Origin: an uncultured Pseudomonadales bacterium
Lineage (GTDB): Bacteria; Pseudomonadota; Gammaproteobacteria; Pseudomonadales; Pseudohongiellaceae
NCBI GenBank assembly: GCA_943789485.1
Contig: CALSUH010000005.1
Span: 248,001-312,000, forward strand
Reading direction: 5' to 3'
DNA: 64,000 nucleotides
Part shown: positions 1 to 64,000 of the stretch, one piece after another
Numbering within the stretch: position 1 is the first letter of the stretch
Layout: each line of letters begins with the position of its first letter
Translations under genes and position numbers: made by a program
Notes under the pieces: model-generated
What the model saw: only the letters and a program-made list of their open reading frames with translations
Told to the model about the DNA's origin: nothing
The model's database searches: none

Positions 1-438
1 TTTCTTCCTGAAGCCAAACTAAACCTGCATGGCTTGGAGAAGTCCTTCGGGTTTAGTCGCGACTTCTTTCATTCTGGTGAATACCGTGCGCTTACTGATC
101 TCGGGCAAACTCTGGAAGGCCTTATCGAAACGGGGGCCTACGTTAAGCGCGGTGAGAAGATAGAACAAATCTCCTCATTCGCCGAAGCTATAGAATGGCT
201 CACCAATGATGCTATGAAGGGCCATTATTTACAGCGCTATAAGGGTTTAGGGGAAATGAACCCAGATCAACTCTGGGATACCACGATGAACCCAGAAACC
301 AGAAGAATGCTGCAGGTAACTATCGAAGATGCGATCGGAGCCGATCAACTATTCAATACTTTAATGGGCGATCAAGTAGAACCACGCCGCGAATTTATCG
401 AAGATAATGCGTTAGCAGCTGAAAATTTAGATATTTAG
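1..438 (+). CDS. gyrB: DNA gyrase subunit B, C-terminal part
   Basis: The reading frame is open from the first base, so the gene is cut by the window edge and only about 145 C-terminal residues are present. GyrB is the ATPase subunit of DNA gyrase, which introduces negative supercoils. The visible part is the end of the TOPRIM region and the tail, with the family motifs [15 protein letters not shown] and [12 protein letters not shown] followed by a short normal tail and a TAG stop. In Pseudomonas and relatives gyrB follows dnaA-dnaN-recF, so the chromosome origin probably lies just to the left (inference). The downstream gene is convergent. Confidence 0.97.
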
Positions 439-493
439 AACCTTTTAACTAGAAAAATGCGCAAAACGAACTTAGTTAGTACCAGAGTGAGTG

Positions 494-1216
494 CTAGCCA
501 AGTTCATTTACTTTTTTGCGTATCCAGTCTTCGACATCGGCGGTAATTTCGCTGGCGTCTCGCTCACCCAGTTCTATTTTCTCTCCAATAACAACAGTTA
601 CTAAGCCGGGCTTTTTGGTAAATTCATGAGCTGGCCAGCAGTATCCGGCATTGTGAGCTATAGGGATAATGTCTGTATTTGCCGCAATGGCAAGTTTTGC
701 ACCGCCACGAGAGAATCTTTTCACGCAGCCGTATTTGGAACGGCTACCCTCAGGGAAAATTATAACTGAGTTACCATTGTGAATTCGATCGACACCCTGT
801 ACTAGCAATGAACGACCAGCCTCTCGTGGTTTGCTCCTATCAATAGCTATAGGTTTTAGTAGGCGCATAGACCATCCCCAAAAAGGTATATGAGTTAACT
901 CTTTTTTTAAAATCGGGGAGACAGGAAAGATGAGTTTATAGAAAAGAATCGTTTCCCAACTACTTTGATGATTAGCCAAAATAATGGCTGGCCTCTTAGG
1001 TAAGTTTGCCAGGCCATGAACCACGTACTTCACTCCGCAGCATAGTCGCAACCACCCCAAAGCAAAACCACACCAAAGCCCGGCAAAAACATGTCGCCCT
1101 TTAGGCGGCAAGATGGGGAATAAAAGAATGAAGAAAATACATATAATAACTGTGCCGGTATAGTAGCCAATATAAAAGACTAAAGACCGTGCGCCTAAAA
1201 AGAATCTAGTTATCAT
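494..1216 (-). CDS. plsC: 1-acyl-glycerol-3-phosphate acyltransferase (PlsC/LPLAT family)
   Basis: Membrane acyltransferase of the AGPAT family, expected to acylate lysophosphatidic acid or a related lysolipid. An N-terminal hydrophobic segment (residues about 12-35) precedes the catalytic block NHQSSWE (about 82-88), an H-x4-E variant of the usual H-x4-D. The second conserved block is FPEGSRS. I prefer the ATG at 1216, giving 240 residues; an upstream in-frame ATG at 1279 would overlap gmhB by far more. The chosen start overlaps the gmhB stop by 11 bp, so the pair is translationally linked. The gene lies between gyrB and gmhB, as its counterpart does in Pseudomonas. Confidence 0.9.
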   Translation of the reverse strand: MITRFFLGARSLVFYIGYYTGTVIICIFFILLFPILPPKGRHVFAGLWCGFALGWLRLCCGVKYVVHGLANLPKRPAIILANHQSSWETILFYKLIFPVSPILKKELTHIPFWGWSMRLLKPIAIDRSKPREAGRSLLVQGVDRIHNGNSVIIFPEGSRSKYGCVKRFSRGGAKLAIAANTDIIPIAHNAGYCWPAHEFTKKPGLVTVVIGEKIELGERDASEITADVEDWIRKKVNELG

Positions 1217-1760
1217 CGCAAAATCCAAGAATGTAAGAAACAGCATTGGATAAATCATCAAGAGTGGGTACAGACACATCGTTTGAATCAGAAAGGATTT
1301 GTTCGGTTATTAAACCCTTGCCGGTGCGAACCAGGATGGGTTTACAATCGAATGCGCGAGCAACTTGAATATCTTTTAGGCTATCACCAACGAAATAGCA
1401 GCCTTGAAGTTTGCAAGCGAATTCATTTTCAATTTGCTGAAGCAGACCGGTTCTTGGTTTCCTACAAGAGCAGCCTTCATCCGGGTGATGAGGGCAATAG
1501 AAGATGCCGTCGATGACACCCCCAGCCTTCTCTACCATAGAACACAACAAATGATGCATAGCGGATAGTTGATCGTAGTCGAAATATTTCCGAGAAAGGC
1601 CAGACTGGTTAGTTGCAACTACGACTTTGAAACCGGCCGAGCTCAATCGTGCGATGGCAGTGATGCTATCGGCGATAGGAATGAACTCTTTCGCTGATTT
1701 AATATAGTCGTCGGAGTCCTGATTGATCACACCATCTCGATCTAGCACTATAATCTTCAT
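1206..1760 (-). CDS. gmhB: D-glycero-beta-D-manno-heptose-1,7-bisphosphate 7-phosphatase
   Basis: HAD-superfamily phosphatase that removes the 7-phosphate from heptose bisphosphate in ADP-heptose synthesis for the LPS inner core. The HAD nucleophile motif DRDGVIN is at residues 7-13 (D7 and D9). The GmhB zinc-binding loop, CPHHPDEGCSCRKP, spans residues 89-102 with ligands C89, H91, C97 and C99. The 184-residue length is normal for the family. It lies between glyS and plsC, transcribed with them, in the order also found next to Pseudomonas gyrB. Confidence 0.95.
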   Translation of the reverse strand: MKIIVLDRDGVINQDSDDYIKSAKEFIPIADSITAIARLSSAGFKVVVATNQSGLSRKYFDYDQLSAMHHLLCSMVEKAGGVIDGIFYCPHHPDEGCSCRKPRTGLLQQIENEFACKLQGCYFVGDSLKDIQVARAFDCKPILVRTGKGLITEQILSDSNDVSVPTLDDLSNAVSYILGFCDDN

Positions 1761-1785
1761 GGTCGCTCACTTTGACTCAACAGCG

Positions 1786-3864
1786 CTAAGAGGTGTGCAA
1801 GAAAGAGATATCCGCTACTTTAAGAAAAATATTGCGTAGTCGCTGCAATAGTGCGATACGGTTATTTTGCACAGACTTGTCGTTGCACATAACAAGCACG
1901 TTATCGAAAAAACCGTCTACGGAATCTTTGAGTTCGGCCAGCTCCGCAAGTCCAGATGTATAGTTGCCAGAGTTGAACAAAGGAGCTGTTCGTAATTCTT
2001 TATCGCGCAGTTGTTGAAAAAGTATTTTTTCCGCGTCGTCAATCAGCAGTGCTTCGCTAACCTCTGTCGATAGAGAAGCGGCATCTACTTTAACTAATAG
2101 ATTTGAGACTCGCTTATTCGCAGCGGCTAGTGCAGCTGACTCGGTAAGCTGCTCGAAGCTAGACACAGCTTGTATTCGTTTAGCGAAATCATGGGGCTTG
2201 CGTGGCTTGATTTCCATAACAGACTGGAAAACATTACTAGGTATACCCTCATCTGAATACCAGCTCCTAAACCTTTCCAGCATAAAGTCGAAAACCTTTT
2301 CGGCAGTTTTGGATTCTGATTCAAGTGATCCAAACTCACTCAGCGACGCCTCTATGCAGGCAAGGAGGTCTAAATCCAATTGGTTCTCTACCATAATACG
2401 CAATATGCCAATAGCAGAGCGTCGAAGAGCGAATGGGTCTTTAGAGCCGGTAGGCGGTTGGCCGATGGCAAATAAGCCAACAATCGAATCGAGCTTATCG
2501 GCAATCGCTAATAGGCTACCTAAAGGAGTCGATGGGAGATCGTCACCCGCATATTTAGGCAGATACTGTTCGCAAATAGCCGTGATTACTGGCTCAGGCT
2601 CACCATCGTTGGCCGCATAATAAGAACCCATTAGACCCTGCAGGTCAGCAAATTCGCCAACCATATTCGTAACCAAATCACACTTAGAGAGCATGGCGGC
2701 CCTCTCACTTTGCGCTTCGTTCTCGCCTGTCTGTGCTGCTATAAATTTGGCTAGATTTGCGACTCTTAAACTGCGATCGAAAACCGTTCCTAGCTTTTCC
2801 TGAAACACGACTTTCTTCAGTTGATCCAAACGATCTTCCAAGGTTTTTTGCTTATCAGTCTCATAGAAAAACTTCGCATCGGCGAGGCGTGGCCGGATTA
2901 CTCTTTCGTTGCCTTTGATGACTTGCGAAGGATCATTGCTACGGATATTGCTCACGGTCACGAAATACGGCAGTAGCTCCTCGTTCGCGTTCACTAGATA
3001 GAAGCATTTCTGATGAGATTTCATCGCTAGAATCAGGGCCTGCGATGGTACCTCCAAAAACAATTCATCGAACTGGCCTGTTAAGGCTACTGGGTATTCG
3101 ACGAGGCCCGTTACCTCTTCGAGAAGTAATTCATCAACTACAGTATTGGCATTAAGCTTCTCACCCTCTGTAAGAATGCTCTTTCTAATTAGCTCTCTAC
3201 GTTTAGCAAAATCGGCCACAACATTACCAGGCTCTAGCATAAGTGCTTCGTAGTCAATTGGTTTGCCGATACGAATCTTGTCGGGGTGGTGGAAGCGATG
3301 GCCAAAGCTGTCAGCTCCAGACGTCACTCCCATAATAGTAGATGGGACGACTTCTTCACCGAACAACATTACCAGCCAATGGACTGGTCGCACAAACTCG
3401 TTTCTCGAGGCACCCCATCGCATTCTTTTTGGAATAGGAAGCTTGGCGAGAGCGGCATCAACGATTGCAGGCAATAGCTCATTAGTAGACTTACCAGGTA
3501 GTGTGGATGAAAAGCTAAGTTTCTCTACACCGTCTTTAGGAGCACGGCCTAAGTCGGCAACGAGCACACCGCAAGATTTGGCGAATCCATCAGCGGCCCG
3601 CGTGGGATTGCCATGGGTATCGAACGCGGCCTTAACGGCGGGGCCAAATTTCTGGGTAGTTCTGTCGGCCTGTTTCTCATCCAATGCACAGACCAGAACG
3701 GCTAATCTGCGCGGGGTAGCGAAGGACTTGACCTCACCGTGAGCTAGAGACTCCTTCTTGAGACCCTCTATTATTCCCGTCTGAAATGATTTTGACAGCT
3801 TCAGTAGAGCCTTTGGCGGTAATTCCTCTGTGCCCAATTCCACTAAAAAATCTTCTTTCAACAT
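1786..3864 (-). CDS. glyS: Glycyl-tRNA synthetase beta subunit
   Basis: Beta chain (692 residues) of the heterotetrameric bacterial glycine-tRNA ligase, which recognises tRNA-Gly. The N-terminus starts with the family motif ELGTEELPPKAL, and the sequence is collinear with GlyS throughout, including SHQKCFYL and the HD-like central region. It follows glyQ with a 2-bp gap, so the two subunits are made from one message. The start ATG at 3864 is the only sensible one. Confidence 0.97.
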   Translation of the reverse strand: MLKEDFLVELGTEELPPKALLKLSKSFQTGIIEGLKKESLAHGEVKSFATPRRLAVLVCALDEKQADRTTQKFGPAVKAAFDTHGNPTRAADGFAKSCGVLVADLGRAPKDGVEKLSFSSTLPGKSTNELLPAIVDAALAKLPIPKRMRWGASRNEFVRPVHWLVMLFGEEVVPSTIMGVTSGADSFGHRFHHPDKIRIGKPIDYEALMLEPGNVVADFAKRRELIRKSILTEGEKLNANTVVDELLLEEVTGLVEYPVALTGQFDELFLEVPSQALILAMKSHQKCFYLVNANEELLPYFVTVSNIRSNDPSQVIKGNERVIRPRLADAKFFYETDKQKTLEDRLDQLKKVVFQEKLGTVFDRSLRVANLAKFIAAQTGENEAQSERAAMLSKCDLVTNMVGEFADLQGLMGSYYAANDGEPEPVITAICEQYLPKYAGDDLPSTPLGSLLAIADKLDSIVGLFAIGQPPTGSKDPFALRRSAIGILRIMVENQLDLDLLACIEASLSEFGSLESESKTAEKVFDFMLERFRSWYSDEGIPSNVFQSVMEIKPRKPHDFAKRIQAVSSFEQLTESAALAAANKRVSNLLVKVDAASLSTEVSEALLIDDAEKILFQQLRDKELRTAPLFNSGNYTSGLAELAELKDSVDGFFDNVLVMCNDKSVQNNRIALLQRLRNIFLKVADISFLHTS

Positions 3865-3866
3865 GA

Positions 3867-4796
3867 CTATTTTTCCAAAAATTCCTTACGCAGCGCTTCG
3901 CTGGCTAGCGGGAAGCCGAGCTGTTTGCGACTTTCGTAATAGGCTTCTGCAACTGCTCGGGCAAGTGTTCGAACACGAAGGATGAAGCGCTGTCGCTCTG
4001 TCACCGAAATGCCATTTCTAGCATCGAGTAAATTGAAATAGTGCGAGGCCTTTAGTACTTGCTCATACGCTGGTAGTGCCAGTTGTTTATCTATGAGAGC
4101 CTCACATTGTCGCTCGCAATCATCGACATTTCGGAAAAGGGTATCGACATCGACATATTCAAAATTAAAGGCGGACATCTCTACTTCGTTCTGCCTAAAA
4201 ATATCACCATAGGTAACTACGCCATCGGGGCCGTTAGTCCATACAATGTCATAGATACTGTCGACGCCTTGAAGGTACATCGCGATTCGCTCGATGCCAT
4301 AGGTGATTTCACCACTCACTGGGTAACACTCCAACCCACCCACCTGCTGGAAGTAAGTGAATTGCGTTACCTCCATTCCATTTAGCCATACTTCCCAGCC
4401 CAACCCCCAGGCGCCGAGAGTTGGAGACTCCCAATTGTCTTCGACGAACCGAATATCGTGTATCGACATATCGATACCGAGAGCGCGCAATGAATCTAGG
4501 TAGAGTTCTTGGATGTTCTTTGGAGAGGGCTTCAGGAGCACCTGAAACTGGTAGTAATGCTGTAACCTGTTCGGATTCTCGCCATAACGACCGTCGGTAG
4601 GTCGACGACAGGGTTGAACGTAGGCAGTGTTCCAAGACTCGGGCCCAATGGCACGTAAAAAAGTAGCCGGATGGAACGTTCCTGCGCCGACTTCCATATC
4701 GAGTGGCTGCATGATAACGCAACCTTGATTAGCCCAAAACTGCTGCAAAGCAAAAATGAGTCCCTGAAAGGTGCTACTGTCTAAATTCTTGTTCAC
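3867..4796 (-). CDS. glyQ: Glycyl-tRNA synthetase alpha subunit
   Basis: Catalytic alpha chain (309 residues) of the alpha2-beta2 glycyl-tRNA synthetase, a class II enzyme that activates glycine. Recognisable blocks are [20 protein letters not shown] near the N-terminus, [14 protein letters not shown] and the C-terminal [14 protein letters not shown]. It is the first gene of the minus-strand run glyQ-glyS-gmhB-plsC. The roughly 200-bp spacer upstream separates it from the divergent acyltransferase gene and must hold its promoter. Confidence 0.97.
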
Positions 4797-5006
4797 GCGT
4801 TGGCCGATTTGCTTGGATAGATTTGAATGCGTTGTCTTGTTAAACGGCTATGAAGTCAGAGGCTTGCAATTATCCTCGATTATCCCGAACTAATCCACCT
4901 GCAGTCCAGATAAGGGGATAGTGGCTAAGATCTAGGCGATTGTTTCTGGACGAGAATTATGCTTCCATTTCCAGTTAATTTAATCGATCTACTTAAATGA
5001 GAAATC

Positions 5007-5894
5007 ATTATCGCCACACTTAAATATTATTTCTTTCTCTCGTTTCTATTCATAACGGCGAGGCTGCCACTGGGAATAATCCATGGGCTGGCCTCGATCT
5101 GGGGAGCAATGCTCTTTTATCTTCCCAATAGAGCGAAAAATACGACTTTGAAGAACTTAAAAGCCTGTTTTCCTAATTTATCTAACGAAGAAATCTCTCG
5201 CCTTGCGAAACAGAGCCTGACTAGCACAGCGAGCACGGCAATGGAGATGGGCAAGTCGTGGATGTTACCTATTGATAAGACCTATTCTCTCGTAACCCAG
5301 CTCGAAGGCCTTGAAGAACTCAAGCAGGCGGCGAGTGGTAAGCAAGGAATCATTTTACTGGCGCCCCACTTGAGTAACTGGGAAATTTTTGGCATGTACG
5401 CCTGTCAGAATATTGTATCAACCTTCATGTATCAGCCGCCGAAGTTACCCGCTTTAGATCGCCTGCTACAGCGCACTCGATCTCGAGGCGGCATGAAACT
5501 GGCACCGGCCGACCGAAAGGGAGTCTCATTGCTCCTCAAGGCCCTGCAGAGGGGGGAGATGGTCGGTGTTTTGCCTGATCAAGTACCTAATGACGAGGGT
5601 GGAGTGTTCGCTAATTTTTTTGGTAAACAGGCGTTAACAATGACATTGGTAAGTAAGCTTGTAGCGCGCTCGCAGGCTAGAGTGTTCTGTGGTTTTGTGG
5701 TGCGTCTACCAAAAAGCGGAGGGTTTAAATTAACTATCCGAGAAGCGGATAAATCGATCTACGATGAAGATCTCATCACATCTGTTTCTGGGCTCAATAA
5801 GTCAGTAGAAAACTGTGTCCTCACGGCTGTGGAGCAGTATCAGTGGGAATACAAACGATTTCGCAGGCAGTCGGACGGGGAAAAGTTTTACTAA
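5007..5894 (+). CDS. LpxL/HtrB-type lipid A acyltransferase, start codon not canonical
   Basis: Late acyltransferase of lipid A synthesis or a close paralogue. The H-x4-E catalytic motif is in APHLSNWE (about residues 119-126) and the family block GVLPDQVPNDEGG follows. The first ATG of the frame, at 5109, would remove the conserved N-terminal membrane helix, but the frame stays open upstream to 5001 and encodes a good one (FFLSFLFITARLPLGIIHG). No ATG, GTG or TTG lies in that extension. The best in-frame candidate is ATT at 5007; otherwise a one-base indel has cut off the ATG at 4997. The gene sits beside glyQ, where Pseudomonas also carries an acyltransferase of this type. Function is confident; the start is not. 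Confidence 0.8.
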   Translation: MIATLKYYFFLSFLFITARLPLGIIHGLASIWGAMLFYLPNRAKNTTLKNLKACFPNLSNEEISRLAKQSLTSTASTAMEMGKSWMLPIDKTYSLVTQLEGLEELKQAASGKQGIILLAPHLSNWEIFGMYACQNIVSTFMYQPPKLPALDRLLQRTRSRGGMKLAPADRKGVSLLLKALQRGEMVGVLPDQVPNDEGGVFANFFGKQALTMTLVSKLVARSQARVFCGFVVRLPKSGGFKLTIREADKSIYDEDLITSVSGLNKSVENCVLTAVEQYQWEYKRFRRQSDGEKFY

Positions 5895-5979
5895 TATTCT
5901 AAACATCAGGGGTTGCCCACGCGGGAGACGTGAATTAGTCAAATTGTTTGCAAGTAAATGAAAACGAGGTGAAAAGTAT

Positions 5980-7434
5980 CTATCTTTTCCAAAACATCGG
6001 AGTAAAAAGCACCAGCAATGTAAATATTTCCAGCCGGCCCAATAACATCGCAAAACACAATATCCATTTTGCTGCAGCAGGTAGTTGACCGTAAGTCACT
6101 GCAACTTCGGCGAGGCCGGGGCCGAGATTATTTATGCATGCGCCGACGGCACTGAAGGCTGTAACAATATCTAGACCTGTAGCAAGCAATGCTAGCAGCA
6201 TAATCAGGAACACCATTACATAGACTGCGAAGAAACCCCAGACAGATTCCACTATCCGATCCGAGACTCGCTGGCCTCCAAGCTTGATGGGTATAACGGC
6301 GCGGGGATGAATCAATCGTTGCACTTCCCGAAAACCTTGCTTAAAGATCAGCAGGATGCGTATAACCTTCATACCGCCGCCGGTAGAGCCGGCGCAGGCG
6401 CCTATGATGGCCGCATAGAGGAGTACATAGGGCAAAAATAGTGGCCACGAATTAAAGTCGGCCGTTGCGAACCCGGTAGTCGTTGCCATAGACACGACTT
6501 GAAAAACGCCCTTTATCAAAGCCTCGAATAGGCTCGAATACACTTCGGAAAAATAGAGCACTGCAACCGTAACGACCGAAACGGATCCAAGGATAAATGC
6601 GTAGAATTTAAATTCAGGATCAAGGCGGTAGTGACCAACCTTCCTTCTTTGCCAAGCAGTAAAGTGTAGAGCAAAATTCACGCCCGCTATGAACATGAAT
6701 ATGATGGCAATGATATCCACGGCGGGGTTGTCGAAATAACCGAGGCTAAGGTCATGAGTAGAGAAGCCGCCAATGGCCACGGTAGTGAAGCTATGACTAA
6801 TAGCATCGAAAAGATCCATGCCAACAATCCAGTACGCAAGCGCGCAAACAACCGTTAACGTGAGATAAATATACCAAAGCGCCTTTGCCGTTTCGGCAAG
6901 TCGAGGAACCAACTTATTATCTTTCACCGGCCCTGGGCTTTCGGCTCGGTAGAGTTGCATCCCACCAATACCAAGCATTGGCAGCAATGCCATGGCTAGG
7001 ACGATGATGCCCATTCCTCCCAGCCACTGAAGCTGCTGTCTATAGAATAGAACCGACTTGGGCAAGTCATCGAGACCGGAGATCACTGTAGCCCCGGTGG
7101 TGGTAAGCCCGGAAAGTGATTCGAACACCGCATCGGTTATGGACAATTCTACTGCAGAGGAGAAAATAAATGGCAAGGAGCCTGCGACACCTAGTACTGC
7201 CCAAAATAGAGTCACGACTAAAAACCCGTCTCGTGTACCTAACTCTGCATGGGATCTAACGGTTGCCAGCCACATCAAGAAACCAATGCTAAAAATAATA
7301 AGCATAGAATCCGTAAAAACGCTTGCCATGCCATCTGCATAAATATAGGAGACCACCAATGGCGGCAAATTGGCTAACGCGCTAAAGAGCATTAACAATA
7401 TACCTACTATTTTTACGATGATTGAGGCGTGCAT
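5980..7434 (-). CDS. trkH: Trk potassium uptake membrane protein TrkH
   Basis: Potassium-translocating subunit of the Trk system (484 residues, about ten membrane segments). It has the repeated selectivity-loop pattern of the family: SLSGLTTTGATVI, SFTTVAIGGFSTHDLSLG, VSMATTTGFATADF and VGACINNLGPGL. It lies 14 bp downstream of trkA on the same strand, giving a complete channel-plus-regulator operon. The 85-bp gap on its 3' side separates it from the convergent acyltransferase. Confidence 0.95.
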   Translation of the reverse strand: MHASIIVKIVGILLMLFSALANLPPLVVSYIYADGMASVFTDSMLIIFSIGFLMWLATVRSHAELGTRDGFLVVTLFWAVLGVAGSLPFIFSSAVELSITDAVFESLSGLTTTGATVISGLDDLPKSVLFYRQQLQWLGGMGIIVLAMALLPMLGIGGMQLYRAESPGPVKDNKLVPRLAETAKALWYIYLTLTVVCALAYWIVGMDLFDAISHSFTTVAIGGFSTHDLSLGYFDNPAVDIIAIIFMFIAGVNFALHFTAWQRRKVGHYRLDPEFKFYAFILGSVSVVTVAVLYFSEVYSSLFEALIKGVFQVVSMATTTGFATADFNSWPLFLPYVLLYAAIIGACAGSTGGGMKVIRILLIFKQGFREVQRLIHPRAVIPIKLGGQRVSDRIVESVWGFFAVYVMVFLIMLLALLATGLDIVTAFSAVGACINNLGPGLAEVAVTYGQLPAAAKWILCFAMLLGRLEIFTLLVLFTPMFWKR

Positions 7435-7448
7435 AATTTTCGTAGCTT

Positions 7449-8822
7449 TTAGAAGAAGCTGAAACCAACTTGGAACAACCGTTCCACTTCAGAAATACGT
7501 TTGCGGTCCACAAGAAACAATATTACGTGATCGTCAGGCTCGACGACGGTGTTGTCATGAGCGATGAGCACTTCATCGTTACGGACGATAGCTCCAATCG
7601 TTGTGCCTTCCGGAAGGTCAATATCTTCTATAGCTCTGCCCACTACTTTCGATGAAGCCTCATCACCATGAGCGATTGCTTCCATCGCCTCGGCGGCTCC
7701 TCTGCGTAGAGAATGCACATTTACCACATCGCCGCGTCTAACGTGGGCGAGCAGCTTTCCAATCGTCGCCTGTTGTGGAGAAATAGCAATATCTATTTCG
7801 CCGCCTTGGACGAGATCAACGTAGGCGGAATTGTTGATAAGCGCCATGACTTTCTTCGCGCCTAGCCTCTTTGCTAAAAGGGAGGACATGATATTCGCTT
7901 CGTCATCGTTAGTTAGCGCGAGAAATACATCGGTGTCAGAAATATTCTCTTCAATTAGAAGGTCGCGCTGTGATGCTTCGCCGTTTAGCACGATAGCATT
8001 ATTTAGTGTTTCCGAAATTAAAGAGCAGCGCTCTAAGCTTCTCTCAATAATTTTAACCTGATAGCGATCCTCAACACTCTCGGCTAGCCGCATGCCAATA
8101 TTGCCACCACCGGCGATCATCAACCTTTTATAGGGCTTGTCCATGCGTCGTAGTTCGCTCATGCATGCGCGAATGTCTTTTTGTGCTGCCACGAAAAAGA
8201 CCTCATCACCCGCCTCGATAACAGTTGAGCCCTCGGGAATAATCGGGCGGTCTTTGCGAAAAATCGCCGCCACGCGAGTGTCCACAGACGGCATGTGTTG
8301 GCGTAGTAAACGAATTTCTTGACCAACGAGCGGGCCGCCGTAGTATGCCTTCACCGCGACGAGTTGCACTTTACCGTCGGCAAAATCCAATACCTGAAGT
8401 GAGCCAGGCAGGTCTAACAAGCGCTCGATGTCACTAGAGACAATTAGCTCAGGACTAATAACAGTATCTACGGCGATACCATGCTGGCCGAAGAGCTTGT
8501 CTGAAACGAGATAGGAAGAGGAACGAATGCGGCAAATTTTCTTTGGAGTTTGGAACAGAGAGTAGGCCACGCGGCAGGCAACCATATTAATCTCGTCGCT
8601 TTCGGTTACCGCAATGATCATGTCGGCATCGTGGCCCCCTGCTTTCTCCAAGACATCAGGTAGAGAAGGGTGGCCGGCTACGGTGCCTATATCGATATGA
8701 TCCTTGAGTTCGCTGAGCTTTTCGGTGTCAGCATCGACAACCGTAATGTCATTGGCCTCATTTGCCAGAGTTTCGGCTAGAGCGCTGCCAACCTGGTTGG
8801 CGCCGAGGATAATTATCTTCAT
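7449..8822 (-). CDS. trkA: Trk potassium transport peripheral regulator TrkA
   Basis: Cytoplasmic NAD(H)-binding subunit (457 residues) that gates TrkH. It has two tandem RCK halves, each with an N-terminal Rossmann domain ([11 protein letters not shown] at the start and [13 protein letters not shown] near residue 235) and a C-terminal TrkA_C domain. Its place between rsmB and trkH, all on the minus strand, matches the rsmB-trkA order in other gammaproteobacteria. ATG at 8822 is well supported by the immediate beta-strand and nucleotide-binding motif. Confidence 0.96.
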
Positions 8823-8863
8823 GATGGCCTTACATTATTGATCGAACAAATGAATCCAAAATC

Positions 8864-10165
8864 CTACACTGACTTTTTTCGTAACACTGCGTAGAAGAAG
8901 CCATCAGGGCCTGAGCTTGTCCCTGGCAGTAGTTGCCTACCGAAGGCACATTCTACTCCCCAATCGGCTGATATGGCTTCATATTTAGCGCTATCAGTAG
9001 AATCGAGAAAACGCTTAATAGCCTCTTCGTTCTCCTGCCGCAGGAGCGAGCAAGTGGTATACAGCAACAGGCCTCCAGGTCTGAGGCAAGTCCACAATTT
9101 ACTCAATAGAACCGATTGAACCTCTCCTACGGATTTGATTTGTTCAGGCTTTCTAAGTAATTTAATATCAGGGTGTCGGCGAATGACGCCAGTAGCTGAA
9201 CAGGGCGCATCGAGAAGAATGCGGTCGAATTGATTGCCATCCCACCATGTTTCTAATTCGCCGGCGTCTGCAGCCACCAAGTTTGACTCGAGCCCCAATC
9301 TCTCTAAATTCTCCCGTATTCGTTCGAGCTTTGACTCGCTTGTATCTATAGAGGTCAATTTAGTGTGTGAGTGTTCACTTTCAAGTATATGACAGCTCTT
9401 TCCTCCGGGAGCGGCACAGGCATCGAGTATCTGCTGAGCTGTCTCGAGCTGGAGCAGGCTAGGTACAAGTTGTGAAGCCTCATCCTGCACGCTTACCTTG
9501 CCTTCAGCGAACCCTGGTAAGTTGGTGACGGGGGCTGGTTTATCTAGATATACAGCAGAATTAGTCAAACCACCTGCTGTAGCTGTAATGCCGGCAGCCG
9601 CTAGCAATTCGAGGTATTGCTCGCGTGAATTTTTCGCAAGGTTAACCCGTAGGGTCATAGGAGGGCGCCGATTGCTGTTCTGAAATACAGATAACGCTTG
9701 CTTTGGCCATTGCTGGACAATTTCTGACTCTAACCAACTCGGAAACGCCTGATTTTCATTTGGCTGGCTGGCAGTCAACGCTTGCTCTAGCGCTTCTTTG
9801 TTACGCTGATAGCCGCGCAAGACGGCATTCACCAAACCTTTGGCCCATGGTTTTTTGAAGATCTGGGTCGCTGAAACAGACTCATTGATAACGGCATACT
9901 CAGCAACCTCTAGTTCTCTTAATTGATAGAGTGCACAAATCATCAAACATTTAATGTCTAAATCCTGCTTCTTCAGTGGCTTGTTGAGTAGTTGTCCGAG
10001 TAAGCACTCCAAGGCGAAATACCATCGGCAGCAACCGTAACTGCTCTCTTGGATCAGACCAAATTCTGCATGGTCTTTGTGATTGCCTAACAGGGTATTA
10101 AGTGAACCACGGTCCTTAAGCAGGGAGCAGAGTATTTTTGCAACTATGGCCCTGCTATTGCTCAT
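8864..10165 (-). CDS. rsmB: 16S rRNA (cytosine-967-C5)-methyltransferase RsmB
   Basis: SAM-dependent methyltransferase that modifies C967 of 16S rRNA. An N-terminal NusB-like RNA-binding domain (about residues 1-140) is followed by a Rossmann methyltransferase domain with DACAAPGGKSCH for SAM binding. The two catalytic cysteines are in DAPCSATGVIRRHPD and TTCSLL. I chose ATG at 10165, 1 bp after the fmt stop codon and giving 433 residues; the upstream start at 10198 would overlap fmt by 32 bp and add non-family sequence. It is part of the def-fmt-rsmB-trkA-trkH run. Confidence 0.95.
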   Translation of the reverse strand: MSNSRAIVAKILCSLLKDRGSLNTLLGNHKDHAEFGLIQESSYGCCRWYFALECLLGQLLNKPLKKQDLDIKCLMICALYQLRELEVAEYAVINESVSATQIFKKPWAKGLVNAVLRGYQRNKEALEQALTASQPNENQAFPSWLESEIVQQWPKQALSVFQNSNRRPPMTLRVNLAKNSREQYLELLAAAGITATAGGLTNSAVYLDKPAPVTNLPGFAEGKVSVQDEASQLVPSLLQLETAQQILDACAAPGGKSCHILESEHSHTKLTSIDTSESKLERIRENLERLGLESNLVAADAGELETWWDGNQFDRILLDAPCSATGVIRRHPDIKLLRKPEQIKSVGEVQSVLLSKLWTCLRPGGLLLYTTCSLLRQENEEAIKRFLDSTDSAKYEAISADWGVECAFGRQLLPGTSSGPDGFFYAVLRKKSV

Positions 10166-10166
10166 T

Positions 10167-11126
10167 CTATTTTGGCTGTCCACGGTCAAATACAACATCT
10201 CGAGAAAACAGCTCCGGACGTGAATTGCTGATGTCTTTTACAGTTGCCGGACTCTTCCCCGGAAGTTGTATTCGCTGTATATCGAGTGCTCCAGAACCGC
10301 AACGTACAGTGAAATGTGTTTTTTCACTTTCCACTATCTGCCCTGGTTTGGCATTGTAGCTCTCTCCGGACACAGTTCCTTTAAGAATACGCAGACGCTG
10401 ATCGTTCAATACCGTATAGGCAGGGTTTCTTCCTATACCCGCGCGAATTTGACGATCAATCTCCGTCGCGCTTAGGCGCCAATCGATAAACGCCTCAGAC
10501 TTTTCCAACTTTGCAGCGTAGTTACTGTCGTCATCGTTCTGAACGGTTGCCTCGGATTGATATTTTTCTAAGTCACCAAGGGTTCTTATAAGCACGGCTT
10601 GGCCCGCTATTTGTAGTTTTTCTTCCAGATTGAGTCGATTGTCGGTAGCGCTGATTTGTACGGTCTCTTTGTTTAACATGGCGCCAGTGTCGAGTCCTTC
10701 GTCCATCTGCATAATAGTTATACCTGACATTTTATCTCCGGCTAACAGCGCACGCTCAATTGGGGCAGCACCGCGCCAACGAGGTAACAATGATGCATGT
10801 ACATTTAGGCAGCCAAGTCTTGGCACATCGAGTATGGCTTTTGGAAGTATTAGCCCATAGGCAACTACGATCATCAGGTCACAATTGAGCGAGGCTAATG
10901 ATTCAGTTTCTTGCAAGGGTCTAAGGCTCGATGGTTGAAAAACGGGAAGCATATTTTCAAGAGCGATTTTCTTGACTGGGCTCGCTTGTAATTTTTTGCC
11001 GCGGCCAGCGGGGCGGTCAGGCTGAGTGTAGACCGCGACAACATGGTGGCCTGCGTTTAGCAATGCCAGCAGATGCGCAGCAGCAAAAGCAGGTGTTCCT
11101 GCAAAACAGATTCGCAAATTTTTCAT
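10167..11126 (-). CDS. fmt: Methionyl-tRNA formyltransferase
   Basis: Transfers the formyl group from 10-formyl-THF to initiator Met-tRNA. The formyltransferase core carries FAGTPAFAAAH at the N-terminus, the basic PAGRGKK loop, the catalytic asparagine and histidine in NVHASLLPRWRGAAPIERA, and the catalytic aspartate region MDEGLDTGAM. A C-terminal OB-like domain completes the 319 residues. It follows def with a 4-bp gap, the usual def-fmt pair. Confidence 0.96.
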   Translation of the reverse strand: MKNLRICFAGTPAFAAAHLLALLNAGHHVVAVYTQPDRPAGRGKKLQASPVKKIALENMLPVFQPSSLRPLQETESLASLNCDLMIVVAYGLILPKAILDVPRLGCLNVHASLLPRWRGAAPIERALLAGDKMSGITIMQMDEGLDTGAMLNKETVQISATDNRLNLEEKLQIAGQAVLIRTLGDLEKYQSEATVQNDDDSNYAAKLEKSEAFIDWRLSATEIDRQIRAGIGRNPAYTVLNDQRLRILKGTVSGESYNAKPGQIVESEKTHFTVRCGSGALDIQRIQLPGKSPATVKDISNSRPELFSRDVVFDRGQPK

Positions 11127-11130
11127 TTGT

Positions 11131-11637
11131 TCAGACAGGCTTCTTATGTTCTTTCTCTAGCTTAGCGCGAATCCGATGCCTTTTTAATGTGCTGAGATAG
11201 TCCACGAATAATTTGCCATCTAGATGATCTATCTCGTGCTGGATACAGGTCGCTAGAATACCTTCGGCAGCTTGTTCTATCTTCTCGCCCTTAGCGTCTT
11301 GAGCTGTTATCTTAACCGCTCTAGGTCGAGATACTGTCTCGTAAAAACCAGGCACTGACAGACAGCCTTCGTTATATTCAGCTAGTTCGTTCTCAATAAT
11401 TTCGAATTCTGGATTAATAAAAACCTGTGGAGCGTCCCGATTTTCCGATACATCTATTACCAGTAAACGTTTATGAACGTTTACCTGAGTTGCGGCGAGC
11501 CCGATACCCTCAGCTTCGTGCATCGTTTCGAGCATATCTTCGATCAAGTCTTCTAGCTCTTTATCGAAAACAGTAACTGGTTTGGCTATTTTTCTTAATC
11601 TGGGGTCAGGAAATTCCAGTATTTGTAAAATTGACAT
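11131..11637 (-). CDS. def: Peptide deformylase
   Basis: Metalloenzyme (168 residues) that removes the N-formyl group from nascent proteins. All three signature motifs are intact: GIGLAATQ (motif 1), EGCLSVPG with the metal-binding cysteine (motif 2) and QHEIDHLDG with both metal-binding histidines (motif 3). It is the first gene of the minus-strand operon def-fmt-rsmB-trkA-trkH and is divergent from the LysM gene. The 112-bp gap between them holds both promoters. Confidence 0.97.
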
Positions 11638-11749
11638 GGCGCGTAAGCCTACAGAAATTGAGTGATACAGTATGTGAACTGCTTCTGGTGATAATTATAG
11701 CGTATTGCTAACCTATGAACTCAACGCTTTTTAGTGCGGAAGACTAAGT

Positions 11750-12886
11750 ATGAAAAATCTGCGAATCAGGCAACTACTACTAGCTTTAGTAATAGGCACA
11801 GTCAGCGCGAGCACATTGATGTCAGCGCAGGGTCAAACGAGTATTCTCGTGCATGATTATCCTACGAGCTATACTGTGCTAGAAGGCGACACGTTATGGG
11901 AAATTGCTGGACAGTTTCTAGTAAATCCGGAACGTTGGACTGATATCTGGCAGCCTGACGAGTACTTAGATAACCCTGATCTTATCTACTCAGGCGATAC
12001 CTTGAAGCTCAGCCTATTGGGCGGAAAACCACGTGTTTTCTTGCAGCGAGGCGATCGTGAGGTAGCAAGCATTTCTCCGCAAATTCGAATAGAAGCCCTG
12101 CCGAGCGCCATTCCCGCAATTCCACTGAATTCTATCGAGAATAGTTTCACAAAAAATAGGATCATTAATGCCGTCGACTTTCAGGCTGCACCTTATATCA
12201 CCTCGAACATAGGCGATAATCTCGCGATAGGCACAGGCGACGAAATATTTGCCCGTGGGTCTTTCCTTGTAGGAACAACCTCCTTTGAAATTTACCGCCT
12301 CGGTCGGACTTTTTATGCACAGGGGCCAACAAAGAAACGTGCGCTCGGCTTCTTGAGCACTACTGAAGAAGAAAGGCTCGGAGTAGAAATTGAATATCTG
12401 GGTTTGGCTAGTATCATGGAAAATGTAGCTCCCGACATGAAGAAGCTATTAATCAACAATGGTATCAAGGAAATTCGAGTTGGTGACCGCTTACTAATAA
12501 GGGAAGAGTCGAGCCTTAATTCTACCATATTCCCCACTGAGCCAAGTGCAGATATGTCTGGCCAGATTGTAGCCTTCCTAGGCGGAGAGACTCTTGCTTC
12601 ACAACTGGACACGGTTGTTATTAATCTCGGCAACGAAGACAACTTGAAAATAGGTAACATCTTGTCAATACAAAAAGAAGGAACTCGCATCAGCGATGAG
12701 GTTGAGCGGGCAAAAATGCCCTTCCGTGAAAAAATGCGAACTCTGTTCGATCAAGACAGGCTGAGTATCCCAGGTAACGGTGTTGGGACCTTGTTGGTCT
12801 ATAAGACTTTCGATCGACTGAGCTATGCAGTAATTCTCACCAGTACCGAGCCTGCCGAATTATTTAACGAAGTAGTTAGCCCCTAA
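11750..12886 (+). CDS. LysM-domain envelope protein
   Basis: Exported protein of 378 residues. An N-terminal hydrophobic signal (about residues 8-28) is followed by one LysM peptidoglycan-binding domain (YTVLEGDTLWEIAGQFLVNP, residues about 42-61). The rest is a long region without recognised catalytic motifs. A LysM gene occupies the same place between def and dprA in Pseudomonas, so this is a conserved oriC-proximal gene whose precise role I cannot name. It probably acts in the periplasm on or near peptidoglycan. Confidence 0.85.
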   Translation: MKNLRIRQLLLALVIGTVSASTLMSAQGQTSILVHDYPTSYTVLEGDTLWEIAGQFLVNPERWTDIWQPDEYLDNPDLIYSGDTLKLSLLGGKPRVFLQRGDREVASISPQIRIEALPSAIPAIPLNSIENSFTKNRIINAVDFQAAPYITSNIGDNLAIGTGDEIFARGSFLVGTTSFEIYRLGRTFYAQGPTKKRALGFLSTTEEERLGVEIEYLGLASIMENVAPDMKKLLINNGIKEIRVGDRLLIREESSLNSTIFPTEPSADMSGQIVAFLGGETLASQLDTVVINLGNEDNLKIGNILSIQKEGTRISDEVERAKMPFREKMRTLFDQDRLSIPGNGVGTLLVYKTFDRLSYAVILTSTEPAELFNEVVSP

Positions 12887-13007
12887 ACTACGCCACCGTG
12901 CTATTCATCTACTAGACTATCTTTAGCTTAGTTAAGCCTGCGCAACCAACTAAAGTTGGGCGTTGCGCATTGCATTGCGTTCCTCAAAAACGACTCATGG
13001 ATAGATA

Positions 13008-14126
13008 ATGGACCCCGATACTTGTCTGTACTACTTAACCCTGACTGAAAGTAAGAAGATAGCCATCTCCGTAATTTCGAAATTATTGGGGGAGTTTGGG
13101 TCGGCTAAAGCGCTAATGGAGCTGCCACGGTCAAAGTACGAAAACTTAGGTTTCGACAACACGCAAATAGAATTGCTATGCGGTAATTGTAGCAATAACT
13201 GCCGCCAACAAAGCACCAAAGAGGCCTTAGAGTGGGCCGGTAACGACGGAAATTATTTAGTTTGTTATGAATCACAGCACTATCCCTGTTTGTTGCGAGA
13301 GATAGATTGTGCACCACCAATACTTTTTGTAAGAGGCTCACTTGACGCGCTAGACGGAAGACACCTAGCGGTTGTCGGCAGTCGCCGAGCAACCACTACA
13401 GGGAAAAAAAACGCCTATTGGATGGCACAAGAACTAAGTAAGGTGGGACTTCAAATCTGTAGTGGGTTGGCAGCTGGTATCGATAGCAAGGCGCACGAGG
13501 GAGCGCTGGACTGCGGTAAGAATACTATCGCTGTAGTAGGTACCGGAATTGATCGAGTCTATCCCTCTGGGCATAAAAAGCTAGAACAACGAATAGTCGA
13601 CAACGGAGCAATCGTGTCGGAATTTCCAATAGGTACACCTCCCTATTCCAGTAATTTTCCTAGACGGAATAGAATTATTAGCGGACTAGCAAGTGGGACC
13701 TTAGTGGTAGAGGCGAACCTAAAGAGCGGCTCGCTGATAACCGCTCGATTGGCAATGGAACAGAACCGTGATGTATTTGCCATGCCGGGTCCTGTTGCTA
13801 GCGCTCAGAGTCGAGGTTGTCACCAACTGATAAAGCAGGGAGCTAAGTTGGCCGAAAAGCCTACAGATATTGTAGAAGAGCTTGGCGTAGTCAATCAATC
13901 GACCTTAAGCAGAAACGACGATTACCGCGCGGCAAAGCTCGAGATAAAGAGCAATCCATTGCACAATTTAAGGGCATTGAAAGCGATAGATCACCAGGGC
14001 TGTGTATTTCAGGCAATACAAAGTGAATGCGAGCTCAGCATACAGGACCTAAATGCGGAACTTATTCAGCTTGAAGCGGCAGGCTTAATTCGCCAACAAG
14101 GCGGTCGTTACTTTAGGGAGGATTAG
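13008..14126 (+). CDS. dprA: DNA processing protein DprA
   Basis: Loads RecA on incoming single-stranded DNA during natural transformation. The extended Rossmann fold carries VVGSRRATTTGK, SGLAAGIDSKAHEGAL, GTGIDRVYPSGHK and SEFPIGTPPYSSNFPRRNR, with an N-terminal SAM-like part and a C-terminal winged-helix part (residues about 310-372). The 372-residue length is typical. It is followed by purE with a 78-bp gap. The gene alone does not show that the organism is competent. Confidence 0.95.
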   Translation: MDPDTCLYYLTLTESKKIAISVISKLLGEFGSAKALMELPRSKYENLGFDNTQIELLCGNCSNNCRQQSTKEALEWAGNDGNYLVCYESQHYPCLLREIDCAPPILFVRGSLDALDGRHLAVVGSRRATTTGKKNAYWMAQELSKVGLQICSGLAAGIDSKAHEGALDCGKNTIAVVGTGIDRVYPSGHKKLEQRIVDNGAIVSEFPIGTPPYSSNFPRRNRIISGLASGTLVVEANLKSGSLITARLAMEQNRDVFAMPGPVASAQSRGCHQLIKQGAKLAEKPTDIVEELGVVNQSTLSRNDDYRAAKLEIKSNPLHNLRALKAIDHQGCVFQAIQSECELSIQDLNAELIQLEAAGLIRQQGGRYFRED

Positions 14127-14204
14127 GAGTCTGTGTAGTTTTCTTGCATAGATTATCGGTCTGCGGTAGTTTCTCCATTCACCAATTTCTAGAGTTCAAT
14201 TACT

Positions 14205-14708
14205 ATGAGTACAGCGTTTGTCGCTATTCTAATGGGGTCAGAAAGTGACCTATCTATCATGCAATCCGCAGCCGATATTTTAAAGAAGCTGCAGATCAAT
14301 TATGAAATCAAAATCACCTCAGCACACCGAACACCCAGTATCACTCAGGCCTACATAAGTGACGCACAAGAACGGGGGTGTCAGGTGTTTATCTCTGGCG
14401 CCGGGCTTGCTGCGCATTTAGCGGGTGCAACTGCTGCACACACTACAGTTCCAGTTATTGGCGTACCCATAGACTCCGGCCCACTCAGCGGATTGGATGC
14501 ACTGCTCTCAACCGTTCAAATGCCAGCGGGAATTCCGGTAGCCACTGTTGCGATCGGCAAAACGGGTGCGAAGAATGCAGCTTATTTAGCCGCGCAGATA
14601 CTATCGCTCGCCGATGTTGACTTGGCTGACAGAGTAAAAGCCGAGCGCGCAGCCAACAGCGATAAAGTGCAGGCACAGGACAAGGCATTACAGGAATCCC
14701 TTAGTTAA
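14205..14708 (+). CDS. purE: N5-carboxyaminoimidazole ribonucleotide mutase
   Basis: Class I PurE (167 residues), which converts N5-CAIR to CAIR in purine synthesis. Motifs [11 protein letters not shown] near the N-terminus, SAHRTP at about 41-46 and the glycine-alanine loop [17 protein letters not shown] are intact. The usual partner purK is not next to it. Here purE sits between dprA and tsaC, so its partner enzyme must be encoded elsewhere. Confidence 0.95.
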
Positions 14709-14758
14709 CTACTAAGACCGGGTAACATTGTTGCCTATTTAGTGAGTGAGATCTGTTC

Positions 14759-15313
14759 GTGAACAAGCTAAACATCCAACTAGCTTGCCAGGCGGTAAAG
14801 CAAGGCAACATTATCGCCTATCCAACCGAAGCTGTTTGGGGTCTAGGCTGTGACCCTTACAACGAATCAGCGGTAAATAAAGTCCTTCGTCTCAAAAATC
14901 GTCCGGAAAACAAAGGCTTAATATTGATCGGCGGGCATATTGGTCAGTTCGAGCAGCTACTTAGCGGTCTAAGTGCAGAGCATAGGGACACGCTGGAAGC
15001 TGCATGGCCTGGCCACATTACTTGGCTAGTTCCAGATCCTGATCAACTGATTCCACATTGGATTAAAGGAAGTCACCAATCTGTGGCGATCCGGGTAAGC
15101 AGCCATCCAGTAGTGCAGGAATTGTGCTCTACTTTCGCGGGCCCTCTAGTCTCGACATCGGCGAATCAGGCCGGGGAAGAAGGAATTAGATCTAGAACAA
15201 TACTTGAAGACAAATTTGCCGATAAACTAGCCTGCATAGTAGATGGCGAACTCGGACAGGCAGCTAAGCCGTCTGAGATGAGGGATTTATTCTCTGGAAA
15301 AGTACTACGCTGA
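14759..15313 (+). CDS. tsaC: Threonylcarbamoyl-AMP synthase TsaC
   Basis: Makes threonylcarbamoyl-AMP from threonine, bicarbonate and ATP, the first step to t6A37 in tRNAs. The Sua5/YciO/YrdC domain fills all 184 residues: IAYPTEAVWGLGCDP near the N-terminus, the basic KNRPENKGLI substrate loop and STSANQAGE towards the C-terminus. It starts with GTG at 14759. The neighbours dprA upstream and hemF and aroE downstream match the conserved order in gammaproteobacteria. Confidence 0.94.
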   Translation: MNKLNIQLACQAVKQGNIIAYPTEAVWGLGCDPYNESAVNKVLRLKNRPENKGLILIGGHIGQFEQLLSGLSAEHRDTLEAAWPGHITWLVPDPDQLIPHWIKGSHQSVAIRVSSHPVVQELCSTFAGPLVSTSANQAGEEGIRSRTILEDKFADKLACIVDGELGQAAKPSEMRDLFSGKVLR

Positions 15314-16282
<969 letters not shown>

Positions 16283-16351
16283 TCTTCTAAGCCGAAGCTT
16301 GATAAAAATAGCAACCTAAGAAAAAATGAAGCAAGAAGAGAAACATTACTC

Positions 16352-17185
16352 GTGTCCAACTATGCAGTACTCGGCAATCCTGTAAGCCATAGCAAATCAC
16401 CCCTGATCCATTCCCTTTTTGCGCAGCAAACAGATCAGACGATGAGCTACGTGGCTATTCCTCTAAAAGAAAATGAATTCGAAGGTTTCGTGAGAAATTT
16501 CTTCGCTGACGGTGGCGGAGGATTGAACGTGACGGTTCCTTTCAAGGGAAATGCCTTTGCACTAGCAGCGAGCTGTTCCCCTAGGGCAGAGTTAGCACAA
16601 GCCGTAAATACCTTATTTCTAGACGATAACGGACACATCTGTGGCGACAATACAGATGGCGTTGGGCTCGTGAGCGATCTTAAGCTTAATAATAAGGTCG
16701 CGATTTGTGGCCAAAGAGTGCTTATCCTAGGCGCCGGCGGTGCCGTTCGCGGAATCATGGCAGCGCTCGTTTATGAACAAGCCGCCGCGATAACAATTGT
16801 TAATAGAGATGTATCTAAAGCCGAGCTCTTGGCCCAGGAGATGCAATCTATGGCTTCTGTCGAGGCCATGTCGTATTCAATGTTGCAAGAAGGTGCGAGC
16901 AATGGTCGCAGTTATGACCTGATAATTAATGGAACATCTTCTAGCTTACTCGGAGAAATGCCTAAGCTAGATGCGAAACTTATTGCATCTGGTTGCTGTT
17001 GTTATGATCTGATGTATTCGGCAACGGACACACCTTTTGTGCAGTGGGCGAAACAGGAAGGCGCAAGCTTAAGTATCGACGGCCTAGGGATGTTGGTTGA
17101 ACAGGCAGCTGAAGCGTTCGCACTATGGCGAGGAGTTCGTCCGAACACTGCCTCTGTTATGGCCCACCTGCGAGGGCAATTCTAG
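16352..17185 (+). CDS. aroE: Shikimate 5-dehydrogenase
   Basis: NADP-dependent reduction of 3-dehydroshikimate in the aromatic amino acid pathway. Substrate-binding motif GNPVSHSKSPLIH is at residues 8-20. The catalytic lysine is in NVTVPFKGNAF and the paired aspartate in NTDGVG. The nucleotide loop LGAGGAVRG follows. Translation starts with GTG at 16352. It is the last gene of the plus-strand housekeeping run and ends just before a strong terminator. Confidence 0.96.
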   Translation: MSNYAVLGNPVSHSKSPLIHSLFAQQTDQTMSYVAIPLKENEFEGFVRNFFADGGGGLNVTVPFKGNAFALAASCSPRAELAQAVNTLFLDDNGHICGDNTDGVGLVSDLKLNNKVAICGQRVLILGAGGAVRGIMAALVYEQAAAITIVNRDVSKAELLAQEMQSMASVEAMSYSMLQEGASNGRSYDLIINGTSSSLLGEMPKLDAKLIASGCCCYDLMYSATDTPFVQWAKQEGASLSIDGLGMLVEQAAEAFALWRGVRPNTASVMAHLRGQF

Positions 17186-17223
17186 CTCGCTTTTTAGCGA
17201 GCAGTGTTTTGCCTTTTCTACAG

Positions 17224-17260
17224 GCATAAAAAAGGCCGCTCAAAGCGGCCTTTTTTATGC
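17224..17260. terminator. Bidirectional Rho-independent terminator
   Basis: A perfect GGCCGCT/AGCGGCC stem with a 3-base loop is flanked by six A on the left and six T on the right. The inverted repeat extends out to GCAT/ATGC at its ends, so it can act in both directions. It separates aroE (plus) from the oxidase operon (minus), which converge here. Confidence 0.93.
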
Positions 17261-17271
17261 AGAGAAGCTAG

Positions 17272-17676
17272 CTAGTGTGCTTCCTCTTCTGCGTGCTCTT
17301 CTTCTTCACCATGTCCACCACCGTGAAGATCAGAGGGAGTGAGAGCCACTTGATTCGGATCCTGACCCATATACTGAACTCGTGTCCCGGAAATATAGAA
17401 GCCTTCCACCGACATAAGCCCGATAAGAAGCAACAGTACAACCGGTGGGCCAAGAATAGTTAAAACTAACGCCATTCTTTCCCAAACCACGTGCATGAAG
17501 ATCGCAACGATAAAGCCCGCCTTCAAAACCATGAAAAGGAGCACCAGAGCCCAGCGCATGCCGCCCTGCACTTCAAAAAAATCAACCGCGTACGAGAACG
17601 AACTCAATACGAACAGAAGAATCCAAATTTTGTAATAAATCCCTAGGGGATGTTGTTGACCCGCTTCAGCTGACAT
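17272..17676 (-). CDS. Cytochrome c oxidase subunit IV (prokaryotic type)
   Basis: Small membrane subunit (134 residues) of the haem-copper oxidase encoded by the operon. It has three hydrophobic segments (about 15-33, 42-65 and 70-92), with the family-type stretch FMVLKAGFIVAIFMHVVWER. The tail is rich in glutamate and histidine (HGGGHGEEEEHAEEEAH), as often seen in this family. It is the last gene of the minus-strand operon, 12 bp from the subunit III gene. Family assignment rests on topology and context. Confidence 0.82.
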   Translation of the reverse strand: MSAEAGQQHPLGIYYKIWILLFVLSSFSYAVDFFEVQGGMRWALVLLFMVLKAGFIVAIFMHVVWERMALVLTILGPPVVLLLLIGLMSVEGFYISGTRVQYMGQDPNQVALTPSDLHGGGHGEEEEHAEEEAH

Positions 17677-17688
17677 TTCTGTCCCCTC

Positions 17689-18354
17689 TTACAATAAGTA
17701 GAAAAATGCGAAAATGAATACCCAAACAAGATCCACAAAGTGCCAATACAGACCGGCAATCTCTACAATCTCATAACCTTTCTTGTCGTAGTGTCCCTTC
17801 TTTACCTTGAAGGCAACTGTTAACAAGTAAATGACACCGGCGGTTACGTGCAAACCGTGAAAGCCGGTAATCATAAAAAATATAGAACCAAACTGCGGTG
17901 CGCCAAAAGGGTTGCCCCAAGGCCTCACACCTTCTTCTAGAATCAGTTTGCTCCACTCAAATGCCTGCATGCCTACAAAAGAAGCACCGAAGGCGGCAGT
18001 CGCAACCATAAACCAGAAAGTTTTAACTTTATCTTTGCGATAACCAAAGTTGACCGCCAGCGCCATGGTTCCAGAGCTAGTAATCAATATGAAGGTCATG
18101 ATCGCGATCAAAATTAGCGGAATTGGATCACCGCCGAAAGAAAGCGCAAAAATTTCACTCTGCAGTGGCCATGGTTCGGTGGTGGTCAACCGAACGTGGA
18201 GATAGCTCGTTAGGAAGCAAGTGAAAATAAAGGTGTCACTTACCAGGAAGATCCACATCATGGCCTTACCCCAAGGCACATGGTAGGCCTGTTTGTCGGC
18301 GCTCCAATCGTCGACTAGAGTCGAGTTTGACTCGCTTATAGCTGCTTCGCTCAT
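17689..18354 (-). CDS. coxC: Cytochrome c oxidase subunit III
   Basis: Haem-copper oxidase subunit III (221 residues) with five clear membrane segments. Family landmarks are WIFLVSDTFIFTCFLTSYLH, the glutamate-containing GMQAFEWSKLI, TGFHGLHVTAGVIYLL and the C-terminal GLYWHFVDLVWVFIFAFFYL. It supports subunit I and oxygen access. A second subunit III-like gene lies directly upstream in the same operon, so the complex may use both, or the two may have diverged in role. Confidence 0.92.
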   Translation of the reverse strand: MSEAAISESNSTLVDDWSADKQAYHVPWGKAMMWIFLVSDTFIFTCFLTSYLHVRLTTTEPWPLQSEIFALSFGGDPIPLILIAIMTFILITSSGTMALAVNFGYRKDKVKTFWFMVATAAFGASFVGMQAFEWSKLILEEGVRPWGNPFGAPQFGSIFFMITGFHGLHVTAGVIYLLTVAFKVKKGHYDKKGYEIVEIAGLYWHFVDLVWVFIFAFFYLL

Positions 18355-18416
18355 TCTTATTTCCTATTAATGTTCTAATTAAATTCTATTTTCCCCAAGC
18401 CCTAATTATTCAGTTA

Positions 18417-19031
18417 TTAGGTATTGGAAAGAATTGCAAAAATAACTAACCAGACAATCAGCAAAAAGTGCCAATATAAAGTACACAGCTCGATGCTGAG
18501 GCGCACGTCTTCAGGCTTGCTTCCGGATAGTAATCGTATTGAACTCTTACTCCACACCCAAAGCCCACCTAGTAAGTGAGCGATATGCAAACCTGTTAGT
18601 AGATAGAAGAATGAGTTGGCGGGGTTGGAGGCTACGTAAAAACCCGTAGCCTGCAGATTTTCCCAGATAACCATCTGCCCTGCTATAAATAGCACGGCAA
18701 ACACGCCTCCACCGATAAAGGCAGTCATTAAGTTTTTCTGTTTGCCTGCATTGGCTATATTTCTTGCCCATTGAAACAAAATACTACTGATGGCAAGCAA
18801 TCCAGTGTTTAGCCAAAGCTGAGAAGGTTCGGCCAGTGGCTCCCAATCGGGCAATGACATTCGAATGACATAGCTGACACCAAACATCGAAAAAATCACT
18901 GAGGCAATCGTTAGGAAGAACCCAAGTGCGACACGTTCCGGGGGCGACTCGAAAGTGCCCTCCGGATTTAGTCCGCCGATTATTCCCTTTCGTTCCCAGG
19001 GCTTATCGGTAAGTGTTTTAAATAGGCTCAT
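18417..19031 (-). CDS. Second cytochrome c oxidase subunit III-like protein
   Basis: A 204-residue polytopic protein with five hydrophobic segments and the subunit III landmarks LTGLHIAHLLGGLWVW and LCTLYWHFLLIVWLVIFAIL. It is shorter and more divergent than the adjacent coxC product, and lacks the clear glutamate motif of helix III. Its start overlaps the coxA stop by 4 bp, so the two are translationally coupled. A role in assembly or stability of the same oxidase is inferred from context. Confidence 0.82.
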   Translation of the reverse strand: MSLFKTLTDKPWERKGIIGGLNPEGTFESPPERVALGFFLTIASVIFSMFGVSYVIRMSLPDWEPLAEPSQLWLNTGLLAISSILFQWARNIANAGKQKNLMTAFIGGGVFAVLFIAGQMVIWENLQATGFYVASNPANSFFYLLTGLHIAHLLGGLWVWSKSSIRLLSGSKPEDVRLSIELCTLYWHFLLIVWLVIFAILSNT

Positions 19032-20818
19032 GCGCCTGCCTTAGATGCGTCATGATCCGGATCGAAGTGTTGCTCATCCGCAGTTGGCTCTTCACTTTCA
19101 GGCACATTCTGTGGAATGAAATCTTCGTGTGCACCAGGAACGCTATAGTCGTAAGCCCAGCGATAAACAGTTGGCAACTCATCGCCCCAGTTACCATGCT
19201 TAGGTGGTGTATCAGGCGTCTGCCATTCTAGCGATGCCGAACCCCAAGGGTTTGGACCTGCTTTCTTACCGTTACGCAAGCTCCAGAATATGTTGACGAA
19301 GAATAGGATCTGCGCTGCGCCGACTATTAGTGCTGCGATTGTGATCGCTGCATTCAAGTCTTGCGCAGACTCTGGGATAAAGTCTGTGGCCCCCATGGCG
19401 TAGTAGCGACGCGGAACACCCAAGAAGCCAAGGTAGTGCATCGGCAAGTAGATTGCGTAGGTACCTAGGAAAGTAATCCAGAAGTGGGCTTTCGCCATAC
19501 CTTCATGGAACATGCGACCTGAAACTTTTGGAAACCAGTGATATAGAGCAGCAAAGATAACTAGCACAGGTGATACACCCATCACCATGTGGAAGTGGGC
19601 TACCACAAAATAGGTATCCGAAAGAGGCAAGTCGATAACCACGTTGCCTAAGAACAATCCAGTCAATCCACCGTGGATGAATGTAAAGATAAATCCAATG
19701 GCGAAATACATTGGTGCATTTAGGCGGATATCGCCTTCCCAAAGTGTTAGCACCCAGTTGTATACCTTGAGTGCCGTGGGAACTGCGATGATCAATGTGG
19801 TTGTGGCGAAGAAGAATCCGAAGTAGGGGTGCATGCCACTTACGTACATGTGGTGCGCCCATACGACGAAGCTTAATCCGCCAATGGCGATGATCGCCCA
19901 AACCATCATGCGGTAACCGAAGATATTCTTTCGTGCATGAGTAGAGAGTACGTCAGACACAAGGCCAAACGCTGGGAGCGCCACGATATAGACTTCGGGA
20001 TGGCCGAAGAACCAGAACAAGTGCTGGAATAAGATCGGACTACCACCATTGTGGTCAAGCGGCGTGCCTGCCTCGATAACTGCTGGCATGAAGAAGCTAG
20101 TGCCTAGGAGGAGATCGAAAAGCATCATGATTGCTGAAACAAGCAGCGCTGGGAATGCAAATAGACCAAGAATTGTCGCGATGAATATTCCCCATACTGT
20201 AAGAGGAAGACGCATCATAGTTAACCCGCGACAACGATACTGTAAAACTGTAGTCACGTAGTTCAGGCCGCCCATTGTGAAGGCAACAACGAATACAGCT
20301 AGCGAGAGCAGCATCAGCACGATGCCCATATCATGGCCAGGTGTTCCGGCCAAAGCAGTTTGAGGAGGATACAACGTCCACCCCGACCCTGTTGGCCCGC
20401 CACCGACAAAGAAGCTCGACAAAAGAATAATCACCGACAGTGCGTATACCCACACACTCAACATGTTGAGGAACGGAAACACCATGTCTCTCGCGCCGCA
20501 CATGAGTGGTATTAGGTAGTTTCCAAATCCACCTAGCAACAAGGCTGTCAGCATATACACAACCATGATCATGCCGTGCATAGTTACCGACTGGTAGTAA
20601 GAGCTTGGGTCGATCAGATCAAATGTTTCTGGGAAACCCAATTGCATGCGCATTAGGAGCGATAGAATCAATGCGACTACACCAACCGCGATGGCTAGGC
20701 CACCGTATTGAATGGCAATCACCTTGTGATCTTGGCTCCAAACATATTTTGTAACCCAACTATGGGGGTGGTGCATTTCCATTTCGGAATCTTGATCAGC
20801 TAATGGTACGTAAGCCAT
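19028..20818 (-). CDS. coxA: Cytochrome c oxidase subunit I
   Basis: Catalytic subunit (596 residues, twelve membrane segments) with haem a, and the binuclear haem a3-CuB site where oxygen is reduced. The CuB motif FGHPEVYIVALP contains the histidine and tyrosine of the crosslinked pair. WAHHMYVSG has the two further CuB histidines, and HFHMVMG carries the haem ligands. It is an A-type (proton-pumping) oxidase by the PEVY glutamate. It is separated from coxB by 87 bp and followed by two subunit III genes and subunit IV. Confidence 0.96.
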   Translation of the reverse strand: MAYVPLADQDSEMEMHHPHSWVTKYVWSQDHKVIAIQYGGLAIAVGVVALILSLLMRMQLGFPETFDLIDPSSYYQSVTMHGMIMVVYMLTALLLGGFGNYLIPLMCGARDMVFPFLNMLSVWVYALSVIILLSSFFVGGGPTGSGWTLYPPQTALAGTPGHDMGIVLMLLSLAVFVVAFTMGGLNYVTTVLQYRCRGLTMMRLPLTVWGIFIATILGLFAFPALLVSAIMMLFDLLLGTSFFMPAVIEAGTPLDHNGGSPILFQHLFWFFGHPEVYIVALPAFGLVSDVLSTHARKNIFGYRMMVWAIIAIGGLSFVVWAHHMYVSGMHPYFGFFFATTTLIIAVPTALKVYNWVLTLWEGDIRLNAPMYFAIGFIFTFIHGGLTGLFLGNVVIDLPLSDTYFVVAHFHMVMGVSPVLVIFAALYHWFPKVSGRMFHEGMAKAHFWITFLGTYAIYLPMHYLGFLGVPRRYYAMGATDFIPESAQDLNAAITIAALIVGAAQILFFVNIFWSLRNGKKAGPNPWGSASLEWQTPDTPPKHGNWGDELPTVYRWAYDYSVPGAHEDFIPQNVPESEEPTADEQHFDPDHDASKAGA

Positions 20819-20905
20819 TAAATCCTCCTAACTCTATAATCTTTGTATCAGCCAGCTATGGCTAAAATTCGTTAACAATCTTATCTAATATTTTTTTGTA
20901 GCGAG

Positions 20906-22261
20906 TTATCTCAATGTATTGATATAAGCCGCTACGTCTTCAATTTCTTCGAGCCCTGACATGGCAGTAGCCATACCAACCATCTGCTCGCCATAGACAT
21001 CGCTCGGGTGCAAGCCACGGATGCCGGCTCGGAAATTGCTGATTTGCGTAACGAAATACCAATCGCTCATGCCCGCAAGTTTCGGCGCATCTGTGTACCA
21101 AGTACCGTCACCGTTATCTAAGTGACAAGCCGCACAATTGCGATCATATATCTCGTAGCCATTGGCGACATCACCAGTCACGGTTGGGGTGGCAGCTGTG
21201 TCAGGCATTGTGGCGATATAGGCAGCCATATTGCGAATGGCAGTATCGTCTACGAGCATATTCGCCATCGCAGTCATTGCCTGGCCATTGGTATCGCCTT
21301 CACCACCGCGCGCGCCTTCTTTGAAATACTTCAGCTGTCGTTCGATGTACCAAGGCGATTGTCCAGCTAGTTTCGGGCTATTCAGTGCTTGGTTACCCTC
21401 GCCCTGTGCTCCGTGGCAAGCGGCACAAACGGCATACTGTGCTTGGCCAGCGGCTGGGTTAGCAGCGGCAACCGTTTGGGTTTCCGCGAATGTAGGCTGC
21501 GCAGCAAGCCAAACATCGTATTCTGCTTGAGTTTCTACAACTACTGAGCCGCGCATGGCGAAGTGACCGATGCCACAAAGCTCTTCACACATGATGTCAT
21601 AACGGCCCGCCTTGTTTGGTTCGAACCATATATATGAAATAAGGCCAGGAACCAGATCCATCTTCACGCGGAACTGAGGAACCGTGTAGTTATGTAGGGT
21701 GTCATTGGAGCGAAGCAAGGCTTTAACTGGCTTGTCCAAAGGTAGGTGCATCTCAGGAGCGGAAACGATTACGTCGTCCTGACCGTTCGGGTCTGCAATA
21801 TTGACGCCGAAAGGGTTGGTCTCGGTAACCATCTGGGTGTCCGCTGTACCCAAGATGCCGTCTGCACCAGGATAGCGGAACGCCCACTGCCATTGCTGGC
21901 CCATGGCTTCGAATTCGGTAGCATCGTCCGGTGGAGTAACTATGCTAGCCCACACAAATAAGCCCGGTGCGAGCATCGCGACAACACCGACAGTGGTGAT
22001 TACCGAAAGCCACACTTCCAATTTATGGTTCTCAGGTTCGTAAACCGCCTTATGGCCGGGTTTTTGCCGAAACTTGTACACGCAGTAGGCTAGGAATAGA
22101 TTTAATAAGATAAATACTATTCCGGTAACCCAAAAAGTGACGTTGATAGTGAAATCGATTGATCCCCAATCGGCTGCAATATCTGTGAACCACCAAGGGC
22201 TGGCAAAATGGAAAATGACTGATCCAATTACCAACAAGAAAATAACGACCGCTAAAGCCAT
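20906..22261 (-). CDS. coxB: Cytochrome c oxidase subunit II fused to two cytochrome c domains
   Basis: Electron-entry subunit (451 residues). Two N-terminal membrane helices (about 1-22 and 40-65) are followed by a CuA cupredoxin domain with all ligands visible in MCEELCGIGHFAM and the upstream LHNYTVPQ. Two haem-binding domains follow, with CAACH near residue 280 and NCAACH near 377. The domain pair resembles a diheme cytochrome c4, including repeated SPWYIERQL and SDWYFVTQI segments. Standard subunit II has no haem and caa3 enzymes usually have one, so two domains are notable. It is the first gene of the operon. Confidence 0.94.
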   Translation of the reverse strand: MALAVVIFLLVIGSVIFHFASPWWFTDIAADWGSIDFTINVTFWVTGIVFILLNLFLAYCVYKFRQKPGHKAVYEPENHKLEVWLSVITTVGVVAMLAPGLFVWASIVTPPDDATEFEAMGQQWQWAFRYPGADGILGTADTQMVTETNPFGVNIADPNGQDDVIVSAPEMHLPLDKPVKALLRSNDTLHNYTVPQFRVKMDLVPGLISYIWFEPNKAGRYDIMCEELCGIGHFAMRGSVVVETQAEYDVWLAAQPTFAETQTVAAANPAAGQAQYAVCAACHGAQGEGNQALNSPKLAGQSPWYIERQLKYFKEGARGGEGDTNGQAMTAMANMLVDDTAIRNMAAYIATMPDTAATPTVTGDVANGYEIYDRNCAACHLDNGDGTWYTDAPKLAGMSDWYFVTQISNFRAGIRGLHPSDVYGEQMVGMATAMSGLEEIEDVAAYINTLR

Positions 22262-22867
22262 AAACCCGCCTTCCTTCTAAAAAATTACGAACGTATCCCA
22301 GGTGTCGTGGAGACAACGTATCGCCAAGCACTAGGGGAAATTAGTTGTTGTGTACATCGCGTTCCAGAGAAACAAGAGTTGAAGCTCAATGCCATCACTT
22401 TGTCGGCAGGTCTTAACAATGATTGCCCCCATTGCGGATCCCAATTCGAAGTTTTGACTCGCCGCCATCCTTGTAAATTATTATTATCTGGTTGGGGAAG
22501 TTTCAACTCTCTGGAAGCCTTGAAGTAACCCAAGAATTCAAAGATTTTTCGCTCTCCTCACGCGCACCGGAATGCTATAGAATATTGGTATTCACTGCAA
22601 GTGATCTGCGGCCTAAAACCCCTAAAACATGCACGAAATCAAGCATTTTTGACACCTTCCTGTCAGTGTCAAACTTGCGAAAGGGATTTGTACAAATTTT
22701 GCTAGAAAAACGCTTAAAACAACCTGCTAGTTCGAGGCAATGATCTTGAGATTCAAAGCCAAACATGATTGAATGCCCGCGCTTCGAAAGCACGACACAA
22801 AGGCGCGGCTCAATATCTGTTATAGTCCGCTCAAGAAACCCATTCTATTTAGCGTAAAAGTTGACCC
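22262..22867. other. 606-bp spacer between divergent coxB and cyoE
   Basis: No gene with family features was found here. It must carry the promoters for the coxB operon (minus) and cyoE (plus). Short open frames in both strands include a plus-strand 73-codon frame at 22307-22528 with a CPHC motif, but it has no ribosome-binding site and nothing else to support it. I see no terminator or repeat. Confidence 0.5.
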
Positions 22868-23755
22868 GTGAACGAAATAGCTTCAAACATTGGTAGTAGC
22901 AGCTGGCGTGATTTCTACGAGATGTGCAAGCCCCGAGTTGTCATGTTAATGATCCTGACTTCTCTGGTCGGCATGTTCCTCGCCGTTCCGGGCATGGTTC
23001 CTCTAGATGTCCTTATTCTGGGCAACTTAGGGATTGCCCTAGTTGCCGGTTCGGGCGCGGTCGTTAATCACCTGATCGACCGAAAAATCGACATAATCAT
23101 GAAGCGTACCCACAATCGACCAGTTGCGCAGGGTCGCGTGGAGCCGAAGCAGGCCGCGCTATTCGCGATTGTCATCGGTGTTGCAGGAATGGCAATTCTG
23201 CTATTATGGGTTAACCCACTGAGTGCCTGGCTTACGTTGGCATCCTTTGTTGGTTATGCATTTATCTACACGGGCTATTTAAAGCATGCGACGCCACAGA
23301 ACATCGTTATTGGCGGTCTCTCCGGCGCTATGCCACCACTACTGGGCTGGTCTGCCGTAACTGGCACTATCGATGGTGGAGCGTTAATTCTAGTGCTAAT
23401 CATATTTGCTTGGACCCCACCTCACTTCTGGGCTCTGGCTATTCACCGTAAAGATGAATATGCCAAATCGGGCGTGCCTATGTTGCCAGTTACTCATGGT
23501 GAGCACGTAACTAAGATTCATATCATCGTCTATACTTTAATGTTGGTAGTCGTCAGTGTCTTCCCATTCTTCTCCGGAATGAGCGGTTTGCTCTATCTCG
23601 TCTCGGCGCTTGCACTGGGTGCTGGTTTCATTGGCTGGTCCGGTTTGCTCATGTTTAAGCCAACACCAAGCACCGCAATGGATACTTTTCGTTACTCGAT
23701 CGTCTACCTGGCCCTGCTTTTCATCGCCTTGGTTGTTGATCACTACCTGATTTAA
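22868..23755 (+). CDS. cyoE: Protohaem IX farnesyltransferase (haem O synthase)
   Basis: UbiA-type prenyltransferase that adds a farnesyl group to haem B to make haem O, the precursor for haem A-type oxidases. The N-terminal motif FYEMCKPRVVMLMILTSLVG and the aspartate-rich active-site stretch NHLIDRKID followed by MKRTHNRP are intact, with about nine membrane segments over 295 residues. Translation starts with GTG. It is divergent from the oxidase operon it serves and is followed by a Sco gene 15 bp later. Haem A synthase is not in the window. Confidence 0.95.
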   Translation: MNEIASNIGSSSWRDFYEMCKPRVVMLMILTSLVGMFLAVPGMVPLDVLILGNLGIALVAGSGAVVNHLIDRKIDIIMKRTHNRPVAQGRVEPKQAALFAIVIGVAGMAILLLWVNPLSAWLTLASFVGYAFIYTGYLKHATPQNIVIGGLSGAMPPLLGWSAVTGTIDGGALILVLIIFAWTPPHFWALAIHRKDEYAKSGVPMLPVTHGEHVTKIHIIVYTLMLVVVSVFPFFSGMSGLLYLVSALALGAGFIGWSGLLMFKPTPSTAMDTFRYSIVYLALLFIALVVDHYLI

Positions 23756-23770
23756 TCCAGAATTTCTCGC

Positions 23771-24463
23771 ATGCAACTGACTACTAAGAGAAAGACAGTA
23801 TTTATTGCCTTTCTAGCCTTCGATGTTCTTGTCGTTATAGCTCTGATCGCCCTCTTTCAGCTGCGTGGTGAAAGAACCCGTGAAGCGGCGCTACGTGAAA
23901 TAGGCGTCACCATCTATCCCGAAGCTCGAACCCTGAGTGAATTTCGTCTGATCGACCAGAAGGGTGAATTCTTCACTAAAGTTGACTTACAGGGGAGCTG
24001 GAATCTTGTTTTCTTCGGCTTCACGCACTGTCCGGATATTTGTCCTCTCACGATGGCCGAACTGGGTCAGTTTTATGCAGGCTTAGATTTTAACCAAGAT
24101 GTAAAACCGCGCGTGTTACTCGTAACAGTAGATCCCGAGCAAGACAATCCTGAGTCGATGGCTGCCTATTTGGCAAACTACAACGAAGAGTTTATTGGGC
24201 TGAGTGGAGACCCTGGGCAGATTGCACAGTTGGCGGCACAGTTGTATGTTGGCTACGGGGACGCCGTTGAATCTGCGGCAGCTACAGCATCGCATGAACA
24301 TGGTGGCCCACCGTCTGAAGTTGATGTCGCCCAGGGTAACTATTTAATTGAACATAGTGCCCACATCGCCGTAATAAATCCGCAGGGCGACTACTACGCA
24401 GTGATGCGAGCACCGCATCGTGACCAAGACTTGATAAAGGCTTTTCGTGAACTAGTTAAGTAA
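23771..24463 (+). CDS. SCO1/SenC-family copper chaperone
   Basis: Membrane-anchored thioredoxin-like protein (230 residues) that delivers copper to the CuA site of subunit II. An N-terminal membrane anchor (about 8-28) precedes the thioredoxin fold. The copper-binding C-x3-C motif is in FTHCPDICPLTM and the third ligand histidine is in HSAHIAVINP. It follows cyoE closely, consistent with joint use in oxidase assembly. It ends 5 bp from the convergent znuB. Confidence 0.93.
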   Translation: MQLTTKRKTVFIAFLAFDVLVVIALIALFQLRGERTREAALREIGVTIYPEARTLSEFRLIDQKGEFFTKVDLQGSWNLVFFGFTHCPDICPLTMAELGQFYAGLDFNQDVKPRVLLVTVDPEQDNPESMAAYLANYNEEFIGLSGDPGQIAQLAAQLYVGYGDAVESAAATASHEHGGPPSEVDVAQGNYLIEHSAHIAVINPQGDYYAVMRAPHRDQDLIKAFRELVK

Positions 24464-24468
24464 AACAC

Positions 24469-25293
24469 TTAGTTTCTAGTCTTTAGAACGTTTGGATAAA
24501 AATAAAATACAAGAAAAATCAATGTAGCCACTACAACGATAGATGGCCCTACCGGCACATCGAAGTAGAATGCCGAAATCAAGCCTAGTACTACAGAGAT
24601 ACACCCTATAATACTCGCCCTTACTGCCATTTGCTCTGGCGTAGACGCCATCGAGCGCGCCGCCGCAGGGGGAATAATCAATAGCGAAGTTATTAACAAC
24701 ACTCCTACTATTTTCATCGATACTGCGATAGTTAATGCGATCAACAATACCATAATTAGATTTAGTCGATTTACGTTTGCGCCTTCAATTTCAGCTATTT
24801 CTGCGTGAACTGTAATTGATACGAAGTCATTCCAAAACACTGAAAGAACGATGGCAACAAGAGACACAACTACTAAAACCCAGATCAAATCAGCGTTGCC
24901 AATGGTGAGCAATGCACCAAACAAATAGGCTTCGAGATCGACTCGAACCGAATCGGCTAGTGCTAGTACCACGATGCCAAGTGCGAGGCTGCTGTGAGCT
25001 AAAATACCTAATAGAGTATCTGTAGAAATGGAGGGTCTTCGGTCTAACAAGGTGAGCAAGAAAGCGAAGACAAGGCAGCTTAATATTATACTTAGCTGCG
25101 GATTGCTATCGGTGAGCAAGCCCAACGCTATTCCAAGCAAGGCAGAGTGTGCGAGTGTGTCGCCAAAATAAGACATGCGGCGCCATACAATAAATGAGCC
25201 TAACGGTCCTGCCACTAGCGCAAGAGAAATGCCGGCAACTAGGGCATAAAGCACAAAATTCGTAGTAAAGAGCAGCATCATAGAATCAATCAT
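24469..25293 (-). CDS. znuB: Zinc ABC transporter permease ZnuB
   Basis: Integral membrane permease (274 residues, seven to nine hydrophobic segments) of the ABC-3 family for zinc. Motifs [18 protein letters not shown] and the late [20 protein letters not shown] are typical of metal permeases. It overlaps znuC by 8 bp, so the two are translationally coupled. With the divergent znuA they form a complete uptake system. Confidence 0.93.
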
Positions 25294-26092
25294 GATCGTG
25301 TTCCTTCACGCTGCCGCCGATCCCGTGTTCGTGATCATGATGGTGGGTATAGACGGCAAGGTTTTGAGAGGCATTGGCGCCGAATAAGTTTAGATAGGCT
25401 GGGTCATTGGTAACGTGTTCGGGCTTACCGTGGCAGCAAATATGATGATTGAGACAGATGACCTCGTCGGTCGAAGACATGACCAAGTGGAGGTCATGAG
25501 AAATCATTAACACACCACAGCGATGTCTATCGCTAATCTCGCTAATGAGTTGATAGAGTTCTGCCTGCCCAGCCAGATCAACGCCCTGTGCAGGCTCATC
25601 GAGAATAAGCAACTCAGGTTTGCGCAGGAGAGCGCGCGCGAGGAGCACCCGTTGTAGTTCTCCGCCGGATATGTCCGTTAGTTGCCGGCCTTCGAGATGG
25701 CTTATCTTTAAGTCTTCCAAAGTGCTGGACAGTAAGGCTGTATCTTGTCTATTTGCAAGCTGAAGAAATCGGTTAACGGTTAGTGGCAGCGTGGGCTCTA
25801 CATGGACTCGCTGTGGCATATAGCCGATTCGCAAGGCGGGCCGGTGATAGATGGAGCCGGAGTCAGGCTGGAGTAGTCCGAGGGCAATACGGACTAGGGT
25901 GGTCTTGCCGGCCCCGTTTGGGCCGATCAGGGTGACTATCTGTCCTTCCTCTATAGTGAGGCTTATGTTTTCGAGGATCTTTTTCTCAGCAAAATCCTTG
26001 TTAATCGATTTTGCCGCAAGCAGGACACCAGGGGCATTAGTGCCGGTGGAAGAATGAGAGGCTGGATTACTACTAGTATCGGAAATATCCAT
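25286..26092 (-). CDS. znuC: Zinc ABC transporter ATP-binding protein ZnuC
   Basis: ATPase of the zinc importer (268 residues). Walker A is in [11 protein letters not shown], the signature in [14 protein letters not shown] and Walker B in [12 protein letters not shown]. The C-terminal tail is rich in histidine ([10 protein letters not shown], then KEHDHD), which could bind zinc on the cytoplasmic side. About the first 25 residues are a low-complexity extension before the ABC core, so a later start is possible but none is better supported. Confidence 0.94.
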
Positions 26093-26199
26093 TCGAATTA
26101 CTCGCTACAGCCTTTGCAATCTAAACATTAGATTTTATGACTTTCTTACTTTTAGGTTTCTCGCCTTTACATTCTTACTCGCGTAGGAGCAGGCGGGAC

Positions 26200-26218
26200 A
26201 ATGAGTTATCATAGCATT
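26200..26218. promoter_or_regulatory. Possible Zur operator between znuC and znuA
   Basis: AATGAGTTATCATAGCATT lies in the divergent znuC/znuA promoter region and has imperfect dyad symmetry with half-sites GTTAT and ATAGC. It resembles the GTTATA-N-TATAAC core of Zur boxes but the half-sites are 2 bp closer than expected. Position supports it; sequence support is weak. Confidence 0.25.
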
Positions 26219-26280
26219 GATGTCAAAACTTTCCTTTGTCGCCAGAGGCTTTTGAGCCCGTACTGCTTGATAAATTCCTA

Positions 26281-27141
26281 ATGCCTAAATTCTATTTGAT
26301 TGTACTGTTAACTACCCTTCTTTGTTCGCCAAGCCACGGTGATGTGAGCATCGTTACTACTATAAAGCCGCTTCAAATGATTGCCGAGGCCATTGTGCAG
26401 GAATATGGCAGGGTTTCCTCTATTGTGGATCCGCAGCAATCACCACACCACTTCACTGTGTCACCCTCTGATCGCATCAAACTAGCTCGGGCCGACATGG
26501 CAATATGGATAGGCCCTAGCTTTGAAACCCACTTTAGCGACTTTTTTGTACAGAGTGAGTTTCAAGCGAAGACAATAACCGTTATTGACACGCCGGGGCT
26601 GCAATTGCATACCGTTGGAGATGGGCAGCTTGATGCCCATCTGTGGCTAGATAGTTCAAACGCACTACGCATTGCCAAAGCGATTGCTGAACACACCGCT
26701 GAAATGGATCCAGCCAACGCAGCATCCTATCGCCAGAACCTGGAAAAATTTGGCCGTAAAATCGAAAGCACAAACCAGCAAATTGCACAAAAATTTCAGA
26801 CGCCATCGACGAAGAACTACGCGGTTTACCACAATGCCTACCAGTATTTTGAACGGCAGTTTGGCCTGCAACATGGCATGGTCATCTTGGCGGACCCGGA
26901 AGTCCAGCCAAGCATTAGCGAAATGATTACGCTTCGAAGCCAAGTGAACGAGCAGCGACCGTCTTGTTTGTTATTGGAGTTCGATTCGAACTCGGACTTG
27001 GTTAACACAGTTTTAAACGGCCACGAATTGAAACTAATTACCGTAGACCTGTTAGGCAGCAACATAAACTTGAGTGCAAATGCCTATAGCGAATTTGTCG
27101 CAAACCTAGCAGATGATTTTTACCAGTGCCTTTACGAATAG
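26281..27141 (+). CDS. znuA: Zinc ABC transporter substrate-binding protein ZnuA
   Basis: Periplasmic zinc-binding protein of the TroA/ZnuA family. I start at ATG 26281, which gives a clean signal peptide (FYLIVLLTTLLCSPSHG); an ORF start at 26236 would add 15 residues before it. Zinc-ligand regions are SPHHFTVSPSD, DAHLWLD and YHNAYQYFERQFG. The long histidine-rich loop common in ZnuA is absent: between HHF and DAHLWLD there is no run of histidine or aspartate. The genes znuB and znuC are divergent. Confidence 0.92.
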   Translation: MPKFYLIVLLTTLLCSPSHGDVSIVTTIKPLQMIAEAIVQEYGRVSSIVDPQQSPHHFTVSPSDRIKLARADMAIWIGPSFETHFSDFFVQSEFQAKTITVIDTPGLQLHTVGDGQLDAHLWLDSSNALRIAKAIAEHTAEMDPANAASYRQNLEKFGRKIESTNQQIAQKFQTPSTKNYAVYHNAYQYFERQFGLQHGMVILADPEVQPSISEMITLRSQVNEQRPSCLLLEFDSNSDLVNTVLNGHELKLITVDLLGSNINLSANAYSEFVANLADDFYQCLYE

Positions 27142-27188
27142 GCGCAGCATAAAACCAAATTTGTACGAACTTGGAAAAGGAAAGTAAG

Positions 27189-29936
27189 TTGGCCGAATCA
27201 AAACAGCTCATTCTTGTAGATGGATCCTCGTATCTGTTTCGTGCATTCCATGCACTGCCGCCTCTGGTAAGTAGCAAAGGCCAGCCGACGGGGGCAGTGA
27301 AGGGTGTTATCAACATGATTCGTAGCCTTATAAAGAACTATGAGGAAAGCAATATCGCGATTGTTTTTGATGCCAAAGGCAAAACTTTTCGCAGTAAAAT
27401 TTATACTGAATACAAAGCAAACCGGCCACCAATGCCGGACGAGCTTCGTTCACAGATACAACCGATACATCAGATTATTGAAGCGATGGGCTTACCACTT
27501 TTAATTATCAGCGATGTAGAAGCGGACGATGTAATTGGTACGCTTTCTGAGCAAGCAACCGAAGCTGGCATTTCAACTCTTATCTCCACGGGCGATAAAG
27601 ATCTTGCTCAACTCGTGAACGACAACGTTACGCTCATCAACACCATGACAAACGAGATCCTCGATAGTGAATCCGTTGTTTCGAAGTTCGGTGTGGCGCC
27701 GGACAGAATAATCGACTATCTCGCGCTCATGGGTGACAAGTCAGACAATATTCCAGGTGTGCCGAGTGTCGGCCCGAAGACAGCCGTTAAGTGGTTGCAG
27801 GAATACGGCTCAATGGAAGGCGTTATTGAGAATGCCGAAGCTGTAGGCGGAAAAGTTGGAGAGAAACTGCGCGAAAATATCGACCTGCTTAGGCTTTCTT
27901 ACGAGCTCGCAACCATAAAAATGGATGTAGCTCTAGATGTAAAGATACCCGAGCTAGTAGCGGCTGAAGAGGACAAACAGAAGTTACACGAGCTTTTCAC
28001 AGAAATGGAGTTTAAGTCCTGGATAAAGGAATTAGAGGAACAAGGCGTAGCTGGCTCACCGAATAGTAAGAAGGCAGCAAGTGCAGAATCAGTAATCGAA
28101 AAAGTCGATGTGTCGATTGCAGAGGAAGACATAAATTATAAGTTAGTTTTAGATGCCAAGGAATTCGCATCCGTGATTGATAAGGTTTCAGCGTCATCAG
28201 TTTTTGGCATCTCATTAGAAACGATCGGTGATCATTTTCTTGATCAAAAAATACTCGGTATCGCAATCTGTGTCGACATGGGCAAGGCCTTTTACATCCC
28301 GTTTTTACATGACTACGATGATGTGCCAGTGCAGCTCGATAGTGCGGATTGCCTCGCTCAGTTAAAGCCAGTACTGGTGAATCCATCGATCAAAAAAATC
28401 GGTTTCGACCTGAAGCAGGTTGATCATGTGCTGAAAAATTACGAGATTAACTTACAGCCGATCAAAAACGATGTGCATCTCGCGTCGTATGTCGCTAATT
28501 CTGTCGCGACGAAGCATCAACTGCCACAGATTGCTAAGAACTATCTAGAGGTGGCGCCCATAGAAATCGACAGTCTGCTAGGCAAGGGTCAGGGCAAGTT
28601 GACCAAAGAGCAAGTAGCGCTTTCGGACTATGCGCCTTATGCAGCACAAAAAGCAGATCACATCGTGCGCCTGTCTGCGATCTTACAGCAAACCCTGAGT
28701 AGCAACGGCAACTTGCTAGGGCTGTATCAATACTATGAATTACCACTTATCGAAGTGCTGAATAAAGTAGAACGCAACGGCATTCGCGTTGATGCGGTTG
28801 CACTTGCAAAACAGAGTATGCAGCTAGGCAAGCAACTAGAAAAGCTGCAGCTTCAAGTTTTCGAGATAGCAGGAGAAGAATTCAATTTGAGTTCGCCGAA
28901 ACAACTGCAAACAATATTCTATGAGAAGCTAGAGCTGCCTATTTTAAAGAAAACGAAGACCGGTCAACCGTCAACAGCCGAGCCTGTATTGCAAGAGTTA
29001 GCGCAAGATTACGAAATGCCGAAGCTTATTCTAGAGCATCGATCACTGAGCAAACTGAAGTCGACCTATACGGATAAACTACCGCTCGAAATTAATAAAG
29101 GCACTGGGCGAATTCACTCGTCCTTTCAGCAGGCAGTCGCAGCCACTGGTCGTCTGTCATCTACCGATCCTAACTTACAGAACATTCCTATCCGCACCGC
29201 CGAGGGGCGACGCGTTCGACAGGCATTCGTCTGCGACCCAGGCAATAAAATGCTGGCAGCGGACTATTCTCAGGTGGAACTTAGAATCATGGCGCATCTT
29301 TCCCAAGACGAGGGATTACTCAGTGCGTTTTCCAACAGCCAAGATGTTCACAAGGCAACAGCAGCCGACGTTTTCGGCGTAGCTCTGGATGAGGTCAGCA
29401 TTGAGCAAAGGCGAAGCGCGAAGGCAATTAACTTCGGTTTGATTTACGGCATGTCCGCTTTCGGTCTTGCCAATCAGTTAAACATTAGCCGTGGGGAAGC
29501 AGCGCAGTATGTCGAGCGCTATTTTGAAAAATACCCCGGCGTTAGAAAGTACATGGACGAGACTCAGGCCTTGGCCGACGAAAAGGGATATGTCGAAACC
29601 CTATTCGGTCGACGCCTCTACCTACCGGACATTCACGCCGGCAATGGTATGTTAAGAAAGGCCGCGCAACGCACGGCGATCAATGCGCCTATGCAAGGCA
29701 CAGCCGCCGATATTATCAAAAGAGCGATGATTGATATCGATCATTGGCTAGCAATGGGCGATATTGATGCGCGCATGTTATTGCAGGTGCACGATGAATT
29801 GGTATTCGAGGTGAGCGAGAAAGATCTCGACCAGCTCACCCAGGGCGTAAAGTTTCGAATGACATCGGCGGCGGCATTGGATGTGCCTCTGATTGTCGAT
29901 GTTGGTGTTGGAGATAACTGGGACGAGGCGCACTAA
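27189..29936 (+). CDS. polA: DNA polymerase I, proofreading site apparently lost
   Basis: Repair and Okazaki-fragment polymerase of 915 residues. Domain order: 5'-3' exonuclease (about 1-290), degenerate 3'-5' exonuclease (about 330-510), family A polymerase (about 520-915) with motif A DYSQVELRIMAH, motif B RRSAKAINFGLIYGMSAFG and motif C VHDELVFEV. In the exonuclease domain the E. coli DTET motif reads SLET (S near residue 342), D424 aligns with V in FDLKQVDH and D501 with K in YAAQKAD. I place the start at TTG 27189, which has an AAGGAAAG site just upstream; a TTG at 27171 has none. Confidence 0.95.
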   Translation: MAESKQLILVDGSSYLFRAFHALPPLVSSKGQPTGAVKGVINMIRSLIKNYEESNIAIVFDAKGKTFRSKIYTEYKANRPPMPDELRSQIQPIHQIIEAMGLPLLIISDVEADDVIGTLSEQATEAGISTLISTGDKDLAQLVNDNVTLINTMTNEILDSESVVSKFGVAPDRIIDYLALMGDKSDNIPGVPSVGPKTAVKWLQEYGSMEGVIENAEAVGGKVGEKLRENIDLLRLSYELATIKMDVALDVKIPELVAAEEDKQKLHELFTEMEFKSWIKELEEQGVAGSPNSKKAASAESVIEKVDVSIAEEDINYKLVLDAKEFASVIDKVSASSVFGISLETIGDHFLDQKILGIAICVDMGKAFYIPFLHDYDDVPVQLDSADCLAQLKPVLVNPSIKKIGFDLKQVDHVLKNYEINLQPIKNDVHLASYVANSVATKHQLPQIAKNYLEVAPIEIDSLLGKGQGKLTKEQVALSDYAPYAAQKADHIVRLSAILQQTLSSNGNLLGLYQYYELPLIEVLNKVERNGIRVDAVALAKQSMQLGKQLEKLQLQVFEIAGEEFNLSSPKQLQTIFYEKLELPILKKTKTGQPSTAEPVLQELAQDYEMPKLILEHRSLSKLKSTYTDKLPLEINKGTGRIHSSFQQAVAATGRLSSTDPNLQNIPIRTAEGRRVRQAFVCDPGNKMLAADYSQVELRIMAHLSQDEGLLSAFSNSQDVHKATAADVFGVALDEVSIEQRRSAKAINFGLIYGMSAFGLANQLNISRGEAAQYVERYFEKYPGVRKYMDETQALADEKGYVETLFGRRLYLPDIHAGNGMLRKAAQRTAINAPMQGTAADIIKRAMIDIDHWLAMGDIDARMLLQVHDELVFEVSEKDLDQLTQGVKFRMTSAAALDVPLIVDVGVGDNWDEAH

Positions 29937-29941
29937 CTTGT

Positions 29942-29975
29942 ATCTAGAAGGGGACACTATCTAGAAGGGGACACT
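29942..29975 (+). repeat. 17-bp exact tandem repeat at the edge of the hairpin element
   Basis: ATCTAGAAGGGGACACT occurs twice in direct succession, 6 bp after the polA stop. The second copy runs into the left arm of the 28-bp inverted repeat, so one partial copy of the element end has been duplicated. Confidence 0.9.
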
Positions 29976-30057
29976 AACAACTTAACAACTTAAATCTGCG
30001 CCTGGAGATAGTTAACCACTTAATATTACTTTAAGTTGTTAAGTTGTTAGTGTCCCC
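29967..30057. repeat. REPIN-like hairpin element 1, after polA and engB
   Basis: A perfect 28-bp inverted repeat (arms 29967-29994 and 30030-30057) around a 35-bp spacer. The arms begin GGGGACACTAACAACTTAA and hold two copies of an 8-bp CAACTTAA unit. The same arms occur at 30843-30925 and at the ends of the RAYT unit at 59099-60197. The right arm runs into the end of engB and supplies its stop codon. It could fold as a strong hairpin between two convergent genes. Confidence 0.95.
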
Positions 30058-30675
30058 TGCCTCATCCCCTGCCTCATCGATCATATCTGGCGAAGTTAGC
30101 CAGTCGTCAAGTTTTGTTCTTGCCTCTTCAACGCCGACATTTTTTAGTGAAGAGAATAACTGCAGCGTCACATTGTCCAACGCAGCAACCTCTTTCTGCA
30201 CGGCCAGCAGTGTATTTTGTGCTGCACCTCTTTTCAATTTGTCCGATTTGGTTAGTAAGATATGTAAAGGTAGATCGGATTGCACGGCCCAATCGATCAT
30301 CATGCGATCGAACTCTTTAAGCGGATGTCTAATATCGCTGAGCAGGATCAAGCCAACCAGCGCCTCGCGCTGACGTAGATATTGTTCCAGCTCGCGCTGC
30401 CACTTGTTTTTAACTTTGAGTGGTACTTTGGCAAAACCGTAACCGGGCAGATCCACCAAGTGCCTGCCTTCGCTCAAGGCGAAGAAGTTAATGAGCTGAG
30501 TGCGTCCGGGCGTTTTACTGATACGGGCGAGGCGATTATGGCCAGTTATCGTGTTTATCGCGCTAGATTTACCTGCGTTCGAGCGACCAGCAAAGGCAAC
30601 TTCGGCTAGAGAGTCGTCCGGGCAGGCCTTGAGGTTTGCGGCACTTATTACGAATTCGACCTGATTAAAATTCAT
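30031..30675 (-). CDS. engB: Ribosome-biogenesis GTPase EngB (YsxC/YihA)
   Basis: Essential GTPase for large-subunit assembly (214 residues). G motifs are intact: [10 protein letters not shown] (G1), [10 protein letters not shown] (G3) and TKSDKLKRG (G4). I choose ATG 30675, which matches the family N-terminus; ATG 30738 would add 21 non-family residues. The last residues, [15 protein letters not shown], come from a 12-bp tandem repeat (CCCCTGCCTCAT twice) and from the right arm of the adjacent hairpin element, which provides the stop codon. The gene is bracketed by elements 1 and 2. Confidence 0.94.
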
Positions 30676-30842
30676 TTTTCTAATACCTTTTGTAAAATTT
30701 TTACTCTTCGCACGCAGTTCAGAGATCCAATGGTGCATTTTCTATCGTCGAATGCGAGGATAAATAGAGTCACTGCGCAAATTACGTTATAATTCGCGAC
30801 CGCGATTTAGTGATCTTGTGCCCGAATCGCTGCGAGTTAGAA

Positions 30843-30925
30843 GGGGACACTAACAACTTAAAGTAGCAATAAGTGGTTAAGTATCTTCGGACGTGGATTT
30901 AAGTTGTTAAGTTGTTAGTGTCCCC
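30843..30925. repeat. REPIN-like hairpin element 2, between engB and cytochrome c4
   Basis: Inverted arms at 30843-30862 (20 bp, one CAACTTAA unit fewer) and 30898-30925 (28 bp, identical to the right arm of element 1) enclose a 35-bp spacer. Read in the reverse direction, its spacer matches that of element 1 at 26 of 35 positions, including GTTAACCACTTA-like sequence. The element is therefore a second copy in opposite orientation. It lies in the divergent promoter region of engB and the cytochrome gene. Confidence 0.95.
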
Positions 30926-30983
30926 TGCCTACTGGCTGGATCGTTAGTTTATCTGAATTTGTTGGAAGTGACCGGGAAAACCC

Positions 30984-31595
30984 ATGAAGAAAATAGTAAT
31001 AGCAGTACTTGCAGGCGCATTTTTAGGCCTACTACCTAATTTACTCCTCGCTCAGGGCGACGCTGCCGCGGGACAGGCTAAATCTGCCCTGTGTGGCTCA
31101 TGCCACGGAGCGGACGGAAACAGTCCTTTGGCGATGAACCCGAAACTTGCGGGCCAGAGCGCCAGATACATGGTTAAACAGCTTCGGGACTTTAAATCAG
31201 GTGCTAGATCTGGCGCCACTATGGCTGCCATGGTGTTGTCGCTAAGCGATCAAGACATGGAAGATATCGCAGCTTGGTACTCTTCGCAGCAACCCACCCT
31301 ACAAGGTGCTGATCCTGAGTCGATTGAATTGGCTGAAAGGCTCTACCGCGCGGGTAACTCCGAAATAGCCGTTGCTGCTTGCTCGGCTTGTCACTCACCT
31401 ACAGGAAAGGGTAATGCACCTGCTGGATTCCCGTTACTAAGCGGTCAGCATGCAGAATATACACTGCAGCAATTGAAGGATTTCAGATCGGGAGCTCGTC
31501 AGAATGACGGCGGCGAGATGATGAGAACTGTCGTTGAGCGTCTTACCGATAAAGAACTAGAGGCCTTGGCCAGCTACGTTTCTGGCCTCAATTAG
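30984..31595 (+). CDS. Diheme cytochrome c4
   Basis: Periplasmic or membrane-attached electron carrier (203 residues). A signal peptide (about 1-23, ending LLLAQG) is followed by two homologous haem-c domains with CGSCH near residue 40 and CSACH near 135. Both domains carry the repeated block LAGQSARYMVKQL / LSGQHAEYTLQQL, then FKSGARSG / FRSGARQN. Cytochrome c4 delivers electrons to terminal oxidases, and similar domains are fused to oxidase subunit II in this window. The next gene is dsbA, the same order as in Pseudomonas. Confidence 0.94.
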   Translation: MKKIVIAVLAGAFLGLLPNLLLAQGDAAAGQAKSALCGSCHGADGNSPLAMNPKLAGQSARYMVKQLRDFKSGARSGATMAAMVLSLSDQDMEDIAAWYSSQQPTLQGADPESIELAERLYRAGNSEIAVAACSACHSPTGKGNAPAGFPLLSGQHAEYTLQQLKDFRSGARQNDGGEMMRTVVERLTDKELEALASYVSGLN

Positions 31596-31790
31596 TCCTA
31601 AAATAGGCTTGAACGAGCCTCCAAACACCTCGCGAATCGATTATTGTGCTGAACCGGTCATGTATCGGTGTTAATGGGATAGCGGGGATCGAAACGCTGT
31701 GATAATGTTTTTACAGTGTAAATTGTAATTCGTAAAAATTAATAGATAGATTACCTAGCTAACAAGACAGCTAAGAGACGGAGTTAAACA

Positions 31791-32444
31791 ATGAAGCGAT
31801 CAATACAGGTTTTAACCTTTGTACTGCTAATGCCCCTGGCATTTTCTAGCTTTGCTCAGATAGAAAGATTCGTTGCAGGCACTCATTACACTGAGCTTGC
31901 TGCGCCTGCAAATACCAATGACTCAAGCAAGATCGAGGTACTGGAAGTATTTTGGTACGGCTGCTCTCACTGCTTTAGATTCGAGCCGCTAATAGCGAAT
32001 TGGGAAGCAACAATGCCCGCAGACGTTGATTTTGGGCGCTTTCCGGCCATGTGGAACGGCCTGATGGAAGTACATGCTCAGGTTTACTACACAGCAGAGG
32101 CGATGGATGCCCTGGACATCGTGCATGAGCATGTTTTCAATGCGATCAATATAGAAGGCAACCGACTGCAGAACGAAGGCCAAATAGGAGCCCTTTTTGC
32201 GAAATATGGGATTAATGAAGACGAATTCGCCAAGTCCTTCAACTCATTCTCTGTGCGCACCAAGGTAAACCAAGCTAAGCAGCGCATGCAGGCTTACGAG
32301 ATTCGCAGCACGCCAAACATGATAGTTAATGGCAAGTACCTCGTCGCCACTGGGCAGAGCGTGTTAACTCAGGCAGATATGCTTGAAGTGGTTGATTTTC
32401 TTGTAGAAAAAGAGAGGCAGCAGCTCTCAAGCAACGGCGAATAA
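31791..32444 (+). CDS. dsbA: Thiol:disulfide interchange protein DsbA
   Basis: Periplasmic thiol oxidase (217 residues) that introduces disulfide bonds. Signal peptide at about 1-22, then a thioredoxin fold with a helical insertion. The active site reads WYGCSHCFRFEP, so it is CSHC where E. coli has CPHC; the cis-proline segment STPNMIVNG is intact. It follows the cytochrome c4 gene after a 195-bp spacer with its own AAGAGACGGAG ribosome-binding region, and ends at a strong terminator. Confidence 0.93.
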   Translation: MKRSIQVLTFVLLMPLAFSSFAQIERFVAGTHYTELAAPANTNDSSKIEVLEVFWYGCSHCFRFEPLIANWEATMPADVDFGRFPAMWNGLMEVHAQVYYTAEAMDALDIVHEHVFNAINIEGNRLQNEGQIGALFAKYGINEDEFAKSFNSFSVRTKVNQAKQRMQAYEIRSTPNMIVNGKYLVATGQSVLTQADMLEVVDFLVEKERQQLSSNGE

Positions 32445-32466
32445 GACCGCGTTCACCAATACCAAG

Positions 32467-32499
32467 GCCGCTCTGAGCGAAATCAGAGCGGCTTTTTTT
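32467..32499 (+). terminator. Rho-independent terminator after dsbA
   Basis: A perfect 10-bp stem, GCCGCTCTGA paired with TCAGAGCGGC, around a GCGAAA loop is followed by seven T. It starts 22 bp after the dsbA stop codon. Confidence 0.93.
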
Positions 32500-32738
32500 A
32501 TGTCTGCCAAATAGATTTAAGTGATTGTCTCGAGATAAGCCACTCTGCGCGGCTACCCTTGTGCTATCGATTTTCTTTAGAACAAATTTACGTCTTAAAA
32601 CTATTTTGCCGATATAAGAGTCTTACATCAGTGATTTAACAATTTATTCAATAGTTTAGCGCCGAATTGAGGTGCTGAATTTCCCGGCTCGAAGTTACTA
32701 GGCTTCATGACCGAAAATTTTTAGTAAGAACAAACCCT

Positions 32739-34055
32739 ATGCCCAGCTTTGCATTCGACTACTCGCAGTGGCGAGAACAATTGACGGCCTATCTACCGCC
32801 GCAGGTAAGGACCTTGATAAAAGGTGCTTCCGGGCGCGACCTCGTCAAGAAGATCGAAACTAGCTTCCTGCTTTACGATAATAAGATTGTCCATTTGGAA
32901 ACTAGGGCTGCTGTTGAGATTAAAAGTACTGATGCCCTGTCGATAGCCGCGGCCTGCGCAGAATTACTAACAACACTTTCCGCCGAACAACGCAAAGAAT
33001 GCGCCGCTTTGTTGCTATTGCCAGCGAATTTTTTCGTCGCAACGACAACGACAATGCCCGGAGTTTCGAAAGAAAATCTGGCTTCTGCACTAAAACTTCA
33101 AGCCGATAGTATTCTGCCCAGTCTAGAGGAACCCCTATCTCTGGCTATCAACTCACTGTCGGCAGCGCTAGGCGATGAACACCTCGCACTGTGGATGCTA
33201 GAGACAACATTGACCGATCTATTTGAAGCCTTCGCAGCGAAGGATATTTTTCTTGCAGCGGTAAAGCCGCGCTTCATGAATGGCAGTGGTGAAAACAGAA
33301 ACGAAAGCGGCGAGAAAATTAGAATCCTAGACGTGGATGCCGAAACTGAAACCTGCGCAGTTATAGAAGACAGTATTCTCAAATCTCTGCTTCACGTGCG
33401 CAAGCAAGACCTACAACAAGAAGTGTTTCAGCAACAGTGGCAGGAAGCACTGGCAGAAGACTCTTCTGAAAACGTAATCGAGTTGGTTGAGGGTTCAAAC
33501 TACTTCTCTCGAATAGATGCTCAAGCGAATCAGGAATATTGTTTCTTTCCACATGGTGCATTACACGCAACGCGGAGAACGGCCCAAGGTAAACAATACA
33601 TCGCGGCAGCTGCTGCCGTGCTTGCCGTTCTTTTTATTGCCGCTGCTCCTTTTATTTTACAGTCGTTCGAGTTTAGATCCTTAGCAGCCACGTTAGAAAT
33701 GCAGAGAGAGATGGCAAGCGATGCGCGACAAGACCAAGCTGCTGTTGTCAGTTTCGAGAACGAATGGGGATTGATTAATGACTTTCCCCAGCAGCGATTG
33801 CGTGAGGCGATGTTTACGTTACAGAATATATTGAGGCCCGACACGCTGACCTCGATGGAAGTGTCAGAGGGTCTAATAAAAATTCAGGGAAGTAGCAACG
33901 AACCACAGGCTATATTGCAACGCTTGGAACAGGACCCGATGTTTACCGAAGTCGTTTTCTCCCGAGCAACTAACAACCAAAGATACTATATCGATCTAAG
34001 AATAAGCACGGTAAATTTCGAGGGCTACATGGTGCGCTACTTTCCCGATGAGTAA
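32739..34055 (+). CDS. gspL: Type II secretion protein GspL
   Basis: Inner-membrane assembly-platform protein of 438 residues with a cytoplasmic actin-like N-terminal part, one membrane helix (about 290-308, AAAAAVLAVLFIAAAPFIL) and a periplasmic ferredoxin-like C-terminal part. Primary sequence is diverged, so the call rests on domain layout, size and position before gspM and gspE. It would dock the GspE ATPase to the platform. It opens the gsp operon; most systems begin with gspC, which is absent here. Confidence 0.78.
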   Translation: MPSFAFDYSQWREQLTAYLPPQVRTLIKGASGRDLVKKIETSFLLYDNKIVHLETRAAVEIKSTDALSIAAACAELLTTLSAEQRKECAALLLLPANFFVATTTTMPGVSKENLASALKLQADSILPSLEEPLSLAINSLSAALGDEHLALWMLETTLTDLFEAFAAKDIFLAAVKPRFMNGSGENRNESGEKIRILDVDAETETCAVIEDSILKSLLHVRKQDLQQEVFQQQWQEALAEDSSENVIELVEGSNYFSRIDAQANQEYCFFPHGALHATRRTAQGKQYIAAAAAVLAVLFIAAAPFILQSFEFRSLAATLEMQREMASDARQDQAAVVSFENEWGLINDFPQQRLREAMFTLQNILRPDTLTSMEVSEGLIKIQGSSNEPQAILQRLEQDPMFTEVVFSRATNNQRYYIDLRISTVNFEGYMVRYFPDE

Positions 34056-34090
34056 TCGGCGAACAGTACAACCGAGAAGAAATAATAGTG

Positions 34091-34660
34091 ATGCAAATAT
34101 CTAAACGCGAAAGAAATATTTTGATACTAGCGGCGATCGTGGCTCTGCTATTCGTGGCCACTAGTGGCTGGCCAGCGCTTACATCTGTGTATGCCCAAAG
34201 GCAGGGCAATATCGAAAGCGTGGAGATCGATATTGCCCGGGAACAACGCTTAATAGAGAACACTGGCAGTTGGCGTGAGCGCCGCGTCGAAGTTGAGTCG
34301 CAGATTGCCGAACTGAATCGCCAGTCTTTCACCGGCGAGACGATTCCTATCGTCGAGGCGAATATCCAGCGCGAGCTCTCATTGCAGGCTCGAGATTCTG
34401 GCATCACAGTAAGTTCGACGCGCCTAGCCGATCGTTTGGTGACAGATGATTGGCTGTTTATTCGGCAGGAGATGTCGTTTCGCACTAGTGATCAAGCGAA
34501 CACGGCTCGCTTCTTGGAGAGACTGGAAAATTCAGTGCCAAGGCTTAGAGTGACTGCATTGAATGTAAACCGAAGCCGAAATCAATACAGCGGTTCGATT
34601 ACAGTCGTTGGCTTTGCCCGAAGTGAAGGCCTTGTTGTAGAGGCTACGAGTAACAGATGA
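34091..34660 (+). CDS. gspM: Type II secretion protein GspM
   Basis: Small bitopic protein (189 residues) with one N-terminal membrane helix (about 9-28), a coiled-coil-prone stretch (about 35-80) and a ferredoxin-like C-terminal domain, the GspM/PilO plan. It pairs with GspL in the assembly platform. Start chosen at ATG 34091; a GTG three bases earlier is the alternative. It overlaps gspE by 4 bp. Confidence 0.75.
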   Translation: MQISKRERNILILAAIVALLFVATSGWPALTSVYAQRQGNIESVEIDIAREQRLIENTGSWRERRVEVESQIAELNRQSFTGETIPIVEANIQRELSLQARDSGITVSSTRLADRLVTDDWLFIRQEMSFRTSDQANTARFLERLENSVPRLRVTALNVNRSRNQYSGSITVVGFARSEGLVVEATSNR

Positions 34661-36150
34661 CTGATTACGGTAATAAAGGGCTAGTAGAGGAGTCGTCAGC
34701 AATGACACTCGCCATTTTCGGGCAGCTACTAGAGCCGCAAGGCATCGTTCCTGCACAAGACTTTTCTGAATCCGCGAGGCTCATTTGTGAATACACGCCA
34801 AGTATAGAATTGCGTGCGCAGATACGCTTCATCTTGAACCAGGAAATTCAGTTCGGCGTCGGTGCCGCCGACGAAGTGCGCCGGTTGATGCGTCACTGGC
34901 GCGCGGCGCTCTCGCCGCAGATCGACAACACAGACGAAGATCTTTTTGTCTCTGGTTTTGCCGACGATGAGGCGCTCGCCGACCTGGCATCGGAAGCGCC
35001 AATCATTCGGTTAGTAAATCACCTCTTCGCGCGCGCACTTGATCTCGATGCGAGCGACATACATTTTGAGCCTAACGAGAATCATCTGGATATTCGCTGT
35101 CGCGTGGACGGCATTATGATACGCATCGAGCGTCTACCTATTAATATACATACCGCTGTTGCGTCGCGCTTGAAACTTATGGCGAAGCTAGACATCGGCG
35201 AGAAGCGCTTACCGCAAGATGGCCGCATAGATTATAAGATAGGCAATAAGCAACTTGATATGCGTGTGTCGACTCTGCCGGGCGTGCACGGTGAGTCTGT
35301 TGTATTGAGAATATTAGATAGAAGCGATACGGCGGTAAGTCTGAAGCAGTTGGGAATGCCTGATAAAATTCTCGACCAGTATCAAAATATCGTCACTCAG
35401 CCTCATGGCATGGTGTTGATAACAGGCCCTACAGGTAGCGGTAAAACGACCACGCTGTATGCGACGCTAGAGAAGATAAACAATGAGAAGCAAAAAATAA
35501 TTACCGTTGAAGACCCCGTTGAATATCAACTTGACGGTATCACTCAGATTCAAGCGAACGCTAGCATTGGGTTAAGTTTTGCACAGGGCCTACGTTCTAT
35601 CGTTAGACAAGATCCCGACGTGCTGATGATCGGTGAGATTCGCGATCATGAGACGGCGGAGATCGCGATCGAATCGGCACTCACCGGCCATCTTGTTTTT
35701 TCAACGCTACACACTAACGATGCAGCTGGAGCGGTAACACGGTTGCAAGACATGGGCGTACAAGGTTATCTAATTAGTTCCAGCATGCTGGCTATACAGG
35801 CACAGAGACTAGTTAGGCGCGTCTGTACTGACTGTGCCGAAACTCATCCATTAAGTACAGACGAAGCCGCGGCGCTAGATATTGACGTGAATTCGATTAG
35901 CGAGGTTCGACGAGGCAGTGGTTGTGAGCGCTGTGGAGAGACTGGCTATCGGGGCCGCGTGGGCCTTTATGAGTTGCTGATCATGAGTGATGCGATTCGT
36001 CATCACATCGCCTCGGGAGCAGATGCGAATACCATTCGTGACGAGGCAATCATCGAGGGGATGAAAACCCTCAGGCAGGACGCCCTCGAAAAGTTAGCAA
36101 GTGGGATGACTACGCCTGAAGAAGTGGTGCGGGTAACCAGAGCAATATGA
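34657..36150 (+). CDS. gspE: Type II secretion ATPase GspE
   Basis: Hexameric ATPase (497 residues) that powers pseudopilus growth. Walker A GPTGSGKTTTLYATL, the Asp box VEDPVEYQLDG, Walker B DVLMIGEIRDHETA and the His box GHLVFSTLHTNDA are intact. The four-cysteine zinc site is CTDC and CERC in the C-terminal part. It overlaps gspM and gspF by 4 bp each, so all three are coupled. Confidence 0.96.
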   Translation: MTDYGNKGLVEESSAMTLAIFGQLLEPQGIVPAQDFSESARLICEYTPSIELRAQIRFILNQEIQFGVGAADEVRRLMRHWRAALSPQIDNTDEDLFVSGFADDEALADLASEAPIIRLVNHLFARALDLDASDIHFEPNENHLDIRCRVDGIMIRIERLPINIHTAVASRLKLMAKLDIGEKRLPQDGRIDYKIGNKQLDMRVSTLPGVHGESVVLRILDRSDTAVSLKQLGMPDKILDQYQNIVTQPHGMVLITGPTGSGKTTTLYATLEKINNEKQKIITVEDPVEYQLDGITQIQANASIGLSFAQGLRSIVRQDPDVLMIGEIRDHETAEIAIESALTGHLVFSTLHTNDAAGAVTRLQDMGVQGYLISSSMLAIQAQRLVRRVCTDCAETHPLSTDEAAALDIDVNSISEVRRGSGCERCGETGYRGRVGLYELLIMSDAIRHHIASGADANTIRDEAIIEGMKTLRQDALEKLASGMTTPEEVVRVTRAI

Positions 36151-37352
36151 GCGCACTGTATTTTAAATATCAGGCCTTCGATGCTCAAGGCAAAGTGCTG
36201 AACGGTCAGCTGAGCGCTGATACGGAGCGCGAAGCTGTGCGCATCTTGAAGGGCAAGAATTTAACACCGGTCAAGATACAAGAAACCAAAGAAGCCGCTG
36301 AGAAAATTCGCCGCAAACGAATCTCGCAGGCAGACGTGCTGGATTTCACCAATGGCCTGTGCACTCTTGTTGAGGCTCGGGTGCCGATCGATAGGTCTCT
36401 ACGACTGCTAGAAGGTATTACAGAATCATCCGCAATGCGCGAACTTGTTGTGGATCTGCTGCGTGAGGTGAAGGAAGGCAAGAGCCTTGCCGAGGCGATG
36501 GAGGTTCACCCGAAAGTTTTCAGCAAGATGTACATCAATATCGTACGCGCCGGTGAAGAAGGTGGCATTTTAGATAAGATGTTACCCGAGCTTGCAGAAT
36601 TTCTTGAAACCAGTGCCAAGACCCGGCAGGCAATTATTTCGGCAATGATCTATCCGATCGTGTTGCTGATTACCGGCGTACTCTCTGTTGTTTTACTATT
36701 AGTTTTTGTAGTTCCCCAGTTTGCCGCGATGTTCGAAGATGCGGGCAGTGAGATTCCGGCCTCGGCGGCCTTCCTGCTCTCTTTAAGTAGCGGTATTCAG
36801 CGCTTCGGCTACCTTATTATCGTGTTCATAGCTCTTTTGGTTTTCTTCTGGAAACGCTTAGACAAAGAACCGGCATCGAAATTAAAGAAAGATGGCTTCA
36901 TGCTGTCATTGCCGATTATGGGCAAGCTGATCCTTTATAAAGAGTGCGCAGTCTTCGCGAGAACACTAGGTGCCCTATTAGGAGCGGGTATCCCTTTAAT
37001 TCGTGCGCTACGTGTGTCCAGAGAAGTTGTTGGCAATACCATTCTGGCGACATACCTGGTTCAGGTAGAAGAGGACGTAAGAGGTGGCGCGGGACTCGGC
37101 GCCTCATTAGAGAAGACGAATCAATTCCCAACGCTGCTGCATCAGTTGGTTGCCGTCGGTGAGGAATCAGGCCGAACGGCCAACATATTGATCAAGTCCG
37201 CGGCCACATTCGACACGACCGTGCGTAATCAAATATCTAGTTTGGTGGCTGCTTTGCAGCCTGCCCTGATTATAATTCTCGCCATAGCAGTTGGCGGTAT
37301 AACCATCACTATGCTTTCAGCTGTATTCAGCATGAATGCGGTGGATTTCTAA
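36147..37352 (+). CDS. gspF: Type II secretion inner-membrane platform protein GspF
   Basis: Polytopic platform protein (401 residues) with two homologous GspF/PilC domains, each with a cytoplasmic helical bundle and membrane segments near residues 170-193, 220-240 and 370-393. Typical blocks are LVEARVPIDRSLRLL, INIVRAGEEGGILD and the second-half LLGAGIPLIRALRVSREVVGN, VAVGEESGRTANILIK. It overlaps gspE by 4 bp and precedes gspD by 15 bp. Confidence 0.95.
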   Translation: MSALYFKYQAFDAQGKVLNGQLSADTEREAVRILKGKNLTPVKIQETKEAAEKIRRKRISQADVLDFTNGLCTLVEARVPIDRSLRLLEGITESSAMRELVVDLLREVKEGKSLAEAMEVHPKVFSKMYINIVRAGEEGGILDKMLPELAEFLETSAKTRQAIISAMIYPIVLLITGVLSVVLLLVFVVPQFAAMFEDAGSEIPASAAFLLSLSSGIQRFGYLIIVFIALLVFFWKRLDKEPASKLKKDGFMLSLPIMGKLILYKECAVFARTLGALLGAGIPLIRALRVSREVVGNTILATYLVQVEEDVRGGAGLGASLEKTNQFPTLLHQLVAVGEESGRTANILIKSAATFDTTVRNQISSLVAALQPALIIILAIAVGGITITMLSAVFSMNAVDF

Positions 37353-37367
37353 ATCTCGGAGAACATT

Positions 37368-39482
37368 GTGAAGTCTATGCAAATTCTACAAGCAACAAAA
37401 AACCCTCTAGCACTTCTGCTAGTTGGTTTCGCGCTTTCCTCTTGCGCTGTATTGGATGCACAGTCCGGTGCTAGCAATGGCGGGCAGTCGAGTAGCAGCT
37501 CAGTTGCGCGAAAGGCGACGAGCCGGAACGCGGCTGTTGTAGTGCCCCAAACAGACGACAATATTGCGGCTGAGCAACAGGCAATCATCAATGAGATTAA
37601 CCGGGACGGCGCCGCCTTGCAGTACGATGGCGTTCCGCAACTCGGACCTATCCCTGTAGAGTCTCTTACCGAGAACGTCGTCGAATTCAATTACGAGCAG
37701 GCAGATCTTCGGCTCGTGTTGGAAGAACTTGCCGCTGCTTTGGACGTGAGTATTGTTATCGATCCTACGATCGACAGCAAAGTCAGTATTCGGACCTCCT
37801 CGGCACGCCCTTTGAGCCAGGAAGATATTTGGCCGTTAGTTCGATTGTTAACTCGGGACGCAGGTGTAGTCCTAAATCGTGTGGGCAATGTCTACAATGC
37901 GCGCAAGATTAACAGCGCTCTGCCAGCAGAGATAGCGACGCCAGACACGCTGGGTCAAGGCACTGCCGCGCGGATCCTACAGATCACGCCACTTACCTTC
38001 ATCTCTACTGAGTCTGCAGTGCAAGTTATCGAGCCGCTTCTCGCGCCAGATGGGCAGGTGAGAACTCTGGTTGGCAACGGCACGTTAGCTATATCGGCGA
38101 GCGAATCCCAATTGCAACGCATCAACGAATTGTTGTTCCTCGTCGATGCAGACCCATTTCAGAATCAGGGGATTCATCTTTATCAATTATTTAATGCCAA
38201 TGCGCTGGAAGTTGCCGAGGAGTTAACCGAGATTCTCTTACTTATCGAGGGTGAAACCCCGGCCTATCAGGTAAAGGGAATAGAACGGATCAATGGGATT
38301 CTTGTGACAGCGCCAGCAGCACGCGGCTTCGAGGAGATCTCTCGTTGGGTACAAATTCTAGATTCGGTCGGCGAGGAACAAGTGGAGCAATTATTTCACT
38401 ATCAGGTAAATAACCTGAGTGCGGTGGAGCTTGCAGAAACTTTATCTGAGGTATTTGAGGATAACGATGATGAGGCGCCGGCAGTCGCGAATCGCGGTAA
38501 CGACATTGAAAATAACACGCTAGATTCTGTTGAGCTCGCAGATGGGGTTGCAGTTGTTACAAATAATACAGTCGTTTCAGCAAACCTAAGCTTGAAGATC
38601 GTGGCAGACGAAGCGACAAACAGTTTGTTAATTCGAAGTACGGCGCGCGATTACAGACAGTTACTCACGACTATCAATCAACTCGACGCGGTTCCATTGC
38701 AGGTGATGATCAATGCCGTAATCGCGCAGATCACGCTCAGCGAGGCGACTAAGTTTGGTGTGGATTGGTCGCGCATAGCCGCTAACAGCGCGGTTGACCC
38801 AATTTCTACCAACGCATCGACCGATTTTGTACCGCGCCTTGGTGGTTTGTTGTTCACCAAGTCCTTCATCGATGGTGCCTCGCAAGTTGATGCAACACTG
38901 GAAGCGATCGCCATTAACAACGACGTGCAATTGCTCGCTCGGCCATCGCTCACTGTGGCAAATAACCAGGAGGGTGACATTCAGATCGGCTCGCAAGTCC
39001 CTGTGGAGCAGGGTCAGTCTATTGGCACCGGCGGCATCGCTACGACCAACATCCAGTACCGCGATACGGGCATCGTGTTGTCGATCACGCCGCAGATAAA
39101 TAACGACGGTATCGTGAATTTGATTATTCGGCAGGAATTATCTTCAGTTGATGGCGGCGCAACTGGGGTAAACAACAACCCTGTGTTCAATAATCAGGAG
39201 ATTAATACGACGGTTGTCGTGCGCAATGGCGAGAACGTGGTGCTCGGTGGATTGATTCAGACAGACACTGAGAGTTTGAATGCCGGTGTCCCTGGCCTGA
39301 ATCGATTACCGGTGCTGGGCAGGCTGTTCTCCTATCAACAGGAAAGTGTAGAGCGCCGTGAACTGTTCATCGTGTTAAGGCCCGAGATCATTAATCTGAA
39401 CGCCGAAACAGGGTTAGAATATCAGGATATCCTCGACCGATTCGACATGGCATCCGATCTAGTCGAAGCATCTGATTTCTAG
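37368..39482 (+). CDS. gspD: Type II secretion outer-membrane secretin GspD, predicted lipoprotein
   Basis: Forms the outer-membrane channel (704 residues). N0-N3 domains (about 100-430) precede the secretin domain, which shows VPVEQGQSIGTGGIATTNIQYRD across two short blocks and the late VVLGGLIQTDTES and VPGLNRLPVLGRLFSYQ. The N-terminus has a lipobox, FALSSC, giving a lipid anchor at Cys; most GspD proteins are not lipoproteins and use a pilotin. A GTG start at 37368 has a GGAG site 8 bases upstream. No pilotin gene was found in the operon. Confidence 0.94.
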   Translation: MKSMQILQATKNPLALLLVGFALSSCAVLDAQSGASNGGQSSSSSVARKATSRNAAVVVPQTDDNIAAEQQAIINEINRDGAALQYDGVPQLGPIPVESLTENVVEFNYEQADLRLVLEELAAALDVSIVIDPTIDSKVSIRTSSARPLSQEDIWPLVRLLTRDAGVVLNRVGNVYNARKINSALPAEIATPDTLGQGTAARILQITPLTFISTESAVQVIEPLLAPDGQVRTLVGNGTLAISASESQLQRINELLFLVDADPFQNQGIHLYQLFNANALEVAEELTEILLLIEGETPAYQVKGIERINGILVTAPAARGFEEISRWVQILDSVGEEQVEQLFHYQVNNLSAVELAETLSEVFEDNDDEAPAVANRGNDIENNTLDSVELADGVAVVTNNTVVSANLSLKIVADEATNSLLIRSTARDYRQLLTTINQLDAVPLQVMINAVIAQITLSEATKFGVDWSRIAANSAVDPISTNASTDFVPRLGGLLFTKSFIDGASQVDATLEAIAINNDVQLLARPSLTVANNQEGDIQIGSQVPVEQGQSIGTGGIATTNIQYRDTGIVLSITPQINNDGIVNLIIRQELSSVDGGATGVNNNPVFNNQEINTTVVVRNGENVVLGGLIQTDTESLNAGVPGLNRLPVLGRLFSYQQESVERRELFIVLRPEIINLNAETGLEYQDILDRFDMASDLVEASDF

Positions 39483-39498
39483 ACAAAAGGTATTAATC

Positions 39499-39924
39499 AT
39501 GAACTACCCGAGTGACAAAAATTTAATTAAGCAGTTGCAGCAAAATGGTGGATTCACGCTCATCGAAATTCTCGTGGTGATGGCTATCATCGCGATGTTG
39601 GCGGTAATGGTTGCGCCGAACTTGTTTAATCAGCAGGCTGGCGCGATGCGCGATGTCGCCAGGACAGAGATTGCCACACTGGAAGCGGCGTTAGATATTT
39701 ATCGGCTTGATGTCGGTGAGTATCCAGACACTCTGGACGGCTTGATGGAGGATGATACCGACAGAGCATCTTGGAACGGTCCTTATCTGCGCAGAGCAGT
39801 GCCCACTGACCCTTGGGACAATGAATATATCTATGAAGGCAATGGACGTGAGTTCACACTGCTATCCTACGGAGCCGACGGCGTGAGCGGGGGCGAAGAA
39901 GATGACGCCGATATTGGCCTGTAG
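39499..39924 (+). CDS. gspG: Major pseudopilin GspG
   Basis: Main pseudopilus subunit (141 residues). The prepilin site is GG|FTLIEILVVMAII near residues 14-27, with the conserved glutamate at mature position 5. The C-terminal part carries YLRRAVPTDPWDNEY and the calcium-site end DGVSGGEEDDADI. It lies 16 bp after gspD and overlaps the start of gspH by 23 bp. Confidence 0.96.
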   Translation: MNYPSDKNLIKQLQQNGGFTLIEILVVMAIIAMLAVMVAPNLFNQQAGAMRDVARTEIATLEAALDIYRLDVGEYPDTLDGLMEDDTDRASWNGPYLRRAVPTDPWDNEYIYEGNGREFTLLSYGADGVSGGEEDDADIGL

Positions 39925-40441
39925 AACGGCCGCCTTTGTCAATCCTAGGCAAGTTACGCCTAAACAGCAGCGTGGCTTCACGCTACTCGAAATAATTCTC
40001 GTGCTCGCCATCATTGCCACGGCTAGCATCATGGTAGTCCCGAACCTCGGCGGCTTCGAAGCCCGCACTTTCAGTACCCAAGTTCGGCAGGCCCAATCAC
40101 TGCTCAACTATGCAAGACGCACGGCGGTAATTTCTGGGCAAGCCAGCACCGTTAGCTTCAATGTATTGCCTGCTGATGAAATGGCGCGGTTAGACTCCGA
40201 AGAGAGGTACGCCAGCCTCAGCAATAGCGTAGCGCAGTGGAACGGTGCCGGTGTCGATCTGCGCTTTCGCGATAGTACTGACAGAGAAATCGAGATTCAG
40301 GGGAAAACAGAAGTGACGTTCTACCCTGAAGGTGGAAGCACTGGCGGCACGCTACTCTTCGTTCAGGATGATCAAGCAGGCGTCATCTCAGTCGATCCGT
40401 TCACCGGCAGTGTCTCCAGCGGCGACCCCGACAGAGAATAG
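39902..40441 (+). CDS. gspH: Minor pseudopilin GspH
   Basis: Minor pseudopilin (179 residues) with cleavage site RG|FTLLEIILVLAIIATAS, preceded by a rather long 23-residue leader. It begins inside the end of gspG (23-bp overlap, other frame), so it may be translated by re-initiation. A GspH/FimT-type globular domain with short beta strands follows the helix. Confidence 0.88.
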   Translation: MTPILACRTAAFVNPRQVTPKQQRGFTLLEIILVLAIIATASIMVVPNLGGFEARTFSTQVRQAQSLLNYARRTAVISGQASTVSFNVLPADEMARLDSEERYASLSNSVAQWNGAGVDLRFRDSTDREIEIQGKTEVTFYPEGGSTGGTLLFVQDDQAGVISVDPFTGSVSSGDPDRE

Positions 40442-40443
40442 CG

Positions 40444-40827
40444 ATGAAAAAACCACACAACTCTCAAGCAGGCTTTACTCTTCTGGAAGTAATAGTGGCG
40501 CTCACGATTACTGGATTTGTACTTGGCGGGCTGTTCTCTCTGGTCGGAGGTAGCAAGCAACTCTCGTGGCGCGCAGAACAAAGCTTGATACAGGCCACGC
40601 GCATTCGGGCTGTTACCAATTTTGCCCTTCTAGAAAATGAATACTCGGACGTCGAAGAGATACTTCAGGACGATAGCTATCAGATTCGCGCTTTGGATCT
40701 ATTGGAAGACCCAGAGCGAAAGACACAGGGCTCTGTGCATGCATTCCAAGCCTACGAAGTAGTCAATCGAGAGCGCAACGAGGTAATTGCGGGAAGCCGT
40801 TGGATTCAATTGGATCTTCCACAGTAG
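40444..40827 (+). CDS. gspI: Minor pseudopilin GspI
   Basis: Minor pseudopilin (127 residues) with cleavage site AG|FTLLEVIVALTITGFVLGG after a short basic leader (MKKPHNSQAG). Position between gspH and gspJ, and size, identify it. With GspJ and GspK it would form the tip of the pseudopilus. Confidence 0.88.
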   Translation: MKKPHNSQAGFTLLEVIVALTITGFVLGGLFSLVGGSKQLSWRAEQSLIQATRIRAVTNFALLENEYSDVEEILQDDSYQIRALDLLEDPERKTQGSVHAFQAYEVVNRERNEVIAGSRWIQLDLPQ

Positions 40828-40833
40828 GGGCCC

Positions 40834-41511
40834 ATGCGAATAGTTAAAACAAGTGTTACCAAGAAAGACAAGCAGGTAGGTTTTACTTTAGTAGAAATAA
40901 TTCTTTCCCTAGGGTTGACTGCATTGCTGCTCGGTTTGTTGAGCTCCGGTGTTTACATTGTGGCAGATGACTGGAATAGAAACACCGATGTGTTAGATGA
41001 AAGCCTAGACCAGGCGCTGGCGGTGCTGCAGATAGACCGTGCGCTGCAGGGTGCTTTTCCGCATAGCTATACGAACTTTGACACGCTCGGGCGTGAGATT
41101 TATTTTCACGGGGAAGATGACACGCTTAGTTTCGTATCGACGATCTCTCCGCAGCGTAGCCCAGGGCTAACTGTTTGGGAGATGTATTCCGTGGCAGACG
41201 AAGGCGTTTATCTGAGTCTTGTTCCAGCATTCAGCGACAACCCTACCCAAAGGCTAAGCGAGAGCGAACCGATTCTGGTGTTAGAAAACTATACTGCACA
41301 GTTTAGCTATCTCTATCAGGACCTGAATGAGGACAGGCTCTGGATCGATGAATGGTTCGGCGAAGAGGAGCTGAGCCTTCCTCTGGCAGTGTATGTTCAC
41401 TTTATTCCCGAGCGAGACTTTGAGGATGTGAACGAAGAGTTAGAGATAGTCGCGCGCATTAAAAACAATCAGCATCGAAGTATTCGTCCGACGACGAATA
41501 CCGGTTTGTGA
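40834..41511 (+). CDS. gspJ: Minor pseudopilin GspJ
   Basis: Minor pseudopilin (225 residues). The cleavage site VG|FTLVEIILSLGLTALLLG follows a basic leader. The conserved stretch QIDRALQG after the helix is typical of GspJ. It overlaps the upstream GTG option for gspK by 4 bp. Confidence 0.88.
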   Translation: MRIVKTSVTKKDKQVGFTLVEIILSLGLTALLLGLLSSGVYIVADDWNRNTDVLDESLDQALAVLQIDRALQGAFPHSYTNFDTLGREIYFHGEDDTLSFVSTISPQRSPGLTVWEMYSVADEGVYLSLVPAFSDNPTQRLSESEPILVLENYTAQFSYLYQDLNEDRLWIDEWFGEEELSLPLAVYVHFIPERDFEDVNEELEIVARIKNNQHRSIRPTTNTGL

Positions 41512-41516
41512 TTGGC

Positions 41517-42620
41517 ATGCGAAATCTATCTAAACAAACCGGCTCGGTCATTATAATCGTCTTATGGACGGCAGTCCTACTGACGGTGTTAGTTACCGCT
41601 ATGGCGGGCAAAGTAAGGCTATCGGCGCAGACAGCGGCGCATAACCGCGATGCTAGTCAGGATTGGGCGCAGCTAATGGCTAGCGTTAATTTCGCCGAGA
41701 TGGAACTCATGCTGGAGCGTATGCCGGCACCTATAGATCAGCAATTAGAGGAATCCGAAGAAGGCGAGATACTGAATCCTTTGCACCGTTATGATGGTGA
41801 GGCGTTGGAGTTAAATTACGGGCTACCTGAGAACATGGTAGTTCGTATCTACGACCATGCGGGAAAGATAAACCTGAATCGAATACCACGCCGCAACATG
41901 CAATTGCTCATCGAAAAACTACTGGGCGGGGACGCCGCCGAGCCAGAAGAGGTGCAAGACCTGCTCGCCGCCTGGACAGATTGGACCGATTTGAATGACT
42001 TGGAGGGGCTGAACGGTGCGGAGAAGGACTACTATCTGGAACTTGATCAGGCCTACGTCCCTCGCAACAACCCCGAGCTGGACACGGTAGAAGAAATTCT
42101 ACACGTGCGGGGGTTTGCTCAATTGCTTGAGGGTATCAATTTAGATGCAGCATTCACTATTTACGGCAACACGCGAACCGTAAACCTCAATGTAGCAACT
42201 CGAGAAGCAATGCGACTACTGCCAGGGCTGGACGACGAGCTAATCGAGACAATAATCGCTTTTCGAGAACTCGAGGATATAAGCAATCGTGCAGAGATAG
42301 CTGAAATTGTGCCATTCGAGAATCTCCAGGAATTAACTCAATGGGTAGGGACGAACACCTCAAACATCTATTCCATCTTTGTCTACCCGAAAGCGGCGTT
42401 CAGCGGCACTGTGTTAACGAGCCAGCCATCGGATTCTCTAGAGCTTGATGGGGATGAAGTTGAGCCGCAGGACTCCGTGCGTCAGGCCTATATGGAGATC
42501 GTAGAAGTAAGCAGCGGCAATGCCTTGCCTAGAATTTACAAGGTAGACCCTTACGGCATGCTGCCTGATACAGCGAAGGCTAGAATTGAAGAGTATGGGA
42601 TCGAGCTTAAGAGCCTCTGA
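41517..42620 (+). CDS. gspK: Minor pseudopilin GspK
   Basis: Large tip pseudopilin (367 residues). The leader MRNLSKQTG is followed by the hydrophobic helix SVIIIVLWTAVLLTVLVTAM without the glutamate at +5, as is normal for GspK. The helix-hairpin region has LLAAWTDWTDLNDLEG and YVPRNNPELDTVEE, both GspK-like. ATG 41517 is chosen over GTG 41508. It closes the gsp operon and converges on the Wzt gene with a 23-bp gap and no obvious terminator. Confidence 0.9.
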   Translation: MRNLSKQTGSVIIIVLWTAVLLTVLVTAMAGKVRLSAQTAAHNRDASQDWAQLMASVNFAEMELMLERMPAPIDQQLEESEEGEILNPLHRYDGEALELNYGLPENMVVRIYDHAGKINLNRIPRRNMQLLIEKLLGGDAAEPEEVQDLLAAWTDWTDLNDLEGLNGAEKDYYLELDQAYVPRNNPELDTVEEILHVRGFAQLLEGINLDAAFTIYGNTRTVNLNVATREAMRLLPGLDDELIETIIAFRELEDISNRAEIAEIVPFENLQELTQWVGTNTSNIYSIFVYPKAAFSGTVLTSQPSDSLELDGDEVEPQDSVRQAYMEIVEVSSGNALPRIYKVDPYGMLPDTAKARIEEYGIELKSL

Positions 42621-42643
42621 GCAAGGCTATGGCTGTGTTGTCT

Positions 42644-43861
42644 CTAGCCTTTATCGAGCTGCCACGCGCATTTCATGATCATCGGCCCGACACCCTTGTT
42701 TGGCTCCATGGTCAGCAGTTTACTGAACTTAGTTTCATACCAGAGCAGACCGCTCTTATCGGCGAGACCACCGAGTGCATAGAACTCGCCTACTCGCATG
42801 GCGACCTTCTCGACAACAAGCGAAACCTTAAAAACGTCTCCCTTTGAGAATGAGCCAATTTCTATCTCATCGTCATTGGTAGTAAGGAAGGAAGCAATCG
42901 GCTCCTCGGCAGACTTCATGAAGGCGAAGCCGAAATGCCCTTCCATATTCTCTACTAGAACCTCTACTTCCATTTCCAACAGCACGTCACTAAGCGGCTT
43001 GATTGCGGTGATGTCATTACCGTCCGTTGACTTAACACAGATAGAATTGATACGGCAGTCCTGCACCTCTTCTTTTTGTGCCGCCTCAGAAGCACGAAGC
43101 TCCCCGGGGATGTCTTCGCGAATACTGCTATAGGTTTTCTTGTTGTTGCAGAAGTCTTCGTAGTGCCCCACTACCTTGTCGCTGTCACCAATCTCTTGGA
43201 TCTTGCCCTTATCTAACCAGATAGCGATATCGCATAGCTCTTGCACGTGAAACATGGAGTGACTACAGAACACCATCGTCTTGCGCTGCATACGAAACTC
43301 ATTCATACGCTGCACGCACTTCTTTTGAAACGCCATGTCACCAACCGATAGGGCCTCATCGATGACGAGGATATCTGGGCGCACCATAGTCGCGATAGAG
43401 AACGCGAGTCGAACATACATGCCCGATGAGTAAGTCTTAACTGGCCTATCGATGAAATAGTCGAGCTCGGAGAACGCAATAATGTCCCTTTCCATCTCGG
43501 CGATGTTGTCATCGGGCACACCTAATAAAGCGGCATTAAGATAGATGTTTTTGCGACCGGTAAATTCTGGGTGAAAGCCCGCGCCAAGCTCCAGTAGCGC
43601 CGCGACCTGCCCTTCGATTACGATATCGCCGCTAGTGGGTTGCAAAGTCCCAACTAAAAGTTTGAGCAGAGTCGATTTGCCAGCACCGTTGTCGCCGATA
43701 ATTCCTAGGCTCTTGCCATCGGGAACGGCGAACGATATATCACTCAGTACATGGTAAAGCTGGTGCCGCTGTTTGCGCAGAATAAGCTCGTACAAACGAT
43801 CTTGCGGCCGTTCGTAAATTTTGAAATCTTTATTAAGATTGTGGACGGATACGCGAGGCAC
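42644..43861 (-). CDS. wzt: Polysaccharide ABC exporter ATPase with C-terminal Wzt-type domain
   Basis: ATP-binding subunit (405 residues) of an O-antigen or capsule exporter. The ABC core spans about 1-245 with GDNGAGKSTLLK (Walker A), YSSGMYVRLAFS (signature) and DILVIDEALSVGD (Walker B). The extra C-terminal part (about 260-405) matches in position and size the beta-sandwich domain of Wzt that binds the capped glycan end. The exported glycan is not determined here. The permease gene lies 27 bp upstream. Confidence 0.93.
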   Translation of the reverse strand: MPRVSVHNLNKDFKIYERPQDRLYELILRKQRHQLYHVLSDISFAVPDGKSLGIIGDNGAGKSTLLKLLVGTLQPTSGDIVIEGQVAALLELGAGFHPEFTGRKNIYLNAALLGVPDDNIAEMERDIIAFSELDYFIDRPVKTYSSGMYVRLAFSIATMVRPDILVIDEALSVGDMAFQKKCVQRMNEFRMQRKTMVFCSHSMFHVQELCDIAIWLDKGKIQEIGDSDKVVGHYEDFCNNKKTYSSIREDIPGELRASEAAQKEEVQDCRINSICVKSTDGNDITAIKPLSDVLLEMEVEVLVENMEGHFGFAFMKSAEEPIASFLTTNDDEIEIGSFSKGDVFKVSLVVEKVAMRVGEFYALGGLADKSGLLWYETKFSKLLTMEPNKGVGPMIMKCAWQLDKG

Positions 43862-43888
43862 AACTAATTTCCTATTCTCAGATTAGAT

Positions 43889-44695
43889 TTAAAGGACATC
43901 ACCAAAAGCCTGCTTAATCTTCATAAATAACCAGCCACCCAAAAAGTAAGTAATTATTGAAACGGGAATTATTATTTGCAGATGAATAAAAGTTACCTGG
44001 CCAAGAAGAACGATCTCTCGATACAGGCTAACGAAGCTATGCATCGGGTTTAACAAAAATATATTTTGCTGAGCTTGGTCTTCGATAATAGATATTGGCC
44101 AAATTATCGGTGTCAGGAAAAACCAGATGGTGATGCCCAGCGCAACCAATTGTTGTAAATCGCGAAGGAAGACACTGAGCGCTGAGAGAATAGCCACCAA
44201 GCCCAGCGTGAATAAAAATTGGAAGAAGAAGATAACCGGCAGATAGAACCACATCCAATTCCAGTAACCCTGTGTCACTAAGTAAGCTAACAATATGCCG
44301 AAGCCTATGGCGTGTGTTAAATAGGGAATCACCGACCCCACAACGGGAATAATTTGTACGGGAAATTTCACCTTGGTGATCAACGGAGCCTTCTCGATTA
44401 ATAGGCCGGTGGATTTACCAATAGAGTCGGCAAAGGCAAACCAAGGCAGGTAGCCAACCATCATAAATACGACAAAGGTGCTCTCTTCAAACCCCACCGC
44501 GGCTCGCTGATTAAACAGAACACCAAACACGAAGGCATAGATCATGATGTGAATGATCGGCGTGATAATCAGCCACAGGAAACCGCCAACGGATGCCGTG
44601 AACTGGGCGAGGAAATCCTGTTTTGCGAAATTATGAAAGAGTCGGTAATGAGTGAACGGTGTCAGCATCCATTCACGTAGCAGAGTTAGTAACAT
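43889..44695 (-). CDS. wzm: Polysaccharide ABC exporter permease
   Basis: ABC-2-type permease (268 residues) with six hydrophobic segments and an amphipathic N-terminus (FHNFAKQDFLAQFTASVGGF). It forms the export channel with the Wzt subunit encoded next to it. Start ATG at 44695. The 170-bp gap to the divergent PIG-L gene must hold the promoter of this pair. Confidence 0.92.
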   Translation of the reverse strand: MLLTLLREWMLTPFTHYRLFHNFAKQDFLAQFTASVGGFLWLIITPIIHIMIYAFVFGVLFNQRAAVGFEESTFVVFMMVGYLPWFAFADSIGKSTGLLIEKAPLITKVKFPVQIIPVVGSVIPYLTHAIGFGILLAYLVTQGYWNWMWFYLPVIFFFQFLFTLGLVAILSALSVFLRDLQQLVALGITIWFFLTPIIWPISIIEDQAQQNIFLLNPMHSFVSLYREIVLLGQVTFIHLQIIIPVSIITYFLGGWLFMKIKQAFGDVL

Positions 44696-44865
44696 TCCCG
44701 ATCCAGTATTGTGTTTTGTGGTTATAAACGGAGTCTACTAATTAGTTCTATTGTGAGGCTGCGAATTTAACCATGAATCGTCTTAAAAAACTAAAAATTA
44801 CCGAGCCAAGCCTTTATAATCGAGACATTCAACAATATCCAGCAAGCTGATTTATACTGCTAACC

Positions 44866-45594
44866 ATGCTAAATCCGGAACACATACTCATCCCCTTCGA
44901 AACATCCGAGCTGCCAGGCGGACCCTGGCTAGTATTCGCACCCCACGCCGACGACGAGACCTATGGCATGGCCGGGAGCCTTCTCAAAGCCAGCGAGGAG
45001 GGCATTCAAACCCATCTAGTGGTTCTGACCGATGGAGCCTTGGGTGGCGATACTGAGAATCTTGTGGACGTGAGAAATAGCGAAGTTCATCGGGCAGCAG
45101 AAATACTAGGCATCAACAGCGTCGATAGCTGGCAACAGCCAGACCGTGGTTTGACCGTCAGCGAAGAGCTAGTAGGTAGGATTTGCGACAAGATTAGAGA
45201 AGTTGGTGCAGCTAGCGTTTTCTTCCCTGGGCCACTCGAGCCGCACCCAGATCATCGCACCACAGCTCTTCTTAGCTGGGCGGCGATACAGAAGTTAGGA
45301 AATGACTCAGCGGCTCCAAATGCCTATGCCTATGAAATTGGTGTGCAGAATCCGGTCAATCTTTTTATTGATGTCACAAAGCAGCGACCGTGCAAAGAAC
45401 AAGCTATGACAGTCTATGCAAGTCAGAACGGTGAGAATAATTATGAAGAACTGGTGCTGTCTTTGGATAAAGGACGCACTTTCACTCTCCCGGCGGAAGT
45501 TAGTCATGCAGAGGGTTTCTATCTGTACTCGAAAGAGCAGCTGAGGACGTCACTAAAGCAAGTCACGCACAATATTATCGATTTGTATTTGTGA
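44866..45594 (+). CDS. PIG-L/LmbE-family deacetylase
   Basis: Zinc-dependent N-deacetylase of the LmbE fold (242 residues). Metal and catalytic motifs are PHADDETYGMAGSLL near residue 26 and HPDHRTTALLSWAA near 128. Substrates of the family are N-acetyl sugars. Given the Wzm/Wzt neighbours it may trim a sugar during surface glycan synthesis (inference). It converges with the TolC-like gene with a 44-bp gap. Confidence 0.85.
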   Translation: MLNPEHILIPFETSELPGGPWLVFAPHADDETYGMAGSLLKASEEGIQTHLVVLTDGALGGDTENLVDVRNSEVHRAAEILGINSVDSWQQPDRGLTVSEELVGRICDKIREVGAASVFFPGPLEPHPDHRTTALLSWAAIQKLGNDSAAPNAYAYEIGVQNPVNLFIDVTKQRPCKEQAMTVYASQNGENNYEELVLSLDKGRTFTLPAEVSHAEGFYLYSKEQLRTSLKQVTHNIIDLYL

Positions 45595-45638
45595 AGGCGA
45601 TTTTGAATGATTTTTTGCAGGAACGCTTTTAGCAGCCG

Positions 45639-46985
45639 CTAGGGCGCTTCCAGCCAGTTACCCACTTCCAACATATCCTCGGCTGTTAGAAGTCCGGTTT
45701 CCCGTTTGAGAGCAAGATTGTAGATGACATGTTCGTAGCGTGTTCTTTGCAACTCTCTCTGGGCGCGAAACTGGTCACGCAGAGCGTTCAGTACATCGAC
45801 ATTCGTCACAGTCCCTAATTCAAAGCCACGCTGTGCTGCAGTCGCTGACAGACTAGTAGACTCGAGTAGCTTTTGCGCCGCCTGGGTTCGAAGCTCACTG
45901 GACTGTACTTGCAGATAGGCTCTGCGCACCCGTTCACTCGCTTCCAATTGTTCTTGTTGCAGCTGATACTCGGCAATTAGTTGTTGGCTATGTGCTTCAC
46001 TGACCGCAGCCCGGTTGCTACCGCCGGCAAACAATGGAATAGAGACGTCTAGCCCTAGGTAGGTATTGTTATTCTGCGATACCGGTGCGTTCTCAAAACC
46101 GACGTTTGAATCTTGTTTTTGCACAATGAGAGAAACGCGTGGCATATAGGCGCCACGGCTTTCTGAAATGCGTTCGGTGGCTACCTGCAGGGCAAGCTCG
46201 CGTACCTTAATCTGATAGTTACCACGACGGGCCTGTTGTACCCAGTAGTTGATGCTGTTCTGTAGCGGAGGTATCTGAGCTGAATCGCTCAAACGAAATA
46301 GCGGCCCAGTAGCAAGACCGGTGATAGATCGCAGCGCTTCCTGACGCAGTGCTACTTCGCTTTGCAACTGCAGCTTCTCAGACTCTACTGCCGCCACGCT
46401 CGCCTGTGCCTGATACAGATCTGTTATCTGTGCTAGCTGGCGATCGTATAGGCTCTGAATCTGACTGAGTTGATTGTTCACTGCACTGAGCTCGGAATCC
46501 ATAGACGTCAGTGCATCGTCTGCTTGCAAGACGTTGAAGTATTTTTCAGCAACATCGGATAACAAGAAGGCCAGCTCCCCGAAATACTCAGCTTCCAATT
46601 GATCCTCGGTCAGCTTCGCCTGATTGCGCTGAGAAAAAACTTGCCAGTTAAAAAGCACCTGACTGAGCTGCAGTGTATAGCGTTCACCATCGAATGTTTG
46701 TAGTCCCGATTGGCCAGATACACGGCGTCGATTGTCCGATACGTTCGCGCTGGCATTCAATTGCGGTAGCAACCGCCCTTTGGCTGCACGCTCCCGGGCA
46801 GAGCTTATTTTCACGCTCTCTTCGGCGATCTTAAGCCTTGGGCTATAGTTAAGCGCGGCTGTAAAAAAATCTTCAAGCGTTGTGCCAACCGGGTCAAGTG
46901 CAACAAATTCTGCGGCAGCAATAGAGGATGACCAGCCACAAATAGTACCGAAGACCAAGCCGATTAGAGGTATTTTGTTTTTCAT
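45639..46985 (-). CDS. TolC-family outer-membrane efflux protein of a type I secretion system
   Basis: Outer-membrane channel (448 residues) with signal peptide (about 1-25) and two outer-membrane-efflux repeats: LNYSPRLKIAEESVK, NASANVSDNRRR and, in the second half, RRGNYQIKVRELALQVA, LDVSIPLFAGGSNRAAV, GTVTNVDVLNALRDQFRAQR. It is the last gene of the minus-strand operon after the ABC transporter and HlyD-like genes. The frame is intact. Confidence 0.92.
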   Translation of the reverse strand: MKNKIPLIGLVFGTICGWSSSIAAAEFVALDPVGTTLEDFFTAALNYSPRLKIAEESVKISSARERAAKGRLLPQLNASANVSDNRRRVSGQSGLQTFDGERYTLQLSQVLFNWQVFSQRNQAKLTEDQLEAEYFGELAFLLSDVAEKYFNVLQADDALTSMDSELSAVNNQLSQIQSLYDRQLAQITDLYQAQASVAAVESEKLQLQSEVALRQEALRSITGLATGPLFRLSDSAQIPPLQNSINYWVQQARRGNYQIKVRELALQVATERISESRGAYMPRVSLIVQKQDSNVGFENAPVSQNNNTYLGLDVSIPLFAGGSNRAAVSEAHSQQLIAEYQLQQEQLEASERVRRAYLQVQSSELRTQAAQKLLESTSLSATAAQRGFELGTVTNVDVLNALRDQFRAQRELQRTRYEHVIYNLALKRETGLLTAEDMLEVGNWLEAP

Positions 46986-46988
46986 TGG

Positions 46989-48320
46989 CTAGTCTTCGAT
47001 CAAACTGCGGGCGATGGAATTAGAGAGAGGTTTGAACAAATACTGTAGCAGTGTACGCGAACCACTGGAGATAAAGGCTTCAGCAGGCATGCCGGGTATC
47101 AGAGCCAGATCACTGAGGTCTTCCATGCTAGTGGAATTAACTTCGATGCGCGTTGTGTAGTAGGACGCACCCGTAAACTCGTCTATGAAACTGTCAGCAG
47201 AGATGCTAATTACAGTGCCAAAAATAGTGGGCACTGCGTTCCGACTGAATGTTGAAAAGCGTATTAACGCTTCCTGCCCTTCGCTTACGCGATCGATATC
47301 CAGCGGTGAGAGCCTTGCCTCAATAATTAGCTCTTCGCTCTGCGGGACGATCTGGGCAATCTCCGATGCGGCTATTACAACACCGCCCTCAGTGTGAGTC
47401 TGCATGCCGTTGACTCTGCCAGTAACCGGAGCGCGCACTACGGTTCTGCTGACCACATCCTGTAAGGCATTAATTCTTTCCACACTGTCTTTTAGCCGGC
47501 TCTGGGTTTCGGCGAGTTGACCGATGACATCATTGCGAAATTCTTTCTCTTGTTGAAGAATTTGCAGGCGTGTTTCACCAATCTGAATTTCGGTAGAAGA
47601 AATAGAGGCGGTTAGCTCAGCCGCCTCACCTTTAAAGCTAGCGGAGTTTCTCTCCAGCTCCCGAAGGCGCGTCCGGTTGGAGAACCCATCTTCAAGAAGT
47701 GCGCGCACGTCCTGCAGTTCATCATCATAGGATCTCGCCAATTCTTCTTTGCTCTCTTTCACGGCACGAAGACCAACCAAGCTTGAGTGCAGCTGTTCTA
47801 TCCGCTGCTGTAGTACTTCAACGCTGCCTTGAAGAGTGATTCGTCGAGCATCAAAAATCTGGCTCTGCGCATCTATTTCAGCGAAGGCATTAAAGTCACT
47901 ATTCGATAAAATTGGCGGATAGGAAACCGCGATCAGTCCATCTCGTTCGGCGATCAAGCGCGCTTCCACGGCCTTATCTGCAGCAAACAGCGTGTTAACG
48001 ATTTCCAACTGCGACAATGATTGGGTATTGTCCAGAATCAGCAAGGGGTCACCAGCGTTGACTAAATCGCCATTGCGAACTCTGATTTCACTCACGATCC
48101 CGCCTTCCAAGTGTTGAACTATTTTTTTGTAGGATTTAACGGTTACTGTGCCGGGCGCGTGGGCAGCACCTTCGATTGGTGCAAGTGTGGCCCAAAGTCC
48201 AAATACGCCGAAGACCAGGAAGAAAAGCCCAAGCCCGAATCGTTTGGGAGTTTCCATGCTGGTCAGCGCTTCCATCGAAGGATCGGTCGCGGGTCTTTTG
48301 ATTAGTTGTGTAAGGTCCAT
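46989..48320 (-). CDS. HlyD-family type I secretion adaptor
   Basis: Periplasmic adaptor (443 residues) that links the ABC transporter to the TolC channel. Cytoplasmic N-terminus, one membrane helix (about 29-48), the lipoyl half-domain VKSYKKIVQHLEGGIVSEI, a long coiled-coil hairpin (about 100-300) and the closing beta-barrel part with VVRAPVTGRVNGMQTHTEGG. It belongs to the PrtE/HlyD group. It ends 3 bp before the TolC-like gene. Confidence 0.93.
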   Translation of the reverse strand: MDLTQLIKRPATDPSMEALTSMETPKRFGLGLFFLVFGVFGLWATLAPIEGAAHAPGTVTVKSYKKIVQHLEGGIVSEIRVRNGDLVNAGDPLLILDNTQSLSQLEIVNTLFAADKAVEARLIAERDGLIAVSYPPILSNSDFNAFAEIDAQSQIFDARRITLQGSVEVLQQRIEQLHSSLVGLRAVKESKEELARSYDDELQDVRALLEDGFSNRTRLRELERNSASFKGEAAELTASISSTEIQIGETRLQILQQEKEFRNDVIGQLAETQSRLKDSVERINALQDVVSRTVVRAPVTGRVNGMQTHTEGGVVIAASEIAQIVPQSEELIIEARLSPLDIDRVSEGQEALIRFSTFSRNAVPTIFGTVISISADSFIDEFTGASYYTTRIEVNSTSMEDLSDLALIPGMPAEAFISSGSRTLLQYLFKPLSNSIARSLIED

Positions 48321-48386
48321 TACAAATTTATTTCCGGCTTAAGGTTGCTCAGTTATTCTCTAGCGCATGCAGGCGAATCAGCTGCT

Positions 48387-50128
48387 CTAATTCTGTTTGA
48401 CGATAGCTGGCCCTGGGGCCGCTTCAGTTTTTGGACGAGGCTGTTCTTTTAGCTTCGCCATCACTTCTTCTCTAGCACCGTAGAGAGCAACGGCTCCTGC
48501 TTGCAGTACTAAAATTTTGTCTACAATTCCAAGCAACAGAGTGCGATGAGTAATAACGATGACTGTGCTGCCGCTAGATTTCAGCTGATGAATTGTTACG
48601 GCCAGCTGTCTTTCGCCCTGATCATCGAGATTGGAATTCGGCTCGTCTAGAATGAGTAGGCATGGATTTCCATAAACCGCTCTTGCCAGGCCAATGCGCT
48701 GTCTCTGCCCGCCTGAAAGAACACCACCGGTTGCCCCTATCTGCGTGTCATAGCCATCGGGCAAATGCAAAATTAATTCATGTACGCCAGCTAACTTGGA
48801 TGCGGCGACGATTTTTTCGGAATCGATTTCACCGAATCGACAAATATTTTCTGAAATGGTGCCATCGAATAATTCGATGTCCTGCGGCAGGTAGCCTATA
48901 TGGGGCCCGAGCTTAGCTCGGTCCCAAGCTGCTACGTCTGCGCTATCTAGTCTTACCTTACCACCAACGGCAGGCCATATTCCCAATAAGGCACGAGCAA
49001 GGCTAGACTTACCCGACGCGCTGGGACCAACGATGGCCAGAGATTCACCCGCAGTAAGATTCAGAGAAACGTTTCTAACAGCTGGCACCTTGGAGCCGGG
49101 TGGGATTACCGTTGCCTTATCTACCGACAAATTCCCTTTGGGCGTTGGCAAATCCATTGACTCTTCAGTTGCCGGAATTTGTTCTAGCAATTCACCGAGT
49201 CGTTGATATTGAGATCGAGCAACGGTAAATCCTTTCCAGGTACCGACCAACATATCAATGGGCGCTAAGGCACGACCCAATAGTAATGAGCCCGCAATCA
49301 TCATGCCCGGCGATATTTCTTGTTGCAGAGCCAGCAGAGCACCCAGGCCCAGCAACATTGATTGCATAATCATTCTGAAAGTCTTCGAGACACTTGTCAG
49401 CACTGCCGCCTTCCGGCTGGCGTTGGTTTGTAGTTTCAACACCTCGTCAGAACGTATGCTCCTGTGCCTTACGGATATCCGCGGTCATACCCATTGCCGC
49501 AATCACCTCGGCGTTCTGAAGGCTTCGACCAATTTGGTTTCCTACCCAGTAAGCCTGTGAATTGGCTTCTTGGAGTTTCTTAGCTCGTAACTTTTTCGTT
49601 AACGTAAGCCAAAATCACCATCACGATGCCAGCGAATATTGCAGCCACCCCGAACCAGGGGTGGAACATAAACATGACCCCTACATAGATTGGGAACCAG
49701 GGAGCGTCAAAAAAGGCGAACAAGCCATTTCCAGTTAGAAATTGGCGCAGGCCGGATAAATCCGAGTTGGCTTGGGCATTAGCTTTGCCGCCGCTCAGCA
49801 GGGCGCGCTTGAATGTGGCCTCGAATACCCGCTCGCTTAGGTCTTTCTCTATACGATTACTGGCGCTGATGAGAATTCTGGAACGCACCCACTCAAACCC
49901 ACCAAGTGCCATCAATAGACAAACAAGCAGTATTGTTAGCATGGCAAGCGTCGACATGCTGCCGCTGCCAATTACGCGGTCATAGACCTGCAACATGTAG
50001 ATGATTGGAGCCAGCATCAGTATATTCACGGCAGCACTGAACACGCCAGCGTAGATGAAATAGCGCTTTATAGCCCAGAAGGCATCGTATAATTCCTGAA
50101 ACTGTTTCGTTTTCTTATTCTGTGACAT
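48387..50128 (-). pseudogene. PrtD-type type I secretion ABC transporter, frame broken twice
   Basis: Permease-ATPase that exports proteins with uncleaved C-terminal signals. The N-terminal part (49580-50128) has the membrane helices and MLAPIIYMLQVYDRV. The C-terminal part (48387-49442) has Walker A GPSASGKSSLARALLG, signature LSGGQRQRIGLARAV and Walker B LLILDEPNSNLD. Between them the frame shifts near 49585, where KKLQEANSQAYWVGNQIG reads on in another frame, and again near 49460. Correcting two indels gives one normal protein of about 580 residues. Sequencing error or recent inactivation; the other two exporter genes are intact. Confidence 0.88.
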
Positions 50129-50350
50129 ATGTACTACTTATTTTGGGCGATGACAAAAATCGACTGATCTAGCCGGTCAATCTTATGTCCGTGTGAGAAC
50201 GCTTGCCGTATTGGTAGCCACGCAAGTAATTTGGTATTAATTGGGTATCGGCTGGAGTTTTTCAACCCCCACTGATTAGTTAGGAATATTTTCTCAGCTA
50301 CGGTCGTGCCCATTTAAGGCGTATATTGCCGGAATTAAAGCGAGGAGGCA

Positions 50351-51061
50351 CTAAAGCTCCTTACTCCCCTCAGCTAGTTGTTTAAGAGCAGTCATGTCGG
50401 TGATCAATAAACTGGCTGGACCGGCGCGTTGCACAACTTTCTGATTCTGCAATTTCTGAAACACACGCGTGACGGTCTCTCGGCTCACGTTTAGCATGAT
50501 GGCGATCTCTTGATGGGTGGGCGGATTGCTTATAGCAGGAAGCTTATGAGGGATGCCGTTTCCTTCGGCTCCGTCGTCTACAAGGGACCACAGCTGGCAA
50601 CAGACGCGCTGTGATACGTTTGGCAGGCCAAGCAGTGTGCGCTGCTCAGTCATCTGCCGCACTCGCGCGGCGAGCTTGCGACCCAGCATATTCACCACGC
50701 TAGCATCACGCAGCATGACCTCTCTGATACTTTCAATAGGTATGTTTACAACTACACTGGGGTCAGGGCGATGATATATTCTGGCTGGTTGCCCTCATCA
50801 AAAAGCCCTAGTTCGCCGCAGAAGTCGCCAGGTTCGACAGAAATAGAGACCAACTTCGCGCCCATCGATGGTAAAATCGACGCCCTGCAGCCGCCCTTCA
50901 AACAGGAAGCACATGTGCTCTTCACGAACACCGGCATTGAGTACGATGCCACGCCGGGCAAACTTCTTAAGCGTAGACTGCCCGGCAAGCTGGTTAAGCA
51001 GCTTGCCAGGCAAGGACTTAAAAAGAGGGAAGCTGCTTAATAGTTCGGGGGTTACCGCCAT
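50351..51061 (-). pseudogene. Crp/Fnr-family transcription regulator, frame broken twice
   Basis: Cyclic-nucleotide-type regulator. The cNMP-binding domain starts at ATG 51061 (SSFPLFKSLPGKLLNQLAG) and reaches GELGLFDEGNQPEYIIALTP in a second frame. The helix-turn-helix is in a third piece, with recognition helix SRETVTRVFQKL, which keeps the R-E-x-x-x-R contacts of E. coli CRP. The frame shifts near 50840 (one extra base) and near 50760 (one base missing); corrected length is about 237 residues. The cAMP-contact arginine (R82) is not conserved. A CRP-like operator lies 100 bp upstream. Confidence 0.85.
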
Positions 51062-51161
51062 GAACTTCTGATCCAGAGGTCACTGGGCGGCGCTGTAGTC
51101 GCCGTTGCCGGTCATTATAAGTGCTTGAAACCTAATAGCAAATGGGAGTATTTTGGCTTCA

Positions 51162-51177
51162 TGTGATTGGCGTCACT
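51162..51177. promoter_or_regulatory. CRP-type operator upstream of fecR and the crp-like gene
   Basis: TGTGATTGGCGTCACT matches the CRP consensus TGTGA-N6-TCACA at nine of ten half-site positions. It lies between the divergent Crp-like gene and fecR. A -10-like hexamer, TATCTT, begins at 51199, 37 bp after the operator start, so the operator centre would be near -41.5 for a start close to 51211. Confidence 0.75.
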
Positions 51178-51198
51178 TGCAGTTAATCGGGTTTAGAG

Positions 51199-51204
51199 TA
51201 TCTT
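51199..51204 (+). promoter_or_regulatory. Candidate -10 element for the fecR operon
   Basis: TATCTT, 37 bp from the start of the CRP-type operator to the start of the hexamer. No good -35 is visible, which fits an activator-dependent class II promoter. The same spacing occurs before the secreted-protein gene. Confidence 0.5.
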
Positions 51205-51274
51205 CTCCAGCTAACTAGGCAAGTTGTGTTTCCGCTCCATGACATCCTTCCTAGGAAACAAGAGAATTAAGACA

Positions 51275-52702
51275 ATGAAACTAAGCAAAATAGCCACTAC
51301 AGCTAGGCCCAATGGGTTCTTCGGCAGATTGATTTCAATCTTTGGTCGATTTGCGGCTGTATCTGCCCTCTTTCTTTGGAGCGTTTCAGCCTTCAGCTAG
51401 TGCGGCAGGTAGCAGATCGGCGGTCGTGGGCGAAGTCAGCCTGGTACTCGGTAAAGCCTACTCTGTTGAGCGAAGGTAAGCCTCGGAAGCTGGTCGAAGA
51501 CGGGCAGCCAGATTCGCGCCAGCGACCAGATTTGACCCAAACCAATGGCCATGTGCATATCCGCTTTGTAGACGAGGCTCTGGTTAGTGTGAGGCCAGAC
51601 AGTCAGCTTGAAATTATCAGCTATGACTATGATTCAGAGCATCCTGAAAAGTCCTCAATCAAATTCAATCTGATTGAAGGTATCGCTCGCTCTATTTCTG
51701 GAGAAGGCGCAAAGGCTGCGCGTTCTCGCTATCGCCTAAATACGCCAATCGCTGCTATCGGGGTTCGGGGTACCGACTTTGTGGTTAGCGTTACCGAGCA
51801 GAGCACGCGCGCACTGGTGAATCAGGGGGCTATTGTAATGGCGCCTTATTCAGCGGAATGCACTGCCTCGGCTATCGGGCCCTGTGCTACTAATGCGGTG
51901 GAGCTAACAGACAGCGCATTGCAGATGCTTGAATTTGAAGGCACAGCGCGGGTGCCGCGATTGATTCCGGCACCCCATGAAAGAGAGCCGGGCACTCATG
52001 CGCGAAGAAGTTCAGCTTGCCTCTAGCAGATGACACATCTCAAGACGACGCGGTTGTCGCTGACAACGATGCCTACCTGGAAAATGTCACTGCATTAAAG
52101 GCTACAAAGCAAGTGGCTGACGATTGGCCGAGACTTGGCGACCGAACTTGGCGATGATTGCTCGACTTCACTCCCAAAGCACAGCTCGCGAGCTCTGAAT
52201 TGACGAATCGCCAGATGGCATGGGGTCGTTGGGCTTCTGAGCCCAGTGCGCAGGAGCGCATAACGCTGAGCTACGCAGAGGCGAGAATCTGGCCGCAAGG
52301 TTACCGTGGGCAATAGTGAATACGCTTTGTTTCGAACCGAAGGCCCCCGGCCTCAGGTTGAGCAGGGCTTGGGCCCAGTCAGCTTTTCTCTGGCTAGTGC
52401 GCAGGCGTTTTACAATTCCGAAAGCGGTATCGTGGCGATGCAAGTGAACAGAGGAAATCTCGCTATCGATTTTGATAAAAGTAGTTTCACGACTGAGCTA
52501 AACCTGAATCATATCAGCACGGGGTTTGTCGACTTCACGGCAAGCGGCACTATTTCTGACCGGGGCTATTTCAATGCAATCGCCGATACTCAGCGCCTAG
52601 GCCGGGGCGGTTACTACCGATGGTAGCGAGGCTGGCTACTTTTTTGAGAAACAATTGGAAAGCGGCAGTATCAATGGTCTAACGCTTTGGGATGCTAAAT
52701 AG
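51275..52702 (+). pseudogene. FecR-domain envelope protein, multiple frameshifts
   Basis: N-terminal signal or anchor (RLISIFGRFAAVSALFLW), then a FecR domain with the hallmark TPIAAIGVRGTDFVVSV in the frame that is open over 51376-52026, and a C-terminal region that ends GSINGLTLWDAK just before 52702. At least eight one-base indels break it, near 51390, 51474, 51510, 51536, 51985, 52025, 52135, 52290 and 52605; each repair joins sensible sequence. FecR-domain proteins of this type are exported and often precede CHASE2 cyclases. The stop is 2 bp before the cyclase ATG. Confidence 0.8.
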
Positions 52703-52704
52703 CC

Positions 52705-54742
52705 ATGCAGCTCTCCGCCCTTTCAACACTACTAGCAAATTCTTTGCAAAAATTACCGCCTATACGGCCTCGTGATGGGCGCTTGCTGGTATTGCTTTTG
52801 GCTGGGATTTTGACTGTTGCTTTAAATTTCGCTTTTAGTGATGCGCTTAAAACCGTGGAAGAGCGTCTCGGTGTGATGGGTTGGACCTTAACTACAGACG
52901 ACGCTATCGAAGAGCGCATCACATTGGTTACTATCGATGAAAAAAGCTTGGCCGAAGTCGGCCCCTGGCCTTGGCCTCGGCAGGAACTTGCGCGCCTGGT
53001 CAATGCCATTGATGAGGCAGGCGCCCAACTACAAATTCACGATGTGTTTTTGGCGGAGCCCAAGGACGGAGATGCTGGATTAGTCGCTGCCTTGGAGTCT
53101 TCGCGCGGGGCGGTGCTAGCGCAGGTGCCGATTCTCCAGTCCGAGCAGACGGCGCGCGTGGGTGCTATGTCGCATGCGCTGACTGCTGTTAGCTGCGGTG
53201 CACAGCCGCCTGGAGCGAGCTCTGGAATATCGCTGCCTAGCACCCAAAATTATATCGCCAGCCACGCTGGGTTTTCAGCAATTTCCAAGGGCCATATCAC
53301 GCCTATCGTGGCGAGCGACGGTTCTATACGTCAGTTTCCAGCATTAATTTGCGTCGACGGCATGCCCTACCCTGCACTCGCTATTAGCGCTTTATTAGAG
53401 GCAACCAATAGCGTGGATTGGAACGCCAGCGTACGCGCTGACACGTCATTTTTTGGCCCCGAATTCCGCTTACAGCTCGATGCCTACCCCGGCCTTAACA
53501 TTCCGCTTGATAGCCAGGGCAATATTCGTATTTCCTATAAGCAAGCGCCGAATAATTTCCGGGCAGTGTCGGCATCCGATGTAATGTCAGGGAATATAGA
53601 GCCGGGACTATTTGAAAACACTTGGGTATTGGTTGGCGCAACCGCATTGAGTATGGGTGATATCGTTCCCACGCCCTACAGTGGAGCGACTCCCGGCGTC
53701 GAGTTACAGGCGCGCATTTTGAGTAGTTTGCTGGATGCACAGATGCCCTATACCCCGCGTTCCGCAAACTGGCTATTGGGGTTTATTAGCATTTGCATTG
53801 CCTTGGTTTTACTTAAACTGGCTGCAGCGCCAGCTCGCGTGTCCGCCTACGGGCTGCCTATCGCAGGCGTAGTTTTCCCTGTGCTTGTACTTACACTGCA
53901 TATTCAGATGCTCAGCAGCAGTGAAGTCTGGATGGGATGGTTGTTTCCCGCACTGTATAGCCTGCTCGCTGCAAGCTTACTGCTGCTGTTAGAGCAGAGC
54001 CGTGTACGAGTCGAGCGTAGTCGGGTGTATGGCAACCTAAGCAGCTATCTGCCACTGGATATTGCAAAGGAGATTGCTTATACCTTGCCCAGTTCGGCGA
54101 TTAACGCAAAGCGTTGTGATGTCACTCTATTGAGCGCTGATCTTCGAAATTTCGCCGCCTTTAGTGAATCACGACCCCCTGAAGAGTCGGCCGCGGTATT
54201 ACATTTTTTCTTTGTGCGCGCCACAGCAATCGTCGAGCAGCACGGCGGCCGCGTACACGAATTTAAGGGAGACAGTGTCCTGGCAGTTTGGGACGGACAG
54301 CATCGCGAGGCAGCGCTACAAGCGTTGCTAGCAGCGCAGGGTATGCAAGAGGCGATTGATCAAGACATGTTAACGCCGCAGTCGGCCAGTCACTCTGGAG
54401 CCACTGGCCTTGGGTATTGGCATTGAGCAAGGGCCTGCTTTAATTGGTTCTATAGGGCCTGCACATCGCCGCAGCCACTCTCTATTGGGTGACACAGTGA
54501 CCATTACCTTACGTGTTCAAGAATTAACACAAGAGCTAGCGCAGCCCATCCTGATTGGGGAATGTGCGGCACGCCAGCTTAATGACCAACAGCTTATCTC
54601 CCAAGGCAGCTATTTGCTAAGTGGCTTGAGAATTCCCCATACCTTGTTCGCTCCGGCAATTTCAGAGCTGGCGCAAGGCAAGAAGAAAAGCACTAAACGG
54701 ATGCCGCCTAAGCTAAAAGTGGTTGCCGGGAACAGAGATTGA
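52705..54742 (+). pseudogene. CHASE2-domain adenylate/guanylate cyclase, one frameshift
   Basis: Membrane receptor cyclase. After an N-terminal helix (about 28-48) comes an extracytoplasmic CHASE2 domain (about 60-340, with VTIDEKSLAEVGPWPWPR), then three membrane helices (about 350-430) and a class III cyclase domain. The metal aspartates are in LLSADLRNF and HEFKGDSVLAVW. The frame is clean to 54385, then shifts once, and continues as LEPLALGIGIEQGPALIGSIG to 54742. Corrected length is about 678 residues. Product, cAMP or cGMP, cannot be told; the cyclase could feed the Crp-like regulator next to it. Confidence 0.88.
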
Positions 54743-54910
54743 GCGCCCCATTTCTTGTGACTTCTTAATCTTCTCGATTATTAGCCTAGTGTGGCTGTTA
54801 CAGTGAATTGCTGTGTTGTATCAATCGATGTGATCCCAGATAATCCCGCCATGTTTCATAATCGGCTTTTACTTGGCAAACCCAACGTCCTAACAGGGCT
54901 GTCAGGCGCT

Positions 54911-56240
54911 ATGCCGCGATTTTTTTGCACTGCACTTCTCTTTATCGTCTCTTTTGGCCTTGTAACCGTATCATCGAATGCCAGCGCAGAATGCCCTGAC
55001 CTGACGCCTTACTACCCCCGGTGCCGATGTTAATTGGCCCTCGCTAAGCCAGCAGCTCGAACCGATGTCCTCAGAATGTCTGGAAAGCTCAGAGTTTTAC
55101 GCATTGCTCGGCGCTGCAAAGCTGAATAGCGGGGATATAGCGGATGCTTTTGAGTCGCTGGAGCGTGCCCTCTTGTTAGAGCCTGAAAATGGCGCGGCCC
55201 AAATGGACTATGCGCAGGCACTTTACTTACAGGGCCAGTTGTTCTCGGCACTGGAGATCAATGACGCTCTGCTTGCGCGTGAAGATCTGCCAAGCAACCT
55301 TGAGGGAATAGTTCTGCAGCGCCAAAAATCCTGGCGCGCACTCACCACTGAGCGCAGCGGCCAGCTAGATATACTGGCAGGCCACGATAACAATCTAAAT
55401 GGTGCGCCGGGCCCGAGTCAACTGACTTTGACGCTCTCCGGTGACCCCATCGTGCTGCCCCTGAACAAAGAATTCAGGCCCCAAAGCGGCCCGTATATGA
55501 ATTTCCGCTTGGGGGGGCGCTATCGACAGCTGGGCCCGAATTATCAGCATAACTGGCTAACGGAGGTAAGGGGCAGGCTAAGCGAGGATTCCGAGTCTGA
55601 TTTGCTGCAATTCGATAGTCGCTACTCCTTTATCAGGCCAGGGCGCAGACAGAGCTGGCAAGTAAACACCGGCATTACGCATTTGCAATTTGGTGGCAGT
55701 TCTCTCTATACCGGCTTGGACGTCAGTGCTCGGTATCAGCGGGCCACCGGCTTAAGTTGCAAGCCCTATTATCAGATGGCTACACAGTATCAATTATTTC
55801 ACAATCAGCGTCAGCTTACTGCGCTTGAAAGCAAGGCCGGTGTTGGCATGAACTGCCCGAGAAGCAGTAGCTGGGGCAATTACCAGGTCAGCACAGAGTT
55901 AAGCCTGCTATCCAACACGGGAATTGAGCCTGAGCGTCCTGGCGGCAATAGAGACGGCTGGCTGGCGAGCATCGACTGGCAAATAGATTTGCCGTTAGGT
56001 GAATTTCGCAGCCAGCTAGGTTACACCGAACTTAATGACACAGATGGCTACAGCCCGCTGTTGGCCGATGGCGCGCAGCGTTGGCTGCGTCGAAGTTATG
56101 TGCTGCTGCAGTACCGCAGGCCGCTAGTTGAGGGCACGACTTTGCTTGTTAATCTGTTCCATCAAGACCAGCACAGCAATTTGGAGCTATTCCAGAGCAT
56201 TGATAGCACCATAGAAATAGGCATTAGCCTTGCCTTGTAG
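54911..56240 (+). pseudogene. TPR plus beta-barrel outer-membrane protein, one frameshift
   Basis: Signal peptide (FFCTALLFIVSFGLVTVSSNASA), a short TPR-like helical part (ALLGAAKLNSGDIADAFESL, then LEPENGAAQMDYAQALYLQG), and a C-terminal part of alternating strands ending in the outer-membrane-type IEIGISLAL. The layout resembles Slam (DUF560) and related barrel translocators, but I cannot assign it to a family. A single extra C near 55017 in a run of C breaks the frame: removing it joins PYYPGADVNWPS. An upstream in-frame ATG is at 54851. It follows the cyclase by about 110-170 bp. Confidence 0.75.
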
Positions 56241-56440
56241 GGAATTCTCGCCGAATAGTATTTTTAGAAACTCTTTCAAAAATAACGCGTTAGCGCCTAA
56301 GGTTAAGTGAAAATAGAGTATTATTCAGTTGTCATGGGTCCCAATGTTAGGTAAACTTCCCCAGTTAATTGCACAGCTGCCGACACAAAGTCAGCAACTA
56401 GTGCGATGCTCGAGTACAGCACTAGGGTAATTTCTTTTGG

Positions 56441-56456
56441 TGTGATTGGAATCACA
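56441..56456. promoter_or_regulatory. Perfect CRP-type operator before the secreted-protein gene
   Basis: TGTGATTGGAATCACA is a perfect TGTGA-N6-TCACA dyad and shares TGTGATTGG with the operator at 51162. A -10-like TATGCT begins 37 bp downstream of its start, again placing the operator centre at about -41.5. Confidence 0.85.
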
Positions 56457-56477
56457 AACCAGAGGCACTGCCTTAAG

Positions 56478-56483
56478 TATGCT
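56478..56483 (+). promoter_or_regulatory. Candidate -10 element for the secreted-protein gene
   Basis: TATGCT, 37 bp from the operator start, would place transcription start near 56490, about 78 bases before the ATG at 56568. The leader ends in an AAGGAG ribosome-binding site, 6 bases from the ATG. Confidence 0.5.
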
Positions 56484-56567
56484 TGCAATACCGATATGTG
56501 GTCATAAGCTATTTTTGGCATGTCTCGATCGGAAACAACAAAACTAGAACATTTCAAGGAGTCATAA

Positions 56568-58758
56568 ATGGCTACAGCAGCAGAACACACAGAGTATTAT
56601 TCAACTGGTAGTAGGTATGGTAGATGCCGCCCCCGGTGCAGACATTCTTGCCGAACTAGAAGCAACTGGTTGACGGCTAGGCATGACAATTGAAGAGGTG
56701 GCGATAGCCATCACTGCAAATCCAGCTTGGAGTGGCGATACGGGTCTTTTCCCTGACTACTTGCCAAACGCACAATTCGCAGAGGCCTTTCTGACGCAAC
56801 TTCTTAGTGAGGAAGTCACAGCAGACTACCTGGAAGCAGCTATTGTCGAAATGACAGCTTCGCTAAATGCTGGCGATTCTCGCGGTGCAACTATAAACGC
56901 CGCCATCGACGCACTTGCGGCCACCGATTCAGCAGATGAGGATCTAGGTAATGCCGCAGCTGCCTTGGCTAACAAGACAGAGGTTGCTACCTACTACTCA
57001 GTAGAGCAAATGCAAAGTTCTGCCGATCTTGACGACCTAATGGCAGTAGTCATGGACGTAACTAGCGACGAAGACGCGGTAGCAGACGGCGAAACTGCTG
57101 TTGATGATGCCATTGCAGCTGAGACGCCTCTACTTTCTAACCTTGCCGATTTGGCAGACGCACAAGCAGCTGTTGATGCGTTCTTGCTTGCAGCAGGCCA
57201 AACTGAAGCGACTGAAGCTGCTGATCCACCTACCGATGTTCCAACACTTACTGCAACTTACGGCGCGGCTCTTATCGCTACAGATGGCGAGGTCGCTGGT
57301 GCTTATGCCGCGGCTACACCGACAGTTCAGGCGGCGCTACTTGCCGCTCAACAAGCTGTTAATGACGCTGCCCGAGATGATTTGCAAGATGACGTAGACG
57401 ATGCTAACGATGAAATTGATGACGTAACAGGTTTGGCTGCGGCTGCGGCTGCTGCTACTTCTGCCGCGGATGCAGCAGCTGCTGCAGCAGTCGGGAATGC
57501 TCTAAACGATATTCAATTAATCGCCGCCGTGGCTAATTACGATCTTCAACTTACTGCTAACGTTGGTGTTGTAACAGCCTCTGGCGCTGGTATCGTGACA
57601 GCCGTTGCTGATGCTGGAGCTGCAGCCCTGATCCAAACAAACACTGGTGGATCGCTTGAACTAGTATTCGGTATTACCGAAACAACTAACCCTGGCGTTA
57701 CAGCGTTGCTGGCTGCATATGTATCTAATAATGCGGCACAATCAGCTGTCAATACAGCTAATGCGACTTCGGCTGTGCTTACTCAGGCAGCAGCATCGCT
57801 TGACCTTGGTGATCAAGCTAACACTGCCACTGCTCTTGCTAATCTTACTGCTGGTTTCACTATAGGAACTCCTGCCGCTGCAACCGCGAGCAATGCAGAA
57901 GTTGTTGCGGAAGTTGCTGCATTAACTGCAGCGGAAGACGCCGGTCAGGAAGCTTTATCTGATGACATTGGCGACATTGCGTTCGACACTGATAACGCCA
58001 CCACTCAAGGACTTCTTACAGCCCTTACTGCTGCTGCTGGTGCTTTTATCACCGGCGCGGAAGCAACTGCTATTAACAACGCTTTTGCCGCAGTGACTGT
58101 GAGCGATCAAGCCACAACTGATCTTGCTATTGCAGGTGCACAGGCAGTTTTAGGAGTTGCCGTTAATGCGGGTGGTGCTCTAGAACTATTTACCGACCTT
58201 ATCGCCGCATATGACGCAGAAGAATTGGGTGATACGCCATTGATTGATGATCTAGACGACGCAGAAACCGCTCTAGATACTCATGTGACCACCGTTGATG
58301 AGCCTCTTGCAGAGGCAGTTGCTGACGAAGTAGCGGCTGGCACTGCAGTTTTGACAATCACAGGGCTTAATCTAGCTCTAGCTGCAGCCGAGGCGGCGTT
58401 AGCTGAGCAGGATGTCAGTGTTTCAACAATTGTCGCGGAACAAGATGCTACTGATGATAACGACGCATACCTTCTTGGTACAGCTGGCGGCACTATCGAT
58501 GGATTTGGTGACGATGGCGACGATGTGATTTACATTGGTGAAGATGCTTATGTAATCAATATTGGCGACGTAGATGAGGGCGATGATACTGTTCTCGAAG
58601 TCTTCTTGGACGAGTCTGCTGGCGGCGATACAACACTTAGCATCGAAACTTCTGTATTTGGCGGCAGCGCGGCCGAACCAGAAGTAATTGTGGTTGTACT
58701 AACAGGTGTAGCAGCAGCCGATATCTCTATTGACACTGATGGATTCATTGTCGCCTGA
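56568..58758 (+). pseudogene. Acidic, cysteine-free type I secreted protein (S-layer or adhesin-like), N-terminus broken
   Basis: The likely start ATG 56568 follows AAGGAG. MATAAEHTE then shifts frame near 56595, and a TGA at about 56671 interrupts ATG*RLGMT; deleting three single bases there restores T-V-D-A-G-M and joins the long frame from 56683. That frame (691 residues) has one Lys, two Arg, no Cys and very many Ala, Asp and Thr. It carries an N-terminal helical domain of a kind found in type I substrates (GMVDAAPGADILAELEA, ANKTEVATYYSVE), poly-Ala helices, and a C-terminal part with GFGDDGDDVIYIG and a tail ending DTDGFIVA, consistent with an uncleaved C-terminal export signal. Confidence 0.75.
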
Positions 58759-58848
58759 TAGAGAGTGTTTGAATCTTGAAGGTGAATTTTCGTCCGTAAT
58801 TTGGATGAATAAGTAGCCGTGGTATTTTATTCAAGAGACTAAAGATTG

Positions 58849-58885
58849 AAAAACCCTCAGTTCATAATGAACTGGGGGTTTTTCT
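58849..58885 (+). terminator. Rho-independent terminator after the secreted-protein gene
   Basis: A 13-bp stem, AACCCTCAGTTCA with TGAACTGGGGGTT, has one G-T pair and a TAA loop, and is followed by a T-rich tail (TTTTTCTTTT). It lies about 90 bp after the stop codon. Confidence 0.9.
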
Positions 58886-58925
58886 TTTATGCATTGCAAG
58901 TTTTTAATCTGCCTAAGGCGGTGCC

Positions 58926-58999
58926 TTTGTAGAAGGTCAAACTAAAGCGTAGAATTATCCGTCTAATGAGTAGTTACTTAATTTCCTCTATTAATCTGA
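58926..58999 (+). repeat. Left copy of a 74-bp direct repeat flanking the RAYT unit
   Basis: About 74 bp, starting TTTGTAGAAGGTCAAACTAA, are repeated at 60225-60298 with about ten substitutions and no gaps. The two copies lie just outside the RAYT unit on both sides. Confidence 0.85.
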
Positions 59000-59004
59000 T
59001 AAAC

Positions 59005-59080
59005 GGGACACTAACAACTTAATGGCGTGCTGAGAGTTTCTTGACTACAGTTATTGCATGCCAAGGATTGGTCGATTACA
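59005..59080 (+). repeat. Partial copy of the RAYT left end and first codons
   Basis: GGGACACTAACAACTTAATGG and the following sequence repeat the segment at 59099-59181, including ATGCCAAGGATTGGTCG, the first codons of the transposase gene (MPRIGRLH). The copy lacks one 8-bp CAACTTAA unit and its frame ends after 16 codons. It is a truncated duplicate of the element end. Confidence 0.9.
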
Positions 59081-59098
59081 TATACTGAGGGAAAGAGA

Positions 59099-60197
59099 GG
59101 GACACTAACAACTTAACAACTTAATGGCGTGCAGAGAGTTTCTTGCCTACAGTTAATGAATGCCAAGGATTGGTCGTTTACATCTGCCAGGTGGGGTTTA
59201 CCACCTTATGGGTCGAGGTCTCGAGCGTCGGAATATCTTTCGTGAAGAAGTAGACAAGCGAGATTTTCTTGAGCGCTTTGGTAAAGGACTCGATCGCTAC
59301 GAAATGCAATGTTTCGCCTGGGTCTTGATGTCGAATCACTACCACCTTTTGGTTAGAGTCCGCGATAAACCGTTGAGCAAACTAATGGCCTCGGTGCTGG
59401 GTGGTTACGCAAGCGCCTACAATAGACGAAACAGGCGAGTGGGTTATGTGTTTCAGAATCGTTACAAGTCTATTCTCTGCGACGCGGACAATTATCTTCT
59501 AGAACTAATTCGCTATATTCATTTAAACCCCCTTCGGGCTGGCATGTTGCAAGACCTAGATGCATTGGGTCGTTACCGTTGGGCGGGTCATGCTGGGGTA
59601 TTAGGCAGACACAAACAAAAGTGGCACGAAGTGAATGAGGTTCTAGGCCTTTTTGGACGCAAGGTCGGGACAGCGAGAAGAACCTATAATCGTTTTATTA
59701 GTGAAGGCTTAAACAAGGCACGACGGGAGGATTTTGGTGGAGGTGGGTTAATTCGTAGTCACGGGGGCTGGGAATCGTTGTCCGGATTTAGGAAAGAGCA
59801 CCAATTTTGCATTGGCGATGAACGTATCCTCGGTGAGAGTGATTTTGTACAGCAAGCGCTGGGCGATGATGTGTTGGCAATTACCGCTAAAGCTTCATTG
59901 GAGCAGCGTGGTTGGACATTGGAAAGATTAATCCAGCGCATTAGTAGCAACTTTGGAGTTAGTGAAGCGATGCTTTTATCAAAAGCACGATCAAATGACC
60001 TTTCGGTGGTGAAATCTCTTATTAGTTATTGGGGGACACAGGAAATCGGGCTTAGCTGTCGGGAAATCGCTACACGCCTAAACATCAGCCAGCAAGCCGT
60101 TTCCAACTGGGTTGTGAAAGGAGAAGCGTACTGCCAAAGGGGAAAACTGGTTTTTGATGAAGAGTTGGACTTAAGTTGTTAAATTGTTAGTGTCCCC
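59099..60197 (+). mobile_element. RAYT unit bounded by inverted REP-like ends
   Basis: A 1.1-kb unit whose left end (59099-59124) and right end (60171-60197) are inverted copies of the GGGACACTAACAACTTAACAA arm found twice near engB; one mismatch separates the two ends. It contains one gene, a REP-associated tyrosine transposase. Such enzymes mobilise or maintain REP palindromes of matching sequence. The hairpin elements at 29967 and 30843 keep the ends but hold a 35-bp spacer in place of the gene. Confidence 0.88.
59160..60182 (+). CDS. REP-associated tyrosine transposase (RAYT, Y1_Tnp family)
   Basis: HUH-type single-strand nuclease of 340 residues. The N-terminal Y1 domain (about 1-130) has MPRIGRLHLPGGVYHLMGRG, the two-histidine motif SNHYHLLVRV near residue 58, VFQNRYKSILC and the catalytic tyrosine segment YLLELIRYIHLNPLRAGML. 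The C-terminal 180 residues hold a DnaA-like or helix-turn-helix end (REIATRLNISQQAVSNWVV), as in the longer members of the family. The last codons and the TAA stop lie inside the right REP-like end, as is also the case for engB. Confidence 0.92.
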   Translation: MPRIGRLHLPGGVYHLMGRGLERRNIFREEVDKRDFLERFGKGLDRYEMQCFAWVLMSNHYHLLVRVRDKPLSKLMASVLGGYASAYNRRNRRVGYVFQNRYKSILCDADNYLLELIRYIHLNPLRAGMLQDLDALGRYRWAGHAGVLGRHKQKWHEVNEVLGLFGRKVGTARRTYNRFISEGLNKARREDFGGGGLIRSHGGWESLSGFRKEHQFCIGDERILGESDFVQQALGDDVLAITAKASLEQRGWTLERLIQRISSNFGVSEAMLLSKARSNDLSVVKSLISYWGTQEIGLSCREIATRLNISQQAVSNWVVKGEAYCQRGKLVFDEELDLSC

Positions 60198-60224
60198 CTT
60201 TTGCTGGTGTCCAAAGCGCTGCTT

Positions 60225-60298
60225 TTTGTAGAAGATCAAACTAAAGCGTAGAATTGTCCGTCTAACCAGTAGTTACCTAATGTCCTCTATTGATCTAT
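60225..60298 (+). repeat. Right copy of the 74-bp direct repeat
   Basis: The match to 58926-58999. It lies 27 bp after the right end of the RAYT unit and runs up to the start of the next gene. Confidence 0.85.
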
Positions 60299-60313
60299 AA
60301 GCGGAAGAGCAAT

Positions 60314-61057
60314 ATGCCAATGAACAAAAAGGCTCAGTCGTTGTACAAATGGACGAGTCTCGTTCTTTTTGGCTGCATAACCACTGTTGCCTATACACAA
60401 GGTTCAGACGATCGCTTACCTATTGATGCGAATAGTAGTCAGGGCCTTACCTTGTTTGAGGGCGTAGAAACGGCACAGACCCGCGGCGACAGGCCTGCGG
60501 GGCGTGCTGCTCGAGAGGCGCGAGCTACTACTGCCGAGCCCGAATTTACGTTAGTCGGTGTTTCGCGGTTTGGCGGTAAATACTCGGCAATGCTGCGCTA
60601 CAAAGACGGGGAAAATCACACAGTGAAAGCGGACCCTGCAGCGATAACGATAATTCCCGAGCACAGTGATTATGCAATCGTTGATGTCTCTGCCGGCAGC
60701 GTGTCAATCCGCTACCCTAGCAATATCCCCTGTATCGAATTCACCGATCGTGGAGTGACTTGTAGCAGCGCTGCAAACACCGCCCAGCTTGTCCTCGCCA
60801 ATGGCGAGCCCCTAGCTACAAGAAATCCCGTGAACGAATTGGCCGCAGAAGAGGAAATAATTGAGGTGCAGGCTGTTGCCGGCAATCCCTTTGAGGCGCT
60901 TAGAAATAGGCGCCGCGGTGATAGCCTCAACCCAGAAGCCGACGCAACTAGCACCACTGGCGCTAGTTTCACCCCGCGCCGTATAAACCCCGAAGATGTT
61001 CCCGAGGGCAAGCGTATTGTCGCCACCCCTTTCGGTGATAGACTTGTCGACCAATAG
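60314..61057 (+). CDS. Hypothetical exported or membrane-anchored protein
   Basis: No family recognised with confidence. The 247-residue product has a basic N-terminus, a hydrophobic segment (SLVLFGCITTVAYTQG), a low-complexity linker rich in Ala and Arg, a beta-rich core (about 80-160: FTLVGVSRFGGKYSAMLRY, then VSAGSVSIRYPSNIPCIEF) and a disordered C-terminus. The core pattern loosely resembles the periplasmic domain of GspC or PilP, which would be notable as gspC is missing from the gsp operon, but this is a weak resemblance. Start at ATG 60314; an upstream TTG at 60290 lies in the flanking repeat. Confidence 0.6.
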   Translation: MPMNKKAQSLYKWTSLVLFGCITTVAYTQGSDDRLPIDANSSQGLTLFEGVETAQTRGDRPAGRAAREARATTAEPEFTLVGVSRFGGKYSAMLRYKDGENHTVKADPAAITIIPEHSDYAIVDVSAGSVSIRYPSNIPCIEFTDRGVTCSSAANTAQLVLANGEPLATRNPVNELAAEEEIIEVQAVAGNPFEALRNRRRGDSLNPEADATSTTGASFTPRRINPEDVPEGKRIVATPFGDRLVDQ

Positions 61058-61102
61058 ACAGTAGTTCGCCTAGGGGCAGCTGCCAATAAAACTAGTAGTC
61101 AG

Positions 61103-61993
61103 GTGCAGGTGTCAATTGGAAGGCCATTGAAAGACCAATCCGCTACTTCTCTTTCTATCTCACTATCCATTTCAGTAGTGTGTTTTAACTCCAGCGAAGA
61201 AGAGTTGAAAGTGCTTATTGAGTCAACACTCAATGCAATTCAACTTCTTAAAGACGCCACTAATCTTGCATCAATAACGATTCATCTAGTCGATAACTCA
61301 GAAGAGAACAATCTATCCTTACAGCTATTTGCTAGCCTGCAAAAACAGATTGAAGATCTTGATGCACAGCTACATCTACTTTATGGGCACGGCAATGTAG
61401 GTTACGGTGCTGCACATAATCTGGTTATCAATAAAATGGAGAGCGACTACCACCTATTGCTAAACCCAGATCTACAACTCGATCAGAATTGTTTAGTAGC
61501 AGGGGTTAAGTATTTAGCCGAAAACCAAAATGTAGCCATGGTAAGCCCCTATGCCCAGTATGAAAATGGCGAGAAGCAATATCTATGCAAGCGCTATCCC
61601 AGCGTATTTACATTTATAGTACGCGGCTTCTGTCCAACTATTCTTAAAAGTTTGTATGCCAGGCGCCTAGCCAGTTTCGAAATGCACGAACTGTCTGAAA
61701 GTATCCCTACAATAAGCATTCCAATAATTAGTGGTTGCTTTATGTTGTGTAGAACGAAAACTCTGCAGCAAATAAAGGGCTTTGATGAAAAATTCTTCCT
61801 TTATTTCGAAGACTTCGACTTATCACTTCGCATGGCTGCTTTGGGAAAGATTGCCTATGTCCCCGCTATGAGAATCAAACATGCTGGGGGCTATGCGGCT
61901 TCAAAAGGCTGGAGTCACCTAAAAATGTTCGCGCAATCGGGAATTCGGTTTTTTAACATCCACGGATGGCGATTATTTCGTCAGCCGAATTAG
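61103..61993 (+). CDS. GT2-family glycosyltransferase
   Basis: Probable nucleotide-sugar:glycan transferase (296 residues), similar in form to rhamnosyltransferases. The GT-A fold starts with SISVVCFNSSEEELK. It then has VDNS, GHGNVGYGAAHNL, the metal-site region LLLNPDLQLD and the late FFLYFEDFDLSLRMAALG. It begins with GTG at 61103. The rmlA and rmlC genes downstream make dTDP-rhamnose a plausible donor (inference). Confidence 0.88.
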   Translation: MQVSIGRPLKDQSATSLSISLSISVVCFNSSEEELKVLIESTLNAIQLLKDATNLASITIHLVDNSEENNLSLQLFASLQKQIEDLDAQLHLLYGHGNVGYGAAHNLVINKMESDYHLLLNPDLQLDQNCLVAGVKYLAENQNVAMVSPYAQYENGEKQYLCKRYPSVFTFIVRGFCPTILKSLYARRLASFEMHELSESIPTISIPIISGCFMLCRTKTLQQIKGFDEKFFLYFEDFDLSLRMAALGKIAYVPAMRIKHAGGYAASKGWSHLKMFAQSGIRFFNIHGWRLFRQPN

Positions 61994-62045
61994 CAAATGA
62001 AAAATGACTTCAGTCTTAGCTTACAAATAGTGGCGGGTCAAAACT

Positions 62046-63026
62046 ATTATTCAATCTAGTAAAAAAGTACTGATAACAGGCGCGACCGGCTTCATAGGTC
62101 AAGCGCTGTGCCGTGCCTTAGTTGAAGAGAATTTTGATGTTCGGGTTCTACTACGTAATCCCGCCAAGATTGCCCTGCTGCCTTCGTCAATTAATGCCGA
62201 GCCGGCAGTAGGAGATCTACTTGACCTGCAGAGTTTGGTAGAGGCCTGCGCAAACGTTGATGCGATCTTGCATCTGGCAGGTGAGGCACACGTAAGCACC
62301 GCTACGAAGGGGGAAGACACAAATGTTGTAGGTAGTGCCAATGTGTTAGAAGCCGCACTCCAAAATAAAGTCAGGCGCATTATCTTCCTTAGTAGCAGCC
62401 TGGCCAATGACGCTGAAGCTGATAGCGAGAATGTTACAAGCTACGGAAAGGGAAAGCGGGCTACGGAGCTTCTCCTGTTACAAGCCGCTGATAAAGGCCA
62501 AATAGAAACACTCATTCTGCGCCCTGTAAATGTCTACGGAATTGGGATGAAGGGAAACATCGCTAGTATGATCTCGATGATTCACCGGTCACGGCTGCCT
62601 CGCTTGCCGAACCTAAGTAGCAAGATCTCTTTGCTGGGGGCTGACGACTTGGCAAGCGCCATTTTGTTGGCGACAAACTCCGATAGAACCTCTAGGGTCT
62701 ATACAGTCACAGACGGGCAGGACTACCCAATAGCCGCCATTGAGGAGGCCATATATAGGTGCCTAGGGAAGAGATTGCCGAGGTGGCCAACGCCAGCTGT
62801 GATATTATATGCAGCCGCTGTTCTGGCTGGGGCGGTGGCTAGAGTAAGCGGACGAGATACCGGGATAAGTAGTCGAACATACAGAAATCTAACAGCTGAT
62901 AATCTATTTAAGAATGAGGAAATCTGCGCGGAATTAGGGTTTCAGCCCACGCAGAACTTGTATCAGCTACTACCAGAAATAGTAGGTGACATTGTCTCAG
63001 AAACCAAGCCACCCCAATCACAATAA
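62046..63026 (+). CDS. NAD-dependent sugar epimerase/dehydratase, start codon not canonical
   Basis: Short-chain dehydrogenase of the extended type, about 325 residues. The nucleotide loop [16 protein letters not shown] lies at the N-terminus, the catalytic tyrosine and lysine in SYGKGK, and a LRPVNVYG block follows. The N-terminal Rossmann part is only in frame upstream of the first ATG (62235), and no ATG, GTG or TTG lies between the stop at 62028 and the motif. ATT at 62046 or 62049 is the best candidate start, unless a one-base error has cut off GTG 62030. The type is similar to UDP-GlcNAc or UDP-Glc 4-epimerases; substrate unknown. Confidence 0.82.
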
Positions 63027-63048
63027 AGTACAAGTAAGAAGAAAGCAG

Positions 63049-63924
63049 ATGACGAAAGGAATAATACTGGCAGGGGGTAGTGGCAGTCGCCTACATCCGA
63101 TGACGCTAGTGACCAGCAAGCAGTTAATGCCGGTATACGACAAGCCGATGATTTATTATCCGCTTTCAACGCTGATGCAGGCGGGTATTCGTGAGATTCT
63201 GATTATTACCACCCCCGAAGATGCAGCCTCTTTTGAATCACTTTTAGGCGATGGTAAGAAATGGGGCTTGGATATTTGTTATCGGCAACAATCCAAACCA
63301 GAGGGATTGGCACAGGCATTCCTTATCGGCGAAGAGTTTATTGGCGACAGCAGGGTCTGCCTAGTGTTGGGTGACAATATTTTCTACGGCAATAAAATCG
63401 AAGATACATTAAAGAGCGCAGTCGAGCAGAAAGAAGGCGCTAGTGTATTTGCCTATTATGTTACTGACCCAGAGCGCTACGGTGTTGTTGAGTTAGATGA
63501 GAATAACAACGCGATCGGTCTGGAAGAGAAGCCCGAACATCCTAAATCTCATTACGCTGTGACGGGTCTGTATATGTACGACAACGATGTTGTCGACATC
63601 GCCAAGTCGATCAAACCGTCGCCGCGCGGAGAGCTGGAAATTACCGACGTAAACAAAGTTTATCTAGAACGTAAAGCGCTTAAGGTAGAACTATTCGATC
63701 GTGGCACGGCTTGGCTGGATACAGGAACCATACAATCATTGTTAGACGCAGCAAATTTTATTCGTGTCTTAGAAGAGCGCCAAGGGCTGAAAATTGGCTG
63801 TCCCGAGGAGATCGCATATCGACAATCGTTTATCGATGAAAAACAGCTCGAAAGTTTGGCGCAGTCTTTAGGGAAAAGTGGCTACGGCCACTATCTGCTG
63901 CAGCTACTTGCACAGAGAGATTGA
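63049..63924 (+). CDS. rmlA: Glucose-1-phosphate thymidylyltransferase
   Basis: Makes dTDP-glucose, first step of dTDP-L-rhamnose synthesis. The 291-residue product starts with the nucleotidyltransferase motif [17 protein letters not shown], then [48 protein letters not shown] and [15 protein letters not shown] 63049 matches the family start; an ORF from 62986 would add 21 extra residues and overlaps the epimerase gene. The adjacent start of rmlC supports the assignment. Confidence 0.97.
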
Positions 63925-63954
63925 ACTAACAAATTTGGCAAGTAATAAGCTCAC

Positions 63955-64000
63955 ATGAAAATAATCGAAACCTCAATTTCCGATGTGTTGCTCCTAGAAC
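63955..64000 (+). CDS. rmlC: dTDP-4-dehydrorhamnose 3,5-epimerase, N-terminal fragment
   Basis: Only the first 15 codons are present before the window ends. They read MKIIETSISDVLLLE, which matches the RmlC N-terminal pattern (KVIET-x-IPGVLIIEP). Following rmlA directly supports the call. The enzyme epimerises the 4-keto sugar at C3 and C5 in dTDP-L-rhamnose synthesis. Confidence 0.75.
   Translation, partial: MKIIETSISDVLLLE

What the first reader, a model, noticed from the sequence alone, without database searches (positions are those of the whole stretch)
45639..58758. Candidate cyclic-nucleotide-controlled type I secretion system for a surface protein
Side by side lie a complete TolC/HlyD/PrtD exporter, a Crp-type regulator, a FecR-domain exported protein, a CHASE2 receptor cyclase, a TPR/beta-barrel outer-membrane protein and a large acidic cysteine-free protein with type I substrate features. 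Crp-type operators sit in front of two of the units. Each family is known; a linked sensor-cyclase-regulator-exporter-substrate module is something I do not recognise as described. Inference: CHASE2 input raises a cyclic nucleotide, the Crp-like protein activates fecR-cyclase and the substrate gene, and the exporter places the protein on the cell surface.
Basis: partly seen in the sequence, partly recalled or inferred. Interest (0 to 1): 0.75.

Follow-up and report, generated by a model that had tools for sequence, protein, structure and literature searches.

The report
Self-regulated surface-protein export locus
In a group of mostly uncultured bacteria, one conserved stretch of DNA holds a protein-export machine, a gene regulator, a predicted envelope-sensing enzyme and a fast-changing protein that is predicted to be exported to the cell surface, and matching DNA control sites stand before both the sensor genes and the exported-protein gene, so the cell likely turns the surface protein on and off with its own private signal.

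Summary
Relatives have intact copies. In 33 same-genus loci, crp-fecR-cyclase-barrel and the exporter stay together in every contig that reaches, and they co-occur across 61 genomes (Fisher p 5e-10 to 8e-14; one real exception). In 28 loci (484 kb), 48 of 54 near-perfect Crp sites lie in two places: the crp/fecR spacer (28 of 28 loci) and just after the barrel, before the substrate (20 sites, 18 loci). In G056, with no detected canonical CRP, the chromosome's only perfect site precedes the displaced substrate; G021 and G032 follow this only partly or not. cAMP control is not supported: the regulator lacks the phosphate-contacting Arg-Ser (32 of 32 distinct loci), and the cyclase has Glu for Lys and lost the catalytic Asn (31 of 31; 0 of 12 other CHASE2 cyclases). 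The TPR/barrel protein is a distant Slam/T11SS-type protein; the FecR protein is modelled with a T11SS-cargo-like barrel. Best reading: a private envelope-to-promoter loop controlling a type I secreted surface protein.

The parts
45639..46985 (-). TolC-type outer-membrane channel, intact
   Evidence: Pfam OEP 165 bits; NCBIfam type_I_sec_TolC 223.8, just under its cut-off 225.2
46989..48320 (-). HlyD-type adaptor, intact
   Evidence: NCBIfam type_I_hlyD 382 bits, cut-off 209
48387..50128 (-). PrtD-type ABC exporter, frame-broken here, intact in relatives
   Evidence: intact relative L036 passes TIGR01842
50354..51061 (-). Crp-type regulator, frame-broken here; relatives mostly 232-255 aa with FCGELxxFDxxxQPE-type sequence in place of the canonical Arg-Ser pocket
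51162..51177 (.). Operator 1, TGTGA-N6-TCACT (9 of 10), in the divergent crp/fecR spacer
   Evidence: a 9-of-10 site in 33 of 33 related loci with this spacer, plus the window
51275..52703 (+). Exported FecR-domain protein (464-552 aa ORFs in relatives) with a C-terminal barrel modelled like T11SS cargo; frame-broken here
52705..54742 (+). CHASE2 class III cyclase (653-703 aa in relatives), one frame break here
54803..56240 (+). TPR plus 14-strand outer-membrane barrel (model), distant Slam/DUF560 relative; N-terminus broken here (intact ORF 55065-56240)
56441..56456 (.). Operator 2, perfect TGTGA-N6-TCACA, about 128 bp before the substrate start
56569..58758 (+). Predicted type I substrate, acidic and cysteine-free, fast-evolving; N-terminus broken here (ORF 56683-58758)

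Best explanation
The locus is a conserved gene module (host family likely Pseudohongiellaceae) in which a local Crp-type regulator likely binds two conserved operators and would so control, together, a predicted envelope-sensing operon (FecR protein, CHASE2 cyclase, Slam-like barrel) and the gene of a fast-evolving protein predicted to be exported by the adjoining type I exporter. Shown by sequence: the gene linkage, the two operators, the substrate-side operator at the displaced gene in G056, and the altered active-site residues. Inferred: (1) the Slam-like barrel delivers or holds the FecR protein, whose C-terminal barrel resembles T11SS cargo, at the outer membrane; (2) the FecR protein reports envelope or surface state to the periplasmic CHASE2 domain; (3) the cyclase responds with a nucleotide that is probably not cAMP; (4) the local Crp-like protein, which lacks the canonical Arg-Ser and keeps a CRP-type recognition helix, reads that signal and switches its own sensor operon (9 of 10 site) and the substrate (perfect site); (5) TolC-HlyD-PrtD exports the substrate to the surface, closing a feedback loop.
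For: Linkage: of 33 same-genus loci (chosen by cyclase homology), 28 hold crp, all 28 divergent from fecR; 27 of 27 that reach further have PrtD-HlyD-TolC beside it, two rearranged (L052 inverted, L053 spaced) yet linked. Across 61 genomes HlyD is in 33 of 34 with the cyclase and 6 of 27 without; in five of those six the contig ends inside the module. Operators: 54 sites of 9 or 10 in 28 loci (483,543 bp): 28 in the crp/fecR spacer, one per locus, 20 (in 18 loci) within 500 bp after the barrel, 6 elsewhere; mononucleotide shuffles give 0.38 of 29 loci against 29 of 29. All fecR-side sites are 9 of 10 with the same end base changed. After the barrel, 20 of 26 loci with over 400 bp have a site, 19 perfect; five of the other six have different genes there and the sixth (L045) ends after 638 bp. 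G056: one perfect site in 3.43 Mb, 120 bp before a displaced 1,060-aa RTX-bearing substrate, and no canonical CRP hit. Exporter type. Slam link: hhalign 98.3%, barrel alone 92.4%, controls 0.1-2.2%. FecR C-terminus: 49 of the 50 VIA-align rows shown are NHBA, fHbp, TbpB, LbpB, HphA/hemophilin or HpuA chains, many of them repeats of one protein.
Against: No expression, binding, messenger or secretion data. A canonical CRP with intact Arg-Ser and a similar recognition helix exists in the window's own genome and could share the operators; most of the 17 genomes scanned have further perfect sites elsewhere (1 to 15 each in all). In G021 only one of three substrate copies has a site, and in G032 the substrate-like ORFs in 13.6 kb have none. 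The barrel fails Pfam SlipAM directly, and Foldseek and VIA-align list BcsC, CymA/OmpG porins and TPR domains, no Slam. The FecR model averages pLDDT 61 and its Foldseek hits are weak (best E 8e-5, TM about 0.2), with lipocalins close behind. G024 carries the exporter without regulator or sensor. Co-occurrence counts are not phylogenetically independent. The copy in this window may be inactive.
Confidence: 0.6

Rival explanations
1. The operators belong to the genome's canonical cAMP-CRP (Vfr-type) regulator, and the local Crp-like gene is a bystander or a modulator.
For: A Vfr-like protein with an ERSAW pocket and SREMAGR helix is encoded in the window's genome and in G012; TGTGA-N6-TCACA is the CRP consensus (recalled); other perfect sites exist in most genomes scanned.
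Against: G056, G021, G017, G029, G032 and G036 show only the local regulator at E 1e-10, yet all six keep the fecR-side operator; G056 was also checked by HTH family and keeps a substrate operator. A canonical CRP scoring below that E-value is not excluded in the other five. In G000 only two perfect sites were found genome-wide (83.8% complete).
Confidence: 0.17
2. The cyclase is a dead, nucleotide-sensing or purely scaffolding protein and the regulator responds to another cue, so no diffusible messenger is involved.
For: Transition-state Asn absent in 31 of 31 and purine-position Lys replaced by Glu in 31 of 31; regulator lacks Arg-Ser in 32 of 32 distinct loci.
Against: Both metal aspartates and the catalytic Arg are kept in 31 of 31, and the Pfam cyclase domain is still recognised (41 bits, cut-off 21.9); Glu at that position is the guanylyl-cyclase state (recalled).
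Confidence: 0.3
3. Two independent systems (FecR-CHASE2-barrel sensor; type I exporter with substrate) merely sit side by side.
For: FecR, CHASE2 and TPR/barrel genes cluster without this exporter in other Gammaproteobacteria and, with a phosphodiesterase, in Campylobacterota (PMC9239204); G024 has the exporter alone.
Against: Shared operator type, linkage kept through inversion and insertion, and genome-wide co-occurrence.
Confidence: 0.1
4. In this genome the module is decaying, or its frame breaks are unpolished assembly error.
For: Frame-changing gaps only in the six genes from prtD to the substrate, none in the other compared genes of the window.
Against: Does not apply to the intact relatives, so it bears on the window and not on the system.
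Confidence: 0.5

Closest known systems
CHASE2 adenylate cyclase / FecR outer-membrane protein / TPR protein / phosphodiesterase cluster of Campylobacterota (PMC9239204, section 9 read)
   Same: CHASE2 cyclase, FecR-domain protein and TPR protein encoded together and proposed as one pathway
   Different: Adds its own Crp-like regulator with operators, a type I exporter and a substrate; cyclase active site altered; no phosphodiesterase seen among the module genes scanned
PrtD/HlyD/TolC type I secretion with RTX surface proteins or S-layers (RsaA, SlaA; recalled)
   Same: PrtD-type exporter beside a large acidic, cysteine-poor protein, with RTX-type motifs in one G056 and one G021 copy
   Different: Sensor operon and regulator in the same locus
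Slam / type XI secretion (PMC12282271, passages; PMC9090332, listing only)
   Same: TPR plus 14-strand barrel protein (Slam architecture recalled) encoded next to a protein with a modelled C-terminal barrel; PMC12282271 describes a C-terminal eight-stranded barrel as the cargo hallmark
   Different: The cargo-like protein carries a FecR domain and sits with a cyclase; 'FecR' and 'cyclase' do not occur in that paper's main text
CgrA and Clr, Crp-family cGMP or cAMP/cGMP receptors (PMC10127613, two passages)
   Same: Crp-family regulator with cGMP as a possible ligand
   Different: Clr contacts the ligand with R95 and S96; the module regulator lacks this pair
LapA retention module (PDB 5ix9; NCBIfam NF033682)
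   Different: Below the family cut-off of 50 and not on the predicted secreted substrate itself

Membership tests
PrtD-type type I secretion system | ABC exporter and adaptor of the type I subfamilies | tested here: met
   TIGR01842 739 (cut-off 510, relative L036); TIGR01843 382 (cut-off 209, window)
PrtD-type type I secretion system | Outer-membrane factor of the type I TolC subfamily | tested here: inconclusive
   Pfam OEP 165 bits, but TIGR01844 223.8 against a cut-off of 225.2
PrtD-type type I secretion system | Substrate secreted through it | not testable with these tools
   Only sequence features: acidic, Cys-free, similar C-terminal tail in many copies; RTX-type motifs in the G056 and G021 copies
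cAMP receptor protein (CRP) | cNMP-binding domain plus CRP-type HTH | tested here: met
   PF00027 54.1 bits, PF13545 52.9 bits (relative L036)
cAMP receptor protein (CRP) | Arg-Ser of the phosphate-binding cassette (R95/S96 in Clr; R82/S83 of E. coli CRP, recalled) | tested here: not met
   34 of 34 sequences (32 distinct loci; two contigs counted twice) have PE or SE instead; the two canonical CRPs in hand have RS
Class III adenylate cyclase | Two metal aspartates and catalytic Arg | tested here: met
   31 of 31
Class III adenylate cyclase | Adenine-position Lys and transition-state Asn (roles recalled) | tested here: not met
   Glu in 31 of 31; Thr/Ser/Gly/Ala in 31 of 31; Lys and Asn in 12 of 12 other CHASE2 cyclases, taken from 12 of the 16 non-module loci fetched
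Slam / T11SS outer-membrane protein | TPR plus 14-strand barrel (recalled architecture) | tested here: met
   AlphaFold pLDDT 87.5, 14 long strands by DSSP
Slam / T11SS outer-membrane protein | Match to PF04575 at its cut-off | tested here: not met
   No hit for three module barrels at E up to 10; the family profile matches a profile of four SlipAM-passing proteins at 98.3%
T11SS cargo | C-terminal eight-stranded barrel | tested here: inconclusive
T11SS cargo | Slam-dependent surface exposure | not testable with these tools
   Needs an experiment
Campylobacterota CHASE2-FecR-TPR cluster | Includes a cAMP phosphodiesterase | tested here: inconclusive
   None among the module genes scanned; not every neighbour was scanned

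The most novel reading that the evidence does not exclude
A private, cAMP-insulated second-messenger circuit in which a T11SS-delivered FecR surface sensor drives a re-specified CHASE2 cyclase, whose non-cAMP product is read by a Crp protein with a rebuilt pocket to switch a type I secreted coat: two secretion systems joined by one messenger loop.
Probability: 0.3. Interest if true: 0.88.

Novelty: new variant of a known kind. Interest (0 to 1): 0.72.

Why it matters
It links a type I exporter, a Slam-like barrel and a sensor cyclase to one regulator in a single conserved locus. It suggests that FecR-domain proteins next to Slam-family barrels are a class of T11SS cargo-like sensors, which would give an input side to CHASE2 cyclases. 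It also offers a test case for how a Crp/cyclase pair may become insulated from cAMP inside a cell that keeps an ordinary CRP. Named Pseudohongiella species exist, and P. acticola encodes the barrel, so it could be tested.

Tried and rejected
Rejected: a complete exporter in this window (frame breaks). Rejected: direct membership of the barrel in Pfam SlipAM. Considered and not kept: BcsC-type polysaccharide porin for the barrel; Foldseek ranks BcsC first, but its fit is poor (TM 0.36, 14.8 A), and the VIA-align list is led by porins; no Slam chain was listed in either, which shows nothing. Led nowhere: Rfam and tRNA scans; the window's substrate in Pfam and two relatives' substrates in NCBIfam (the G056 copy matches RTX-type models far below their cut-offs); the whole-protein substrate search in 58 genomes finds only 7, as the middle of the protein diverges. 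Non-module CHASE2 loci (L069-L084): FecR neighbours pass Pfam in L071, L076 and L077 and fall short in L070 (selected proteins only); tblastn found only weak ABC-ATPase hits (L070, L072, L073) and Crp-like hits (L075, L082), no locus with both. The barrel at E 1e-5: 33 of 61 same-genus genomes and 0 of 36 from other families. Class-level profile: 33 of 369 genomes including the window's own, mostly TPR-region matches; I fetched 20 of the 35 other places: 14 of 20 had a FecR or CHASE2 hallmark nearby by motif scan; 8 FecR ORFs from 7 loci were scanned and all 8 pass Pfam. Of 10 barrels scanned (6 of them picked for their FecR neighbour, so a biased set), 6 pass SlipAM and 5 of those 6 have an adjacent FecR gene. 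Papers: searches listed no description of this linked module (open-licence PMC only).

A regex count of substrate starts caught only 11 and was replaced, which auto-detected the substrate ORF in 16 of the 20 site-bearing loci (not in L041, L043, L048, L050). The crp-start script missed nine loci; four (L044, L049, L090, L100) were read, the other five hold no crp. In the cyclase comparison L079 and L082-L084 were left out: no suitable ORF picked, or matched in the cyclase domain only. L003 and L005 repeat the contigs of L037 and L038, so 34 Crp sequences are 32 distinct loci.
Full report
Observation. All families named are present at the stated places. The window lies in G000, a MAG of 3.67 Mb in 32 contigs, 83.8% complete. 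Its nearest named relatives are MAGs NORP90, NORP348 and NORP350. Several named members of the barrel family are Pseudohongiella or Pseudohongiellaceae, others only "SAR86 cluster" or "Gammaproteobacteria", so I place the organism in Pseudohongiellaceae (Pseudomonadales) as likely. Relatives have intact genes, so the system is best studied there.

Neighbourhood. The cyclase was found in 34 of 61 same-genus genomes at ortholog level, E 1e-46 or better. I fetched the surroundings of the 33 besides the window. Wherever the contig reaches, the order is TolC-HlyD-PrtD-Crp, then divergent FecR-cyclase-barrel: crp beside fecR in 28 of 28, exporter beside crp in 27 of 27. L052 has the exporter inverted and L053 has it spaced, yet both keep the linkage. 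Across the 61 genomes: barrel 32 of 34 with the cyclase against 1 of 27 without; HlyD 33 of 34 against 6 of 27; Crp 32 of 34 against 3 of 27 (Fisher p 8e-14, 5e-10, 1e-11; the species are related, so these are not independent trials). In five of the six HlyD-without-cyclase genomes (G006, G010, G020, G048, G058) the contig ends inside the module and the cyclase was not found elsewhere, so they are uninformative; G024, a single contig, is the one real case of the exporter alone. At E 1e-5 the barrel was not found in 36 genomes from 36 other families of the order.

Operators. A scan for TGTGA-N6-TCACA gave one site of 9 of 10 in the crp/fecR spacer of every locus that has it: 28 of 28, five further loci (L090, L091, L092, L099, L100) and the window. 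The changed base is always the end base of the same half. After the barrel, 20 of 26 loci with over 400 bp of sequence have a site, 19 of them perfect. An acidic ORF with the substrate N-terminus was auto-detected behind 16 of these 20, 127 to 240 bp downstream (not in L041, L043, L048, L050). Of the six without a site, L046, L047, L051, L052 and L053 have other genes there and L045 ends after 638 bp. In 483,543 bp of 28 loci only 6 of 54 sites lie elsewhere. The best test came from G056, a single 3.43-Mb chromosome with no substrate beside the barrel: it has exactly one perfect site, 120 bp before a displaced substrate with seven RTX-type motifs. Other moved copies agree less well: in G021 one of three has a perfect site, and in G032 the substrate-like ORFs read have none. 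Perfect sites are not exclusive to the module: the 17 genomes scanned hold 1 to 15 each, G024 without the module most. G056 shows no canonical CRP: one Crp hit, and an FNR-sized protein besides the local one (that it is FNR is my inference). The local regulator has a CRP-type recognition helix (SRETVTR or close variants). I therefore assign the sites to it, with canonical CRP as a rival where one exists.

Signal chain. The regulator has the cNMP-binding domain but PE or SE where canonical CRPs have Arg-Ser, in 34 of 34 sequences from 32 distinct loci; in Clr these residues contact the ligand's sugar and phosphate (PMC10127613, figure legend). The cyclase keeps both metal Asp and the Arg but has Glu for Lys and Thr/Ser/Gly/Ala for Asn in 31 of 31, whereas 12 of 12 other CHASE2 cyclases compared (of 16 loci fetched), two of them from the same genus, are canonical. 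The two changes occur in the same module. I read this as a re-specified, private signal (inference); a dead cyclase is the main rival. The window's genome also keeps an ordinary CRP, so insulation from cAMP would make sense.

FecR and the barrel. The barrel protein is modelled as a TPR domain plus 14 strands (pLDDT 87.5). It misses Pfam SlipAM directly, but its profile matches a profile of four TPR/barrel proteins that pass SlipAM at 98.3% (barrel alone 92.4%; reversed, shuffled and unrelated controls 0.1-2.2%). The FecR protein model is weak overall (pLDDT 61) but mostly better over 330-462. There, 49 of the 50 VIA-align rows shown are chains of NHBA, fHbp, HphA/hemophilin, TbpB, LbpB and HpuA, with many entries for the same few proteins; these are Slam/T11SS-type surface proteins (partly from PMC12282271 passages, partly recalled). 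The remaining row, 5ix9, matches the FecR domain. VIA-align only re-aligns Foldseek's own candidates; in Foldseek the five hits under E 0.001 are TbpB/LbpB, and lipocalins follow closely. Elsewhere in the class, of 20 related TPR/barrel loci fetched (of 35 listed), 14 have a FecR or CHASE2 hallmark nearby by motif scan. Of 10 barrels scanned, 6 chosen for a FecR neighbour, 6 pass SlipAM and 5 of those 6 have an adjacent FecR gene on the same strand. Control loci of 152,657 bp had no FecR hallmark. In G077 (another family) a SlipAM-passing barrel, a FecR protein and a canonical CHASE2 cyclase are neighbours. A FecR/CHASE2/TPR cluster with a phosphodiesterase is already described in Campylobacterota (PMC9239204, section 9); that section names no Slam link, regulator operators or exporter for it.

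Exporter and substrate. PrtD (of a relative) and HlyD (of the window) pass the type I subfamily cut-offs; TolC falls just short. The substrate is acidic, cysteine-free or nearly so, and fast-evolving: 49% identity to the copy in NORP90, where the other module genes and flanks are mostly 87-95% (the broken Crp 70%; some genes farther downstream 72-81%). It has a conserved N-terminus, and many copies share a C-terminal tail; the longer RTX-bearing copies end differently. Its function is unknown to the libraries searched; a surface coat or adhesin is inference.

Verdict. Known parts, new combination, with a testable new idea (FecR proteins as T11SS-like cargo feeding a CHASE2 cyclase).

Noticed in passing
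48387-56683: Frame breaks are concentrated in this stretch and absent from the other compared genes of the 64-kb window; either unpolished assembly or decay of the whole module in this genome.
   Followed up: partly
58990-60182: A gene with the look of a REP-associated tyrosine transposase (340 aa, by eye), preceded by two similar copies of a short repeat; present at the same place in NORP90 at 88% identity.
   Followed up: no
60290-61057: Small protein, possibly exported, ending in a DVPxGxRxxxTPFGDRxV-like tail, kept downstream of the substrate in several relatives (L049, L101, L108); function unknown.
   Followed up: no
42644-45594: Genes that look by eye like an ABC-2 type polysaccharide exporter pair and a PIG-L-like deacetylase flank the module in most relatives, so the region may be a cell-surface island.
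   Followed up: partly
L077:6354-10910: In another family a SlipAM-passing TPR barrel, a FecR protein and a canonical CHASE2 cyclase are neighbours, suggesting a wider FecR/Slam/CHASE2 association.
   Followed up: partly
L036:9003-10397, FecR domain, residues 50-150: The FecR domain resembles the LapA retention (cell-surface anchoring) domain 5ix9 in fold and weakly in sequence.
   Followed up: partly
L046:8610, L047:234, L051:8623: In one subclade without a detected canonical CRP, another 9-of-10 site lies on the crp/prtD side of the module.
   Followed up: no
L102, L103: G021 carries three substrate-like genes on two contigs, so the substrate can be multicopy.
   Followed up: partly
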